From Pyropia yezoensis (lineage: Eukaryota > Rhodophyta > Bangiophyceae > Bangiales > Bangiaceae), in NCBI GenBank assembly GCA_009829735.1, contig CM020620.1, forward strand, positions 12,521,420 to 12,585,419: DNA of 64,000 nucleotides, written 5' to 3'. Position numbers and translations under genes: made by a program. A model generated the notes under the pieces. It did not search any database and was not told the DNA's origin. It saw only the letters and a list, made by a program, of their open reading frames with translations. Shown here one piece after another: positions 1 to 64,000 of this stretch (position 1 is its first letter; each line of letters starts with the position of its first letter).

Positions 1-2
1 CT

Positions 3-3000
3 GTGAACTCTGCTCGGAGAACACTCCCCACGTTGGGAGCACAAGACGGTGCACCACCGTCCAGCGCCGACAAGAAGTCGCGGCGCACGGCTCGTCGTCG
101 TCAGTCGCAGTCACCACGGAGACGGCCGTCGACGGGTTCTGCCGCAGTCTTGCCGCAGACGGGCGCGTTGCCGCCAGTGGCAAATGCCAGAGAGGGTGAC
201 GTCCCCGCCGAGCGAGCAACATCAGCGCCACCGCCAACGGAATCGCCCCCGCGGGCCCAGGACGCCGCTGACGCGCCATCCACAGCCGCTTCGCCGGGAC
301 CTGACGGGGCTGGACCGCCACGGGCGTCTGCCTCTAGTGTGCCATCGCTACTGGTTGCAGCCCACACCCGCTCAACAGCAGTCGAGAACGGGTCTCTGAC
401 GGCGACGCTGCGGCCGCCTGTGTCCGATGCCGATGTGAAACGCTCCGCGGCAGCACCGCTACCGCCCGTGTGTCCACTACCGCTGCCATCGTCTTCATCG
501 TTGCCGCAGTCTTTCGCGTCACGACCGCCGCCGCCAACGTCTCCATCACCAGTTGCTGCCGGCACGACACAGCGTCGGTTGCCACGCTCGAAGTCGGCTG
601 AGTTTTCTCGCCCACGGTCGACGTCTCGCAGCGTGGATGGGAACGAGCGGCGACTGCGGCGCAGGGCAGTGTCCAAGACTCCGCCGCCGCCTCCCCACCC
701 ATCTGCAGCGGCATCGGCGCGGCCGGTGAGACGCTCGACCCGGAAATCGCGGCCAGCGCAACCCAGTTCGCGGCCCTCTCTGGTTGGAACGGGCGACCAT
801 GCAGCGGAGGACATCAACGGGCATGTGCGAGGAGGGGGGCGCGTCGTGCAAGCAGCAGCCACGAGTGATGAGGCCTCGGAAACAGCGGCTCTCGTGACTG
901 GCAGCGGATCATCTGTGCCAACCACTGCCGCACCTGATTCCTCCGTGCAATCGTCCGTGGCTGTGGTCCGGAAGGCCGAACCCCGTCCGCCCGCATGGGC
1001 GCCGCTGGCTGTGGCCGAGGCAGTCCAGGCGCTCACAGACATCCAGGCTGCCCGTCCAGCTGAGGCGGCCAAAGTGACTTCTCCTGCGCGTCTGACACCC
1101 TCGTTCCCGTTGGCACCGCCTGATGGCGACGCTTCTGGGACAGATGCGGAGGTGCTGGCAGCGACAGGCAGCGATGCCGTTGAAAAGGGCTCAAAGGTCG
1201 TAAAGACGCGGCGGGCGTCCGACGGGCGGGCGCATTCCCGTTCAGCTGCAAGACGTGCATCACATGATGCTCGTCAATCTGCACCTGCACCTGCTGCCCA
1301 TCCGCCCCCCCCTAGGCCGTCCTCTGCGGTGGTCGAGGCCGGTGGGTGGCCAAGCACGCCCGGCCCCCGGCGGACCTCTTCTCCACCGCCGTCCCGCCTT
1401 TCGTTTCGCTCGCTTCTTCTTCCTCTTCACGACGCGTTGGCCGCCGGGGACTCGGCGGGTTTTGACGATGACGACGACGACAGCTATGAGGAGCAAGATG
1501 TCTGCAGCGACGATGGGAGTCAGTACGAGGAGGAGGACCCTGATGCCGGCCCTGCTGGTGCAGGCTTCATCGCTGCCTCGGCGCTACCGGCTCTCCTTTC
1601 CGTTGAGCCGCTCCTCGCAGACCGCGAGCAGTCGCCACTGGGAGAAGTGCAAAGCCCTACCTCGCGGTCACCTCGGAGTGGCGGCGGCGGTGGTGGAGGA
1701 GGCAGTGGCACACTTGATCTGCGGCTCGTTCGTGGCGTTGCGGACGTGGCAGCTGACGAAGATGCGGATGCTGAAGATGACGACGAAGATGAGACCGCTG
1801 ATGACGAGCACGACCGTTGGGTGGACGCGGACGACTGGTCCGTGCGGCACCGTCCGTGGTCCATGCGCCAGCGGTCGGGTGCTTCTGCCGATCACGTCAC
1901 CGCCGTCGTCGACACGGATGGCCGCGGCGCGACACGCCTGACCTCCCCGTCCAAGGCCGACCGCATTGCGGAAGCGGTAGAACGGGAAGAGGCTGCCGCC
2001 ACGGAAGCTGCCACCCGTGCTGCGGCGGCCGCGGCAGCAGTTGCCGCTGAGACAGCTGCGGAGGACGCCCTCGTGCGCCGCCTCCAGACCTACGTCCAGC
2101 CCGACGCGTCAGCCGCGCTTGCAGCCCGTCTCCGCCCGTGGACTGTCCCGTCCTCGACTGTGAGGGCGCTTGGGTATGGGCCGCTTGCGGAGCTGTCCTC
2201 TCGCCTTGGCAATGGCCTTGCTCCACCGGTTCCCTCGCTTCCTTTCCTCTTAATCTGGCCTCCCGCCGCACAGGCTCTGGCGTGCCTCGCTGTGCCGTTG
2301 CTGGGCGTACCTGCCGTAGACGCTGGATTTGGCGTCGGGCCACGCCTGCGGGCTCTTGTTCTTGATGCGACTGCTTCTGCCAACGGAGGGCGGCGGGCTA
2401 TCTCCCGCTCTGGTGTGCACACCACCACGACGTCATCTTCCTCGCTCGCGGCGCTGGGGTCGTCGACGGCCGCCGGGCGGGTGGGCCGGGACCCGGCGGT
2501 TTCTGCTGCGGTGCGTTTTGCGGCGGCCTGTGCTGCATTTCCTCATCGGCTGACGCTCGACATACGGCGAGAGGCGGAGCGACACCTGCCACCGGAAAAG
2601 CTCCATCAGCTAGTATTGATGGTGACCTTCACGGGGTATACCTCCACTTTGCACTCTCTTCTTGGGGTGGACCTTGAGGACGAGGTTGACAGGGGAGAGC
2701 GGGACTCAGCCGATGATGGTGGTGGCGGTGGTGGTGGTGGCAAGTCCAAACGTGGTCACCGTGTCCGCGGGCGTGGTAGTGGCGGCGGTAGTGGTGGTGG
2801 TCACACCAAGGCAGCGGCATTTTCGACGGGACAGTATCTTCATCACAGCGCCCCTGACGAGCTGCTCGGCATGCCAAAGCGCGCCGCGACGACCGGTGGA
2901 GTGGAACACCGCAGCGGCGGCGGTCGTCGCCGTGGTGGGGGTGGTGACGATACGGCGTTCAGTGCGTCGACCACGGCGGCGGCGTCGGCGTTGGCTGCCA

Positions 3001-4586
3001 GCGAGGGTGGTCGTCGCCGCGCCGGCGGCGGCGGTGGACGCCACCTGTTTGGGCGCCACCGCCGGCGCGCGGTTGGCGGCGGCGGCGGCAAGGTCGACGC
3101 ACGCTCGGACGGCCGCGGTGGCGGCGGTGTGAAGGGCGTGCTTGCCCCACTGTCGGCCCTGCAGGCCGGCCGGCGGCTGCGCAAACTGTCTGCCGCGTGG
3201 CTGGTCGCCTCATCGTCTCTAGGCATGGACAACTCCATCGGGGATGGAGGTGGCCTCTCCCTCCCTCCTTCCTCTGGCGGCCACATCTCCTCCCATCACC
3301 CTCACCGTGGAGACTCTGCTGCCGAGGCTGCCGCGCAGCTGCGCGACGCAGCGGGCTTTTATCCCGAGTACCTCTCTCGCGTGCGTTCCCCCGAAGCGGT
3401 GCGCGCCCTCACCTACACAATCTCTGCGGTGCTGCTGAGCGGGGGCCCCGCTCCGAGGCTGGGAATTGCCGCCAAGGCGCTTGTCGCGTACGTGTTGGCG
3501 GTGGGGGGTGAAAACGCAGTTCTCGCCGCCCACGCGGCCTACGTGGCCCATCGGTATGGCGCTACGGCGGCGCAGCTGGCGGCGGCCCTCTCCCTTCGCT
3601 CCCTCCTCCGCATGCACCGCGTCTACGCGTCCGCGCGGTCCGCTGCGGCGGCGGCGGCCGAGACTGGAGGAAGCGCCACCGCCGGTGGTGAGGCGGGGGG
3701 GGGGGGGCTCCGTCCGGCGACTGGGGGGAGTGGGCGCACTCGTGGTCACGCTCGCCCCCTCTCTGCTGGCCTCCGCGGTGGCGGCGGCAGCGCGGGTGGC
3801 GGCAGCGGCAGCGCGGGCGGTGGTGGCGGTGGTAGCGGTGGCGGCGGTAGCAGTGGCGGTGGCGGCGGCGGTGGGGTCGATGTGGGGGGCGGCGGGAGCG
3901 ACGGCCTGCGTGGTCTGTTGGATGAACTTGGTGGGTTGGGCGGTAGCGAGGATCTTGCTGCTGCTGGCGAGCCGCTGCTGTTTGGCGAAGCGGAAACCGC
4001 AGCACTGCTTGCCGCGCACGCGGCGGCCGCGTCGGCGCGGCACTCGTCAGGGGGGAGCGGCTCTGCGGGAGCGGCCGTCGGTGGAACTTTGGGCAGCGGC
4101 GGCGTGACGGCCACCAGCGGCGGCGGCGGCGGCAGCGGCGCTGGCGGTGCTCCTCCCCCCCTGGCTTTTGACGCGGCTGGATCGTCGACGGCGCCACCAT
4201 CCCCGAGCATCATGCGGCTCAGCTCTGTTGAGACGTCTGCCCTAATGGCAACCCTCCCCCCCCCCGCCGTGGTCGAACTCACCGCGGTCATCGCGGTCGT
4301 TGCTGCCCTTTCGCGCCTCACTGCGGGCCACCCGTACCGGCCTGGCGCGCTGGAAGCGCCCGTCCGGTCCTTTGTCCAGGGCCCGGTCGGCGGCGCCCTC
4401 CGGCTGGCGGCGGTGGGCCAGCGCGCCCCGTCGCGGACGCTGTCCGACTTTGGCGGGGGGGGGTCCCTGTCATCAGGCCGCATGGCCGCCTACCTACCCC
4501 GCCGGAACGCATCGGCGCCAACGCTCGTTGAAGCGGGTGGGGAGGGGGGGACTGCGGCTCGCTCGCGCGCGGGGGGGGGGGTGTAG
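3..4586 (+). CDS. Giant low-complexity protein with two AhpD-like helical segments (5' partial)
   Basis: The frame is open from the left edge to a TAG at 4584-4586 (about 1527 codons). No ATG occurs near the edge, so the true start lies outside the window. Residues 1-500 are Ser/Pro/Arg-rich and look disordered. Acidic clusters lie near residues 488-520 and 580-610. An Ala-rich helix precedes a folded-looking block at about 690-885, and a second lies at about 1105-1195; Gly-rich homopolymers separate and follow them. Both blocks read like alkylhydroperoxidase D/carboxymuconolactone decarboxylase helices: an RLRALVLD-type helix, then PPEKLHQLVLMVTFTGY ending in LLGVDLE, and in the second an RLGIAAKALVAYVLAV helix followed by GGENAVLAAHAAYVAHRYG. 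The family's CxxC pair is absent (E and V stand there), so peroxidase activity is unlikely. Sestrins also contain degenerate AhpD-like halves. Coding status is well supported by the length; the fold call is inference. Confidence 0.6.
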   Translation: MNSARRTLPTLGAQDGAPPSSADKKSRRTARRRQSQSPRRRPSTGSAAVLPQTGALPPVANAREGDVPAERATSAPPPTESPPRAQDAADAPSTAASPGPDGAGPPRASASSVPSLLVAAHTRSTAVENGSLTATLRPPVSDADVKRSAAAPLPPVCPLPLPSSSSLPQSFASRPPPPTSPSPVAAGTTQRRLPRSKSAEFSRPRSTSRSVDGNERRLRRRAVSKTPPPPPHPSAAASARPVRRSTRKSRPAQPSSRPSLVGTGDHAAEDINGHVRGGGRVVQAAATSDEASETAALVTGSGSSVPTTAAPDSSVQSSVAVVRKAEPRPPAWAPLAVAEAVQALTDIQAARPAEAAKVTSPARLTPSFPLAPPDGDASGTDAEVLAATGSDAVEKGSKVVKTRRASDGRAHSRSAARRASHDARQSAPAPAAHPPPPRPSSAVVEAGGWPSTPGPRRTSSPPPSRLSFRSLLLPLHDALAAGDSAGFDDDDDDSYEEQDVCSDDGSQYEEEDPDAGPAGAGFIAASALPALLSVEPLLADREQSPLGEVQSPTSRSPRSGGGGGGGGSGTLDLRLVRGVADVAADEDADAEDDDEDETADDEHDRWVDADDWSVRHRPWSMRQRSGASADHVTAVVDTDGRGATRLTSPSKADRIAEAVEREEAAATEAATRAAAAAAAVAAETAAEDALVRRLQTYVQPDASAALAARLRPWTVPSSTVRALGYGPLAELSSRLGNGLAPPVPSLPFLLIWPPAAQALACLAVPLLGVPAVDAGFGVGPRLRALVLDATASANGGRRAISRSGVHTTTTSSSSLAALGSSTAAGRVGRDPAVSAAVRFAAACAAFPHRLTLDIRREAERHLPPEKLHQLVLMVTFTGYTSTLHSLLGVDLEDEVDRGERDSADDGGGGGGGGKSKRGHRVRGRGSGGGSGGGHTKAAAFSTGQYLHHSAPDELLGMPKRAATTGGVEHRSGGGRRRGGGGDDTAFSASTTAAASALAASEGGRRRAGGGGGRHLFGRHRRRAVGGGGGKVDARSDGRGGGGVKGVLAPLSALQAGRRLRKLSAAWLVASSSLGMDNSIGDGGGLSLPPSSGGHISSHHPHRGDSAAEAAAQLRDAAGFYPEYLSRVRSPEAVRALTYTISAVLLSGGPAPRLGIAAKALVAYVLAVGGENAVLAAHAAYVAHRYGATAAQLAAALSLRSLLRMHRVYASARSAAAAAAETGGSATAGGEAGGGGLRPATGGSGRTRGHARPLSAGLRGGGGSAGGGSGSAGGGGGGSGGGGSSGGGGGGGVDVGGGGSDGLRGLLDELGGLGGSEDLAAAGEPLLFGEAETAALLAAHAAAASARHSSGGSGSAGAAVGGTLGSGGVTATSGGGGGSGAGGAPPPLAFDAAGSSTAPPSPSIMRLSSVETSALMATLPPPAVVELTAVIAVVAALSRLTAGHPYRPGALEAPVRSFVQGPVGGALRLAAVGQRAPSRTLSDFGGGGSLSSGRMAAYLPRRNASAPTLVEAGGEGGTAARSRAGGGV

Positions 4587-5994
4587 ACCGTCGCTCTGCG
4601 TGAGAAGTGGTGATAGCGAGGTGCGTGGGGGGGGAGGGGGGGGTAAGGGGTGGCGGCAAGGGGGGGGTGGCGTGTGGAGGAGGCAACGAACGGGATGGGC
4701 ATGAAGAAGCGGGCCTCCCTCTTTGGGTGACGCTCCACAGGGCACTCCCTCTTCTTCCTTTTTTCTTTCCGTCGACGCGCCGCAACGCGGGCCGCCCCCC
4801 GCCACTTGGGCGGTCACTCCCGCCATGTGGGCGGGCTCTCCCTCGGTTACCGACTGGGGCAGCTCCCTGCTTTGGTGATGGCCGAGCCGCCGGCGCCTCG
4901 TCCCCGGCCATTCTTCTCCCCAACCCCGCCGTGTGCCGGTGCGCGGCGGCTGCCGGTTTCACACCTGCCGGAAATGGTTGCTCTTTGTTGTACACCGGGT
5001 GCCCGCGTGGGGGGGGGGGGGGGGGGCGTGACGGCGGGCGTCTCGCGCCCGCCATGCCAACAGCGACGAGCAAGAAAAAGCGCCTGAGAAAATGAGATGC
5101 ACAGCTCAGGGAGCGCGTCGCACCCCGTTCTCCTCTTCCCGAGCCGCTGGCCCGCGGCGTGCGGATGCAAGGGCAGCCGCCGGTACTCGCGCGTGGTTGG
5201 CTGGCCAATGCCGTGCGAGCGGACGCGCCCACGCCAGCGTCACCGTCCCCCCTGAACCCTCGCGGGACGGGACGTGGACCGCGGGACGACGCCGTGGGCC
5301 GTGGTGGTGGGGACGATGGCGACGGTCCACCTAACTACTTTGTGACCTGACCACTCTTCTCATACGGGGGCGCCTCCGCCCCTCCCTTCTTCTCCGCTAC
5401 ATGCTCGGTCGACGCCCACGCCGAGCACAACGGGGCACCCTGCCAAAGGGCGGCGAAAGAAATTCGACAGCAAGGTGGAACTACCAAGTGTCAGTGCATA
5501 GACTCCGCAAAAATAGTCTGTACTGTATGTACACTGCAGCTGGGTGACTGCATCCGGGGGAAAGAGGCGCGCGGTAGTGGCGGGGGCCGACATATCAAGC
5601 TTGCCACGCTGTCCAGGCTGGCGCCCTGTGCAAATCTGCTCACACCCCGCGCGGCACGTGCGAGGCCCTGGGTCCTCTTTCTGAGGCAGAGCCGAGAAAC
5701 AGACGTACCGGGTCCACAGCCGCTGACGCCGCCGCGACAAGAGATGGCGGCGATACACAGCTCCAGCATGGCACACTCATCCGACCTCTGCTGTTTCAGT
5801 CGGTTGCCGCTTACTGGGAGGGAGGCTGACGTGGTGCACACCAAGGACGTTAAGGTGCAACCAGCAGGTGGCAATTCACGTAGTAAACTGAGCAGCCAAC
5901 ATGGGACGCAAAAAAAAAGGCGCTTGTGCCAAGTCTATAGCGGATGAACAACACAAACATACAAAGGATATCAAGCAAAAAGAATTGGCCCCGC
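4587..5994. other. Intergenic, convergent 3' flanks
   Basis: I see no convincing gene in these 1.4 kb between two convergent genes. They contain G-runs (for example near 5010-5027) and a near-copy of a 13-bp motif at 5520-5532 that recurs at 13681 and 14675. Just downstream of the eEF2 stop, the minus strand is TG-rich (about 5940-5985), which suits a 3' end-processing region. Confidence 0.4.
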
Positions 5995-8749
5995 TTAGAG
6001 CTTGTCGTAAAAGTTGTCGATGCCCGGCACGTTGGGCTTGAGACCCTTCCGTGTGCGGATGCTGACGACCAAATCGTACACCATCTTGTCCTCTGGCAGC
6101 AGCGGGTTACCGGGCATGGTCTCCCAGTGGTCAAACACACACTGGGGGAAGGCCTGGCCCGATGTCGCCGAACGCAGGTCAGCGGTGAAGCCAAAGGACT
6201 CCTGCACAGGCAGGTACGCCTTGACGTTGTACATAGGCGTGCCTGGGCGCTGGACCTCCTCAAACACGTGGCCACGCTTGCGCGACATGACACCATAGAT
6301 GGAGCCCACCGACGCCTCAGGGCACTGGATCTCCACCATGTAGACCGGCTCCAGCAGACGAGGGCTGGCCTTGATCTGGGCGCCATACATGCAGCGACGG
6401 GCAGTGGGCATGATCTGGCCGGCGCCGCGATGGATGGCATCCGCGTGCAGGGTCACGTCCGTGATGTTGAACGACAGGCCCCGCATGTTTTCGTCGCAAA
6501 GCACACCCTCACGGGTGGCCCACTGGAATGCAGACACCATGGAATCCTTGATCTCCAGCAGGTACTGCACGGCCTTGGAGCGGTCCATCATCAGACAAGC
6601 CGACCCCGAGTCGGTGAACGCCCAAATCTTCTTGGCCGCGTCCTCGTCCATGCCGTACTCGTCCCGGAGAGTCCGGGTGCGCTGCTTGGGCTCATCACGC
6701 GCAGTGATCTTGCCGTCCTCAATCGCCTCGGTCAGGCCCGACGGTAGCGGCTCGGCGTACAGGTAGATACGGTTGTGCTTGTTGGCACTCTTGGACAGGC
6801 ACACAGCCGTATCCTCCGGGTTGTCGACACCACCCACCGACTCGCGGAAGGAAACGACGGGGTTGGACACGCGGATTTCAGCGCCGTTCATGAAGTCCTC
6901 CTGCAGATCCTTCAGGCAAATCTCCAGATGCAGCTCACCGGCGCCAGCAATGATGTGCTCACCCGACTCCTCGGTCGAGCACTGCACAAGAGGGTCAGAC
7001 TTGGACAGGCGCTTGAGGCCCTCAACCAGCTTGGGCAGGTCGCCAGGGTTCTTGGGCTCTACCGCTACGCGCACAACCGCAGAGACAGAGTACTTCATGT
7101 CCTTGAGCGGGAAGGCGTCCTCCGAGTCAGAGATGGAGGCCGTCTTGAGAATAACAGCGTCGAGGCCCACAATGCCAACGGTGTTACCGCACGGCACCGA
7201 GTCAACAGCCTCCGTCCGGCGCCCCATCATGAGCATCGCGCGCTGCACGGCCTTGATGTTGAGGTCCTTCTTTGTCCCGGGCTCGTAGTTGGAGCCCATG
7301 ATGCGCACCTTGGTACCCGTGCGGACCGTACCCGAGAAGACACGACCAAAGGCAATGAACCGCCCGCGGTCCGCGGCGGGCACCATCTTCGAGATGTAAA
7401 GCATCAGGGGGCCGCTCGGGTCACAGTTGCGGATGGACGTCGCACACACATCGTCCAGGGGGCCCTCGTACAGGGTGTCCACACGGTATTTCTGTGCCTT
7501 GGCGGGAGACGGAAGGTGGGTGATCATCATCTCTAGCAGCGCCTGGTCAGCGGGCAGCCACTTCTGCAGGACGCGCTTCATGAGCTTCTTCTGGCGCAGC
7601 TCCTTCTCGTCGGTCGTCAACGTCACGTCCAGCGTTGACAGCAGCTTCACGAGGTCGTCCACCTTGTCCGACATGGCCAGCTCAATGATCTTCTTAATGG
7701 GCTTAATCACAAATTCGCAGAAGGCACGCGACAGCCCGTCCTTCTCCTTCTTGACCCACTTCTTGTTGGCACGGTCAAAGAAGTTGTCACCCCAAAGGCG
7801 GCCAAGCATCTTCTCAACGTCCACCTTGAACTTCTTCGCGTACATCCGCGCAAAGCGGGTCAGCGTAAAGGCCCAGCCGTGGAGACCGGCCGAGAAGGCA
7901 ATCGTGCCCTTCTCGGGGTACACCTGCACGTCCCCAACCTTCTCGTCCTGGTACGTGGCCATGATGACGTTGGCGTTCTCAATGATGCGCTGGAAGTTCT
8001 GGTACATCTCCTCCGGCTCCAACTGAAGCTCCAGAAAAGAGCGGTCCAGCTTGTTGATGGTCATCACCGGGATGATACGCTCCGTCAGCGCCTGTCGCAG
8101 TACCGTCTCGGTCTGCACGCACACACCCTCCACCGAGTCTACCACCACAAGGGCGCCATCCGTGACACGAAGGGCGGCCGTAACCTCAGAGCTGAAGTCG
8201 ACGTGTCCCGGCGAGTCGATCAGGTTGATCAGGAACTCACGGCCGTCGGCGTCCTTCGGCAACGCCAGATCCGGGTCGAAGTTGAAGTACAGGCTGATGC
8301 CAGTGGACTTCTACGGGAGGCTCAGAACAAGCACGTCACAGAGCACACAAACAACACATCATAACGACTCCGAGGAAGACAGGAACCACACCACAAGATA
8401 GACACAGTCAGACGTCTGTCTGTCGCAGTGGAGCTAGTGAACCCACGGCGGGCATTCAGCAACTCATCGACGGCCAAACGTCGATGACGACACAGGACAA
8501 TGCGTTCCATGACCATCCAGGTGTGCAGACAAAACATACAATCGTAATGCAGCGATCCTGCTCGTCCTGGCGCGTGTCCGTCAGGCGGGCGTCACCAGCA
8601 TTGGCCATGGCAATGATACCGGCGGCCGCAACCAGGGAGTCCGTCAGCGTCGACTTGCCATGATCGACATGAGCAATAACAGACATGTTCCGGATGTTGT
8701 TCTTCTTGTCCATGATCTCGCGCATCTGGTCCACCGTAAAGTTCACCAT
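5995..8749 (-). CDS. EF2: Translation elongation factor 2 (two exons)
   Basis: eEF2 is the GTPase that moves tRNA and mRNA through the ribosome after peptide bond formation. Exon 1 is 8749-8540 (70 codons, starting [16 protein letters not shown]). A phase-0 intron of 229 nt (8539-8311) has a GTATGT donor and a TAG acceptor. Exon 2 is 8310-5995. The spliced protein is 841 aa, the normal family length. GTPase motifs are visible: AHVDHGKST (26-34), the switch I threonine in DRCIT, DSPGH (102-106) and NKLD (156-159). The diphthamide histidine is H697 in DAIHRGAGQ; most eEF2 sequences have GGGQ here. The C-terminus ends DNFYDKL, as usual. The intron splits the switch I region right after CITI. A TATA-like element on the same strand lies about 0.5 kb upstream. 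Confidence 0.97.
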
Positions 8750-9252
8750 GATGGGCGACGGGTGGGGGGAAACGCAGCCGCAGCTGCAACGACGAGGCCC
8801 TCGGCGGGCGGAAGGAGGACGAGCGGGAGAAGGGGGATGGGGGATCGACTCTCCTCACAACGCACGGACCACCGCCCTCCAGCCACCACTGACGGCGGCG
8901 ACGGAGGCGACGAGCGTTGTGACACACGGCGCGTGACGAAACGGCCTTCGACGTCGCGGCAAGCGTGAGTCTGCACCCTTGTAGAGCCACATGGGGGCAG
9001 TCGGGCGACGGCGGCGACACCGGCGAGTCAAAGGAAGCCTGCCTAGGCACGGATTCTGTCGAACAAATGACAAGTATGACATTTAGTAGCCCCCGTAACA
9101 AGTGAAGTAAGTTCTTTCTGAGCCCATTCCACGGCTGACAGCGAGACCGACGTGGATGCCTCAAGACAATTCCTTAAAATTAATGTCTCATTAAATATAT
9201 ATGTAGAAAGCTGTATTACGGATATGCGATTCGTGAGGAGGGCTGGCTCCTC

Positions 9253-9266
9253 CTTATATAGCTATA
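9253..9266 (-). promoter_or_regulatory. TATA-like element upstream of eEF2
   Basis: On the minus strand the sequence reads TATATAAGG, about 500 nt upstream of the eEF2 start codon. It sits inside the only AT-rich island (9160-9270) of an otherwise GC-rich region. Its position suits a core promoter with a long 5' UTR, possibly containing another intron. No transcript evidence is available, so this is an inference. Confidence 0.35.
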
Positions 9267-9806
9267 TAGATGACAATCGCCAGGGCCAAACTTAGTGCTC
9301 TTCTTGGCTGCGCTCTCGTAGTGTCCTCGGCAGACGAAGCTGAAGAACATGAAAGACTTGGGAACAGAACAAGGGGACGAGCAGGACCGAAAAAAAAGGA
9401 CCCAGACACAGAGACAGACACAGTACTGTGCCTGCACAAAGCGCATGAACCCGGCGCCGAAAAAAAAAAGAACAAGAAAAAAAAAAGGGGGCCGTCGCCG
9501 GCGGGGCTGCGCACCCCATCGCCCTCCAGTTCAATGCCCACCCAACCGCCCCACCCCCCCCCCCCCACATAATGACCCTTCTCCATGGTCGCGGCGGACG
9601 AAAAAGATGAAACCGCCGCGGACCCGCCGGGGTGCCTATGCATCAAAAGAGCGGGCTGGGCAGCAGCCGTCCCCATCGCGGCGTGCACACGTTGTGCCCC
9701 ACGAAGGGAAGACCGGGGCAGGCAAAAGAAAAAGAGAAAAAGTGGAGTGCCACGCCACGCATGCCGCCGCTGCCCACTGTGCCCCACCTGTGGGGGCGGC
9801 CGCGCC

Positions 9807-12446
9807 TCAGTTCGCCACGCGGACGCGCACCACCGCGTCCGATGGAATGGTAACGACGTCGCCGACGCGCACGCCGCGGCGCGTCGCGAGCGGCACCGCC
9901 CCCTCTCCCGCGTCTGCGTCCTCCACCACCAGCGGCTTGTGTGCCCACCCTGCCCCCGCCGCGTACTTGTAGCCATCGCCCAAGTCGGGTACCGTCCACG
10001 CCAAGTCGTCGAGGCCGTAGTTGCGGACGACCAGCGAGTCGGCCCACGTCTCCACCGACCACCCGCGGGAGCGCACCTGGTGCAGCTCCGAGGCAGTGAG
10101 AAAGACCGCTCGTGGCCGCGCCGCCCGCACCGCACGGACTGCCGTGGAAAGGCAGCGCATGTGCTTCTCGTATGTGCCCCGGGCGTACGGGGAGGAGAGT
10201 GCGTTTTGCGCGTGCCACATGAGCGAGATGAAGCGCGCATTGTCGCCACCAGACACGTGTGGTGGCGGGCCCGACGTGGCCCGTGACCCGGGCCGACGGG
10301 TCCCGTTGGCTGGCCCCCCAGACCCCGATGACGGGGCCAGCGCGGCGAGGACGCCCTCAATCGCCGCGTCGCAGTCAAAGCCCGGGAAGAAGACGTCAAA
10401 GCGGAAGCGGTCGTGCAGGCTCAACGACCGCACCCCCACCTCCGCGTCGAGCGCCCACGACTGGTCCTCCCCCATCTCGGCGCCAATCATCCCTTCCGAC
10501 GCCACCGCCGCCGCCGCCACCCCCGTCCACACATTGTGGGGGGACGACATGACCGCGGGGCGGTACCCCCAAAACGACTCAAATGCGTCGACGCCGGGGC
10601 GGAGCCAGGCGCGGGCTGCCGCGACGGTGGCGAGGGCGGCCTCGGAAAACTCGGAACGCAACACAGCTGGGTCCGTCGCACAGACGAGGCCCGCGGCAAA
10701 GCACGCGCGCGCTTTTGCGTCCGTCCGCAGGGCAGTGAGCCAGGCGGCGATGCCAAAGTGGGAGCGGCCATGGAATTCGGGGTGCCACAGCCCCGACCGG
10801 AAGAGATCGAGGTACGCAAACCGCAGCGATGACGGGCGGTGGTAGGGCGCACGCTCCAGCCCAAATGGCCCATCGCGCGACAAGGCCAGCTCCTGGTAGG
10901 CAGGCACCGCGTGAGCGGGGAGGTCGTCCGCCATCGCACCACGGGGCGCGTCCACGACGCTGCCGGCACTAGGGCCGTTTGCGGCGGCAGCGGCAGCCGC
11001 ATTGGCCTTCCACGCGGCGCGCATGGCCTCAAAGTCGGGCCCACCCACCACCCAGTGGGGCGTCAACACCGCCCGCTGCGAAAAAGGCACCCCTGCGTTG
11101 AGGCTGCGGAGGAAGTGCGCCAGCCGCAGCACATCGTCCACCGTCTCGACGCCCGCGCGCGCGTACCACAAGGAACCGTTTGAAATGTGGAGGTCCGCGT
11201 GGGCCTCCCAGTGCGAGTTGTTGGGGAAGAGGGGCACGCTGTCCGCGATGCGGCCCCAGTCGTCGCCACTAATCACCAGGAAGCTCCGGTCTGCCACCAG
11301 CGGTGCTCTTTGCCGGTTGAGGTCCACCGTGGCGCTGTCCATGCCCAGCCACTGCGTCCGTGACGCGGCCGATGGGCGGCCGTCCGGCCCGACGACGCTG
11401 GTCGCGCCAGCAGCAGCGCCGGCGGCAGCGCCGGCGTCGCTCAACCGGCGCCCCCCTCCCCCCCCAAACGCAGAACCAAACGGCGCCGATGACGACGCAC
11501 GGAGCGCGTCGGCGGCCGACGCGCTCGATGCAGGCGCCACCAGCGGGAGTGCAAACGCCAGCGCCAGCGATACGATCAGGATGGCCAACAAGACGAGCAG
11601 CACGTGGGTGGCCACAAATCGTGGGTCGGGCTCCGCCCCGCCGCCGCCGCCGCCCACCAGGGCGCGAAACGCGCCGAGGACGCCGCCGCCAGCAGGAGCC
11701 TTCCCGGATCGGCAGCTGCTAGTCCAGCCGTCGCCGCCGCCCGCCTCGGTCGTCCCGTTGACGCCAGCCCAGGCGCCCCCCTTGGTTGTGGCCGTCGACG
11801 ATGAGGATGACGGCGACGCGCTCCGGTACCGCGCGCCGCCCATAAACGCAGACGGCAAAAAGAACCACCTTGATGGGCTGCACGAGACCCCAAACCCACG
11901 CGTGTGGCCGTAACTTCTTCCACCGCCGCTGCTGCTGGTGGGGGCCCCAGATCCAGCGCCCCCACCCCCGCCTCCACCGCCCGCGCCCCCACCGCCACCA
12001 CCACCACCACCGCCGCCACCGCAGGAAGTCGCTGGCGCTGGACCGGCTGCAAACACCACGGCAGCCGAGCTGGTCACAACGCCGCGGCACGCCTCCCCAC
12101 CAACGCTCCTCCCGCACCCAGAGCAACCGCCGCCGCCGCCACCGCCGCCACCACCGCCACCACCGCCATCGCCACCGCCCGCCGTGGACCCCCCCTCGTC
12201 GCCACTCATCTCTCCTCCCCGAACAGGGCAGCCACACGGCGGCAACCGCGGCGTAGGCGCATCGGTCGCCCTCCTCCCTGACCCACCGTCCGCGGCCGCC
12301 CTGTCCATGCCGCCGCCACCGCTGACACTAGCCGGCCGGCCCGCCCAGCGGCCGTCGAGCCGGTCGCCACCGCCGGCGGGTCCGTCTAGGGCAGGAACCA
12401 CCGTCGCGGCTGGACCGCCTCCGCCCCATGGGGGCATCGAACACAC
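9807..12446 (-). CDS. Membrane-anchored NodB-like polysaccharide deacetylase family protein
   Basis: A single 879-codon frame. Residues 1-270 are disordered and Gly/Ser-rich with long Gly runs encoded by GCC repeats. A hydrophobic segment at about 279-303 (THVLLVLLAILIVSLALAFA) would make it a type II membrane protein with the C-terminal domain in the lumen. The C-terminal 500 residues contain SGDDWGR (393-399), which matches the metal-binding Asp pair of NodB motif 1 (TFDDG-like), and HGRSH (559-563), which matches the H-x3-H metal-binding motif 2. Likely substrates are acetylated cell-wall or glycoprotein glycans in the Golgi or outside the cell; this is inferred. The first ATG was taken as the start, but the low-complexity N-terminus leaves it uncertain. 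The family may also include inactive members. Confidence 0.65.
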   Translation of the reverse strand: MCSMPPWGGGGPAATVVPALDGPAGGGDRLDGRWAGRPASVSGGGGMDRAAADGGSGRRATDAPTPRLPPCGCPVRGGEMSGDEGGSTAGGGDGGGGGGGGGGGGGGCSGCGRSVGGEACRGVVTSSAAVVFAAGPAPATSCGGGGGGGGGGGGAGGGGGGGGAGSGAPTSSSGGGRSYGHTRGFGVSCSPSRWFFLPSAFMGGARYRSASPSSSSSTATTKGGAWAGVNGTTEAGGGDGWTSSCRSGKAPAGGGVLGAFRALVGGGGGGAEPDPRFVATHVLLVLLAILIVSLALAFALPLVAPASSASAADALRASSSAPFGSAFGGGGGRRLSDAGAAAGAAAGATSVVGPDGRPSAASRTQWLGMDSATVDLNRQRAPLVADRSFLVISGDDWGRIADSVPLFPNNSHWEAHADLHISNGSLWYARAGVETVDDVLRLAHFLRSLNAGVPFSQRAVLTPHWVVGGPDFEAMRAAWKANAAAAAAANGPSAGSVVDAPRGAMADDLPAHAVPAYQELALSRDGPFGLERAPYHRPSSLRFAYLDLFRSGLWHPEFHGRSHFGIAAWLTALRTDAKARACFAAGLVCATDPAVLRSEFSEAALATVAAARAWLRPGVDAFESFWGYRPAVMSSPHNVWTGVAAAAVASEGMIGAEMGEDQSWALDAEVGVRSLSLHDRFRFDVFFPGFDCDAAIEGVLAALAPSSGSGGPANGTRRPGSRATSGPPPHVSGGDNARFISLMWHAQNALSSPYARGTYEKHMRCLSTAVRAVRAARPRAVFLTASELHQVRSRGWSVETWADSLVVRNYGLDDLAWTVPDLGDGYKYAAGAGWAHKPLVVEDADAGEGAVPLATRRGVRVGDVVTIPSDAVVRVRVAN

Positions 12447-15400
12447 GGGGAGAGGGGCGGGCGGCTCGATGTGGGGGGAGAGGGGGGGGGGGGGGAACCG
12501 ACCGTAGCGTCACCTCCACCAGTGGCGGAAGGCTGGCGTGGCACTCAAAGCGAGCAGGTCAAACCGCAAAAGCAATCGGCAAGCGGCCGTCCGACCACCA
12601 CCCCTCGGACACCTCCGAGTGGCGCGGCGGTCCAGTCGCGGTAGCGCGATGCGGAATAGGAGAGAGCAACAACACATGCGCCGTAGGCGCCGTCGTAGGC
12701 GCCGTAGGCGCGTACGACGGGGAGGCAAGCCGCGAGCGCATAAAAGCCCGCCACGCTCCGCTCCGCCCCCCCCGCCAGCCAGGCCAATGCGCCAACCTCG
12801 TCAGACGCTAACGTCCCGCCTCCCACCCACCTAAAGCTAGCCGACGGTGACAACCCCGCCTCACAGGCCTATGTACGACGCTCCGACTTCGGTGGCAAAA
12901 GCTCCACCCCACCGCACGGCGCAGACGCCCGCGTGGTGGCCCCCACACGGATGGGCAACCGGCGCCGCGGGACCCCGCCACCCCTCCTCCCGCCCCCAAC
13001 CGTGTGGGCCCAGCCGCTGGCAGCCGCCTGGCGGGATGCCTACACTGGCGCGTGGCGCGTCCGCAGGACGTGGTCAGACGATGGGGGGGGGGGGGGGGGG
13101 GGGGGAGGGGGGGGGCGCGGGGATTGGCAAAGGAGAGGAAGGCGGGGCGCGCCGCAGGGGCCAGGCCCGATTGGCGGGCGCGGGGTGGGCGGGAGTGCCC
13201 GACGCGAGCGGCGACCAGGCGGCGTGCGCACGCGCCCGACGCAGCGCGCGCCACTGGGTGGGGGGGGGGGGGCGACTCGGCGTCGTCGGCGCCCCACCGG
13301 CAACTACGGCCGGCGGAGGAGAGTCCACGTGAACGGGTTTGCAGAGCGCTGCGCTCACATCAGGCGTGTGCTGTACCGCCTTTCCCCGCTCTTTTCCACT
13401 CGTTTCCGGCCGTGAAGCTTGACGCCTGACCTTTGGCAGGTGAGGGAGGGGGCAGCCCGGGGCGGGTCTGGGGGGGGGGCGAGTGCCTCGTCGCCATTGC
13501 TGGGGGGACCGCCCCTCGAGCCGTCTGACAGAAGAGAGGGCGCGGTGGACCCACTCACGGCAATTTTCGCACTGATGGCCACCCCACATGATCGGCAGGA
13601 CGGTTGAGTGGGGCCCGGACGGCCAAGAACGTCTGCCCGCCGACGCGACCAGTGGCGCAGAAGCCATCCCTCGAGTCGGTGTACATACTGTACACCTCTG
13701 TACATGCGCGTCAATGACGCTGTGTCCATCCATTGGCCCCAATTCAAGAGCCTCTCCATCACGGACAATCCTCTGGAGAAGGCGCGTGTCCAAAGCGAAC
13801 AACTGAACACGCCGTCTCTCATGTCTGCTGACAGACTCTGCGGGAGCGGACGGACCCCCAGCTGGGGGGGGACTGCTGACCGGGGTCCCATGATCGCGTA
13901 CAGTAAACCCCAAGTCGTCCACTCGCAGACCGCCGCGTCGGCAAGCATGGTCTTCCGGAGCTTCAAACTACTGTACGGGTCCCCCTCCACCGCCCAGCAA
14001 TGCAGCTGAGCCGGGCACCAGCACGATGACACGCGCCGCGGTCATCATGCCGTTTCAGTAGCGTGGGGCGGGCTTGGACCGACCCGGTTTTACTGACAGT
14101 GGCCAGAGAGCCTAACCCCCGCGTCGCGGCTATATTTACGGACAGCAGGGCGTGCGTGGTACACAGCCGGATACATGAATTATTCGTCGTGGGCTCGGCC
14201 ACGCGCACCAACCGCGTCTCGCCGCGAGGGTGGCCCGGCTCGATGCGGGCACACACCCCCACGCTGCCCCCCACGAGGCACGGGAGACGACCACGGCGTA
14301 TCCATAGCCTCTATGCCTGTGCGGTCAGAGGCGGTGGGGGGGGACGGGGCGTCCCTCGTGGCGTCGGCTGTGCTGCTCTGCAGACGACGGGCGCCGAATT
14401 CCTCGCAACTGTCACACGGGGCATCGTCGCGCTAGTTTTCCTGTGGCGCCGCTGCCCCCCCGGTGGCTGGCGCACCTCGGCCACCACAGCGCAGACCATG
14501 ACTGTGACGCCATCGTCTTCTCCCGCCCCCCCGCCTCACCGCACCGGCCCGCGCCATCATCGTCCTTGCGCTCACCACCACACTCCCTCCACTTGGCAAA
14601 CGACGCACGTCGCGGACGGGGCGGCTCTCGGGGGTGGCGGACATTCCCCACACACTCGCTCGCCCTCGCAGTGCGTACATACTGTACTGCCCACAGTGGC
14701 CGCAACGGCGGATGGACCTCGTCATGGCGGGCCGGCCCGTTGGCGGTGGCCTGTGTGTGGCGCCCTGCTGTCGTGCCGCGTCACGTCCCGTTTTTCCATG
14801 GTCACGCGTAGGGCAGCCGAGACCCCGCTGTGCCTCGTGCACGTCGTCACGGCCAGAAGGGGCCGGCGTAGCCCCAGCATGCTACTGTGCTTGAGTGGGG
14901 GTGGCATCCCCGCATGGCGAGGTCACGCCCGTGACGGGGTCTACGCGAGCCGTTGGTGGACTCCACGAGGGGATGGGTGCCCGCGACTTGGGACGCAGGC
15001 GCACGTGTCAGATCGGCCGATAGGAAGGTGCTGACAAGGGCGGACGCGCGCGGGGAAGCGGGGGTGGGGGGGGTGGGGAGGGCTCCATCATTCAACGCCC
15101 TGGCTTCCCCGAGCATCTGGTCTGGTGTGGCGGTGGCATTCATTAGGATGAAGGTTTCCACATGCACGAGCGCGTGCCCCCTCAGTCAGTCGCGGCGGCA
15201 AGCGGGGGCTATTTGGAGCGCCAGTGGTACCAGCATGAAGGTTTGCACTCGCACTGGCACGCTTTCCGTCATACTCGCAGCGACCGAAGGGAGGCGTCGT
15301 AGCCGTGGCAGCGTCGGGTGCAGCATCTGCCAGAGCACCCGCGTAGTCCATAGCGCGGCTGTGAGCGGGCGCATCGATCGGAGCAGCCGCCACGGCCCTC

Positions 15401-16342
15401 TTTCACGGTCTTCCCCACCCCGTCAGGGCGGTACGGGGGACCAGTTTGCCAGGCACCGCCTCGGCAACCCACGTGTCCCGAGGGCCGTCATGCCCGCCTG
15501 TATCGCCATCCCATCTTGGCCATAGAGCGCAGCAGCCTTTGCCTCGCTTGTAGGGACCCCCGCCTCCCCGACAGCTGCGTGCTTTGCCCTCCTCACCGCC
15601 GGTGTGTACGTAGAGAATAGGGATAAGGCGTGTCCACTGACTGGGCTCTGGCGGTATCGCTGAGGCGAGCACGTTGGCGGCGGCGGCTGGCAAGTCTTGT
15701 CGGGCACGTGGTCGGAAAAGTCATCCCCTGCAGCGGGCGCTAGCTATCCTTCACCCTGTGCCTGTGTTTGGTGGGAGACCATCACCCTGTGTGTGGTGGG
15801 CTTTCGTCGTGAGCACCATCGTAGCCGTGATGGGCGACGTTGCGGGCCGGGCGCTCTGCCGGGCTGGATGGCTTCGCCGCCAGAGGACCACCTTTACTTG
15901 GGACGGGTGGCAGACGAGAGGCGCGTGACCTTCTCGCCGTGATCTTAAGCGCCCAGGCGGGGTCCTTGCAGAGTACATCCACTGTCCCGGAGTGTCGTCC
16001 CTATGGCAATTCCATGTGAGTAATTAGATCACTTCTTTCATCGGTGGTGCTGCATCGTTCGGCCCGTCGGGCCAGCACCGGCCCCACGCGAGACGGGACC
16101 GTGCCTGGGAGGGCTCGCCGTCTGCCCCGCCAGCAAGTGGCGCCATCAGCAGCGCCTAACAGGGTGTTTTTTTCTTCCTCACGCTCACCGCTCCCTCCGT
16201 CGTTGCCGGCTCCTGCCCCTGGAAAAGCCACCTTGGCTGTGATCGCTGCTGCCCTCCGGGACCCGAGTACTTGACTCGACTGTTGCCTTCTTTTTGCAGC
16301 CCCGTGGGCTGTCGAACCGTCCCCGCACCGCGCCCATACACC
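12447..16342. other. Gene-poor, G-run rich stretch
   Basis: Nearly 3.9 kb without a gene I can support. Frames of 200-320 codons exist on both strands but look like chance frames of GC-rich DNA (mixed composition, no domains). The stretch holds a GTAGGCGCC-type tandem repeat (12676-12712), long poly-G tracts (13083-13117, 13258-13271), two copies of GTACATACTGTAC (13681, 14675), and two related 25-30 bp segments near 15147 and 15233 that share ATGAAGGTTT. A good 3' splice-site sequence (CCTTCTTTTTGCAG, ending at about 16300) precedes the next gene and suggests a 5' UTR intron. Confidence 0.4.
12676..12712 (+). repeat. Short tandem repeat, GTAGGCGCC units
   Basis: Four imperfect copies of GTAGGCGCC(GTC) follow one another in an arginine-codon-like pattern. 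No gene is associated with them. They are likely a replication-slippage repeat. Confidence 0.6.
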
Positions 16343-17306
16343 ATGCAGGTTCCAGCAGGCGTCGTTTACACTGCCTTTGGCGTCACTATTCTCATCGCCA
16401 CGGTCCTCCTCCTCCGTGCGGTGACCTCCCTTCGCCGCCACTTCCTCAACTACCATGAGGAGTTGGCGTGGCCCGACGGCGACCAAGGGCGCCGCGTGTC
16501 GGGGTCGACGGAAACCAGGCTGGTGCTGAACGGGGGCGCCCTTGAGGGCGACGAAGTCCCGCTGCCGCCGCCGCGGGTTTCCCTTCCCGAATGGGTTGCA
16601 GGGGGGGGGGAAGGGGCTGCTAAGCGGGTCCCACCGTTGTCAATTGCACAGCTGGAACAGGCGTGTCCGACTGCTGTTATGGCCCAGTCAAGCGCAGCGG
16701 AGAGCAACGAAGAGGAGGGAGACGCGGGAGCAGGGTCAACGGCAGAGGCCCCGCCGTGTCCGGTCTGCTTGGAAGACATGGAACCGGGGCAGATGGTGCG
16801 GACATTGCCAGTCTGCGGCCATTTGTATCACGATGCGTACGTTCGGGAAGGGGGTGCTGTGGGTCTCACTTTGGATGGATTGGGAGCACCGAGGACTGGG
16901 CTGCATCTCTGTTTCTTGGGGTGGCTTGCAGACGAACGTGTGCTGGTGCTGTGCGTAGCGTGTTAACTCAGCTGTTGGCCCGTCCATGGGTTCGTTGCTT
17001 CTTGTATGTCATGGTATCGCACTTCTGTCTCTCTGTTTTTTGTGCTTGCATGTCACACACAGGTGCATATCAATGTGGGCAGCCCGCAAGAACAGATGCC
17101 CGGTGTGTAACCAAGCGATAGTGGCCATCTCGGACACCTCGGCCGACGCTGGTCCTTCGGACGCACTGCAGCAGCGGCGGCAGCGGGCGCTGAGCCATGA
17201 CCACCGACTCGCGACGGGTCGCCTGTACGGCGGAACGCCCCCTCCGCCAGTGTCCCAGATGATGGCCCGGGCCATGTCGGTCGGGCTGAATACCCGCGGT
17301 CCATGA
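16343..17306 (+). CDS. Membrane RING-H2 E3 ubiquitin ligase (ATL-like), two exons
   Basis: Exon 1 is 16343-16836 and exon 2 is 17063-17306, joined in phase 2. The intron (226 nt) has a GTACGT donor and a CACACAG acceptor. The product is 245 aa. An N-terminal hydrophobic helix (about 6-25) is followed by a basic stretch, then a linker, then a RING-H2 finger completed only by splicing: C139, C142, C158, H160, H163, C166, C177, C180, with the CISMW tryptophan that contacts the E2 enzyme. This TM-plus-RING-H2 layout is that of ATL/RNF-type ligases acting at endomembranes. The C-terminal 60 residues are Gln/Arg- and Pro-rich. The ATG at 16343 is the first in frame; an upstream 3' splice-like site suggests a 5' UTR intron. 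Confidence 0.88.
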
Positions 17307-18511
17307 GGCGCACCTGCCGTGTTGTATTGGTTGCTTGTTCGGTATCGGCTGAGCACATCGGCGGTGAGCCAACAGCCTCCGCGGCTGAACGCAAGACGCG
17401 GAACAGGAACGTCGGGGTATCTGGGACGACAAAGGGGCTTGTGTGGTTTCGGTTTCAAGGACTTTTTGCGCACCCCCTCGTTGACCTCGCCGACATGTGC
17501 GCCCGAAGCGCCCTGTGGTCAGGAGTCGAAGGCTGGTCTGCGCACGCCATGCGCTGATTCAGACTAGCATTGTGACGCTGGGATATGTGTGGAGCGACGG
17601 TGCTAATTGTTTTACCACTCCACCCCCCGTTTTTCGGTGGGCAGAGAGATGCTGCCCGTGTACAGCGACGTGCGGGGTGCGGGGACGTTGTAAAGTGGGA
17701 GAAGCCACGTGCTGCGTGAAGGGAATGACACGCGAAGCAGTTGTGTCCGTCTCAGCCGACTCGCTTATGTCCGAAGGCGCACGATTCTCCGTGCACCGCT
17801 ACAGCTCCCATTGTATCTGCTGTGCTTTCATAAACGCGCACCGGCCGTTGCGCGCGGATATGTCCGCGGATACACCGTAGCGGTGGTTGTATGGAAGAAG
17901 CACACATCCTTCTGGTGTGTCTCTGTACCGCTGCTGTCTACCCCAGACTGGCAGGTTCAGGTTCCGAGCTTTCTTGACGAAGGAAGACTCTGTCGAGAAC
18001 GAAACAAATTTCACATCAAGTACTTTCCGCACATGCCAGATCTCGCGACCGAGGAAACGGCCGAGTCGTCTCTCCCCATTCGTCCTCTCTCTGGCAACCG
18101 CATGATCGCCCGTCGCGGCACAGCCCTGTCAATGCATCCACCTGAGATAGACGCCTCCGATTTTCAGCCTGGTGCGCACTGCAGTCTCATAGGGGCAGGC
18201 TGCAGGCCTGTTGATGTTCAGCATGTGCCTCGACGCATTCCGAGCGAGAGCGTGTGCGGCTCGTGTGCCGTCCATTGCCCGGCGACAGCAGATGCCAACT
18301 GTTGAAGCTCCTCATATTGTGGATGGCATCGGCGACAGCTTGTTGCCACTGTAGTGTGTAGGCAGTCAGTAAGACGCTGGCTGGCCTCCCACCTTTTGCT
18401 TAAGCTCTTCGGCTGCTCGTGTCCTGCCTTGGGCACTCGGCGTGGCTTCACTGTTCTGTGCATCCATTTTTTAGTAGGGGTGCGCACCCTTTCGACGCAC
18501 GCCTGCCCGCC
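17307..18511. other. Intergenic between two RING genes
   Basis: About 1.2 kb. One frame (about 17709-18305, +) stays open for 198 codons but has no ATG near its beginning and no recognisable domain. I treat it as uncertain. The region is less GC-biased than its surroundings and probably holds the promoter and 5' UTR of the HEI10-like gene. Confidence 0.35.
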
Positions 18512-20096
18512 ATGCGGTGCAACCTGTGCTGGAAGGACATCCGTGGGCAAGGCTTCCTCACCCGCTGCCGCCACCTGTTTTGTATGTTGAATGCATCTGC
18601 TATGAGCGCTCTGTGCTTTTGCTTTCCAATGTCTTTGAAGGGGCTGCTCGACAGATAGCGCACGTATGCATTTTTCTCTTTTGGACGTGACGCTGACGTC
18701 CAGCGAGGACATGACGCCCGGTCGGAGATGCTGCCTGGAAATGCTTTTTCTTCTTTGCCCGTCCTCTGCCTTTTCGGTGAACAGGCTCGGAGTGTTGCCA
18801 AGTGCACCTGGAGCAGAAGGACACCTGTCCCTTGTGCTCTCAGGTGCTTCCCAAGAATGGAGTCCGACCTGTCCCTGTCGAAGCTGACGACGCGATGATC
18901 CGGTCGCTGGCGTCGTCCATGTTTGGACTTGAGCCCAAGACGCTGGTGGATATTCTTCGCCATGGCGTCCAGTTTTGGGCCACCCAGCAGAGAGCAGAGT
19001 CTCTTCATGAAGCTGCACGCTGTAGGTACTCCCTCAGTCTTTGATAGGAGCGCCTGACCTGGTTATTGCTGTAGTGCGTCTCTCTTTGCCATGCGACGAG
19101 TGCCAGCTCATGTCAGACGGTGAGACTAACGGTTTCTTGCAACCGGCTGCGCTCCATTCCTGTCCTGCTGTTGTTTCTGCTTGCTTCTGCTTGTGGATGT
19201 TCTGGCCAGCGCGAGCGCTGGAGACGCAGCTGCAGCAGGTCCAAGAGTCCGAGGCTAAAGCTCAGCAGTCTCTGGCCGACGAGCAAGCGCGTACAGCTCG
19301 GCTCAAGACTGACAAGGCGCAGCTCAGGGCCATGGTCAAGGAGCTCAGTCACCAGCAAAACTCTCGAGATCATCTAGATGTGGAGCATGCAGCACACCCT
19401 GTGGCGAGCGCCAGTGGTTTGCTTCACTCTATGCAGCAGCCGAGCTCAGCCGGCGCACACGGAAAGAGGCGGAAGCAGACACACAGCCAGCGTCGCGCCG
19501 GTCATGTTGAGACGCTTGACCGCAGCCTTCATCAAGACTCGGGGCTGTTCATGCCGCAGGTGGAACAGCGCAACATTGGGGCAGACGACGAACGAGCAGA
19601 TTCGCTCAAGCGCTCGCGGAGCCGGGTGCCTGGCCCGGCTCATGAATCGCCCAGCGGCAGACTCGGGTCGACGACGTCCCGCCGTCGCCTGCCAAGCCAA
19701 GCCTTCCACGTGGACCAAGAGGACGGCGCAGAAGCTGACCAAGAGGATCAGCTGGTGAGCTCCCGAGCGCCCGTCGCAAGCGCTTCAGCTTCTCCCAGGC
19801 GGCTGAGCCGCTTCTTTCCTGCACCCCGACCAACGCGGTCGAGTCTGCGGCCAGCGTCGTCCCGCCTTCTGTACGATGGTGAGCCCGTCCGTGAGGGCGA
19901 CGCTTCCACTGGTCAACGGGCAGCCGCGCAATCTATCTACAGGGGTGTGGCCCTTGAGGGAAACCGGACAATGAAGCTGCCCAGTTCCCGAAGCGGCGGC
20001 ACACCCGCGGCGTCTGAGGGCATCAACACTGGGGGGGGTTCCATGGACTTTCCCGGAGCGGGCGGTCGCCGACACCCATTCTTGGCGCGAAAGTGA
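18512..20096 (+). CDS. HEI10: HEI10/CCNB1IP1-like RING protein (meiotic crossover factor), four exons
   Basis: Proposed exons are 18512-18581, 18785-19021, 19075-19119 and 19210-20096, giving about 412 aa. Introns 1 (GTATGT...CAG) and 3 (GTGAGA...CAG) are well supported by reading frame. The 45-nt exon 3 is the choice that keeps frame but is less certain. The start MRCNLCWKDIRGQ matches the HEI10/CCNB1IP1 hallmark. The RING is C3, C6, C19, H21, C24, C27, C38, C41. It is followed by SQVLPKNGVRPV and a region matching the family's conserved block after the RING. Exon 4 opens with a coiled coil (ALETQLQQVQESEAKAQQ onward) and ends in a Ser/Arg-rich tail, as in HEI10. In plants and animals this SUMO/ubiquitin-type ligase marks class I crossover sites on the synaptonemal complex. 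A Cys replaces the His usually found two residues after the fifth ligand. Confidence 0.8.
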
Positions 20097-20526
20097 TTGG
20101 AAAGCTGTCGCACCTCTGTCATGGACGGCCAGGAAGCGGTCGAGCAGCTCATTGAGTAGCCACGGAGCGGCCAGAGGGCACGTGGATTGGCCATGGATGG
20201 GTCGACGAGCTCGTGGAGTGGCCAGGAGGCGCTCGGTAAGCCATTTCGCGGTGGCGACCAGAAGCGCGGCACCATGACACTAGTCGGCGGGAGACCATCA
20301 CGCAAAGAACGCTTGTGGAACATGCCATGGACCAATACAGGGGCAGGGATCAAGGGAAAGCGTGCGTACAAGGTACAAACGAGCAGAAAACGAGCACCAA
20401 AGCCGCGCATGTGTGGCCGCCAGACCACAACAATCGACCAAAACCGCCACGCCGTGCTCAGGGAGCAGTCTCACAACCGAGGCGCGCCTACAAAAAGGAA
20501 AGGAGACGAACGGAAATGCGCACACC
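20097..20526. other. Short intergenic between convergent genes
   Basis: These 430 bp hold no gene. Degenerate copies of a GGCCAGGA(A/G)GCG-type motif occur at 20125-20240. The region probably contains both 3' UTRs. Confidence 0.4.
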
Positions 20527-21830
20527 CTACTTGCCTCCGGTAGTACCCATACCCATGGCGGTCTTGAAGCTGTCATAAATGACCCACTGCAGACTGGTCA
20601 GCGTGCCAATCATCAAAATGCGGGCGCCAAGACCCTTGGTGAACAGGTTCATCACGCCAACCTCCTTGGCAATAGCGCCCAGCGGCTTGCCCTTGTTCTC
20701 TGCCTTGCCCAGCTGGGACACCATGGAGTCGGCCGGGTGGGAAACCACTGCGCAAATAACGCCAGCGGCGTAACCAGACATCGTCGTAATGCCCAGCTGG
20801 GTGGACTTGGAGTACGAGTCCTTCGGCGCCGTGAAGACGTGAGTGTAGAAGGCACTGACGCACTTCTCAAAGAAGAAGAACTTCGCCACCGTGTACGGGA
20901 TCTGACGAGACCACAGGGGCCCCAGTGAGCCAAACGGAAAGCGCGTCTCAGCCTTGTTCGCGCTCATCTTGCTGGTGGCCGCAGCCAAGCCAATCGGCCA
21001 CGACCCATAGGGCGACGTCTGCACCTTCACCTTGACCATTTCCATCGGGCACAGAGCAATGTCCGCGAAGAACTCGGCAGACGCGGAACCAGCGCACCAG
21101 ATGAGGCCACGGTACTTGGTGGCGTTCTCCTCACCGGCCATGTTGGCATACAGGTCCTTGAACACCTCGTAGAGTCCAAACTTGAACAGCCCCTGGGCGC
21201 TGTAACCGATCCAGGTCGGAGCCCAGCCCTTCCAGAGAGCCATGCTGCCCTGCTCCTTCGCCATCAAGCGGAAGCCACTGACCAGGCCAGTGTACTGCTT
21301 GGGGTTCACCTGCATGTTGCACTTGACATTGTCAAGACTACACGAGAGTACAAAACACGCAAAGGATAGGAGGTAACGGCACTGCAAGCCGCGAGGAAGA
21401 GGTCACAAACGAGTCAGCAAGTGGACACTTCGGTGACCTGCAAGCAACCGTAGCACCACTGCACCACTACCAGGACACCGCCAAGCAGATACTCAAAGAA
21501 TGGAGAGCTCATACAAGGAAGAAAAGAGGCAATCAGAACATACGGCGTCACAGCAGTGTGGGTCAGGCCGCACGACAGGATCCCACCCAGCATGCACTTC
21601 ATGTAGTAGTTCGTGTCATGGGGCACATGACCAGCGTAGCGGGCGTCCCACTTGGGCTCCAGCGCTGCCGCAGCGACGACCGACGGGGGCCCCGCGACAC
21701 GCGGCGCCGCCCGCGCTACGGCGGCGGGCCCTGACCGCAGCCGGATGCCGCCATCAGTGGGGCTGGTCAGGGACTGGAGGCCCGCGACGCGGAGCGCCGA
21801 GTTGAACAGAGGGCTCGTGGTGTAGGCCAT
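20527..21830 (-). CDS. PiC: Mitochondrial phosphate carrier (SLC25A3/PiC), two exons
   Basis: Exon 1 is 21830-21544 and exon 2 is 21337-20527. The 206-nt intron (GTATGT...TAG) splits the proline codon of the first carrier signature. The product is 365 aa. Residues 1-70 form an Arg/Ala/Ser-rich mitochondrial presequence, as in other phosphate carriers. The three carrier repeats show PLDNVK (96-101), PMEMVK (193-198) and PADSMV (297-302); the last lacks the basic residue, as is typical of PiC. GILSCGLTHTAVTP, YSAQGLFKFGLYE and RQIPYTVAKFFFFE are family hallmarks. The protein imports phosphate with protons across the inner mitochondrial membrane for ATP synthesis. An upstream in-frame ATG at 21893 would add 21 residues; the inner one gives the better presequence. 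Confidence 0.95.
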
Positions 21831-21918
21831 GTTGAGGATCGGGCGTCGGCACCAGCCACTCGGACACGGGGGGCGGTGCGGTAGGACGGACACGTACGTT
21901 ACCCGCTCCGGGCCACGA

Positions 21919-22389
21919 CGCCGAAGAGGATCGCTTCACCTCTTCGGCGAGGCGATGTGAGGGCGTCCCCGGCGCAGACGCGGACGACCCGTTAGCTAGG
22001 GCTAATGCGCAGGGGCATCCTCCAATGGGCCGTTCGAGTTTGGCCTGGCACGAGAGCATTCGCTGGCCGCCATCCACTTGTAGCCCCCCCAAAAACAGAA
22101 CGGATGACGAAGACCACCGAGAGTGGTCTTCATCATCGATTATCCGCGTGGGGGGACCGAAGAGGAATTGCAAGTCCGGGCGAGCGTTAAAGCGGCGGCG
22201 ATCGGGCTTCGCCGGGCTTCGCCCGATCGCCGCCGCACTAACGCACGCCCGGACTTGGATTCGCTCCCCGGCCCCCCCACGGACTGAAATACGACTGTCC
22301 GGTCCCCCCAGCGGTCCCCCCAGCATCAAGCCGGTCCCCCCACGCGCCAATAAACACGATAACAGGTTTTAATATGGGTGGGGGGACCG
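21919..22389. repeat. Hairpin cluster with GGGGGGACCG units (candidate foldback element)
   Basis: Three inverted repeats lie in a row upstream of the phosphate carrier: 11-bp perfect arms at 21919-21929/21939-21949 (CGCCGAAGAGG), 15-bp arms at 22103-22117/22123-22137 (one mismatch), and a long foldback at about 22146-22281. The foldback centre has 16-bp perfect arms (22192-22207/22221-22236), and imperfect arms extend to outer GGGGGG ends. GGGGGGACCG or its complement recurs at 22150, 22300, 22312, 22332 and 22380. This structure suits a small non-autonomous foldback or MITE-like element. No transposase is present here. Confidence 0.55.
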
Positions 22390-22638
22390 GACGAACACTG
22401 GGCCCACGGTGGCAGGAACGCTGCTTTTGAGGATAATTCCCGCCGAACCGTCCCCCTGTCTCCCGTACCAGCGCTCGCCCTGCCCGCCAACTGCGCAAGC
22501 GCTCGCCCGCCCCCCCCTCCTGCGCCAGCGCCCGCTCGCCCGCCCGCCCGCACCCCCCATCAGGCCAGGAACGGCAGCCGCCGTCCTCGCGGAAACCCTG
22601 CCGCCACTGTCGCGGTGACCGCCACCGTCGCCGCCAGC

Positions 22639-24355
22639 ATGGCGGATCTGGTCATCCGCCTCGGCGAGCTGCACTGGCCGGCCGACGCGGCGGGCGGGGT
22701 CGCGCTGGAGCTGTTCACGGCACCACCCGGTGTCGGGCCCGCGGTCACGGTGGTGGTGCTCACCGTCGTGACGGCGGTGGTGGCGGCTGCACCGGCCGTG
22801 AGAGGGGAAGGGGGCAGTGAGTGGGGGGGCGCCGCTCCGACTCAGCGGCACCCCCCTGGCACCCTCGCGCTCACCGGGACGGGCGAGCTGGCAGTGCTGG
22901 GAGTCCGCGCGCTGTGAGGGGCCGACGCCGCAACCGTCGCCGACAAGGGCGCGGCCCTCAACTCCACAGGGGCGGCGGTGGGCCTGTCAGCGGCACCTGC
23001 CTTTTGCCAACCCGCGCACGACCACGCAGCCAGCGTGCGCTGTGGCGACCCCCGTTTTACATACGTCCCCCCCAGCCCTCGCCGCCCCCCGCGGCGGGTG
23101 CGCTCTGCGTTGGACTCGTACAGGCGTCCTGCCCATCCAGTTCTGTCCTATACGGCGGGTGGGCGCGTTGGCGTTTGCGCGACGGCCGAGAGGGCTTGCA
23201 GCGCAAACCGCAGGTCTCCGTCTGCGCCTGCGGTCGCCCCAACCCCGCATCCCACACCCGACCTACCCCCCTCCCCCCCCCCTCCCCAGTGTACTTTTCC
23301 CGCCTTCTGCTTGGCACATACTCGCCGCACCGCACCTGTCACTCACCCCTGCAATGGTAACTGCCGCCCCCACTTCCGTCCCTGCGTGCTGCCCACGCCG
23401 TTGTCTCTGGACGTCACCGCTGTGCCATCCCCCCCTTTCTTCCGTCGATTGCTCCAATCGTCCCCCCGCCGCCGCGCGTGCGACATCCCCTTCCCCCCCC
23501 CCACATCGCCCGCTCCCCTGGGCTTCCCGTTGGCCTCTGGTCAAGCAGCCGGTCACCCACGCGAATTTAGGAATACCCGTCCCCCCTTCCTTCCCTGCCA
23601 CCACCAACCACCCTATCACCACAACCCATCCCCCCTCACCCCCCCCCTCTTCCCCCAACTCCCGCCCTGCCACCGGCCCCTCAACCGCAGACACACTCCC
23701 CTCGCCCCCAAGCCCGCCCACCCACGCCACCGGCCGCGCCGCCGCCGCCGCAGCGCTCCCGCGCAGCGGCTTGGCGCCTCGCACGCGGCCGACGCCCGTC
23801 ATTGGGAGCGGCAGCAGCGCTGAGAGTGGGCCATCTGCTCGTCTGTCATCCCTTGTGAGGGGACAGGGGGCGACGGGGGTCGGGGCGAGGCCGCCACCAG
23901 CGGTGTAAATGACGGGATGGGGGGTGGTTGGGGCGACTCCGACGGCCTGGTTCTGTGCGCCGGCAGAGAGATGAGCAGCGCCTCGTCGGCGGGCGCCGGC
24001 GATGGCGGTGCGTGCGGGAGGAGACGACCGCTGCCGCGCCGGCCAACGCGCGGGCGGCGGACAGACTCCCCGGCAGTGCGGCGGCGGGTGTGCGCGGTGC
24101 TCGCGACGGCGGCGGCGGCGAAGATTTCTCGCTGGCGCCCATTGACGGCGCGACGGTGGGCAACGGGTGAGGGCAGCTCGGGGTGGGGGTAGGACGCCGC
24201 TCCACTTTCTCCCCCGTGATGGCGGTGGCGGCGGGGTTGGGGGCGGGGCCGCCGCCAGGGCCCCCGGGGCGGCCTCCGCGGTGTCGTTGGCGGCCGAGAC
24301 GTCGCTCGCGGCGGCGACGCTGCCGGTGCCGTGGGCCAACGACCTGCTCACCTAG
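22639..24355 (+). CDS. Candidate spliced gene, function unknown (exon structure tentative)
   Basis: Pieces of this region read as protein. An ATG at 22639 starts MADLVIRLGELHWPADAAGG. A later segment near 22860-22985 reads LTGTGELAVLGVRAL, then, after an in-frame TGA at 22915-22917, ADAATVADKGAALNSTG. The best-supported join is at the 3' end. An exon ending at 24168 (FSLAPIDGATVGNG, donor GTGAGG) splices from phase 2 to an exon starting at 24256 after GCCGCCGCCAG, and ends in PVPWANDLLT before TAG 24353-24355. The middle (23.0-23.9 kb) is C-rich and resembles intron. I do not recognise the family. The exon chain is inference and could be wrong. Confidence 0.3.
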
Positions 24356-27082
24356 GAGTCCTCCCCGTGCCCACCCATTCGCCCACCCCGCAAGAGCGGG
24401 TGGATGGCCGGGCGGGGGCGGGGAGCGCGGTGGGGCGGGGGGGGGCATGGGCAGCCCGCGGCAGACGGCGCGTAAGGCGTCGAGCCGCTGTCGTAGGGAG
24501 CTGGCGTGGGGTGGCGGAGAGGGGGCGGGGGGGGGTGGAGTGGCCGGGAGGAGACGAGGGGGGCGTACTGGGGGGCCAAGAAAAACAGGCGCGGGGAAGG
24601 GGGGTAGAGGTTTGCCTGCCGACCGCCCGGCTAGTCGTCGCGGCGCGGCGCGGCAGCGTCGGCGCGGGGTTGTATAGCAACTGGTGCTGCCGGCAATGGC
24701 CCGGCGTGCGTGCGTTCCCTATTTTCTCTTCCTGCGTGGGGCGTGGGCGAACCGTTGCCGCGAATGCTGACGCTTCGCCCGCGCGGGTGTCGCCGCCCGC
24801 CGTCGGACGGCCCGCTCGTAGCCCGCCCGTCAACGGCCGCCCCGGCGCGCGGCGGGGGTGGCTCAGGCACCTCCCCCCCCCCCGCCCCACTGCTGGCCGC
24901 AACCCAACAGGCTGGCTGGCGCCGCTCCCCCTCCCGGCGGCCCGCGCGTCTCGGTTGGGACACCGCGAACGTGTTTTTTTGGCATCCGCCCGCGGCCGTA
25001 CGTGACGGTTCGGTGCCCGGGTGGCAGCCACGGCGGCAATGGCGTCGTCCGGCAGCGACAGCGGCGGCGGCGGCGCGCGGCGGCGGTGGCGGGAGCGGCG
25101 GGTGTGGGTGCGGGTGGTGTGCTGGCCGGGTGAGGGGTGTATGTCCGTTGACGGCGGCTGCCTGACGCCGGGCGGGAGCGCCCAGCGCGGGGGGACAGTC
25201 GGGGCGGTCGCGGGCCGGCGGGAGTGCGCGCCCGCCTCTCGGTGGCGGGGGATCCCCCACCCCCCAGGGCGTGGCGCACCGTCGGTGGGGCGGCGGTGGC
25301 ACATAGTCGCCTCCGCGCAAGGGGCGGCGGCACCGCCGCCTTCGCCGGCGGGGGCTGGCCGAGGGAGACCGCCGCGGCGGGCGCCGCCGCCTTGTGCTCG
25401 ACCGCGGCGGCAGCGGCGGCGGCAGTGGCAGCAGGGACGGCGCGGATGGCGCGGCCGCCGGCGCGGACATCGCCGCTGCCGGCAAGGCAGCGGGCGGAGC
25501 GCAGGCAGCGGATGCGGCAGCAGCCGCGGCGGAGGATGTCTCGCCCGTGCGGAAGAGCCCCTCATGGAGAGGGGGGCGGCTTGGCCTCGGCCGCGGCGCC
25601 GGCCGCAGCGGCCGCCGCCACAGGACGAGGCGGCCGCGCGCGGTTGGTGCTGAAGGCGCCGAGGGCGCGGGGCATCCGGCCGCCGCCTCCGCCGCCGCCG
25701 CTATCGCCACGACCACGACCACCACCACCGCTGCCACCCACCGACTTCCCTGCACCACCCACACTCGCATCCCCACCGCAACCCGCCTCCTCTCCGCGGC
25801 ACCGCAGCCCACGCCGTCGATAGGGCCCCTATCGGCCGCCTTCGGAGGGCGCCGCGCCCCCCTCCCTCGCCAGCAGCGGCGCCGCCCACGTCGTCGACCG
25901 CAGCGGTCGCATGAACGCCCGACGGCCGCCCCAGCCCCCTCCCACTCCACCCGCTCGCGCCTAGCCGCTGGACCCGCGGCTGACTCACCTCGGCGCACGT
26001 CGCGGCACCCAACGGCCGCCGCCGCCGCTGCCGCTGTCACCGCGGCCGCGCCGCACACCCCCCCCCCCCCACCTCCACCGGTGGCTGTCACCGCTGCCTG
26101 CCCCTCGGACGAGCTCCTCCCCAAAGGCGACAGCAAGCCTGAACCCCCTCCCATTCCCCGGCGTACGACGCCGAAGACGCCCACTACGCGGTCGCCCGGG
26201 ACGCTCCGCCGCCGCCACCGCGGCCCGACCTCGCCCCGCCGTTAGTGTCCGCGTCGGTGGGCCAGTACAGGAGGGGGCCCTCGACCACGCCGCCGCCCAC
26301 GCCCCCCCCCCCCCTCGCGCCCCGTCGTCGCCAAGCTTGGGTGGCAGCGCGGCCCACCCTCCTCACCGCCTGCTCCATTCCCCCTCGCGGCTCTCCCCCA
26401 ACCCCAAAAGCCACTGCCGTCGGCCAGGTGCGGCGGCGGCGGCAGCGGCATCGCCAACGGTGAGGACCGCGCGGCGGCGGCCTCGGAGGCGGCGGCGGCG
26501 GCGGGGGCAGCGGTCAAGCCGCGCGGCATCGCGGCGACGGTGGCTCACTCGCTTGGTGTGAGACGCCCGCGCCTGTACACGCCGCGCAACGACCGCGGCA
26601 GCCGTCTTGGGCGCCGAGCCGCCGGGGAAGTGCCAGCCATGCCGGGTGGGCGCAGGAGGCCCGAGCCGCCGCCACTACCACCGCTGCCGACGCCGCCGCT
26701 GCCGCCGCCACCGTGACCACCCGTGCTGACGGCGGGGGTGGCCGCAGCCGCCGCACGCCCGCCTCGCACCCACGCCTCCGACTGGGGCGCCCACAGCGCC
26801 CGGGAGGCGGGGGTGGACGCCGGCAGCGATGCGGCGCTGCCGCTGCCGCCGTCGCACCCCCACGCGCAGGACGGCTGCCTCGGCATTGGTGTTGGGGCCC
26901 TGCGGGGGCTGTTGGCCACCTCCGCCGCCGCCGGCCGCTGCATCGCTCCACGGCACGAAAGTGGCGGTGGAAAGTCAGGCGGTGGCGGCCCAAGCGGGGC
27001 GGCCGCCGCCGTCGCCGACGCGAGGCAGCGACGCCGGGGCGGCATGCCCGTCGAGGGACCGCGGGGGCGGCGGTGGGGGGAC
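24356..27082. other. GC-extreme coding-like stretch, unresolved
   Basis: These 2.7 kb have open frames hundreds of codons long on both strands (for example 26184-24631 on minus and 25394-26245 on plus), all Ala/Pro/Arg/Gly-rich. On the plus strand YDAEDAHYAVARDAPPP (about 26165-26215) continuing into PLVSASVGQYRRG looks genuinely protein-like. On the minus strand the 26.55-27.08 kb stretch does too. I cannot choose between strands by eye and call no gene. Element A is inserted at the right edge. Confidence 0.3.
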
Positions 27083-27087
27083 CCCCC

Positions 27088-27934
27088 TGTAAGGATTTCC
27101 CCCCTAATCCCATGCCTAATACTTAAGGGATAATATCTGGGACCTCTCCTTACAGATCCTGCCGAATCAACTCCTGGCAACATGGATCAACTCCTTGTAT
27201 TGTGGGGCATGATGCGGTGTACCTTCCAGACGCAAGATGAGTCAGCCGCTGTCTCACGGTGTCTGCCGGCCGCACGACAGCAGCCATCGACAGCCCATCA
27301 TGGCCTGTCGAAAGGCGCCACCGTCAGCACCCATGACGAGCCACATCTGCCACAGCTGGCGAGTCCGTTAAAATGTCCTCGCTGCAGCATTGCAGCGATG
27401 TGACTGGCTAGCCGGCTGGCCGATTCGGCCGACTCGATCGAATCGTGCTTACACGCCTCTCGGACCTTCGGGCCGACTGGCGTCTGGAGCCGGCTGGGGC
27501 GGCGCCCTAGGCGCCGCACGCCGGACCCCTTCGTTTGGGGCAAACTGGGGCTGCACTCCTTTAGTGCGCACGCCCGCCCATGCTTTGTTCTGAGAGCCAT
27601 GCTTTGTTTTTGGGCCGTTTTGTGCCTACCGGTGGAGCGACGGGGAAACGCATGCTTTGGGGCACCTCGGGTGCCCCGACGCGAGTATATAGTGCGTGAG
27701 TGTCGGCGCCACCGGGGGAGACCGGAAGGGCAACCACAGACACAGACCAAAGACGACCTTCACCCTTTGAACCCTCTCGATCACCACCGACGTCGCGCCG
27801 TCCTCTTCCCCAGACCCACCACCGTCACCACCTCCATCCTCTTCCCCGCACCCTGTCGCCCTATTGGCTGGCACGGGTCGCTGACACCATCACGAGTACG
27901 TTGAGGGCTACCCAAGTGTGGGTGGTTCCTCACA
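27088..27934 (+). repeat. Element A 5' LTR
   Basis: An 847-bp terminal repeat, TG...CA ended. It contains a TATA box (TATATAG at 27686-27692), which places the RNA start at about 27715. The short frames in it are identical in the 3' copy and overlap promoter sequence, so they are not called as genes. Confidence 0.96.
27686..27692 (+). promoter_or_regulatory. LTR TATA box (element A)
   Basis: TATATAG sits in a GC-rich context about 240 bp before the LTR end, with the same sequence at the matching position of the 3' LTR. This is the usual place for the U3/R promoter of an LTR element. Confidence 0.6.
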
Positions 27935-27936
27935 TG

Positions 27937-27950
27937 TGGTAGCTTCAGAT
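27937..27950 (+). other. Element A primer-binding site
   Basis: TGGTAGCTTCAGAT begins 2 nt after the 5' LTR. TGG complements the CCA end of a tRNA, and TGGTAGC is shared with initiator-methionine tRNA primer sites of other Ty3/gypsy elements. The remaining bases would have to be checked against the host's tRNAs. Confidence 0.55.
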
Positions 27951-28167
27951 AGTTTGGCTTTTCTACCTGGCGGTGACTTGCGATTCCGTTTTTGATTTGG
28001 CTCTCCCTGCGATTGTGCAGTCGTGTTGCCCCCTACGTTCGGCTTGCCACGGGCATTGTAATACGAACGTAGCGGGTTCCACGAATCACACCGAACGAAC
28101 AATTTCCTGACACAACCCTTGTGGTTTTTTTTTCACGGAATTTTTCTTTTGGTCAACCGATTGTTGA

Positions 28168-28953
28168 ATCCCAGTGAGATCCACATCAGATTCGGAGTAC
28201 TCTTCCTCAGCACTGGCGGCCGGCCCGACATCCTCGGCGGCCTCGGCGCGCGATACCGGGTCCACGTCCCGTGGCACCCCCCCGGTAAGCACACCCTCGA
28301 CGATCCGCGCACCCCCGACGGTCCGCGCACCCCCGACGACCCGTGGCGCCTTCACGGCCCACGGTCCGTCGGCACGCGGCCCCCCGTCGTCACGCGGCCC
28401 CCCGTCGGCACGCGGCTCCACGCAGGCACACGCCCGCCCGAGGGCACACAACCCCCCGGCGGGCGCCCACTCGATTCCTACCCCGGCGGTCCCAGTCCGC
28501 CTCGCCTCGGCGGGCCGGGCCGCACCCAAGCCCCCCCTCTCGGGCAAGGGCAAGGGCCCTGCCACCAAGGACACGGCAGCCCGCGTCAACCGTCGCCTGT
28601 TACTGCCCCCCCAAGAATCGGGGTGCCGTTACACCACCCCGCCGCCACCGGTGATTGGTCACATCAAGCCAACCACCGCGCGCGCGGTTGAGCAGCGTGA
28701 GCAACGCCGAATTGCCAAGAGCCACCGTGGGGCGCAACGGAAATTCCTTTGCAATCCGTGCGGTGTGCGGTGCAACAGCCTCACTGTGCTGCGAGATCAC
28801 CGCGGATCCCGTCGCCACCGATACGTAATTAACCGCCCGGACACCCTTCCCCGTTGCGAACCCTGCGGTCGCGAATTTGAGTCGGTGGAACATTTCGAGC
28901 GGCACACACGTGGCAAGGATCATCACCGCACGCTGGCGCGCCGCACCGATTGA
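28168..28953 (+). CDS. Element A extra frame with two U1/JAZ-type C2H2 zinc fingers
   Basis: This frame lies between the 5' LTR and gag on the same strand and has no ATG anywhere. It begins just after an in-frame TGA and a good 3' splice-like sequence (a T-rich tract, then CCCAG ending at 28173), so it may be an exon of a spliced element RNA. The N-terminal 150 residues are Pro/Ser/Thr/Ala-rich with repeated APPTVRAPPTTRG- and GPPSSRGPPSARG-type motifs. The C-terminus has two spaced fingers: CNPCGVRC...DHRGSRRH (about 193-214) and CEPCGREF...RHTRGKDH (about 231-252). Each is C-x2-C-x12-H-x5-H, the spacing of U1-C/JAZ fingers that bind RNA or dsRNA. Such a protein is not part of the standard gag-pol set. 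Its role is unknown. Confidence 0.65.
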   Translation: MPVRSTSDSEYSSSALAAGPTSSAASARDTGSTSRGTPPVSTPSTIRAPPTVRAPPTTRGAFTAHGPSARGPPSSRGPPSARGSTQAHARPRAHNPPAGAHSIPTPAVPVRLASAGRAAPKPPLSGKGKGPATKDTAARVNRRLLLPPQESGCRYTTPPPPVIGHIKPTTARAVEQREQRRIAKSHRGAQRKFLCNPCGVRCNSLTVLRDHRGSRRHRYVINRPDTLPRCEPCGREFESVEHFERHTRGKDHHRTLARRTD

Positions 28954-29299
28954 CACCTGTTGACACGCCCCTGGATCTGGCCTAGGAGCCCGATTTTCCC
29001 CCATTGATCCCCCCGCTTGGAAATCCGACTCGACCCGACTCGGGCCTGTGCACGGACGCTTCTGAATAATCCGTTTGTGTGATTTCAACCGAATTTCTTG
29101 TGCTTCTCGAAGTAGTGCTGTACATCATTTGGAACGTTGCAGCAACTAGCGCAGCACTTATCCAAATCGCGTACACCACTACTGCTGCAGACAAACTCCT
29201 ATCCCACATCTCCGAGATCTTCCTTGGGGTCCTCCCCAAGCAAGTCTTGTGAAATCTGGGTTGTAAGTTTGTTTGCCTCGGACTTGAACCCAAGACACC

Positions 29300-30169
29300 A
29301 TGGATGCACCAATCCCGGGGGGTGTCAACCCGGCCAATCCGGGCTCGGGCTCGAACGCACCGACCATGGAAGCCTGGACCCAGCTTACAGCGTTTGTCGC
29401 GCAAATGAGCGAACAACTCGAGGCTCATAAGATGGAACTAGCCGACGCTAAGCAGCAACTGTCCGAAGCCAAGGCCAGGGCCACTACTAGTGGCATGAAA
29501 TCCGCGAGGCCGAACAAACCCGTGGCTTTCTCCGGTAAACCTGGGACGGTTGAAGCGTGGTGCTCGCATATGGATTTCTATGTGCGACTGAGTGACCCCG
29601 ACGATGCGTGCAGTATTGCTTGCACCTTCCTCGACGGCGAAGCGTTCGACTGGTGGAAGGTCTACAGTCAGACTACAGCTGTTCCGAACTGGGAATCCTT
29701 CCGTTCTGCTCTAATTCGCCGCTTCAGTCCACTGAACAAGACACAAGCGGCACGAGACAAGCTGCACTCGTGGCGCCAAATCAAAGACGTCGGAACGTTC
29801 AACAGGACGTTTCTGAGCGTCCTCTTGGACATCCCTGACATCACGGAAGCCGAGAAGATTGACCGCTACACCCGAGGCTTGAAGCGGGACATCTGGCAGG
29901 CTCGTTGTCTCAAGACCTACTAGGATCTTGAATCTGTCATGACTGACGCTCTGCGCGTGGAGGCTGCCAAGGCTGGTGCCTCGACGCACCTCGGCGGCAC
30001 ATCCGCGAGGCCATCCACGACGGGTGTCATTCCTATGGAAATCTCCAGCATCAAAGTCGAGAAACTCACGCCTGAAGAGCGTCAGCGCTGCATGCGTGAA
30101 GGCCTCTGCCTCCGCTGCCGTGAGAAAGGACATATGGCCAAGGGCTGCCCAAAAGGCCAGCGGAACTGA
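29300..30169 (+). pseudogene. gag: Element A gag, interrupted by TAG
   Basis: Gag forms the virus-like particle and packages element RNA. The start ATG is in a strong context (ACACCATGG). The retrotransposon gag core (GTVEAWCSHMDFYVRL, FLDGEAFDWWK, RFSPLNKTQAARDKL) runs through residues 75-205. A TAG at 29921-29923 interrupts the frame where TYQDLES would be expected, consistent with CAG to TAG. The frame then continues to a CCHC zinc knuckle, CLRCREKGHMAKGC (C-x2-C-x4-H-x4-C), and ends with TGA at 30167-30169. The pol frame overlaps its last 45 nt. Confidence 0.9.
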
Positions 30170-33100
30170 AGCAGCAACCGTCATCAAAACCGGTGCCAGA
30201 CGCTTCTTCGGTTCCTGAAAACATGTCGTCACCATTTGAAGGCCCGCGTCTCGGGCTTCTGCTTTCTACTGCCTCTGTCAATGGACATCTTGTTAAGGTG
30301 CTGTTTGACGACGGATCTCCCATTAACGTCGTATCAAGGCGCCTCGTGAATACCCTGAATGTGACCACGAAAGAAACGGACTTCGCGGCTAACATGCCCG
30401 ACGGTCGCTCCCACGTCCTCGCAGAGACCATTGAACCCTTAGAGATTCACATCGGCCCATACCAAGAACGTCTTCGGTTTGCTGTATGCGACCTAAGTGC
30501 GTACGACATCATCCTCGGAAAGAAATGGCGTGACGACAAGGACGCCAACATCAACAACAAGAAGAACAAGATCTCCTTCTAGTTTAACCAAAAGAACATC
30601 TCCATCACTGCCTCCCTCAAGAAACCCCATGGCCTGATTAGTAGGCAACGCCTCGCCAAGGACCTTATTCAAAAAGTTCCTGTCTTCGCCATTTACCTGC
30701 AATCCGAAGATCCTTCCAGCACCTTTGACATCAATGCGATCAAAATGGGAGAAGCTGAAGACAAGAATGACGTCCAAGAGATTCTCAACGAGTACGCCGA
30801 CGTCTTCCCGGAAGAGCTTCCCGATGGACTTCCTCCTGAACGCAGTCACAAGTTTAGCGTCAAGCTTACGGAGGACGCTCAACCACGTCGCAGTGGCATT
30901 TATCGCCTATCTGAATGGGAACTCGATGAACTCAAGACACAACTTGCAACCCTCATACGAAAGGGGTTCATCCAACCAAGTGCCTCACCGTGGGGCTCTT
31001 CTGTACTCTTTGCCGCAAAGAAGGACGGTGGCTGGCGAATGTGCATCGATTATCGAGCATTGAACAAAGCCACTATCAAGAACGCATATCCCTTACCAAG
31101 AATTGACGACATCTTCGACCAACTGCGAAAGGCCAAGTACTTCACGAAGATCGACCTCCGATCAGGTTACCACCAGATCCGGCTTGACCCTGATACTATC
31201 CCACTGACGGCGTTCCGAACAAAATACGGGTTCTACGAATTTACCGTGCTACCCTTTGGGCTAACAAATGCCCCCGCGGTCTTCATGAACCTAATGAATG
31301 ACGTCTTCCGACCCTCTCTCTACGAGTTTATCTGCGTCTACCTCGACGACATCCTGGTCTACAGTGAAGCTTACGAAGATCATCTAAAGCACCTAAGGCA
31401 AGCCCTGGACAAGCTGCGAGAGCATAAGCTCTACGCCAAACTCAGCAAATGCCAATTTGCGCGAACAACTGTGGACTACCTCGGCCATGTCATTTCCAAC
31501 GAAGGCTTCTCTATGGAGGACTACAAGGTCCAAGCCATTCGATCATGGGCAACGCCACAGAGCAAAAAAGATGTGCAATCTTTCCTCGGCATGGTCAACT
31601 TCTATCGTCGATTTATTAAGGGAATGGCATCCGTGGCTGCACCCCTCACAAGGCTTACTGGAAACGTCGACTTCGAATGGAACTCTGACGCCCAGAAGGC
31701 TTTTGAGCAACTACAAACCCTGACGACAAGTGCACCAGTACTGAGGCCATTCGACAAGAGGTACCCAATCTTCGTCTCCACAGATGCCAGTGGGTATGCT
31801 GTTGGCGCTGTCCTTGAACAAGATGACGGAAAAGGACGACGCCCAGTGGCCTACTTCTCATTGACGCTGAACATGCACGAACAGCGCTACAGTATCTGTG
31901 AGCGCGAACTGCTCGCAGTTGTACAAGCCATTCGACACTGGCGCTGCTACCTCCATGGAAGGTCGTTCGAGGTGCACACCGACCATGAGTCCCTAAGGTA
32001 CTTGAAAACCCAAGAGAAGCTCAACGACCGCCAAGTCAAGTGGCTAGAGCTGTTGGAGCAATTCGATTTCAAGATCATCCCCATCAAGGGCACTTCCAAC
32101 CCCGTAGCTGATGCTCTTTCAAGGCAACCACAAGACGCCCCCGATAAGCACGCTCCCAATCAAGATCTCCTTAGTCGCGTGCTAACCAAGACCATCGAAA
32201 GCCTACCCAAGAAAACTGAAATCAACAACCTCATGACCATAAGCCAAAGTGATCAAGACCTTGCCACCCTAGACCAAGAGTACAACGCGGATCCCGAGTT
32301 TGCCGACCTAGTCAAAGACCCAGTATCTCCCTACCGGCTTCACATGAGGTTGTTGAAACGAGGTGACCGTACATGCATCCCCGTTGGTACTCTACGCCAA
32401 AGACTACTCCATGACTACCACGACATCCCAAGCCAAGGACATATGGGAGTTAAGAAAACCACCAACGCTATTGCTTCCAAATACTACTGGAAGACAATGC
32501 GGAAGGACATCCAAAGATACGTACAATCATGTGATTTGTGCCAGCGGAACAAAGCTGGCACCCATTCACCTCTGGGTCACCTCAAACCACTAGATCCACC
32601 GAACCAACGATGGGCAAGTGTCTCCATGGACTTTATCACCCCTCTTCCACTGACCCAAAGGGGCCACAATGGCATTTACGTCATTGTGGACAGACTGTCG
32701 AAGATGATTCGACTAGCACCAATGAAGCCCGACTGTACTGCACCAGTCGTAGCGCAACTCTACCATGATCACGTCCACCGTCATCACGGTCTACCATCCG
32801 ACGTCGTCTGCGACCGAGACCGTATCTTCTTCTCCAACTTCTGGCAGTCGCTCACCGAAATTCTCAAGGTCAAGATCAAGGCATCTTCAGCCCATCATCC
32901 CCAGACGGACGGACAAACCGAGATCATGAACAAGAAGATTGAAGAAATCCTGCGAAACTTCGTGAACCATCATCAGGGTGATTGGGACCTCTTCCTTGTT
33001 GCTGCAGAAGTAGCTTACAACCGGTCACCCAATGCGGTCACGACGTACTCCCCATTCTTCCTGAACTACGGCTTTGAACCAAGGACAGTACCTGTCGACA

Positions 33101-33684
33101 TCGTCGAGAGCAAGGAATCGAAACTACCAGCAGTCTCAGATTGGCTAAGCAGTCTGCAAAAAGCGCAGGAGACTGCCATTACCGCTATCAAGAAGGCCAA
33201 TGAGACGCGCTCGGCGTACGCTAACCGTCGACGCCGACCATGTACGATCGCTGTCGACGACCTCGTGCTCCTGAGCACCAAGAACCTTATGCCGGACGCT
33301 TTCCAGGGCGCTCGCAAGTTGATGCCCAAGTTTTCGGGACCATACCGAGTCACTGAAAACATCAATGATGTTACGTTCTGTCTGGATCTGCCTCAAGCAG
33401 TCCTTGATCGAAAGGTGCACAACGCCTTTCACGCCAGTCTACTCAAGCCGTACAACGCTGATCCGTATGGTCGACTTCCTCCCGCTCCAGCTCCGGTAGC
33501 ATTTCCGGACGGATCGGTTGAGTACGAAGTGGACTCCATTATTCGGTCACGAAAACGCCGTGGACGACTGCAGTACCTGGTCAAGTGGAAAGGCTGCGAT
33601 GTCAGTGAGAACACCTGGCTAACCACGCAAGACCTCGACAACGCACCTGAGGTTCTCGACGCCTTCCTTCGACGCACGTCCTAA
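30124..33684 (+). pseudogene. pol: Element A pol (PR-RT-RH-IN-chromodomain), one in-frame TAG
   Basis: The frame is one base back from gag. Domains: an aspartyl protease with LFDDGSPINVVS (about 30301) where DSGA/DTGA is usual; a TAG at 30580-30582 just after the protease (CAG to TAG likely); reverse transcriptase with CIDYRALNKATIKNAYPLPR and the catalytic VYLDDILVYS (about 31336); RNase H with STDASGYAVGAVL (about 31775); integrase with an HHCC finger (CDLCQRNK at 32530) and the D-D-E triad (SMDF at about 32623, CDRDRIFFS at about 32809, GQTEIMNKK at about 32911); and a C-terminal chromodomain (YEVDSIIRSRK to ENTWLTTQDL, 33520-33640), which targets insertion to marked chromatin in chromoviruses. 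The stop at 33682-33684 is next to the polypurine tract. From 30745 on it is intact for 979 codons. Confidence 0.95.
30148..30154 (+). promoter_or_regulatory. Candidate -1 ribosomal frameshift site (C_CCA_AAA)
   Basis: The heptamer CCCAAAA is in the correct X_XXY_YYZ register in the gag frame (tgC CCA AAA), 12 nt before the gag stop. A -1 slip there leads exactly into the pol frame, which is open from 30124. I did not find a clear downstream pseudoknot by eye. Confidence 0.6.
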
Positions 33685-33694
33685 GGGGGGGAGG
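33685..33694 (+). other. Element A polypurine tract
   Basis: A run of ten purines (GGGGGGGAGG) directly abuts the 3' LTR and the pol stop codon. It primes plus-strand DNA synthesis. Confidence 0.85.
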
Positions 33695-34541
33695 TGTAAG
33701 GATTTCCCCCCTAATCCCATGCCTAATACTTAAGGGATAATATCTGGGACCTCTCCTTACAGATCCTGCCGAATCAACTCCTGGCAACATGGATCAACTC
33801 CTTGTATTGTGGGGCATGATGCGGTGTACCTTCCAGACGCAAGATGAGTCAGCCGCTGTCTCACGGTGTCTGCCGGCCGCACGACAGCAGCCATCGACAG
33901 CCCATCATGGCCTGTCGAAAGGCGCCACCGTCAGCACCCATGACGAGCCACATCTGCCACAGCTGGCGAGTCCGTTAAAATGTCCTCGCTGCAGCATTGC
34001 AGCGATGTGACTGGCTAGCCGGCTGGCCGATTCGGCCGACTCGATCGAATCGTGCTTACACGCCTCTCGGACCTTCGGGCCGACTGGCGTCTGGAGCCGG
34101 CTGGGGCGGCGCCCTAGGCGCCGCACGCCGGACCCCTTCGTTTGGGGCAAACTGGGGCTGCACTCCTTTAGTGCGCACGCCCGCCCATGCTATGTTCTGA
34201 GAGCCATGCTTTGTTTTTGGGCCGTTTTGTGCCTACCGGTGGAGCGACGGGGAAACGCATGCTTTGGGGCACCTCGGGTGCCCCGACGCGAGTATATAGT
34301 GCGTGAGTGTCGGCGCCACCGGGGGAGACCGGAAGGGCAACCACAGACACAGACCAAAGACGACCTTCACCCTTTGAACCCTCTCGATCACAACCGACGT
34401 CGCGCCGTCCTCTTCCCCAGACCCACCACCGTCACCACCTCCATCCTCTTCCCCGCACCCTGTCGCCCTATTGGCTGGCACGGGTCGCTGACACCATCAC
34501 GAGTACGTTGAGGGCTACCCAAGTGTGAGTGGTTCCTCACA
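33695..34541 (+). repeat. Element A 3' LTR
   Basis: 847 bp, the same length as the 5' copy, with three substitutions that I can see (near 34192, 34392 and 34528). The right-hand target duplication CCCCC follows at 34542-34546. Confidence 0.96.
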
Positions 34542-34546
34542 CCCCC

Positions 34547-36882
34547 GCTGCAGCGTGCACATCGAGGGACGTCAGCGGCGGGGCGGGGGGGGGGTGATGG
34601 TGCACGGCCGCCGCGGCAGCCTCCCTGCCGCCATCGAGGACCGTCCAATGGGTGGCGGCAAAGGAGAGGGGGGAGGTGGGGAAGGAGGCGGCCGGGCGCC
34701 CCGGCGCAGTTCCTTTCGCGGCGGCGGCGGCGGCGGCGGCCTCCGCGGCGGCAAGGCGCTTGTCGCGCACGCCGCGCGGATTGCGGATGGGCGCCAGTGC
34801 GCATGGACAGACTCCCCCCCCCCCCCCCTTCCCCACCCTCCACGTCCCCTACTTCGCCGCAACTCATCCCCACCGCTTCCCTTCCGCCGCGCCCTTTAAC
34901 TGCGGCTACAGCTGCCGACGCCACCGCCGCCGCCGTCGAGGCCGCCGTGGCCGCTGCGGCGGCCGACCGCGTTCACCATGGACGGGTCGGCGCGCCGTAA
35001 GCCACGGCGGGCACCGCTGCTACCGTCAGTGCCGGTACCGGCGGCGGCGGCTGCTTGGGATAGCGGCTCTCCCTCCTCCCCCCTGGCCCACTCGTTCAGG
35101 CGGTCGACGCGGCGGCGCCGCCGCGGGGCACCCTGGAGGGCTGGAGGCATGGTAGCGGGGAGCACCATGGCGGTGGCGGCGGCAGTGGCGCCGGCGCCCG
35201 CGGGAACTCGGCGACTGTGGAGGCGGCGGCGACGCCGACCTCTGCATTTGTAGCCCGACGTCGGCGCGGCAGTCGTTGCGCGCGCTCCGCACCGACGCCG
35301 CAATGGTGCTGCCGGCGGCAGCGGCGTACATGGCGGGCGACGCACTGCGGCGGGCGCTGCCGACCCTGCTGCTTGCAACGGTCGTGCACCCAACCGGGGG
35401 CGGGGGTGCTGCCGGGGAGAATGCGGGTGCTGGTGGTGCCGCTGCCTGTGGGGGGGGGGTGGCATGGCGGCGACACTTCTCGCGGGCGCCGCGCGGCGGC
35501 TTACCGCTGCGCTCCCCCAGTCGCTGCTTGTGCGGCAGCCGGCGCGGTTCGAGTCCACCGCCGCCACGCGCAACGCGCGGCGCCGTCGGCGCCATCCGCG
35601 GGCTGGCTCACGTGGGAGGCGCCGCCGCCGCCCGCGTCACTGCCGCAGCAGCCGCGCCTACCGGCGGATTCGGCGGCAGCGGCGGCGACGGCGGTGGCTG
35701 CAGCGGTGGCGCCGCCTCGCCTCGGCCACTTGACTGCGGCGGGGGTGGCGGCGGGGGCTGAGGTCGCAGCTGGCAGCCCGCGGCGGGGACGGGAGCCGCA
35801 GCGGTGCGTGCAGAAACTCGCAGCGGGACAGCGGGGACGGCGGCTCGCAAGCGGCTGGGTCGGTAGGGGGTCAGCCAGCAGGAAAGAGGGGGCATCCGCC
35901 GCGCGGAGGCCCGCAGCCGGCGAGAACAGTGGCCAGCCGTGGTGGGCAGCCGGCGTGGGACGGCCAAGCCGGCAGCCGGCAGCCGGCGCGGGGGCGGCCC
36001 GCCGCAGCCGGCAGTCGGCTGGAGCGGCGGCCACGCGCGGCCGGGAGCGGGCGGCAGCGGCGGTTGTCGGCGACAGTGCCGGAGGACGGCTGCGGGCGGC
36101 GCGGCGCTGGGGAGGGGCCCGTCAGCTGGCGCGGTCGATGAGCGTCTTGGGTGGTAGGGGACCAGAGCACGGGCGGGGAAAGGCAAGGCGTGGACCGAGG
36201 AGGGCGCGGCGTGGGCGGGGGGGGGAGCGGCGCCAGTGGTGCGGGGCGGGGCGTCGCCGGCGTTGGGTGGGTAGCGCGGTGGCGGGTGTGGCAGTATTGA
36301 CCCCCAGGTAGGGGGGCAACACGTGCCATGCAAGGGGCGGCAGGCCACTAGCCTGGCCCGTTCCTCCCCCTGCATTTGGGTCCATATTCCTTAAGTTAGG
36401 GATAGTTAGCTTAGTAGTAAATCCATCGTGGATTTGAAGGTTTCCTGCATTTATCGTCTTGAATTTTCGTGTGGCCCGGTGGGCAGGTGCTGGGGTGGGA
36501 GATTCTGAGTGGCGAGATTCTGTGGGGACCCTGGGGGGATAAAGGGAGGGACAGCGGGGCTTGGCCTCGCTTCCCCGTCCCGACCAAGAAACTGTTGGCC
36601 CACACACCATCTTCTTGTTTGTCAGTGGGGGGATTGCCCCACAACAGGGATAGAGTGTGTGCGACTTGCACTTCTTCCGGTTCCCCCGACACGGGAGGCA
36701 GCCCTTGTGCACCGCCCCAACTTGGGTGTCGCGTGAGCGAGAGGTTTTTGCTACAGCGGGAGTGGATTTGCCGAAGGGCCGCACGAGCGATCTTTGTGCT
36801 CGCCCTGCCTGAGATCGGCCGACCCCGCGGTGCCCCCGCCGGCATGTTTCAAGCTGTAACGACAAGTAAGATGAAAATGAGC
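34547..36882. other. GC-extreme coding-like stretch, unresolved
   Basis: This is the right flank of element A. Open frames occur on both strands. The most protein-like are on plus near 34890-34990 (TAAVEAAVAAAAADRVHHG type) and 35276-35405 (MVLPAAAAYMAGDALRRALP, then TLLLATVV), and on minus near 34540-34830 (SFAATHWTVLDGG). Before insertion this sequence was contiguous with 27082. From 36300 to 36880 the base composition becomes more AT-rich and I see nothing coding. I call no gene here. Confidence 0.3.
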
Positions 36883-37914
36883 TCACGCCTGCGCGCTCTT
36901 TGAGGCTCTCGCCTCATGCTCGAGCATCACACGAATCACTTTCAAGGTACGCGTCTTGCCTCCACTGTCCACCTCATAGCGGACGCGAACCTGCTCACGA
37001 CCGATGCCCTCCACGCTACCACCCCCCAGCACCTTGCGCGCGATGCGCGCGTGGTCATTCAGCTGCTTGCGCTCCGCGCGATCCAGCTTGATGGTTGGGT
37101 GCTTGTTCCCCACGAACGAACGCATGGGAAGCAGCCCATCCAACCCATCCTCCCATGCGGTTAAAACACCTTCGACCGTCGTCAGACCCTTCGGAAGGTT
37201 CTGGCGCGCAATGACCTTGTTCGGGGCCTCACCGCTCGCCCCACCCCCAGACACGCCATGCGACTGAGCTGCAACAGGAGGCAGACGTTGGGGGACGCCA
37301 GAAGGGGTGGCAGGGGGCGCGTGGCCCACAAGAGATGGCATGGTGGGGCGCGCCTCACGCGCGTGCTCTACAGGCGCTGCAACGGTGGAGGGTGCCCCGC
37401 GCAGGTGGTTGACAGGCGGCGACTCGGATGCAGGCCCTCTATCCGACGGCGCTGGAGCACAACCGGTCGAGAATCCAGTCGTGTCACGTTGCCCGTCGCC
37501 GTTAATCAGCAGGTTCATCTTCGCGGCGTTGCCAGGCGCAGCCAAGAACGTAGCGCGGAGCATGGAGTCCAGCCAGTCGTCCATGGCGCCATCCGGCGGG
37601 GCCCTGCTCTGGTCAACGTAAAGGGCAACGTCGGCGTCCGTCAGGGGTGCGCCTAAGTAGACCCGGGCCGCCGCGACGTCGTCCAGATGGCTGCCTTGTC
37701 CAGGAGACCACATGCTGATCGCGCGTCGTGTCGCCAATACAGGGGCGGGCGTGTCCCAGAAGGGATTGACCAAATGGAAGGTGAGCGTCGGGAGCGAGAG
37801 AAGTGGCGTCGCGCCAAGTGGGGGTGGTTCCCGTTGAAGTGCACCGCCGCCGCCAAGGCAGAGGAAGCGAGACACACTGGAGGCAGTCGGGCGCGCTCGC
37901 AGCTCACTCGGCAC
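36883..37914 (-). CDS. Conserved-looking protein of unknown function, possibly DNA-binding
   Basis: A clean 343-codon frame with normal amino-acid composition, unlike the low-complexity surroundings. Residues 1-230 contain a Leu/Val/Asp-rich part (DDVAAARVYLGAPLTDADV, MDDWLDSMLRATFLAA) and a Pro-rich linker. The C-terminal 110 residues are charged and compact: LPKGLTTVEGVLTAWEDG, PTIKLDRAERKQLNDHARI, then a basic end with KTRTLKVIRVMLEHEAR. A charged C-terminal domain of this sort recalls GCR1_C-type DNA-binding modules found in Crypton-type elements and some regulators. That comparison is from memory and weak. No tyrosine recombinase is present next to it, and no terminal repeats were seen. 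Confidence 0.55.
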   Translation of the reverse strand: MPSELRARPTASSVSRFLCLGGGGALQREPPPLGATPLLSLPTLTFHLVNPFWDTPAPVLATRRAISMWSPGQGSHLDDVAAARVYLGAPLTDADVALYVDQSRAPPDGAMDDWLDSMLRATFLAAPGNAAKMNLLINGDGQRDTTGFSTGCAPAPSDRGPASESPPVNHLRGAPSTVAAPVEHAREARPTMPSLVGHAPPATPSGVPQRLPPVAAQSHGVSGGGASGEAPNKVIARQNLPKGLTTVEGVLTAWEDGLDGLLPMRSFVGNKHPTIKLDRAERKQLNDHARIARKVLGGGSVEGIGREQVRVRYEVDSGGKTRTLKVIRVMLEHEARASKSAQA

Positions 37915-38897
37915 GTCGACAGCGGCCGTGGCGGCGGCGAGCCAGCGACGGCCACACGACAGCGGCTGTGTCCGCGGCGCGCCAGCGGCAGCCAGCCGTC
38001 GCAGGCGAGGGTCGTGGGGCCCGGAGGGTCGAAGGCCGGCGGCAGCGGCAGCGGTGGAGTGGCGGCGAGCCAGCGGCAGCGGGCTCCCCTCGGCCCAGCA
38101 CCCTGCCCCCCCTTACCGGCGGGGCACACGAGTGCAGCGAGAGCTAATTTGTGCTACATACGAACCCATGGACTGACACGTCCATTACTTCCGTGCCACG
38201 AAAGGGGTGGTGACCCCCCCCGTCTGCGCCGGGCCCCCGACCTCGCCAGGCTAGGCCCTTTCCCCCCCCCCGCCCCCGCCACCTCGCCCCTCAAACCCGT
38301 CCCCCGCTTCATGTCACCCCGGCCACCGCCACTCTCGCCGCCGCCGCCGCCCATTGCGGCCGCTGCCTTCTGCCGCAACTCGTCGTACTTGCTGTGTCCC
38401 ATGCCACCGTTTTCAGGTTCCGAAAGGTTCGGGTGCGCCGCCGGTTGCGGCATCCACTGCCGCCGTCGCTGCCTCTTCGCCCTGTCGCCCCCAGTCTCGC
38501 CGCAGTCGCCGCTGGCGACGACGGAAGGCACAGCCGCCAGTCCATGCGTGCCGACGGCGGCAGCGGCGGCCGCGGCAGCAGCGTCAACCGGGGCGTGGGC
38601 AACAGCCCGCGGCGACCGCAGCAGGAGGCTGCGATGTACAGCGGCGGCATCGAGAGTGGCGGCGGCCGGGGTGACGTGAAGTGGGGGACGGGGGAGATTT
38701 TTTTTGCCCAAGCGGGTACCGGGGGAGAAGGGGCAGCCGACGCCTCTTGCGTCGCCGGGCGGCATCGTCCGCAGCGGCACAGGGGTGCCTAGCGTGGGGC
38801 GAGACCGTAAGGGGGTGGGGCGGGAGCGGCAGCCGGCCGCCGAGGCCGGCGCGCCCCCCCCGCGCCCCCCCCGCCCCTCCCACCCCCCCCCTCCACC
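37915..38897. other. Spacer containing an inverted repeat
   Basis: No supported gene. Segments at 38290-38345 (minus) and 38641-38695 (plus) read almost the same over about 55 nt, sharing GAGAGTGGCGG(T/C)GGCCGGGG and GGGGGACGGG, so they form inverted arms around a 295-bp centre. A minus-strand frame with MGHSKYDELRQKAAAAMGG near 38400-38345 looks protein-like but cannot be extended into a gene. Confidence 0.35.
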
Positions 38898-40092
38898 TCA
38901 GCCCGCGGCGGGCGGCGGCGACAGCGGCGACCCCGCGGCGGCGGCGGCGACAAGCGCGGCGCGGACGGCGAGGAGGACGGCGGCCACGTCCACGTCAGCG
39001 GCGAGGCGCGCGGCGAGCACCGGCAGCGCCGGCACCCGCGGCTCGCAGTGGGTGACTGCCGGGGGGAGGGACGGGGGGAGGGTGCAGTGAGGACGGGCAA
39101 GCGCGGGGTTGGGGGGTGGGGGGGATGACGCAGCGATGGACCAGGGCGGGTGTTAGGGTCGGCGGGGGGGCGGTGCCGCGGCGGGGGTGGGGGGCGGGGC
39201 GGGCCCGCCCCCGCCGCCGCCGCCCGCCGCTGGCCACGGCGGCCGTGGCGGCAGGTGGTCACGCGGCGCGCGTACCCGTCTTCGCCCCCGCGACCTTCCG
39301 GTCGGCCACCTCTACAGGTTTCCACCCCCCCCCCCTCGACGGTCCCCCTACCTCTTCCCCGCCCCCCCCGGTGTGCCTGAGCGCACCCCCCCCCCCCTCC
39401 CCCCCCCCCCCCCCCAAAAAGTTCCCCGCAGCTCCGCGTCAAAGCCGACCGTCGCGACCGCCGCCGGCGCCCGCGGGTCCACGTACGTAAACCGAAAGAC
39501 GAGCACCGCCGCAGCCGCCGCGTTGCCGACCGCCACGCCCAGCTGCGCCGCGTAGTGGTCGGCGCGGCGGGCCGCCGCCGCCTCAATCGCGTCGGTCTCT
39601 GGGTGGGAGGGGGCGGTTGTGGAGGGGGGGAAGCAAAGGGGGTGATGACAGGGGGCGGCGGGAGGGGTGGGGTGTGTCAGTCGATGCGGCAACCAGGCGG
39701 AGGGGTGGGGGGCGTCGGACGGTGGCGCCTACCCGCCGCGGCGGCTGGGGCGCGGCAGTGTGCGCGCGGTGCGCCGCCCGCCCACCCAGGCCATCACAGC
39801 CCCCAGGAGCGCCTAAACCCACCCACCAACAGAACAGAGAACGGGGAGGCGCTCCCCTTCACCCAGTTCGACAGCCCCCCCGCCCTCACCTCATCATCGT
39901 CCCCCCCCCACCCCCACCCTTCGTCCAACGTACCCCGCTCGTACGCTTCGGCGTCCGCCTCGGCCGCTTCCTCCCGCAGCCGCGTAGCGGCCGTCGCGGC
40001 CGCTGCCGCCGCGGCCTTGACTGCCAACACCGCCCGCCCCTCCCGCACGGTCCGCAGCTCCTCCGCCTCCGCCGCCCGCATCGCGGCCAGCA

Positions 40093-40126
<34 letters not shown>

Positions 40127-40423
40127 GGACCGGAGGTGGCTTCCCCCGTCCGCCACCGCTGCCGCCACTTCCGCGTCCACCGCATCTCCACCAACGGCGG
40201 CAGCGGCGGTGGTGGCGGCGGCGGCGGTGGTGGCGGCGGCCCAGGCGGTGGCGTCGGCGCCCACGGCGGCGGCGGGGGCGGCGGGACGGGCGGCAGCGGC
40301 GGCGGCGCCCAAGGCTGGGGTCGAAAACGCGCTGGCGGTAGCGTGCACGCTAGGTGAGGGGCAGAGGTGGTCGAGGGCATAGGAACGACTTGAGACAGCA
40401 TTTCCTCCAGACTTATGAGGCAT
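38898..40423 (-). CDS. SPC25: Kinetochore protein Spc25 homologue, three exons
   Basis: Spc25 with Spc24 forms the base of the Ndc80 complex that ties kinetochores to microtubules. Exon 1 is 40423-39934 (start tentative; a good acceptor near 40350 suggests an upstream exon instead) and encodes an Ala/Glu-rich coiled coil ending EAEADAEAYER. Its GTACGT donor joins in phase 1 to exon 2 at 39598 (after CACCCAG), which reads ETDAIEAAAARRADHYAAQL, then VLVFRFTYVDPRAPAAVATV and GFDAELRGTFW. This is the Spc25 globular domain start, matching the family's LxFxFTxIDP pattern. Exon 3 (39055-38898, acceptor CGGCAG) reads VTHCEPRVPALPVLAARL and ends TGA, matching the family's YxVxxCxP then LxxLN-type helix. 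The exon 2 donor must lie in the poly-G tract at about 39378-39416, where no GT is visible in the right register. Confidence 0.7.
39370..39416 (-). repeat. Poly-G tract hiding the Spc25 exon 2 donor
   Basis: On the minus strand, two long G-runs broken by one A follow the codons GTFW. Homopolymers of this length are error-prone in sequencing and assembly. The nearest GT (GTGCGC) lies after the run, so the splice site or the run length cannot be trusted. Confidence 0.6.
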
Positions 40424-43222
40424 GACGGCTTACGCAGTAGTACCCACTTACACAAACCTTAGTAGAGGCACTATTCAGCGTCTAATGTATCCAATAATTC
40501 CTTAGTTGCTGGGCGGACCGCTTGAGCTGGGGGGACCGCGGGGGACCACCCCAGAGACACAATTTGGGGGGGTTGCGGTCCCCCCATGCCGGATGAGGGT
40601 AGACCAATCATGTTTGGACAACTGTGGAGCAGGGCTCTTCATGTGGGTACAGTGCGTACGGGGTTACATGTGGGGGTCATCTGGGAAAGTAGCCCCTTTT
40701 ATTTTGCACTATATGCCAAGATTGAAGGGCAGTTGCTCGTGTCGTACCAGTCCTTCTAATAAATATGTGTGCAATTTGGTCACTGGTGCAGAGATGGAGT
40801 TGCCGCTGAGCAGTCAGCCTGCGGACAAGTCACAAGCCGGGGGTCAGCGCAATCGCAGCGGTGCCGTTCTTAAGGCGACCCGACACCTTTAGGGCAGGTT
40901 TTAGGGAAAGCGCCTTCCCAGCGGTGGCTTTTTTAGGTCCACCGCAACCCCAAAAGCCGGGATAAGAAGGTGGCTCGCGCTGTAATCGGGAATTATAGAG
41001 TGCGTCCGTCTGCTCTGCGGCACCGTACAGGGCGCACGGACGCCCTCCCGAGCCCCTCTCCAGATCTGCCACCAGACAACTATGCATTTCCATTGCAATG
41101 CTAAACGAGAGGCTCGACAAATCTTACAGCTGCAGTGCCCTCCCAATCCTCGGGTAGGGCCTTCTGTTGCTGACGCCGGCAGCTGCTCGTCAGCCCCTCG
41201 GACGAGTTTGTCATGGTCCGTCGGCCCCTCCCTTACGTAATCGATCCCCGCCACCGTCTCTCTCTCTTGTGTTTCTTTCTTTGGCGTTTGTTGCAATGGC
41301 TTGCGCCGCTTCCCCTTCTGTATCCCCCCCGTTGCCTGCTGGGCCCGCGGCCCCCCTTCCTGGCTACGACAACACCGCCAAGAGAACCGGCAAGAGTGTA
41401 GAATGGTCCCAGGTGTGACGGTGGAAGGGTGGGGGGGGGGGCGAGGGGGAGGGGGAGGTCGCGACCACAAGCAGGGCAAGGTAGGAAACACTGGGGGGCA
41501 GACATCCGTAGCGGCGTTGTGGAAGGACTGCTGTTGGGTAGGACAACGTCGTTGGAATGGCTCAAGTACAGCACAACGTCTTCTGACCGCATGTTTTAGG
41601 GTCATGCGCCGCGGGGGGGGGTCGCCTTTCCGGTCGATCTATAGTTCGGGGCTTGTCCACTCATCGTCGAGTACGTGTTTTTGGGGCTGCCCTAAAAGTG
41701 CGGTTGGAGTCGCACCGCTGGGATTGCCCTCAAACAGGCTCCACGGGGGGACCGTGTCCAGCGCAGAGGTAAACGACATGTTCATAACACGCTCTCACGC
41801 ATAGAGCTCACTCGTCCTCGGCCTCCTCGCTCAATACCGCTATGTCCATTTGGCGCCAATTGCATTAATGCCCTCCATAGCTGTCAACCACTGTCTCGCC
41901 GCCACCTCCCGCTCCGAGTCACCCACACCCTCGAACTCTTCCGAGATGGTCGCGTTAGCCATCAAGGCGACAACGTGTGAGACGTCATTGTGCTCACATA
42001 ACTTGATTGGGGAAGCGGACAGTGCACGGGATGCCAAAGGAAAAAGAGGGGAGCCCGACCGCTCGATAGAGGCCGCAGCGGTGGTGGGACGGCGCGGCCG
42101 CGAGGATGGTGGGACGGCGCGGTGATGGTGACGGCGGTGGGGTGTCGCGTCCGTGCGCGCCGTGTGTGACCAGCATAGCAATTGTGTTTCTGGCCGGTCC
42201 TAGTTTATGGGTGTCGGCATTCGAACTCGGGTCGGACAGAGACTTCTGTTCATGAATGGAGAGTTTCCCTCGTGCGAGTGCGGCTGGGTTATATGTGGAC
42301 CACATGTAACCCAGCCAGACATAGTCCAATGAGTACTGTAGTACCCGAGTATATTGCCATGGATATCTGGCAACCCGTGTCCAAGCCAGGGTTCTGACTG
42401 GATACTTACTCTGCTCGATGAGTCAGTATCTGATACTCACTCCTCCATCTCTCATGAGTATCTACGACAAATACGTCCACAATATCTTCCTGAAAGCATT
42501 TTTCATGCACCCCTCGTGGCTGGCTCGCTGGCCTGGCATGTACCGAGGTGGCGTAGTGCCACAGCAGGGTCGTGGGGGTCCTGCGGCTTCCTCGCTCGGA
42601 GTGTCCAGCAGTGTAGCGTAATGGGACCCAGATTCCCGGACCCAGAAACCACAACCACATACACAGAGACCACAATCCGAAGCCTAGGAAGGAACAGGTA
42701 AGAGCCCGTGCTGATCCACTCGCCCGCCGCGATACGAGGCAAAGGTAAACAGGACAGAAGCCCGAGGGAGACGGAACCCAAAGTACTGTTGATTTTACAA
42801 GATGGCCCCGGGGAGAACCCCGGAGCACCCCTCAAGAACCTTCCCCCTGGCCCCTCCAGGGGCCCAGAAAGAGGCCCCCAGAGGACGTCCCCAGCGGGTC
42901 AAGTGCTAGCGAGGCACCGGCCACTCACCCGGCCAACACACGAAGAGCAAGCGAAATCCCCCCACGCGCAATTGTCAACCCCCTCAAAAAACCCAGTGGG
43001 AAAAATGGGAATGACACGAAATCACGCAAGGACAACAAATGCCAAAAGTCAAAGAAATACTCCGAAGACCAGTATGCCCCCAGCCGGGCAAGTTCACCTC
43101 TGCGGGGGACCAATCAGGGCACCAGGCGTGTCGCCACTGTCCCGGGCCTTCGATGCAGGGATCCCAAGCCAGCGCGTGGTTTCACGTAACGCTGCCAGCC
43201 GGGTCTCAAGTGAGTCTTCCAG
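40424..43222. other. Repeat-bearing spacer
   Basis: No gene that I can support in 2.8 kb. It contains a GGGGGGACCG inverted pair (40529-40540 and 40575-40586), the same unit as in the 22-kb hairpin cluster, and another copy near 41744. A near-perfect palindrome lies at 42284-42314. A minus frame (42181-41840) ends with a normal-looking tail (NDVSHVVALMANATISEEF) but has no recognised domain. Plus frames at 42.7-43.2 kb are of unclear status and may contain upstream exons of the SET gene. Confidence 0.35.
42284..42314. repeat. 31-bp palindrome
   Basis: The arms CTGGGTTATATGTGG and CCACATGTAACCCAG are separated by a single A and pair over 15 bp with one mismatch. No gene boundary is obvious nearby. 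Confidence 0.7.
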
Positions 43223-43466
43223 GTCCCAACGGTACATAAGGGCCACAACGCCGCACTCGGCGCCCTTTTGCGCGGCGGGGTTGGCGAATGCCCCTGACTC
43301 GCACGGCTATGGCAACGCCATCTTTGTGCAGGCGCCACTCCCTGTGCACGAGAAGGAGCAGCTGGTGCTGCCCTGGACTGCACACGTACAGGTGACGGAG
43401 GACATCGCCGTTGGGGCAGAGATTCTGGTTGATTACGGCGACGTGCACGAGTACATTTGCGTTTGA
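43223..43466 (+). CDS. SET-domain protein, C-terminal exon (partial)
   Basis: The frame after a TCTTCCAG acceptor-like site reads AGLANAPDSHGYGNAIFV, then VTEDIAVGAEILVDYGDVHEY, and ends TGA at 43464-43466. These match the end of a SET domain: the (I/L)NxxxxxxxNA pseudoknot strand and the (R/E)DIxxGEELxxDYG motif that shapes the active site of protein-lysine methyltransferases. The upstream half of the domain (the GxG and catalytic strands) is not visible in the preceding 700 bp, so it lies in exons I cannot place or is lost. The gene could be a short SET protein or a decayed fragment. Confidence 0.45.
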
Positions 43467-43743
43467 GAGTGTACGGGCTCGATGGGGAGGCGGAGGGGGG
43501 GCGGGGGGGGCGGGAAAGGGAAGGGGTGGGCGAAAGGAGAGGAATCAGACGGGGGGGGGGATGTCTTCTAGGACGGGTCGCCTGCAAAAAAGGCTCGACA
43601 GCATGCGCATCTGTCTGCTAATTCTGCGGGGCTCAGCCTGGGCCTTGGGGCTGCTACCGCCCAGGACCAGTCCGCGCGCAGTGGTGACGCCCTGCCGCCG
43701 CCTTGCCGCTCTTACTTCGGCCTCTGGACCCACTCAGGGACAG

Positions 43744-44106
43744 TGTAGCACAATAGGAATCCGTCGCACGTCCACTCTCAGGGAACACTCACCAAGGGGG
43801 ATCGGCACCAACGTCACCGGGAGGCCAAGGTTGCTGTCCTTGGAGCGCAAGCCACGGGACCAAGATGGGAGCCCAAATGGGAGGGGTTTGTTGTTCTATC
43901 TTGGCCGGCGGTGGATTCGCCACCGGCCCCCTCGTTATAAACCCTCGGAGACACTACTAACTACCCTCCACCCCAAGATGCAAGTCCCTCTGGTCATACG
44001 TAACTTATAGATACCGTGACCAGCTCGGACTCTCAAATTGAAAGTTAAGGATTAGAAGTAGCCCCCCTAATATTAGGGTCACAATACGGACAACCATATT
44101 GCTACA
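43744..44106 (-). repeat. Element B 3' LTR (left)
   Basis: 363 bp. Its ends TGTAGCACAATA and TATTGCTACA are inverted repeats. It contains TTATAA (43935-43940), which is palindromic and could act as a TATA element on either strand. On plus it lies about 750 bp upstream of the antisense ORF start. Confidence 0.95.
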
Positions 44107-44118
44107 TATCCCCCCCTT
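44107..44118 (-). other. Element B polypurine tract
   Basis: On the minus strand AAGGGGGGGATA directly precedes the 3' LTR. With the primer site at the other end, this fixes the element's orientation as minus. Confidence 0.85.
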
Positions 44119-44693
44119 AGATTCGGCCCGTCCTCGGGTCGAGTTGCATTCGGGTTACCGAATGTAAGTGGGTCGCGTGACTGTTTACCCGTCGGGTGGG
44201 GCTTTGCGCCCCGTCGCGACAGACACCCCTTTTCGAGGTTGTCCGAGGGGGGTGCCCCCCTTTGCGTGGTACACACACACGATCCGTTTTCCGGACCGTT
44301 AAATTCCCGATGCGGGTTGCTGTTCGCGCCCCCCCTTTCCGAGGGGTGGTGCAAGCGGATCCGCCACCAGGTGCCTGGTGGTAGGGGGGCCCCTCTCGTG
44401 TGGACGATTGAGTGGGGGGCGGGGGCTGCCCGCGTTGCGTGGGGGCGGTTGGGGGTGACCCCCCTTACTTACCCCGTGTGTGGGTGTGGCCCCGTCCCGC
44501 CCAGGTGCCTGGGTGGAGCGCGGTCGTAGCCCCGTGGGGCGCGGGTCGACCCGCGTGCCTGCGGCGCTTCTCGTGGCCGTTTGTGGTCATAAGCGCGGGT
44601 GTCCGCGCTTCCCTGGCTCGTCCCGGTTATCCCACCGTACCGGGTTGTAGCCGTCGACGGCTTGTGGGCGCGGGGGACTCCGCACCCGTTATC

Positions 44694-47139
44694 ATGTCCT
44701 ATCCCCAGGTGCTTGAAGAGGAGGAAGACCTCCTGATCGGGGAGGAGATGGAGGACGACGCGCCTGTCGGTCCCGACGCCGCGCGTTACGGGGTGAGCTC
44801 GTCTGACGACGACGGGCTTGCGGTGTCCGTCCGTCTGTCGGCCGGAGGACTGTCGTCCGTGTGCAGCGGCACGACGGTGCCGTCGGCCGGAGGTCAACCC
44901 GGCGGTCAACCGCGCGTGGCGGCTTCTACCCCCTCTCTGCCGGCTGCCCGGATGGGGCCTGGTGCCGGTGCCGGCTCACCGCAGGTACCTCAAGATGGTC
45001 CGCCCTGCGGCGGAGGTCGCGACCCGCAGCCGACTCCGGCTGGTCAAGGTGGTCCGGGTGTCCGGGCGGTGACTCCTCGAGGCGGTCCCGACGTTGACGC
45101 GGGTGGTGGTGGCGGTGCGACACCCGGTGCGGCGGGTCAAGACGGTGCGGGTGTCCGCACGTCCGGGGCTCCGGCTCCGGAGGCTGTCCAAGTGCCTTCC
45201 CCTTCCGAGGTTGGCCACGCCGACGGGTGGTGCCGGCGCCGGTGCCGTACCTGCGGTGCCGCGGGCGTCGAGCGGTCAAGACGCTTCTTCTCCCATGGCG
45301 GTTGACACCGGGAGTTACTCCGGGCGGGCGCCCGCCCTTCTTCTTCCTCCTCGGCCTCGTCCATCTCCGACGTCGGCCCCTCTGCCGGTGGTGCGTCCCC
45401 CGGCGCCCCCGATTCTTCCTGGTCCTGCCCGGGTTGCCCCGTTGGGTGGCGGCGTCGCCGTGGCGGCGGGTCAACCCGCCATGTCGGTGTCCGACTTGGT
45501 GGCTCGGGTTCGAGGCCTCACGGTGCAAGAGTCGATGGAGTCCGATGGGCGTATGCGGGTGGACTTCCACCTGGTGCATCCCCGTGGAGAATCCTCCCGG
45601 CGCGTCAAGGTGGACCCGTGCTGGGAGCGGGAGTTGGTGCGGCTGGTCAACCAGCCGAACGCGGTCCGGGTGGAACACCATTGGATCCTGAGTCAGCCGG
45701 ACGACCGGCATGCGCAGCTCTGGCGCACCCGGGTGGGACGGGGTGAGGTCTACCTCGACCCCAACTTCGGGGTCTGCGACCTGATTGCCCCCGCGTTGCC
45801 GCGGGAGATTGACTACCCGGCTAGTGCTCGGGGGATTGCGGCGGCGGCGGAGCCGGTTGCGTTTGGGGAGACGGTGAGCCGTACCGGTCGGTATCCCGAC
45901 TTTGACTACTACCCGGGGGTACCCCCGTATCTGTCGTTGACGGCTCCCTACCCGCCCATGGCGGGGTTGAAGTCGGCGTCGAGTTGGCGACGTAACCATG
46001 GTGTCATGGCGGATGCGTTCCGCACGGATATAACGTGTGCGTTGCAGACCGGCAACGGTCGTGCTCCGGTATACACTCCCGTGCGCCCGCCGCTATGGCA
46101 GGAGGGGTGGGAACCCGCCCCTGCTTTCCGGTTTGACACCGGCTCCTGTCTTCGCTACTTCGGGAGTGTGTTGGCCTCGCGACCGGTCCACCCGTTGCAG
46201 GGTACCTTCACCCTTGAGGTTACCCTCGGGCAGGCTTCATCCTTCTTGCTGTCCGTCCGCCGGCAGGGTCGTCTGTTTCATCTTCCGACGGGTGTCCGTC
46301 GGCACATCGCGCAGTTGGGCGTGGATCTGATAGCTGCCAAGACCGGGTTGGCCCGAAAGTTCGAAGCCCTGCTGGCTGTTCACGATGCCGTGAACTGGGC
46401 TGGGGTGTTGGCCCTTCCCCCGTACCGGGACCCGCAGGCTGGGGCTTCCCCCTTGCCTCGTCACTCGTTGCGTGTCCGGCGTACTCAGCCGGGTGAGCCT
46501 AGTTGCCATGGGTGGGCGTCCACCGAGGCCGTTCCTGACCTGGGTATTCCCATGGTTATCCATGACCCTCTTCAGGTCCTTGCTCCGTGGTTCGGTAACC
46601 CGATGCCGGCGGCGGTTGGCCGTCGTCCCCGAGAGTGGGGCTCTGTGGGTGGGGAGCGTGAGGTGTCCCGTCGTCGGGCGGAGTACCGCCGTGGTTACGG
46701 TGGAGCCCCTTCGGTAGGGTCCTACCGGGCCTCGTATCAGGTGCCACCGGCTCCGGTGGTAGCCGTGTCGGCTCCTGTGGCTCCTCTGGCTGCGCCAGTG
46801 TCACCTCCCGCCCCTGTCCTACATGACGGGGGTCCCCGTCTCTGGTATAAAGGCGTTGACGCCCTTGTTACCCGCGGAATGCGTGGGGGTCTCTCTGTTA
46901 GCTGGGGGGATATCCCCCCAGGTGCTGCGCTGGTTGGGTCAGCGCGTTGCTTTGGTGGCGTGCTGGACCGCCTCCAGAAAGCTCTGGAGGACGTGGAGGC
47001 TGGCCGCAGCACCCTCGTCCAGCTATGCACCGAGGTAACTCGGGTGGTCGACCGTCGTGACGTTGCCGACCGGTGGAGCACGGAGGTCTACGCGCTTACG
47101 CGTGAGTGGCCTCCCTCGGGCAGTGGGTCTACCCACTGA
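44694..47139 (+). pseudogene. Element B antisense ORF, one frameshift
   Basis: This ORF is antisense to gag-pol and lies between pol and the 3' LTR. The ATG at 44694 begins MSYPQVLEEEEDLLIGEE, aligned with MSDPQVPGGEDDLLLEEE in element C. The N-terminal frame runs to 45305. The remainder, from about 45215 to the TGA at 47137-47139, is in the next frame, so a net one-base shift lies near 45190-45240. The C-terminal 550 residues align with element C without gaps, for example MSVSDLVARVRGLTVQESM, NQPNAVRVEHHWILSQPDD and GVRRHIAQLGVDLIAAKTG. An acidic N-terminus, a Pro/Ala/Gly-rich linker and a mixed alpha/beta C-terminal domain are visible; there are no transmembrane segments and no family I recognise. 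The shift could also be a sequence error. Confidence 0.75.
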
Positions 47140-47619
47140 GGAGTGCTATTGTTTGTGCGGGAGAGGGCCCCGGCAACCCTTATGGTAGCCGGGTAGTAGT
47201 GAGTATAAACTCATCCCCCGCTGGGGGCATTGCTTGCCTCTGTTTGCTGCCCTGGGGAGTACCCCTTCTGGCTCAGTGGTGCCTTGCCTCCCGCCCAACT
47301 TCTTCCGGTTGGTTCATGCTTGGGGAGGTTATCCTCCCTCACTTTGTGTCTTGGCTTGGGGAGGTCATCCTCCCGTGTAAGCTCCCTAGTTACTTCGATA
47401 TTATCGGAGTTAGCCTTTACCTTTAAGTTAACTTATTAAGGTTCAGGTTTTTACTTAGTTACCTAAGCTTAGCTCTACTTAGTTACCTAAGCTTGGTTCG
47501 ACTTAGAAACCTAAGTCTGATTTGACTTAGTAACCTAAGTCTGCCGTAACCACGTCACACCCTACTTAGTAGGTATAAGCCTCACCCCCCAACAGCCGAA
47601 GTCGGTGTCGGTTGGGTTG
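47140..47619. other. Element B convergent spacer
   Basis: This spacer separates the stop codons of the antisense ORF (plus) and pol (minus), so two transcription units converge here. It holds the 24-bp palindromic tandem repeats at 47453-47548 and an AT-rich stretch (47380-47470). In element C the matching spacer is 58571-59020. Confidence 0.6.
47453..47548. repeat. Four 24-bp tandem repeats with internal palindrome
   Basis: Units start at 47453, 47477, 47501 and 47525. Each begins ACTTAG and contains CTTAG-NNAAC-CTAAG-type inverted arms. Element C has only about two diverged units at the same place (about 58897-58945), so the array expanded in B or shrank in C. Confidence 0.8.
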
Positions 47620-50600
47620 TTACAGTAGGCGTCGTCGCCTCATGTACGGCATGAGGAGTTGGCGGGGTATATTCGCCGCCTGTTCCCAGGTGGGTGAGTC
47701 GTATCCGACCCACATAACCTTGACGTACCAGGGTCCTGGTATGTCCGGGTCGGTGTGTCCGACCACGCTCTCTACTTGGTATGGAATCCCATCCGGTCCC
47801 ACCGGGTCATCCGACCGGTGGGTTGTAAGAGCTTCATGTAGCAACCCAGCCGGTACCGGCTGAGGCTGTTCCGGCTTCGGAGCAGGTGTGACATCATTCA
47901 TGCTGATGCGTTGAATCTCCGTATCGGAGTGTAAGATAACAGAGTGGTCATCTCTGTATAGGATCTGGTACGGTCCCTTGACCGGTTGCATAAGCTTGTT
48001 CCCTCGGAACTTCTGGTGTCTGATATAGACCCAGTCACCTGTTACCGGGGTTGCGTTGCGCACCCGTAGTCGGGCGTCGAAGTTCTTCTTGTATCGAAGT
48101 TGTGTTCTGTCAAGGGCACCCTTGAGCTTAGGAATCATCCACGATAGCTTGGCCAACCAAGCTAGGTGGATGCGTTCGGCGGGTCGGCCCTTCGGTGTAT
48201 CATACCGAGTGCACCTGCCGGGTGGCAGCGTCAGGTTACCGACGCCTAGTGGCATGACCCACTCCAGCGGAGCAATGTTTGTGCTCCGATGTGGCCTGGC
48301 ATTGTATGCCAGGGTGAGTACGGACAGAAGCCTGTCCCAAGTGTTCGTGTGCTCGGCCACGTAGCACTGTAGCATCTTTACGATGGTGCGGTTGAACCGC
48401 TCCACCTGCCCGTTGGACTGCGGGTGGTAGTCGGATGCCCGACGTGGTTCGATACCGAACATGCCCAGGACCTTAGTGCAGAATGCCGACGTAAGGTTTG
48501 CTCCGTTATCGGAGAGGAGTTGCTTCATGACTCCGTATGCACTGATCCAGTGGTCAACCACTGCGTTCATGATCGTGTATGCCGTATCATTCGGGATGGC
48601 TGCCGCTCTTGACAGCTTAGTGAAGCGGTCAGACATGACCAGGATGTACCTGTTCCCTTCTTCCGTTATCGGAAGTGGCCCGAGTATGTCGATAGCGACT
48701 TGCTCGTTGGGCCCATCAGGTGGGAATAGCTTCATGGCAGACGCCCGCCTATGTAGACTCATGCGGTTTCGTGCACAGGGGTGGCATCCCCGTACGTGGT
48801 CGACCACGTCGACGACCATTGCTGGCCAGTAGAAGAACCTTCGCATTGCTGCGAACATACGTGAACCCCCCGGGTGTCCGGCTGTAGGGTTCTCATGTTC
48901 TCGTTTCATGACGGCTTGCCGTAAGGACACGGGAACCACGACTTGATGTCGTCCATCGGCGGGTGCCCGCCGGTATATGAGTCCGTCTTCGTTCTCGGAG
49001 AAGATGCCGGCCGTACCGGCCAGGAGGTTAGCACGATGACGTCTACAGTCATCGTCGTTGGCCTGTGCCTCGCGGAAGTCCGCGAGGGTCAATGGGCACG
49101 CAAGGTGTGCCATGGTATGGTCAGCCATACCCTGGGTAGCATTACCCACCATGCACACCGGTACTACCGGGATGTCCTCGTCCACCGGGCGGGTATCCCC
49201 GCTCGGGGTGTCGAGTCGAGACAACGCGTCTCCGAGGTGGTGGGTTGACCCAGCCATATACACCGTGCGGTAGTCGTGCTCGACCATCTTCAGCCTCCAT
49301 CGGGCTAGCCTCCCATGGCTATCGGAATCCTTGTCACCAAGGTTGAGGAGCCATCGTAGGGGTTCGTGGTCGGACCTCACGATGAACCTGGAGCCCTCCA
49401 GGTATGGACGGAGCAGTTGCACTGCCCATATAACTCCGAGGCATTCACGCTCGGTGGCACTATAGTTCCGCTCAGCCGGGTTGAGTGTCCGGCTGAAGTA
49501 CCCTACCGGACGTAGGTCCGGGATAACGTTATCGGTACCGATCAACGTCTCTCCCTGTAACAGGGTGCATCCCACTTGTGTATCACACGCATCGACATCG
49601 ATGACGAAGGTACCCCGTCTATGCGGTAACGCAAGGACGGGTGGGGCTAGTAGGGCTCGCTTCAGCGACTCGAATGCCTCCTCTTCGCTAGGCGATGGGG
49701 GTTGGAGTACCTTGGGTAAGGTACTGCTCGTAAGAACCGTTAACGGTTTAGCTATCCGAGCGAAGTCCTTGACGAACCGTCGGTATACATTGCACATTCC
49801 CAGGAAGCTCTTGAGCTGCGTCTGGGTGTTAGGGAACCGGGCATCCCGGAGTGCCCGGGTATTGGCTTCGAGTACCCCTAGTTTACCAGGGGTTATCTGG
49901 TGGCCCAGATATTCGACCGTCTGTTGGAAGAAGGCGCACTTCTTCAGACGCAGGGTTACCCCGGCGTTCCTCAAGAGGGTGAGTACCTCGTCAACATGTT
50001 GTACATGGTCATCCATGTTACGCGAGAAGACGATGACGTCATCGAGGTACACTAGGCAGTTACGCCACTTCACCCCAGACAGTATGATGTCGATAGCCCG
50101 CTGGAATGTAGCGGGGGCGTTGGACAATCCGAAGGGCATCCTTAGGAACTCGTACACTCCACTGTGACAGACGAATGCCGTCTTGGGGATATCCTCGTCC
50201 GCCACCGGGATCTGCCAGTATCCGGCATTGCAGTCGATGGTGGTAAACACCGTAGCCTCCCCCAGGGAGTCGATGCATTCATCCATCCTTGGTAAAGGGT
50301 ATGAGTCCTTCTTGGTAACCAAGTTGAGGCGTCGATAATCGATGCAAAACCGAGGGGTTTGATCCTTCTTCGGCACAATAACGACTGGGGCACCCCATTC
50401 CGACATCGAAGGTCGGATCACCTTAGCTTCACTCATCCTCTTCACTTCTCCATCAACGATCTCTCGTTGCATAGGTCCCGCTCGGTGCGGTTGTGAGCGG
50501 GCGGGTCGTGCGCCTGGTACCAGGTCTATACGATGTTGGGTTGCCCCAATGGTCCCCAAGGCCCCGCCTGTCCACATAACGTCATGCTTTCTTAGCATCC

Positions 50601-51786
50601 GTCGTACCCCTTCGGCTACCGAAGGGGGAAGGTGGTCGAGGTCAGCCTCGGCCAGTGCCTTCAAGGCCTCTTGGTCCTTTGGCGGCAGGTCCGCCGGAGC
50701 CGCCGATGGGTTAGGCTTCCCGTCATCGGTTTGCTGTCGCTCGGTGGTCTCGGCGACCGCCAGTACTTCAAGTGGTTCCACTTGACCTTCCTTATCAGGG
50801 GTAAGGATATCTCCTTCGTAGAGTTCGGCAATCCCGAGGATAGTTCCCTTCGGGAGGGTGACTGCCTTACGGCGATAGTTCGCCATCACTAGGAGGGACG
50901 ACCCTTCTGCTGGGAGGTCTATGAGACCGTTGGCCATGGTCAACCCATGGCGCTTGTACGTCCGTAGGTTGGACTGGACTCTGCAGATGCCTGCGAGGTC
51001 GCAGTTAACCGGGAGGACTGTCTCCGACAACGGCTCAAAGCGAGTTCGCTTGGCCAACCGAAGTGTCTTCGGCTCGACGCTTGCGTACACCTCAGCCACG
51101 TTAACGTGGCTTCCTTGTAGCGTCAGGTCCCTGACGATAGCCGTGTGTCCTCGCTTCGTGCCGTCGGCTTCTTGAAGCTCGACGGTCCTCCGGCCTGGCC
51201 GGATTGCATCAACGTGAACGTTGATGAAGGTGCACCCCAGTATGCAGGGCACCGATAGCGTTTCACATACCAGGAAGTCAACTTCCGTGGTGAGATCCCC
51301 GATGGTAACCCGCAGCGACATCGCTGCGGTCGTACGAATGAGTCGACCATTCGCGTCCTTGATGGTGGGTCCCCGAGTCACTCTGACTCGTGGAAGCCAC
51401 TTGTCCGGGAGGGTATCCTTCCGGATAAGGTTGGGTCCAGCCCCTGTATCCAGTACAGGGTAGTACGATCGTGTCGACTGGGGGTCAACCCCCAGTGTGG
51501 CTGATACCTTGAAGTTCTCCAAGGTAAACAACACATGTCCTACACCGATATCCGGTGTAGCTCGGGCATCCTGAACAGGGCCCTTGTCTGGTTCAACGTG
51601 AAGGGGCTTCCCGTCCTCTCCTCCCAACCTCGGAGGTTGGTCATCAATCCCCTGACGCCGTGTCGTCGGGGCCGGAAGGTGTACCCGGGTGTTGATGCGG
51701 CGTCGGCTCAACCGCGCTCTCCGTGGGGCTTTCCCCGCGGTACTCCGGGGTGGCTTGCTTGGGTGACCCCAGCGCCCCCCGGTCAT
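47620..51786 (-). CDS. pol: Element B pol (PR-RT-RH-IN-chromodomain), intact
   Basis: 1388 codons from the first ATG, but the frame is open further upstream and is probably entered by -1 frameshifting from gag. Protease: YPVLDTGAGPNLIRKD (about residue 115). Reverse transcriptase: FCIDYRRLNLVTKKDSYPLP and the catalytic VYLDDVIVFS (about 578). RNase H: FVIDVDACDTQVGCTLLQ, with ACD where ASD is usual. Integrase: HENPTAGHPG and CHPCARNR zinc ligands, then the D-D-E triad (VAIDILGPL about 1030, LSDNGANLTSAF about 1093, GQVERFNRTI about 1126). The C-terminal chromodomain reads YQVESVVGHTDPD, then WYVKVMWVGYDSPTWEQ (about 1340-1380). It differs clearly from element A pol and so belongs to another lineage. 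All catalytic residues are present. Confidence 0.95.
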   Translation of the reverse strand: MTGGRWGHPSKPPRSTAGKAPRRARLSRRRINTRVHLPAPTTRRQGIDDQPPRLGGEDGKPLHVEPDKGPVQDARATPDIGVGHVLFTLENFKVSATLGVDPQSTRSYYPVLDTGAGPNLIRKDTLPDKWLPRVRVTRGPTIKDANGRLIRTTAAMSLRVTIGDLTTEVDFLVCETLSVPCILGCTFINVHVDAIRPGRRTVELQEADGTKRGHTAIVRDLTLQGSHVNVAEVYASVEPKTLRLAKRTRFEPLSETVLPVNCDLAGICRVQSNLRTYKRHGLTMANGLIDLPAEGSSLLVMANYRRKAVTLPKGTILGIAELYEGDILTPDKEGQVEPLEVLAVAETTERQQTDDGKPNPSAAPADLPPKDQEALKALAEADLDHLPPSVAEGVRRMLRKHDVMWTGGALGTIGATQHRIDLVPGARPARSQPHRAGPMQREIVDGEVKRMSEAKVIRPSMSEWGAPVVIVPKKDQTPRFCIDYRRLNLVTKKDSYPLPRMDECIDSLGEATVFTTIDCNAGYWQIPVADEDIPKTAFVCHSGVYEFLRMPFGLSNAPATFQRAIDIILSGVKWRNCLVYLDDVIVFSRNMDDHVQHVDEVLTLLRNAGVTLRLKKCAFFQQTVEYLGHQITPGKLGVLEANTRALRDARFPNTQTQLKSFLGMCNVYRRFVKDFARIAKPLTVLTSSTLPKVLQPPSPSEEEAFESLKRALLAPPVLALPHRRGTFVIDVDACDTQVGCTLLQGETLIGTDNVIPDLRPVGYFSRTLNPAERNYSATERECLGVIWAVQLLRPYLEGSRFIVRSDHEPLRWLLNLGDKDSDSHGRLARWRLKMVEHDYRTVYMAGSTHHLGDALSRLDTPSGDTRPVDEDIPVVPVCMVGNATQGMADHTMAHLACPLTLADFREAQANDDDCRRHRANLLAGTAGIFSENEDGLIYRRAPADGRHQVVVPVSLRQAVMKREHENPTAGHPGGSRMFAAMRRFFYWPAMVVDVVDHVRGCHPCARNRMSLHRRASAMKLFPPDGPNEQVAIDILGPLPITEEGNRYILVMSDRFTKLSRAAAIPNDTAYTIMNAVVDHWISAYGVMKQLLSDNGANLTSAFCTKVLGMFGIEPRRASDYHPQSNGQVERFNRTIVKMLQCYVAEHTNTWDRLLSVLTLAYNARPHRSTNIAPLEWVMPLGVGNLTLPPGRCTRYDTPKGRPAERIHLAWLAKLSWMIPKLKGALDRTQLRYKKNFDARLRVRNATPVTGDWVYIRHQKFRGNKLMQPVKGPYQILYRDDHSVILHSDTEIQRISMNDVTPAPKPEQPQPVPAGLLHEALTTHRSDDPVGPDGIPYQVESVVGHTDPDIPGPWYVKVMWVGYDSPTWEQAANIPRQLLMPYMRRRRLL

Positions 51787-51794
51787 CCTTCCTC

Positions 51795-53984
51795 TTACTC
51801 GTTTCCCGCCCTTGGTAGGGTGCTGTCCGCCGGGACATCCGGCTGCGGAGGTGCCCCCTCGACGGCCAGTACTCCACCTGGAGCTGGCTGCCTACCCGGT
51901 GCGGGTCCGGGTGCTCGGGGGGGATACCCCCCGGTAGATGCCTTGCGTTGCGCCGCTGCCCGCCGAGACTCCTCGGGGATGAGTGGGCAGGAAGACACCC
52001 AGTGCTGGGGATCCCCACACAACATACATCCGGACGTGCCGGTCCCCCCTTGAGGTCGCATCGGGGTAGCCCCGTAGCTACGGTTGCCTCCCTCGGGCGC
52101 CCGAGTGCCTGCTCCCTGGTAGGCCTTGGGTCCTTGGGTCAACCGGAACATGGACTCCCCCAACCGGTTGGGTCGGCCCGCAATCTGCGGGGGTGCCTCC
52201 GTGCGCACCGCCCATGTTGGCAAGGGTTGGTGAGGGTTACCCGTCACCGGGGAGTACCCCGTAGTCCGCACATACGGGACGCGCCGTCCCGTTCCTTCGT
52301 TGACCTGGAACTGGGTTCCAGCCGGGGCGATGTACGCTACCGTACCATGTTCATCAATCACCGGCGTCGCCGGTAGCAACAGGTGGCCCTGTTGGTCGAC
52401 TAGAGGGTCACCCTCACCAATAGGGGTATGTTCGGTCGCCACCAGTACTGGTGCGGCCTTACGTTCCACCTTCTCTTGCCTCGGTACCGGGGTAAGACTG
52501 GGCTTGCCTCCCTCACCCTTGGGCTTCGGGGCCAAGGCACACTCCGGGTGTAGAACCCGGTAGGCGTCCCCTAGGGACTTGCACATATGCATCAGTCGAC
52601 TGAAGTTCGTCCGTGCCGTGTTGGCGCCCCGTGCGGATATCCGCACGTAGTTGGGTACTCCTGCGAACAGGATGGCCCGTAGCTCCCCTTCTCCGAGGAG
52701 CTTCCCCAGCTCGTAGTCGAGCTCTTGGATCCGGCGTCCAAACATCTCCTCATCCTCCCAGGACTGGGCGGTGGCAGTGCGAAGGGCCCGATAGTGGTCT
52801 TCGCACTTGTCCTCACTGAGGTAGCTGCTCAGCAGCTCCTTCAATATCCCACGGTAATCCGTGGGGGTGGCCGCGACCCTCATTCCCGGCATCGGGGATG
52901 CCTGGCGAAGAATGCCTCGCACCCGTTCATCAACAAAGAACGGGAGGATCTCCAGGGCCAGCCCCTCGTTAACGAGCGCCTTGTCTGCGGCTGCCTTGAA
53001 GCTGGTCAAGAAGCCGATGACTGCCAACGGGCGTCCGTTCGGCCCCCCGAACATAGGGACTCCCTTCATAAGGGTCTGCATAGAGCGGATCGCCCGATGC
53101 GACGTATTACGCATCGATTCCGATACGGTGGTAGAGCGGTCCTCCAAACGATAACGTTCCGGAGTAAGAACCGACCGGAAGACCTCGTTGACGATCTCCG
53201 TGTCAGCGTCCTGGATATCCAGTCGCTTAGCCAGTTGATGAGCGAACTCACCGGACTCCATCCGCTTCAGTAGGCTCGCAGTTACCTGCGCGGTCATAGC
53301 TTCGACCACTGAAGATGGTACTTCAGGCGTCGGCACCTCGGGAACCCGAGTTGCCGGGCCTCCTTCGTCGTGGAGGTACTGCGAGAGGGTACCCCCTCCC
53401 CCAATAACCGACTCTCCCCCGGCGTACGTATCTGCCGGGTCGTGTCCGCGGAGTCCGCTTCGGGTGCTCCGAGCGTATCGCTCCGTGTGACTCCGTTCCA
53501 ACTCTGCCGACGAGTCGGACCCATACCCCATTGTGTCCGGGGGTTGTCCAGGAGTAGCAACCCCGGGATTGACCCTGGTGGACTCCGAAAGTAGTCCGGC
53601 CGGTTCGAACCGTACCGGTGTGGGAGGAACACGACGGGGTCCCGTCGTGTGCCGTGTTGACATCAACACTGCCATTGCGTCCTCCGTCCGATCTTGACGG
53701 GCGTCGAGCCCGGAAAACCGGGCCTCGATGCGGGCCAATGATGCCATCAGGGAATCCCCTGGTGAAGGAGGCGGCGGAGTGAGGTCGGTCGACGACAGTT
53801 GAGGCGGGCCCCCGCCTCCTGCCGTCCGAGCCGTGCCAAACGTCGATCCGGCACCGGAAAGCATTGGCGTCTCAATGTTATCGATCGGGTTCCCGATCCC
53901 GGTTCCCGTAGTCACCTCCGGGGTCGGCGTCGACGCCGATCCGTCATCTTGAACGTTCCCCGTCTCTTGGGTAGACATGGTCAC
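51795..53984 (-). CDS. gag: Element B gag, intact
   Basis: 729 codons. The N-terminal 230 residues are Thr/Pro/Ser-rich. A helical retrotransposon capsid-like core follows (about 260-500: TPTDYRGILKELLSSYLSED, SWEDEEMFGRRIQELDYELG). A CCHC zinc knuckle, CMLCGDPQHWVSSC (C-x2-C-x4-H-x4-C), lies near residue 675. The start could be M1 or M3 (ACCATGTCTACC context). The last codons GNE-stop overlap the frameshift site. Confidence 0.92.
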   Translation of the reverse strand: MTMSTQETGNVQDDGSASTPTPEVTTGTGIGNPIDNIETPMLSGAGSTFGTARTAGGGGPPQLSSTDLTPPPPSPGDSLMASLARIEARFSGLDARQDRTEDAMAVLMSTRHTTGPRRVPPTPVRFEPAGLLSESTRVNPGVATPGQPPDTMGYGSDSSAELERSHTERYARSTRSGLRGHDPADTYAGGESVIGGGGTLSQYLHDEGGPATRVPEVPTPEVPSSVVEAMTAQVTASLLKRMESGEFAHQLAKRLDIQDADTEIVNEVFRSVLTPERYRLEDRSTTVSESMRNTSHRAIRSMQTLMKGVPMFGGPNGRPLAVIGFLTSFKAAADKALVNEGLALEILPFFVDERVRGILRQASPMPGMRVAATPTDYRGILKELLSSYLSEDKCEDHYRALRTATAQSWEDEEMFGRRIQELDYELGKLLGEGELRAILFAGVPNYVRISARGANTARTNFSRLMHMCKSLGDAYRVLHPECALAPKPKGEGGKPSLTPVPRQEKVERKAAPVLVATEHTPIGEGDPLVDQQGHLLLPATPVIDEHGTVAYIAPAGTQFQVNEGTGRRVPYVRTTGYSPVTGNPHQPLPTWAVRTEAPPQIAGRPNRLGESMFRLTQGPKAYQGAGTRAPEGGNRSYGATPMRPQGGTGTSGCMLCGDPQHWVSSCPLIPEESRRAAAQRKASTGGYPPRAPGPAPGRQPAPGGVLAVEGAPPQPDVPADSTLPRAGNE
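51801..51807 (-). promoter_or_regulatory. Candidate -1 frameshift site G_GGA_AAC (element B)
   Basis: On the minus strand GGGAAAC sits in the correct register (gcG GGA AAC GAG TAA), one codon before the gag stop. The pol frame is exactly -1 to gag. The same heptamer in the same place is kept in element C, while the pol ATG downstream is not. Confidence 0.7.
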
Positions 53985-54185
53985 AATCAGTCAACCGACG
54001 TATCAATCACCACGAACAAGAGAGCGAGGGGGTAGATTGGGGAGAGTAACAGTAGGTCACAGTCACAGGTAAAAGCTCAACACAATCGATCAGGTCGCAA
54101 CACCACGAGTACAAGAAAAGGACCGGATCCCTATCCGTGTGCCAGGGCCGAAGACGGCGTCACCACAAGGGTGACGGAAACCCGT

Positions 54186-54202
54186 CCCCTGCTGCTCCAC
54201 CA
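54186..54202 (-). other. Element B primer-binding site
   Basis: One base after the 5' LTR, the minus strand reads TGGTGGAGCAGCAGGGG. It would pair with a tRNA ending in CCCCUGCUGCUCCACCA. It differs from the site of element A, so the two families use different primers. Confidence 0.65.
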
Positions 54203-54203
54203 A

Positions 54204-54566
54204 TGTAGCACAATAGGAATCCGTCGCACGTCCACTCTCAGGGAACACTCACCAAGGGGGATCGGCACCAACGTCACCGGGAGGCCAAGGTTGCTGTCCT
54301 TGGAGCGCAAGCCACGGGACCAAGATGGGAGCCCAAATGGGAGGGGTTTGTTGTTCTACCTTGGCCGGCGGTGGATTCGCCACCGGCCCCCTCGTTATAA
54401 ACCCTCGGAGACACTACTAACTACCCTCCACCCCAAGATGCAAGTCCCTCTGGTCATACGTAACTTATAGATACCGTGACCAGTACGAACTATCAAATGG
54501 AAAGTTAAGGATTAGAAGTAGCCCCCCTAATATTAGGGTCACAATACGGACAACCATATTGCTACA
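54204..54566 (-). repeat. Element B 5' LTR (right)
   Basis: 363 bp, about 98% identical to the left LTR. Five of the six differences cluster within 20 bp near 54483-54501. It is followed by the target duplication GACAG at 54567-54571. Confidence 0.95.
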
Positions 54567-55273
54567 GACAGCTGCAGGGAAACGCATGGACGATTGTCTG
54601 CCCGGCCACCCGCGACGCGAAGAAGTCCGACGAGATACCATCTCCTACTCTCCTCCCATGGGCGAGTGTATGATTGGCACACGTTGACACGCCATTGTTC
54701 CCATCCGCGAGTGTGGCCAAATGAGGGCCAGACGACAAATGACGACCACTATCAGATTCAGACCTGAGGGAGCCCCCTAGTGCAGAGCATTGCTCGGAGA
54801 TGGTAGTGTGCGCGCTTGATAAGGAAAGCCAGTAGGCTGCGTATGTTCTTGAGGAGAAATTGGCGGCCCCAGTCAAGGTTTGATCGCTTACCTGGATCGT
54901 TGGGACGGCTGGTACCACCGTTTTCGCGGCGTTCCCAACGGCCAGTGTCAGTCGGGTCCGCGGGATTTGCGACTGCCACAACGTGGTCACCGATGTGCCC
55001 TACCCCCTCGACACCACCCATCTGCATCGTCACCACATCCGCCCTCGGCCACGTGCTGGAATGACGTGCCCTTCTCACCACAATGCCACCCCTCCGTCCC
55101 CCGCGCCCCCCTATGTAGCATCCCTGGCCCTGACTTGGCGCCGACCCGGGATGGCGACCAGGGGACGCGAGGTGCCAGGACACGCCCGCAGTGTAAGGAT
55201 GCTTGGCGGCCGGGGCCCGTGCCCGGCACTGAGATGCGGTGGACTACGCTACCCACACGTGAGAGAGGGACTT
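54567..55273. other. Spacer between elements B and C
   Basis: 707 bp of non-element sequence that was contiguous with 43738 before B inserted. On minus, TTTCCCTGCAG at the B junction resembles a 3' splice site. A 142-codon minus frame (54990-54562) is of unclear status. I see no recognised gene. Confidence 0.4.
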
Positions 55274-55637
55274 TGTAGCACAATAGGGTATCCGCTGCAC
55301 GTCCTCTCTCAGGGACCACTCGCCAGGGGGGATCGGCACCAACGTCACCGGGAGGCCAAGGTTGCTGTCCTTGGAGCGCAAGCCACAGGACCAAGATGGG
55401 AGCCCAAATGGGAGGGGTTTGCTGTTCTGGCTTGGCCGGCGGTGGATTCGCCGCCGGCCCCCTCGTTATAAACCCTCGGAGACACTACTAACTACCCTCC
55501 ACCCCAAGATGCAAGTCCCTCTGGTCATACGTAACTTATAGATACCGTGACCAGTACGGACTCTCAAATTGGAAGCCAAGGATTAGAAGTAGCCCCCCTA
55601 ATATTAGGGTCACAATACGGCCGACCATATTGCTACA
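55274..55637 (-). repeat. Element C 3' LTR
   Basis: 364 bp, TGTAGCACAATAGGG to GCTACA. It is clearly homologous to the B LTRs, with a one-base insertion near position 15 and scattered substitutions. The 5 bp before it (GACTT) should reappear after the unseen 5' LTR. Confidence 0.92.
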
Positions 55638-55649
55638 TATCCCCCCCTT
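55638..55649 (-). other. Element C polypurine tract
   Basis: The minus strand reads AAGGGGGGGATA next to the LTR, identical to element B. Confidence 0.85.
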
Positions 55650-56088
55650 AGATTCGGCCCGTCCTCGGGTCGAGTTGCATTCGGGTTACCGAATGTGAGT
55701 GGGTCGCGTGACCGTTTACCAGTCGGGTGGGGCTTTGCGCCCTGTCGCGACAGACACCCCTTTTCGAGGTTGTCTGAGGGGGGTGCCCCCCATTGTGTGG
55801 TACACACACGATCCGTTTTCCGGACCGTTAAATTCCGGATGCGGGTTTCTGTTCACGACCCCCCTTTCCGAGGGGTGGTGCAAGCGGATCCGCCACCAGG
55901 TGTCTGGTGGTAGGGGGGCCCCTCTCGTGTGGACGATTGAGTGGGGGGCGGTTGGGGGTGACCCCCCTGGATTGCCCCGTGTGGGGGGGGCGTGGCTCCG
56001 GTCCAGGTGCCTGGGTGGAGCGCCCTCGTAGCTCGGCTGGCGTGGGTCGTCCCGCGCTGCCGTATCGCTCGTGCTGAGCTGTGTGGTT

Positions 56089-56112
56089 ATAAGCGCGGGT
56101 GCCCGCGCTTTC
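56089..56112 (+). promoter_or_regulatory. Leader hairpin upstream of the antisense ORF
   Basis: AAGCGCGGG-TG-CCCGCGCTT forms a hairpin with 9-bp perfect arms about 90 nt before the antisense ORF start. Element B has the same structure at about 44590-44611 with one mismatch. It would lie in the 5' UTR of the antisense transcript. Confidence 0.5.
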
Positions 56113-56200
56113 CTGGCTTGTCCGCGCGAGCGTTCCTCGTACCGGGTCGAGCCGGTTGCGGCTTTCTGGCACGGGACGCCCCTGCTACCCCGGTTTCACC

Positions 56201-58570
56201 ATGTCGGACCCCCAGGTACCCGGGGGCGAGGACGACCTCCTGCTTGAGGAGGAGGAGGAGGTGATGCCGGACGACGTTCCTGTCTTCGCCACCGCTGCCG
56301 AGTGCTTCTTGGCGAGCTCGTCGGAGGACGAGGACGACCGGGTGACCGTTCGTGTGGCCCCGGAAGGAGCGCCGGGAGGATTGTCGTCCGTGTGCAGCGG
56401 CACGACGGCTCCGTCGGGTGGCGGGCAGCCGCGTGTAGCGGCTGCCTCTACCCCTAATCCTCCGGCGGCCCGGATGGCTTCTGTCGCCGGTGCCGGCGCA
56501 ACTCTACCTCAAGACGGCGTCGCCGGCGTGGCGGATGGTCGTGGCCGCACCCCAGCCGAGCCGGCGGGTCAAGACGGCGCGGGTGCCCGCCCGGTTGGTG
56601 TGTCCGCGTCGGCGGGTAACGGGTCTACCCCTGCCGCCCTTGTGGTGCCCACGTCGGGCCCGGGTGGCGGCGATGCTCTGCCCGCGGTGCTGCGGACGCT
56701 TGGTGGTCAAGAAGTGTCTACCCCGATGGCAGTGGACTCCGGGAGCTACTCCGGGCGGGCGCCCTCCCTTCTTCTTCCTCCTCGGCCCCGTGCTCGGCCG
56801 GGGCCGGCCCATCTGCCCGTGGGGCTTCCCCCGGCGCCCCCTCTTCTTCCTGGTCCTGCCCGGGTTGCCCCTTTGGGTGGCGGCGTCGCCGTGGCGGCGG
56901 GTCAACCCGCCATGTCGATGTCCGATTTGGTGGCTCGGGTTCGAGGCATGACTGTGCAAGAGTCGATGGAGTCCGCTGGGCGGATGCGGGTGGACTTTCA
57001 CCAGCCGCGTCTCCCTGGAGAGACCTCCCGGCGCGTCAAGGTGGACCCGAGTTGGGAGCGGGAGTTGGTGCGGCTGGTCAACCAGCCGAACGCGGTCCGA
57101 GTGGAGCATCATTGGATCCTGAGTCAGCCGGACGACCGGCATGCGCAGCTCTGGCGCACCCGGATTGGGCGGGGTGAGGTCTACCTCGACTCCGGTTTCG
57201 GGATATGCGACCTGATTGCCCCCGCGTTGCCGCGGAAGGTTGACTACCCGGCTAGTGCTCGGGGGATTGCGGCGGCGGCGGAGCCGGTTGCGTTCGAGGA
57301 GACGGTGGGTGATACCGGCCGGTATCCCGGGTTCGAGTACTTCCCGAGGGTATCCCCGTACCTGACGTTGACGGCTCCGTACCCGCCTATGGCGGGGTTG
57401 AAGTCTGCGTCGAGCTGGCGCCGCAACCATGGTGTCATGGCGGATGCGTTTCGCACCGATATAACGTGTGCTTTGCAGACCGGTAACGGTCGTGCGCCGG
57501 TGTACACTGCCGTGCGCCCGCCTCTGTGGCAGGAGGGGTGGGAACCCTCCCCTGCTTTCCGGTTTGACACCGGCTCCTGCCTCCGATACTTCGGGAGTGT
57601 GTTGGCCTCCCGGCCCGTCCACCCGTTGCAGGGGACCTTCAACCTTGAGGTTACCCTCGGGCAGGCTTCCTCCTTCTTGCTGTCCGTCCGCCGGCAGGGG
57701 CGCCTGTTCCATCTTCCGACGGGTGTCCGTCGGCACATCGCGCAGTTGGGCGTGGATCTGATAGCTGCCAAGACTGGGTTGGCCCGGGAGTTCGAGGCCC
57801 TGCTGGATGTTCACAATGCCGTGAACTGGGCTGGGGTGTTGGCCCTTCCCCCGTACCGGGACCCGCAGGCTGGGGCTTCCCCCTTGCCTCGTCACTCGTT
57901 GCGTATCCGGCGTACTCAGCCGGGTGAGCCTAATTGCCATGGGTGGGCGTCCACCGAGGCTGTTGCTGACCTGGGAATTCGCATGGTTATCCATTACCCT
58001 CTTCAGGTCCTTGCCCCGTGGTTCGGTAACCCGATACCGGCGGCGGTGGGCCGTCGTCCCCGAGAGTGGGGCTCTGCGGGTGGGGAGCGTGAGGTGTCCC
58101 GTCGTCGGGCCGAGCCCCGCCGGGTTTACGGTGGGGCCCCTTCAGTAGGGTCCTTCCGGGCCTCGTATCAGGTGCCACCGGCTCCGGTAGTAGCCGTGTC
58201 GGCTCCTGTGGCTCCTCTGGCTGCGCCAGTGTCACCTCCCGCCCCTGTCATGCGTGACGGGGGCCCCCGTCTCTGGTATGAGGGCGTTGACGCCCTTGTT
58301 GCCCGCGCAATGCGGGCGGGTCTCTCTGTTAGCTGGGGGGATATTCCCCCAGGTGCTGCGCTGGTTGGGTCAGCGCGTTGCTTCGGTGGCGTGCTTGACC
58401 GCCTCCAGACCGCTCTGGAGGACGTGGAGGCTGGCCGCAGCACCCTCGTCCAGCTATGCACCGAGGTAACTCGGGTGATTGACCGTCGTGAGATTGCCGA
58501 CCGGTGGAGCATGGAGGTATACGCGCTTACGCGTGAGTGGCCTCCCTCGGGCAGTGGGTCTACCCACTGA
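56201..58570 (+). CDS. Element C antisense ORF, intact, unknown family
   Basis: 789 codons from ATG 56201 (TTTCACCATGTCG); the frame itself is open 34 codons further upstream. Residues 1-50 are very acidic (LLLEEEEEVMPDD). Residues 50-240 are a Pro/Ala/Gly/Ser linker. From about 245 a well-mixed 540-residue region follows: MSMSDLVARVRGMTVQESME, WERELVRLVNQPNAVRVEHH, TGSCLRYFGSVLASRPVHPL, LFHLPTGVRRHIAQLGVDL and ALEDVEAGRSTLVQLCTEV. There is no signal peptide, transmembrane helix, zinc finger or enzyme motif that I can recognise. It is antisense to gag-pol and convergent with pol. Between copies B and C most differences are at third codon positions of this frame, so the protein was under selection. 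It resembles in position, not sequence, the antisense ORFs of plant Tat-lineage elements. Confidence 0.85.
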   Translation: MSDPQVPGGEDDLLLEEEEEVMPDDVPVFATAAECFLASSSEDEDDRVTVRVAPEGAPGGLSSVCSGTTAPSGGGQPRVAAASTPNPPAARMASVAGAGATLPQDGVAGVADGRGRTPAEPAGQDGAGARPVGVSASAGNGSTPAALVVPTSGPGGGDALPAVLRTLGGQEVSTPMAVDSGSYSGRAPSLLLPPRPRARPGPAHLPVGLPPAPPLLPGPARVAPLGGGVAVAAGQPAMSMSDLVARVRGMTVQESMESAGRMRVDFHQPRLPGETSRRVKVDPSWERELVRLVNQPNAVRVEHHWILSQPDDRHAQLWRTRIGRGEVYLDSGFGICDLIAPALPRKVDYPASARGIAAAAEPVAFEETVGDTGRYPGFEYFPRVSPYLTLTAPYPPMAGLKSASSWRRNHGVMADAFRTDITCALQTGNGRAPVYTAVRPPLWQEGWEPSPAFRFDTGSCLRYFGSVLASRPVHPLQGTFNLEVTLGQASSFLLSVRRQGRLFHLPTGVRRHIAQLGVDLIAAKTGLAREFEALLDVHNAVNWAGVLALPPYRDPQAGASPLPRHSLRIRRTQPGEPNCHGWASTEAVADLGIRMVIHYPLQVLAPWFGNPIPAAVGRRPREWGSAGGEREVSRRRAEPRRVYGGAPSVGSFRASYQVPPAPVVAVSAPVAPLAAPVSPPAPVMRDGGPRLWYEGVDALVARAMRAGLSVSWGDIPPGAALVGSARCFGGVLDRLQTALEDVEAGRSTLVQLCTEVTRVIDRREIADRWSMEVYALTREWPPSGSGSTH

Positions 58571-59020
58571 GGAGTGCTATTGTTTGTCAGGGAGAGGGCT
58601 CCGGTGACCCTTATGGTGGCCGGGTAGTAGTGAGTATAAACTCATCCCCCGCTGGGGCGTTTGCATGATACCAGTGCCTGCCATTGGGGAGTACCCCGTC
58701 TGACTTAGTCGTGGCTTGCCTCGGTTCTTTCTCGCATCCCCCAACCCATCCTGGTTGGTTAATACTCATGAAGGTGAACCTTCTTGGTCCGTCACTTGCC
58801 TCCTGGCTGAAGGTTTACCTTGGTGTAAGCCTTAGGTTACTTTGAGATTATCGGAGTCAGTCATCTCCTTCAAGTAAGCTTGTAAAAGTCAGTAGCTTAC
58901 TTAGTTTGCCTAAGTCCGCTCCGACTTAGTGAACCTAATTCTTGACGAGTCCATGTGACACCCTACTTAGTAGGTATAATCCTCACCCCCCAACAGCCGA
59001 AGTCGGTGTCGGTTGGGCTG

Positions 59021-62000
59021 TTACAGTAGGCGTCGTCGCCTCATGTAAGGCATGAGGAGTTGGCGGGGTATATTCGCCGCCTGTTCCCAGGTGGGTGAGT
59101 CGTATCCGACCCACATCACCTTGACGTACCAGGGTCCTGGTAGGTCCGGGTCGGTGTGTCCGACCACGCTCTCTACTTGGTATGGAATCCCATCCGGTCC
59201 CACCGGGTCATCTTACCGGTGGGTTGTAAGAGCTCCATGTAGCAACCCAGCCGGTACCGGCTGAGGCTGTTCCGGCTGCGGAGCAGGTGTCACATCATTG
59301 AGGTTGATGCGTTGTATCTCCGTATCGGAGTGCAGGATGACAGAGTGATCATCTCTGTGTAAGATCTGGTACGGTCCCTTGACCGGTTGCATAAGCTTGT
59401 TCCCTCGGAACTTCTGGTGACTGATATAGACCCAGTCACCTGTTACCAGGGTTGCGTTGCGTACCCGTAGCCGGGCGTCAAAGTTCTTCTTGTATCGAAG
59501 TTGTGTGCGGTCAAGGGCACCCTTGAGCTTAGGTATCAACCACGATAGCTTGGCCAACCAAGCTAAGTGGATCCGTTCGGCCGGTCGGCCCTTCGGTGTA
59601 TCATACCGAGTGCACCTGCCTGGTGGCAGCGTCAGGTTACCGACGCCCATCGGCATGACCCATTCCAGGGGGGCAATGGTGGTACTCCGGTGGGGCTTGG
59701 CATTGTATGCCAGGGTCAAGACGGACAGAAGCCTGTCCCACGTCTTCGTGTGTTCCGCCACATAGCAGTGGAGCATCTTGACGATGGTGCGGTTGAACCG
59801 CTCCACCTGCCCGTTGGACTGCGGGTGGTAGTCGGATGCCCGACGGGGTTCGATACCGAACATGCCCAGGACCTTAGTGCAGAATGCTGACGTAAGGTTT
59901 GCTCCGTTATCGAAGAGGAGTTGCTTCATTACTCCGTAAGCACTGATCCAGTGGTCAACCACTGCGTTCATGATGGTGTAGGCCGTATCGTCCGGGATTG
60001 CTACTGCCCGTGACAGCTTAGTAAAGCGGTCCGACATGACCAGGATGTACCTGTTCCCTTCTTCCGTTACCGGAAGCGGTCCGAGTATGTCGATAGCGAC
60101 TTGCTCGTTGGGTCCATCCGGGGGGAACAGTTTCATAGCGGATGCCCGCCTATGAAGACTCATGCGATTCCGTGCGCACGGGTGGCATCCCCGCAAGTGG
60201 TCGATTACGTCGACGGCCATTGCTGGCCAGTAGAAGAACCTTCGCATTGCTGCGAACATGCGCGAACCCCCCGGGTGTCCGGCTGTGGGGTTCTCGTGTT
60301 CTCGTTCCATGACGGCCTGCCGTAAGGACACGGGAACCACGACCTGATGCCGTCCATCGGCGGGTGCCCGCCGATATATGAGTCCGTCCTCGTTCTCGGA
60401 GAAGATGCCGGCCGTGCCGGCCAGGAGGTTAGCACGATGGCGTTTACAGTCATCGTCATTGGCCTGTGCCTCGCGGAAGTCCGCGAGGGTCAATGGGCAC
60501 GCAAGGTGTGCCCTGGTATGGTCAACCATACCTTGGGTAGCATTACCCACCATGCACACCGGTACCACCGGGATGTCTTCGTCCACCTGTCGGGTATCCC
60601 TGCTTGGGGTATCGAGTCGCGACAGCGCGTCCCCCAGATGATGGGTGGAGCCGGCCTTATATATGGTCCGGTAGTCGTGCTCGGCCATCTTCAGCCTCCA
60701 CCGGGCTAGCCGACCGTGGCTGTCGGAATCCTTGTCACCAAGGTTGAGGAGCCATCGTAAAGGTTCGTGGTCGGACCTTACGATGAACCTGGAACCTTCC
60801 AGGTATGGCCGGAGCAGTTGCACTGCCCATATGACTCCGAGGCACTCGCGCTCGGTGGCACTATAGTTACGCTCAGCCGGGTTGAGTGTCCGGCTGAAGT
60901 ACCCTACCGGATGTAGGTCCGGGATAGCATTATCGGTACCGATGATGGTCTCTCCCTGTAGCAGGGTGCATCCCACTTGAGTGTCGCAGGCGTCGACGTC
61001 GATGACGAAGGTCCCGCGTCTATGCGGCAACGCAAGCACGGGTGGGGCTAGCAGAGCTTGCTTGAGCAGCTCGAATGCCTCTCCATCGCTGGGTGAGGGA
61101 GGTTGGAGTACCTTTGGCAAGGCCCTGCTAGTCAGAACCATTAACGGTTTGGCTATACGAGCGAAGTCCTTGACGAACCGTCGGTGTACGTTGCACATTC
61201 CCAGTAAGCTTTTCAGCTGTGTCTGGGTGGTTGGGTATTGCGCATCCCGGAGTGCCCGGGTATTAGCTTCGAGCACTCCCAGTTTACCTGGTGTGGTCTG
61301 GTGACCCAGATACTCGACTGTCTGCTGGAAGAAGGCGCACTTCTTGAGGCGCAGGGTTACCCCGGTGTTCCGCAAGAGGGTGAGTACCTCGCCGACATGT
61401 TGCACATGGTCATCCATGTTACGCGAGAAGACGATGACGTCATCGAGGTACACTAGGCAGTTACGCCACTTGACTCCCGACAGTATGATGTCGATGGCCC
61501 GTTGGAATGTGGCGGGGGCGTTGGACAATCCGAAGGGCATCCTTAGGAACTCGTACACGCCACTGTGACAGACGAACGCAGTCTTGGGGATATCCTCTTC
61601 CGCCACTGGGATCTGCCAGTACCCGGCATTGCAGTCGATAGTGGTAAACACTGTGGCTTCCCCCAGCGAGTCGATACACTCGTCCATCCTTGGTAAAGGG
61701 TATGAGTCTTTCTTGGTAACCAAGTTGAGGCGTCGATAATCGATGCAAAACCGAGGGGTTTGATCCTTCTTCGGTACGATAACGACTGGGGCACCCCACT
61801 CCGACATCGAAGGTCGGATCACCTTAGCTTCGCTCATCCTCTTCACTTCCCCATCAACGATCTCTCGTTGCATAGGTCCCGCACGATGCGGTTGCGACCG
61901 CGCTGGTCGAGCACCTGGTACCAGGTCTATACGGTGTTGGGTTGCCTCAATGGTACCCAGCGCCCCGCCGGTCTACATGACGTCGTGCTTTCTTAGCATC

Positions 62001-63205
62001 CGTCGTACCCCTCCAGCTACCGAAGGGGGAAGGTGGTCGAGGTCAGCCTCGGCCAGTGCCTTCAAGGCTTCTCGGTCCTTTGGCGGCATGTCCGCCGGAG
62101 CCGCCGATGGGTTAGGCTTCCCGTCATCGGGTTGCTGTCGCTCGGTGGTCTCGGCGACCGCCAGCACCTCAAGTGGGTCCACTTGACCTTCCTTGTCAGG
62201 GGTAAGGATATCTCCTTCGTAGAGCTCGGCAATCCCGAGGATAGTTCCCTTCGGGAGGGGGACTGCCTTTCGGCGATAGTTCGCCATCACCAGCAGTGAT
62301 GACCCCCCTGCTGGGAGGTCTGCGATACCATTGGCCATGGTCAACCCATGGCGCTTGTAGGTTCGTAGGTTGGACTGGACTCTGCAGATGCCTGCGAGGT
62401 CGCAGTTAGCCGGGAGGACTGTCTCCGACAACGGCTCAAAGCGAGTCCGCTTGGCCAGCCGGAGTGTCTTCGGTTCTACGCTTGCGTATACCTCAGCCAC
62501 GTTAACGTGGCTCCCTTGTAGCGTCAAGTCCCTGACGATCGCTGTCTGTCCTCTCTTCGTCCCGTCGGCCTCTTGCAGCTAGACGGTCCTCCGGCCCGGC
62601 CGGATTGCATCAACGTGAACGTTGATGAAGGTGCACCCCAGTATGCAGGGCACCGATAGGGTCTCACACACCAGGAAGTCAACTTCCGTAGTAAGCTCCC
62701 CGATGGTGACCTGCAGCGACATCGCTGCGGTCGTTCGAATGAGACGACCATTCGCATCCTTGATCGTGGGTCCCCGAGCAGCTCTGACTCGCGGGAGCCA
62801 CTTGTCCGGGAGGGTATCCTTCCGGATCAAGTTAGGTCCAGCCCCGGTATCCAGTACGGGGTAATACGACCGGGTCGACTGGGGGTCTACCCCCAGTGTG
62901 GCTGATACCTTAAAATTCTCCAAGGTGAACAGCACGTGGCCTACATAGATATCCGGTGTAGCTCGGGCATCCTGAACAGGGCCCTTGTCTGGTTCCATGT
63001 GACGGGGCTTCCCGTCCTCTCCTCCCAACCTTGGAGGTTGGTCATCAATCCCCTGACGCCGTGTCGTCGGGGCCGGAAGGTGTACCCGGGGTTTGATGCG
63101 GCGTCGGCTCAACCGCACTATCCGTGGGGCTTTCGCCGCGACAGTCCGGGGTGGCTTGCTCGGGTTACCCCAGCGACCCCGTGCCGTCCTTCCTCTTACT
63201 CGTTT
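59021..63205 (-). pseudogene. pol: Element C pol, three in-frame stops
   Basis: This is colinear with element B pol and about 95% similar by eye. Stops interrupt it at 62579-62581 (after PGRRTV; GAG to TAG), at 61973-61975 (after KHDVM; TGG to TAG) and at 59213-59215 (TAA where B has TCG, after LTTHR). Between the last two lies an open 886-codon stretch with RT (YLDDVIVFS), RNase H and integrase, and the chromodomain remains at 59030-59150. The ATG used as the first methionine in B is ACG here, supporting entry by frameshift and not by that ATG. LFDNGAN replaces LSDNGAN at the second integrase Asp region. Confidence 0.93.
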
Positions 63206-64000
63206 CCCGTGCTCGGCCGGGTACTGTCCTCCGGGGCATCCGAGGGAGGGGGTGCCTCCTCGACTGCCAGTACTCCTCCTGGAGCTTGATGCCTACCCGG
63301 TGCCGGGCCTCGGGCGGGACACCCACCCATGGATGCCTTGCGTTGCGCCGCTGCCCGTCGAGACTCCTCCGGGATGAGTGGGCATGCGGACACCCAGTGT
63401 TGGGGGTCTCCGCACAACATACATCCGGACGTGCCGGCCGTCCCGGCCGTCCGCGTCGGGTTGGCCCCATAGGTCCGGCTGCCTGCCTCGGGCGCCCGAG
63501 TGCCCGCCCCTTGGTAGGCCTTGGGTCCCAGTGCCAGCCGGAACATGGACTCCCCCAACCGGTTGGCTCTACCAGCGATGTGCGGAGGTGCCTCCGTACA
63601 TACTGCCCATGTCGGCAGGGGCTGGTGGGGGTTACCCGTAACCGGGACATACCCCGTAGTCCGCACATACGGGACGCGCCGACCCGCTCCCTCGTTGACC
63701 TGGAACTGGGTCCCAGCCGGGGCGATGTACGCTACCGTACCATGCTCATCAATCACCGGCGTCGCCGGTAGCAACAGGTGGCCCTGTTGGTCGACTAGAG
63801 GTTCATCCTCACCGGTAGGGGGATGTTCGGTCGCCACCAGTACTGGTGCGGCCTTACGTTCCGCCTTCTCTTGCCTCGGTACCGGGGTAAGACTGGGCTT
63901 GCCTCCCTCACCCTTGGGCATCGGGGCCAAGGCGCATTCCGGGTGTAGCACCCGGTAGGCGTCCCCTAGGGACTTGCACATATGCATCAGTCGACTGAAG
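63196..64000 (-). CDS. gag: Element C gag, C-terminal part (runs off the window)
   Basis: Homologous to residues about 470-729 of element B gag. It keeps the CMLCGDPQHWVSAC zinc knuckle and the slippery GGGAAAC (63202-63208, minus) one codon before the stop. The start lies beyond the window. Confidence 0.9.
   Translation of the reverse strand, partial: FSRLMHMCKSLGDAYRVLHPECALAPMPKGEGGKPSLTPVPRQEKAERKAAPVLVATEHPPTGEDEPLVDQQGHLLLPATPVIDEHGTVAYIAPAGTQFQVNEGAGRRVPYVRTTGYVPVTGNPHQPLPTWAVCTEAPPHIAGRANRLGESMFRLALGPKAYQGAGTRAPEAGSRTYGANPTRTAGTAGTSGCMLCGDPQHWVSACPLIPEESRRAAAQRKASMGGCPARGPAPGRHQAPGGVLAVEEAPPPSDAPEDSTRPSTGNE

Follow-up and report, generated by a model that had tools for sequence, protein, structure and literature searches.

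An antisense gene under purifying selection between pol and the 3' LTR of Ty3/gypsy elements in the red alga Pyropia yezoensis

We have analysed a stretch of 64,000 nucleotides of Pyropia yezoensis DNA (contig CM020620.1, positions 12,521,420 to 12,585,419 of the forward strand; hereafter the window) that contains two elements, B and C, each with a long open reading frame on the strand opposite gag-pol (hereafter the aORF; Table 1). Element B (43744-54566) is a Ty3/gypsy element by the order of its pol domains (protease, RT, RNase H, integrase) and by its 363-bp LTRs with a short target duplication, the 5-bp GACAG, on either side. Element C begins with its 3' LTR at 55274 and extends beyond the window edge; its pol shows no indels relative to that of B within the aligned part. 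Both elements carry gag-pol on the minus strand and the antisense gene on the plus strand, between the pol stop and the polypurine tract, so the original prediction was right in placing it between pol and the 3' LTR and in its strand. We note that the gag and pol ORFs of B overlap at 51795-51891, with pol in the -1 frame. Another Ty3/gypsy element of the window, A (27088-33994), has a clear chromodomain (54.8 bits) and LTR stretches reported as identical over 300 nt; no relative of the antisense protein was found in it. Further copies were sought in a genome assembly that totals 107,475,971 bases and includes three large contigs (43.6, 34.3 and 29.4 Mb); the P. yezoensis genome is described as 48% repeats, with LTR elements predominant and scaffolds of 43.6, 34.3 and 29.4 Mbp (PMC7423979).

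Table 1. Features of elements B and C, in window positions
Feature	Position	Strand	Detail	Basis
3' LTR of B	43744..44106	-	363 bp; GACAG duplication at 43739-43743 and 54567-54571	sequence, LTR alignment, repeats
Polypurine tract of B	44107..44119	-	TAAGGGGGGGATA on minus strand; directly inside 3' LTR	sequence read
TATA-like site of B	44588..44594	+	CATAAGC; 106 nt before ATG, then inverted repeat	
aORF of B	44694..47139	+	ATG 44694, break near 45211, second frame 45073-47139 up to stop	
24-nt near-palindromic units of B	47452..47547	.	ACTTAG..CCTAAGT; between two convergent stops	
pol of B	47620..51891	-	open; protease, RT, RNase H, integrase; chromodomain-like C-terminal stretch ~47659-47781	
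gag-position ORF of B	51795..53990	-	ATG at 53978; 97-nt overlap with pol	
5' LTR of B	54204..54566	-		repeats, sequence read, LTR alignment
3' LTR of C	55274..55637	-		repeats, sequence read, LTR alignment
TATA-like site of C	56088..56092	+	113 nt before ATG	
aORF of C	56201..58570	+	open, 789 codons from ATG	
pol of C	59213..63292	-	three in-frame stop codons (59215, 61975, 62581)	

A long plus-strand ORF had been predicted in both copies. This holds for C, where it is one open frame (56093-58570 from stop to stop, 825 aa), but not for B, where the ATG lies in frame 44412-45305 and a 2-nt gap relative to C near 45211 shifts the reading to the second frame. The shifted form is also found in another genome copy, L002, from which it follows that a broken aORF does not always block spread of the element; copies with a broken aORF perhaps spread through help in trans. 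Among 500 dinucleotide shuffles none yielded a plus-strand ORF as long, for B or for C. Length cannot alone choose the strand, however, since the minus strand of C holds an ORF, of 545 aa, whose length likewise exceeds that in 500 of 500 shuffles (the 388-aa minus-strand ORF of B exceeds 490). It is the substitution pattern, not ORF length, that identifies the coding strand of the aORF.

The count of 14 synonymous against 3 amino-acid changes between B and C, on which the original prediction was built, proved exact when repeated over the 67 codons concerned (57452-57652 in C), where dN/dS is 0.06. When the same substitutions were re-placed at random with the 5' neighbour kept (2000 runs), the synonymous changes in this stretch averaged 5.4 and reached at most 12, and 0 of 2000 runs arrived at 14. 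These 67 codons are a favourable part of the aORF: dN/dS is 0.445 over the whole ORF (773 codons), 0.357 past the frameshift of B, 0.19 in 57551-58000 and 0.65 in the N-terminal 132 codons. For pol, the same pair gives 0.104. The 125 synonymous changes seen over the whole aORF were again reached in 0 of 2000 runs, and the N-terminal 132 codons are weakly constrained, with 83 of 2000 runs as extreme. Indels between B and C, leaving out two gaps at the alignment edges, are multiples of three in 7 of 8 cases inside the aORF versus 2 of 16 outside it (Fisher p = 0.0007). We also note that B and C have diverged less at synonymous sites in the 3' half of the aORF (57551-58567; 0.11-0.15) than in pol (0.31), which may reflect either recombination among copies or a constraint acting on the DNA rather than the protein.

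Searches of the genome recovered many further copies. The matches retained are the best-scoring ones and therefore biased towards intact copies; within that scope, 62 of 65 matches to the B protein had no internal stop, as did 127 of 130 matches to a diverged relative (P0014) and 45 of 67 matches to a Pyropia vietnamensis relative (P0006). Some of the P0006 matches overrun the normal ORF end; in one, L023, three of the four stops lie at or past that end and the remaining one sits inside the C-terminal domain. We compared 39 copies, namely 38 from the genome (of which L001 is B itself) and C, and chose six to represent four lineages (B and C; L023; L010 and L011; L009), which form 15 pairs. The dN/dS of the aORF core is 0.165-0.30 in 14 of the 15, at synonymous divergences of 0.17 to 1.76; the fifteenth, L010-L011, has hardly any differences, with 0.75 for the core, 0.83 in control frame +2 and no value in +1, -0 and -1. 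Across the 14 informative pairs the control frames +1, +2, -0 and -1 all give at least 0.94. The mirror frame -2 gives 0.17-0.41, low because its wobble positions coincide with those of the aORF frame, but it contains 109 stops in 4039 codon comparisons; the aORF frame has 5 in 4109, all of them from the single stop of L009 in its five pairs. The proposed comparison of more copies in the aORF frame and the opposite frames thus gave ratios that are not near 1, and selection on the encoded protein is upheld over 39 copies and four lineages, with control frames. Nor does the minus strand account for the third-position bias, given the stops in frame -2 and ratios of 0.94-1.61 in frame -0; a minus-strand gene at this place, corresponding to the 545-aa ORF of C, was rejected on these frame -0 ratios together with 98 stops in 4109 codon comparisons.

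Within the main family (35 copies) the median dN/dS of the aORF core is 0.197 (range 0 to 0.539; the 475 of 595 pairs with at least 8 synonymous differences) and that of the pol C-terminus is 0.123 (493 pairs chosen in the same way); between lineages, the pol C-terminus ranges from 0.055 to 0.159 in the 14 pairs. The ratio of the aORF core is about twice that of the pol C-terminus in most pairs, B and C being a pair in which the two are equal (0.165 and 0.159). Internal stops occur in 2 of 39 aORF cores versus 4 of 38 pol C-termini, L022 being left out of the latter count as a short match. By the criteria used, the full-length aORF (788-815 codons, ending in STH) is intact in 21 of the 39 copies and not in the other 18. 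The aORF encodes a protein maintained by purifying selection, and we regard it as nearly certain that this is an accessory protein. It has to be considered that the antisense RNA might itself be the product, as dsRNA or through transcript collision that limits the element, with the ORF incidental; the aORF does converge on pol, with ~480 nt between the two stops in B, and roles of this sort are discussed for plant elements (PMC7264820). Protein-level selection in the aORF frame, indels in multiples of three and a recurring start and stop speak against this idea, which as a sole function is refuted by the between-lineage dN/dS with control frames, and we think it highly improbable. The antisense RNA may nevertheless have an effect besides that of the protein.

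The aORF is a regular part of the element. In all 39 copies located by their aORF, the C-terminus of pol lies downstream, convergent and on the opposite strand. A sample drawn independently of the aORF took every seventh of 150 scored pol C-terminus matches, from the second on, and so comprised 20 regions, at least three of which overlap the first copy set (L045/L002, L046/L030 and L048/L008). Convergent aORF sequence, part of it broken, was present on the other strand in 19 of these 20 regions, and in 12 the aORF was open over the ~570 codons covered; none of the 20 pol matches had a stop, the sample being one of the best pol matches. At the exception (L053, G000:C2:9871788-9874467) a second copy of the element is nested in the same orientation, with its LTR and gag lying where the aORF would be. 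We note that this nested copy is inserted in the gap that separates pol from the aORF site. We also note four aORF matches arranged in tandem on the same strand with ~3,489-bp spacing (G000:C2:9880067-9892399), perhaps an amplified piece of the element. As to origin, the aORF could be a captured gene, that is, a host gene or a transposon that inserted in the ancestor of the family and was then kept. It differs somewhat in composition from pol, the GC at third positions being 0.71 (C) and 0.70 (B) vs 0.645, and no relative of it was found in other kinds of element. On the other hand, no terminal inverted repeats of a nested transposon were found flanking it, and the 39 copies whose surroundings were read, which are among the best-scoring candidates in P. 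yezoensis, all sit in such elements. Capture, which we consider rather improbable, is moreover a statement of origin and is compatible with the explanation that we favour below.

The protein of C consists of an acidic N-terminus (residues 1-50), a low-complexity region (51-235), a conserved core (~281-610), a linker and a helical C-terminus (686-789). Its first 60 residues carry a net charge of -16, and a Pro/Ala/Gly-rich part comes next. Over the core of ~330 residues, C is 92% identical to B (303/330) and 58% identical to P0006 (192/329). The seven relatives that have an NCBI name are all hypothetical proteins of P. vietnamensis, and six further relatives come from contigs. The P. vietnamensis relatives are 38-45% identical over the BLAST alignments (33% for P0008), and P0014, one of the six from contigs, matches the P. 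yezoensis genome at 97%. Both relatives that retain the N-terminus, P0007 and P0008, open with a similar acidic stretch. Two AlphaFold models, with mean pLDDT of 33 and 31, contain no confident fold, and ten-residue means of 54 to 83 occur in the C-terminal helical stretch of the first model only.

No family had been recognised in the original prediction, and profile searches of Pfam, PDB, NCBIfam and PHROGs likewise gave no known family and no match to a DNA-binding domain. PF04195 (Transposase_28) was not matched by any of eight family members in hmmscan at E up to 10, NCBIfam and PHROGs returned nothing for the four proteins given at E up to 1, and a profile of eight members found two matches in PDB, both at chance level (E 0.28 and 0.33). 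The one Pfam match, DUF6214, appeared in two of eight members (best E 0.014; 13.9 bits for P0001 against a cut-off of 26.6) and was taken as compositional, and a match of one C-terminal piece to CRIC_ras_sig (E 0.19) was taken as chance. A PUR repeat that we suspected by eye in the most conserved block was rejected, as hhalign against four PUR repeats gave a probability of 0.15 and a score that 21 of 200 column shuffles also reached. Thirty pattern matches in viral contigs included no relative.

Two further roles can be weighed against these properties. An envelope-like protein would fit the location of the gene, since env too lies between pol and the 3' LTR. The gene is on the wrong strand for this, however, and the highest 19-residue hydrophobicity has a mean of 1.37 in a Pro/Ala/Val-rich segment, so that no membrane segment is apparent; of all the readings weighed here this is the least probable. 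Alternatively, the protein made from the antisense mRNA might bind Gag or the genomic RNA and serve as an accessory of the cytoplasmic particle, including the capsid. Its large size (789 codons, 73 Arg), the lack of a membrane segment, the helical C-terminal segment and a constraint of the same order as that of pol agree with such a role. Nevertheless, the protein matched neither a zinc knuckle nor a capsid family, production with Gag from the sense strand would be simpler, and genes in the same position of the plant elements Grande and Retand, discussed below, point elsewhere (to a nuclear product and a predicted DNA binder, respectively). We therefore consider a particle accessory unlikely.

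The context of the ATG was recognised in 27 of the 39 copies and falls into two N-terminal types, MSDPQV.. and MSYPQV.., with single-residue variants. In each of the 27, TATAA or CATAAGC lies 106-113 nt upstream of the ATG. A block, GGT[TC]ATAAGCGCGGG[TC]G[CT]CCGCGC, is shared by 32 of the 39 copies, from the main family and L023; it has no exact match in L002, L013, L029 and L037, and within ~1.5 kb upstream of the core it was not found in L009, L010 and L011, the most diverged copies. The sequence around the TATA-like block differs between the two N-terminal types. These features make it likely that the aORF is transcribed from a promoter of its own, for which the TATA-like sites are candidates, although our confidence is reduced by the failure to find the block in L009-L011.

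Repeats occur in the gap that lies between the convergent stops. The window has 6 matches to ACTTAGNNNCCTAA at no more than one mismatch vs 0.18 expected, and gap repeats were noted in B, C, L009, L012, L013, L023, L024, L028 and L034. They are units of the form ACTTAG-N4/5-CTAAGT in the B, C and L023 lineages, whereas L009 has a different type, ACAATTGT three times, and the gaps of L010/L011 have no repeat like ACTTAG..CTAAGT. Palindromes of this form were accordingly rejected as universal binding sites, as they are missing from the L009 and L010/L011 lineages. Lineage-specific gap palindromes could be targets recognised by their sequence, as in VANC systems, or equally well a terminator. It is conceivable, if quite improbable, that the protein is a sequence-specific anti-silencing or activating factor of a new fold that targets these palindromes, a VANC-like system of self and target with an independent origin in an LTR retrotransposon of red algae.

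The explanation that we favour, and to which as a whole we assign a probability of roughly 0.55, is that the aORF is a selected antisense accessory gene with its own promoter and that its product is a nuclear, trans-acting regulator. Transcription would be driven by a promoter ~110 nt upstream of the start codon, and the resulting antisense mRNA would converge on pol. Less surely, the protein may be a trans-acting nuclear factor that regulates the element, be it by activating it, by countering its silencing or by assisting the pre-integration complex. The combination of an orphan core with an acidic N-terminus, a long low-complexity arm and a helical C-terminus might be the layout of an adaptor. 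Taken by itself, a nuclear regulatory role has in our estimation an even chance; the suggestion draws on the nuclear product and own promoter of Grande and on the predicted DNA-binding domain of Retand. Accessory factors that face host defences are often loosely constrained, and the aORF, with a core ratio about twice that of the pol C-terminus and a still looser N-terminus, looks as such factors often do. We note that this seaweed genome of 107 Mb has many copies of the gene, many of them open, in lineages near synonymous saturation, and that selection is therefore measurable and the function testable.

B and C can be called chromoviruses, as in the original prediction, only provisionally. 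The C-terminus of B pol does have a chromodomain-like stretch in the place expected for a chromodomain, but this is a partial match to PF00385 at 15.1 bits, below the cut-off of 25.1; it lines up by eye with the chromodomain of element A, and BLASTP of the two pols leaves this end unaligned. Gypsy lineages that have a chromodomain outside the chromoviruses are reported (PMC12477816), and in the data of 2012 no chromodomains were reported for the retrotransposons of red algae, P. yezoensis among them (PMC3350952).

Grande, RIRE2, Retand and Boty carry antisense accessory genes, and the aORF is a further gene of this kind, with an orphan protein. Additional ORFs that lie antisense between pol and the 3' LTR (aORF-3R) are described in maize Grande (gene23), rice RIRE2, Silene Retand (ORF4, with Transposase_28, PF04195) and Phaseolus PvRetro13 (ORF2) (PMC7264820, PMC11963269); for Grande, a nuclear product and a promoter belonging to the antisense gene itself are reported, and DNA binding is predicted for the Retand domain (PMC7264820, PMC11963269). 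Antisense accessory genes of LTR retrotransposons have been described with no function assigned to them (PMC7264820). The aORF of P. yezoensis likewise lies between pol and the 3' LTR opposite gag-pol, is conserved in most copies and is under constraint like that of the element's proteins; it resembles the plant aORF-3R in place, orientation and conservation across copies and, like them, has no assigned function (PMC7264820, PMC11963269). An upstream promoter of its own is reported for Grande (PMC7264820) and inferred here. What is new is the combination of a protein without the Retand domain, a red-algal host and a pol with a chromodomain-like tail. Unlike Retand, the family lacks PF04195 in 8 of 8 members and its host is a red alga; Retand is described as a non-chromovirus lineage (PMC7264820, PMC11963269), whereas the P. 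yezoensis pol ends in the chromodomain-like stretch. The original prediction had set these elements against the plant Tat lineage, a contrast that is too narrow, as antisense genes at this place are reported for fungal Boty elements too (PMC7264820). The antisense gene brtn of Boty/BcGypsy1 from Botrytis cinerea is alike by description, being an extra gene in a Ty3/gypsy element outside plants (PMC7264820, PMC8365987).

More distant systems also invite comparison. The anti-silencing protein VANC of Arabidopsis VANDAL elements is, like the aORF product, a transposon accessory protein, and is a candidate for the way of working only; VANDALs are DNA transposons, unlike the LTR element B. VANC proteins target non-coding regions that consist of tandem repeats and diverge rapidly (PMC10398659), to be compared with the lineage-specific palindromic repeats in the non-coding gap of the P. 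yezoensis element. HBZ is the antisense gene of a deltaretrovirus and has a nuclear regulatory product. With HBZ and with APH-2, a deltaretrovirus antisense protein (PMC11963269), the aORF shares, by description, the status of an antisense gene of an LTR element. The HTLV antisense promoter lies inside the 3' LTR (PMC7264820), whereas the candidate promoter of the aORF is outside it. No such gene in a red alga came up in a literature search of titles and abstract openings, and the plant survey PMC6317226 makes no mention of 'antisense' or 'aORF'. An antisense accessory gene is now placed outside land plants and fungi, and since its protein has no match to the Retand domain, this suggests that the antisense position has been filled more than once.
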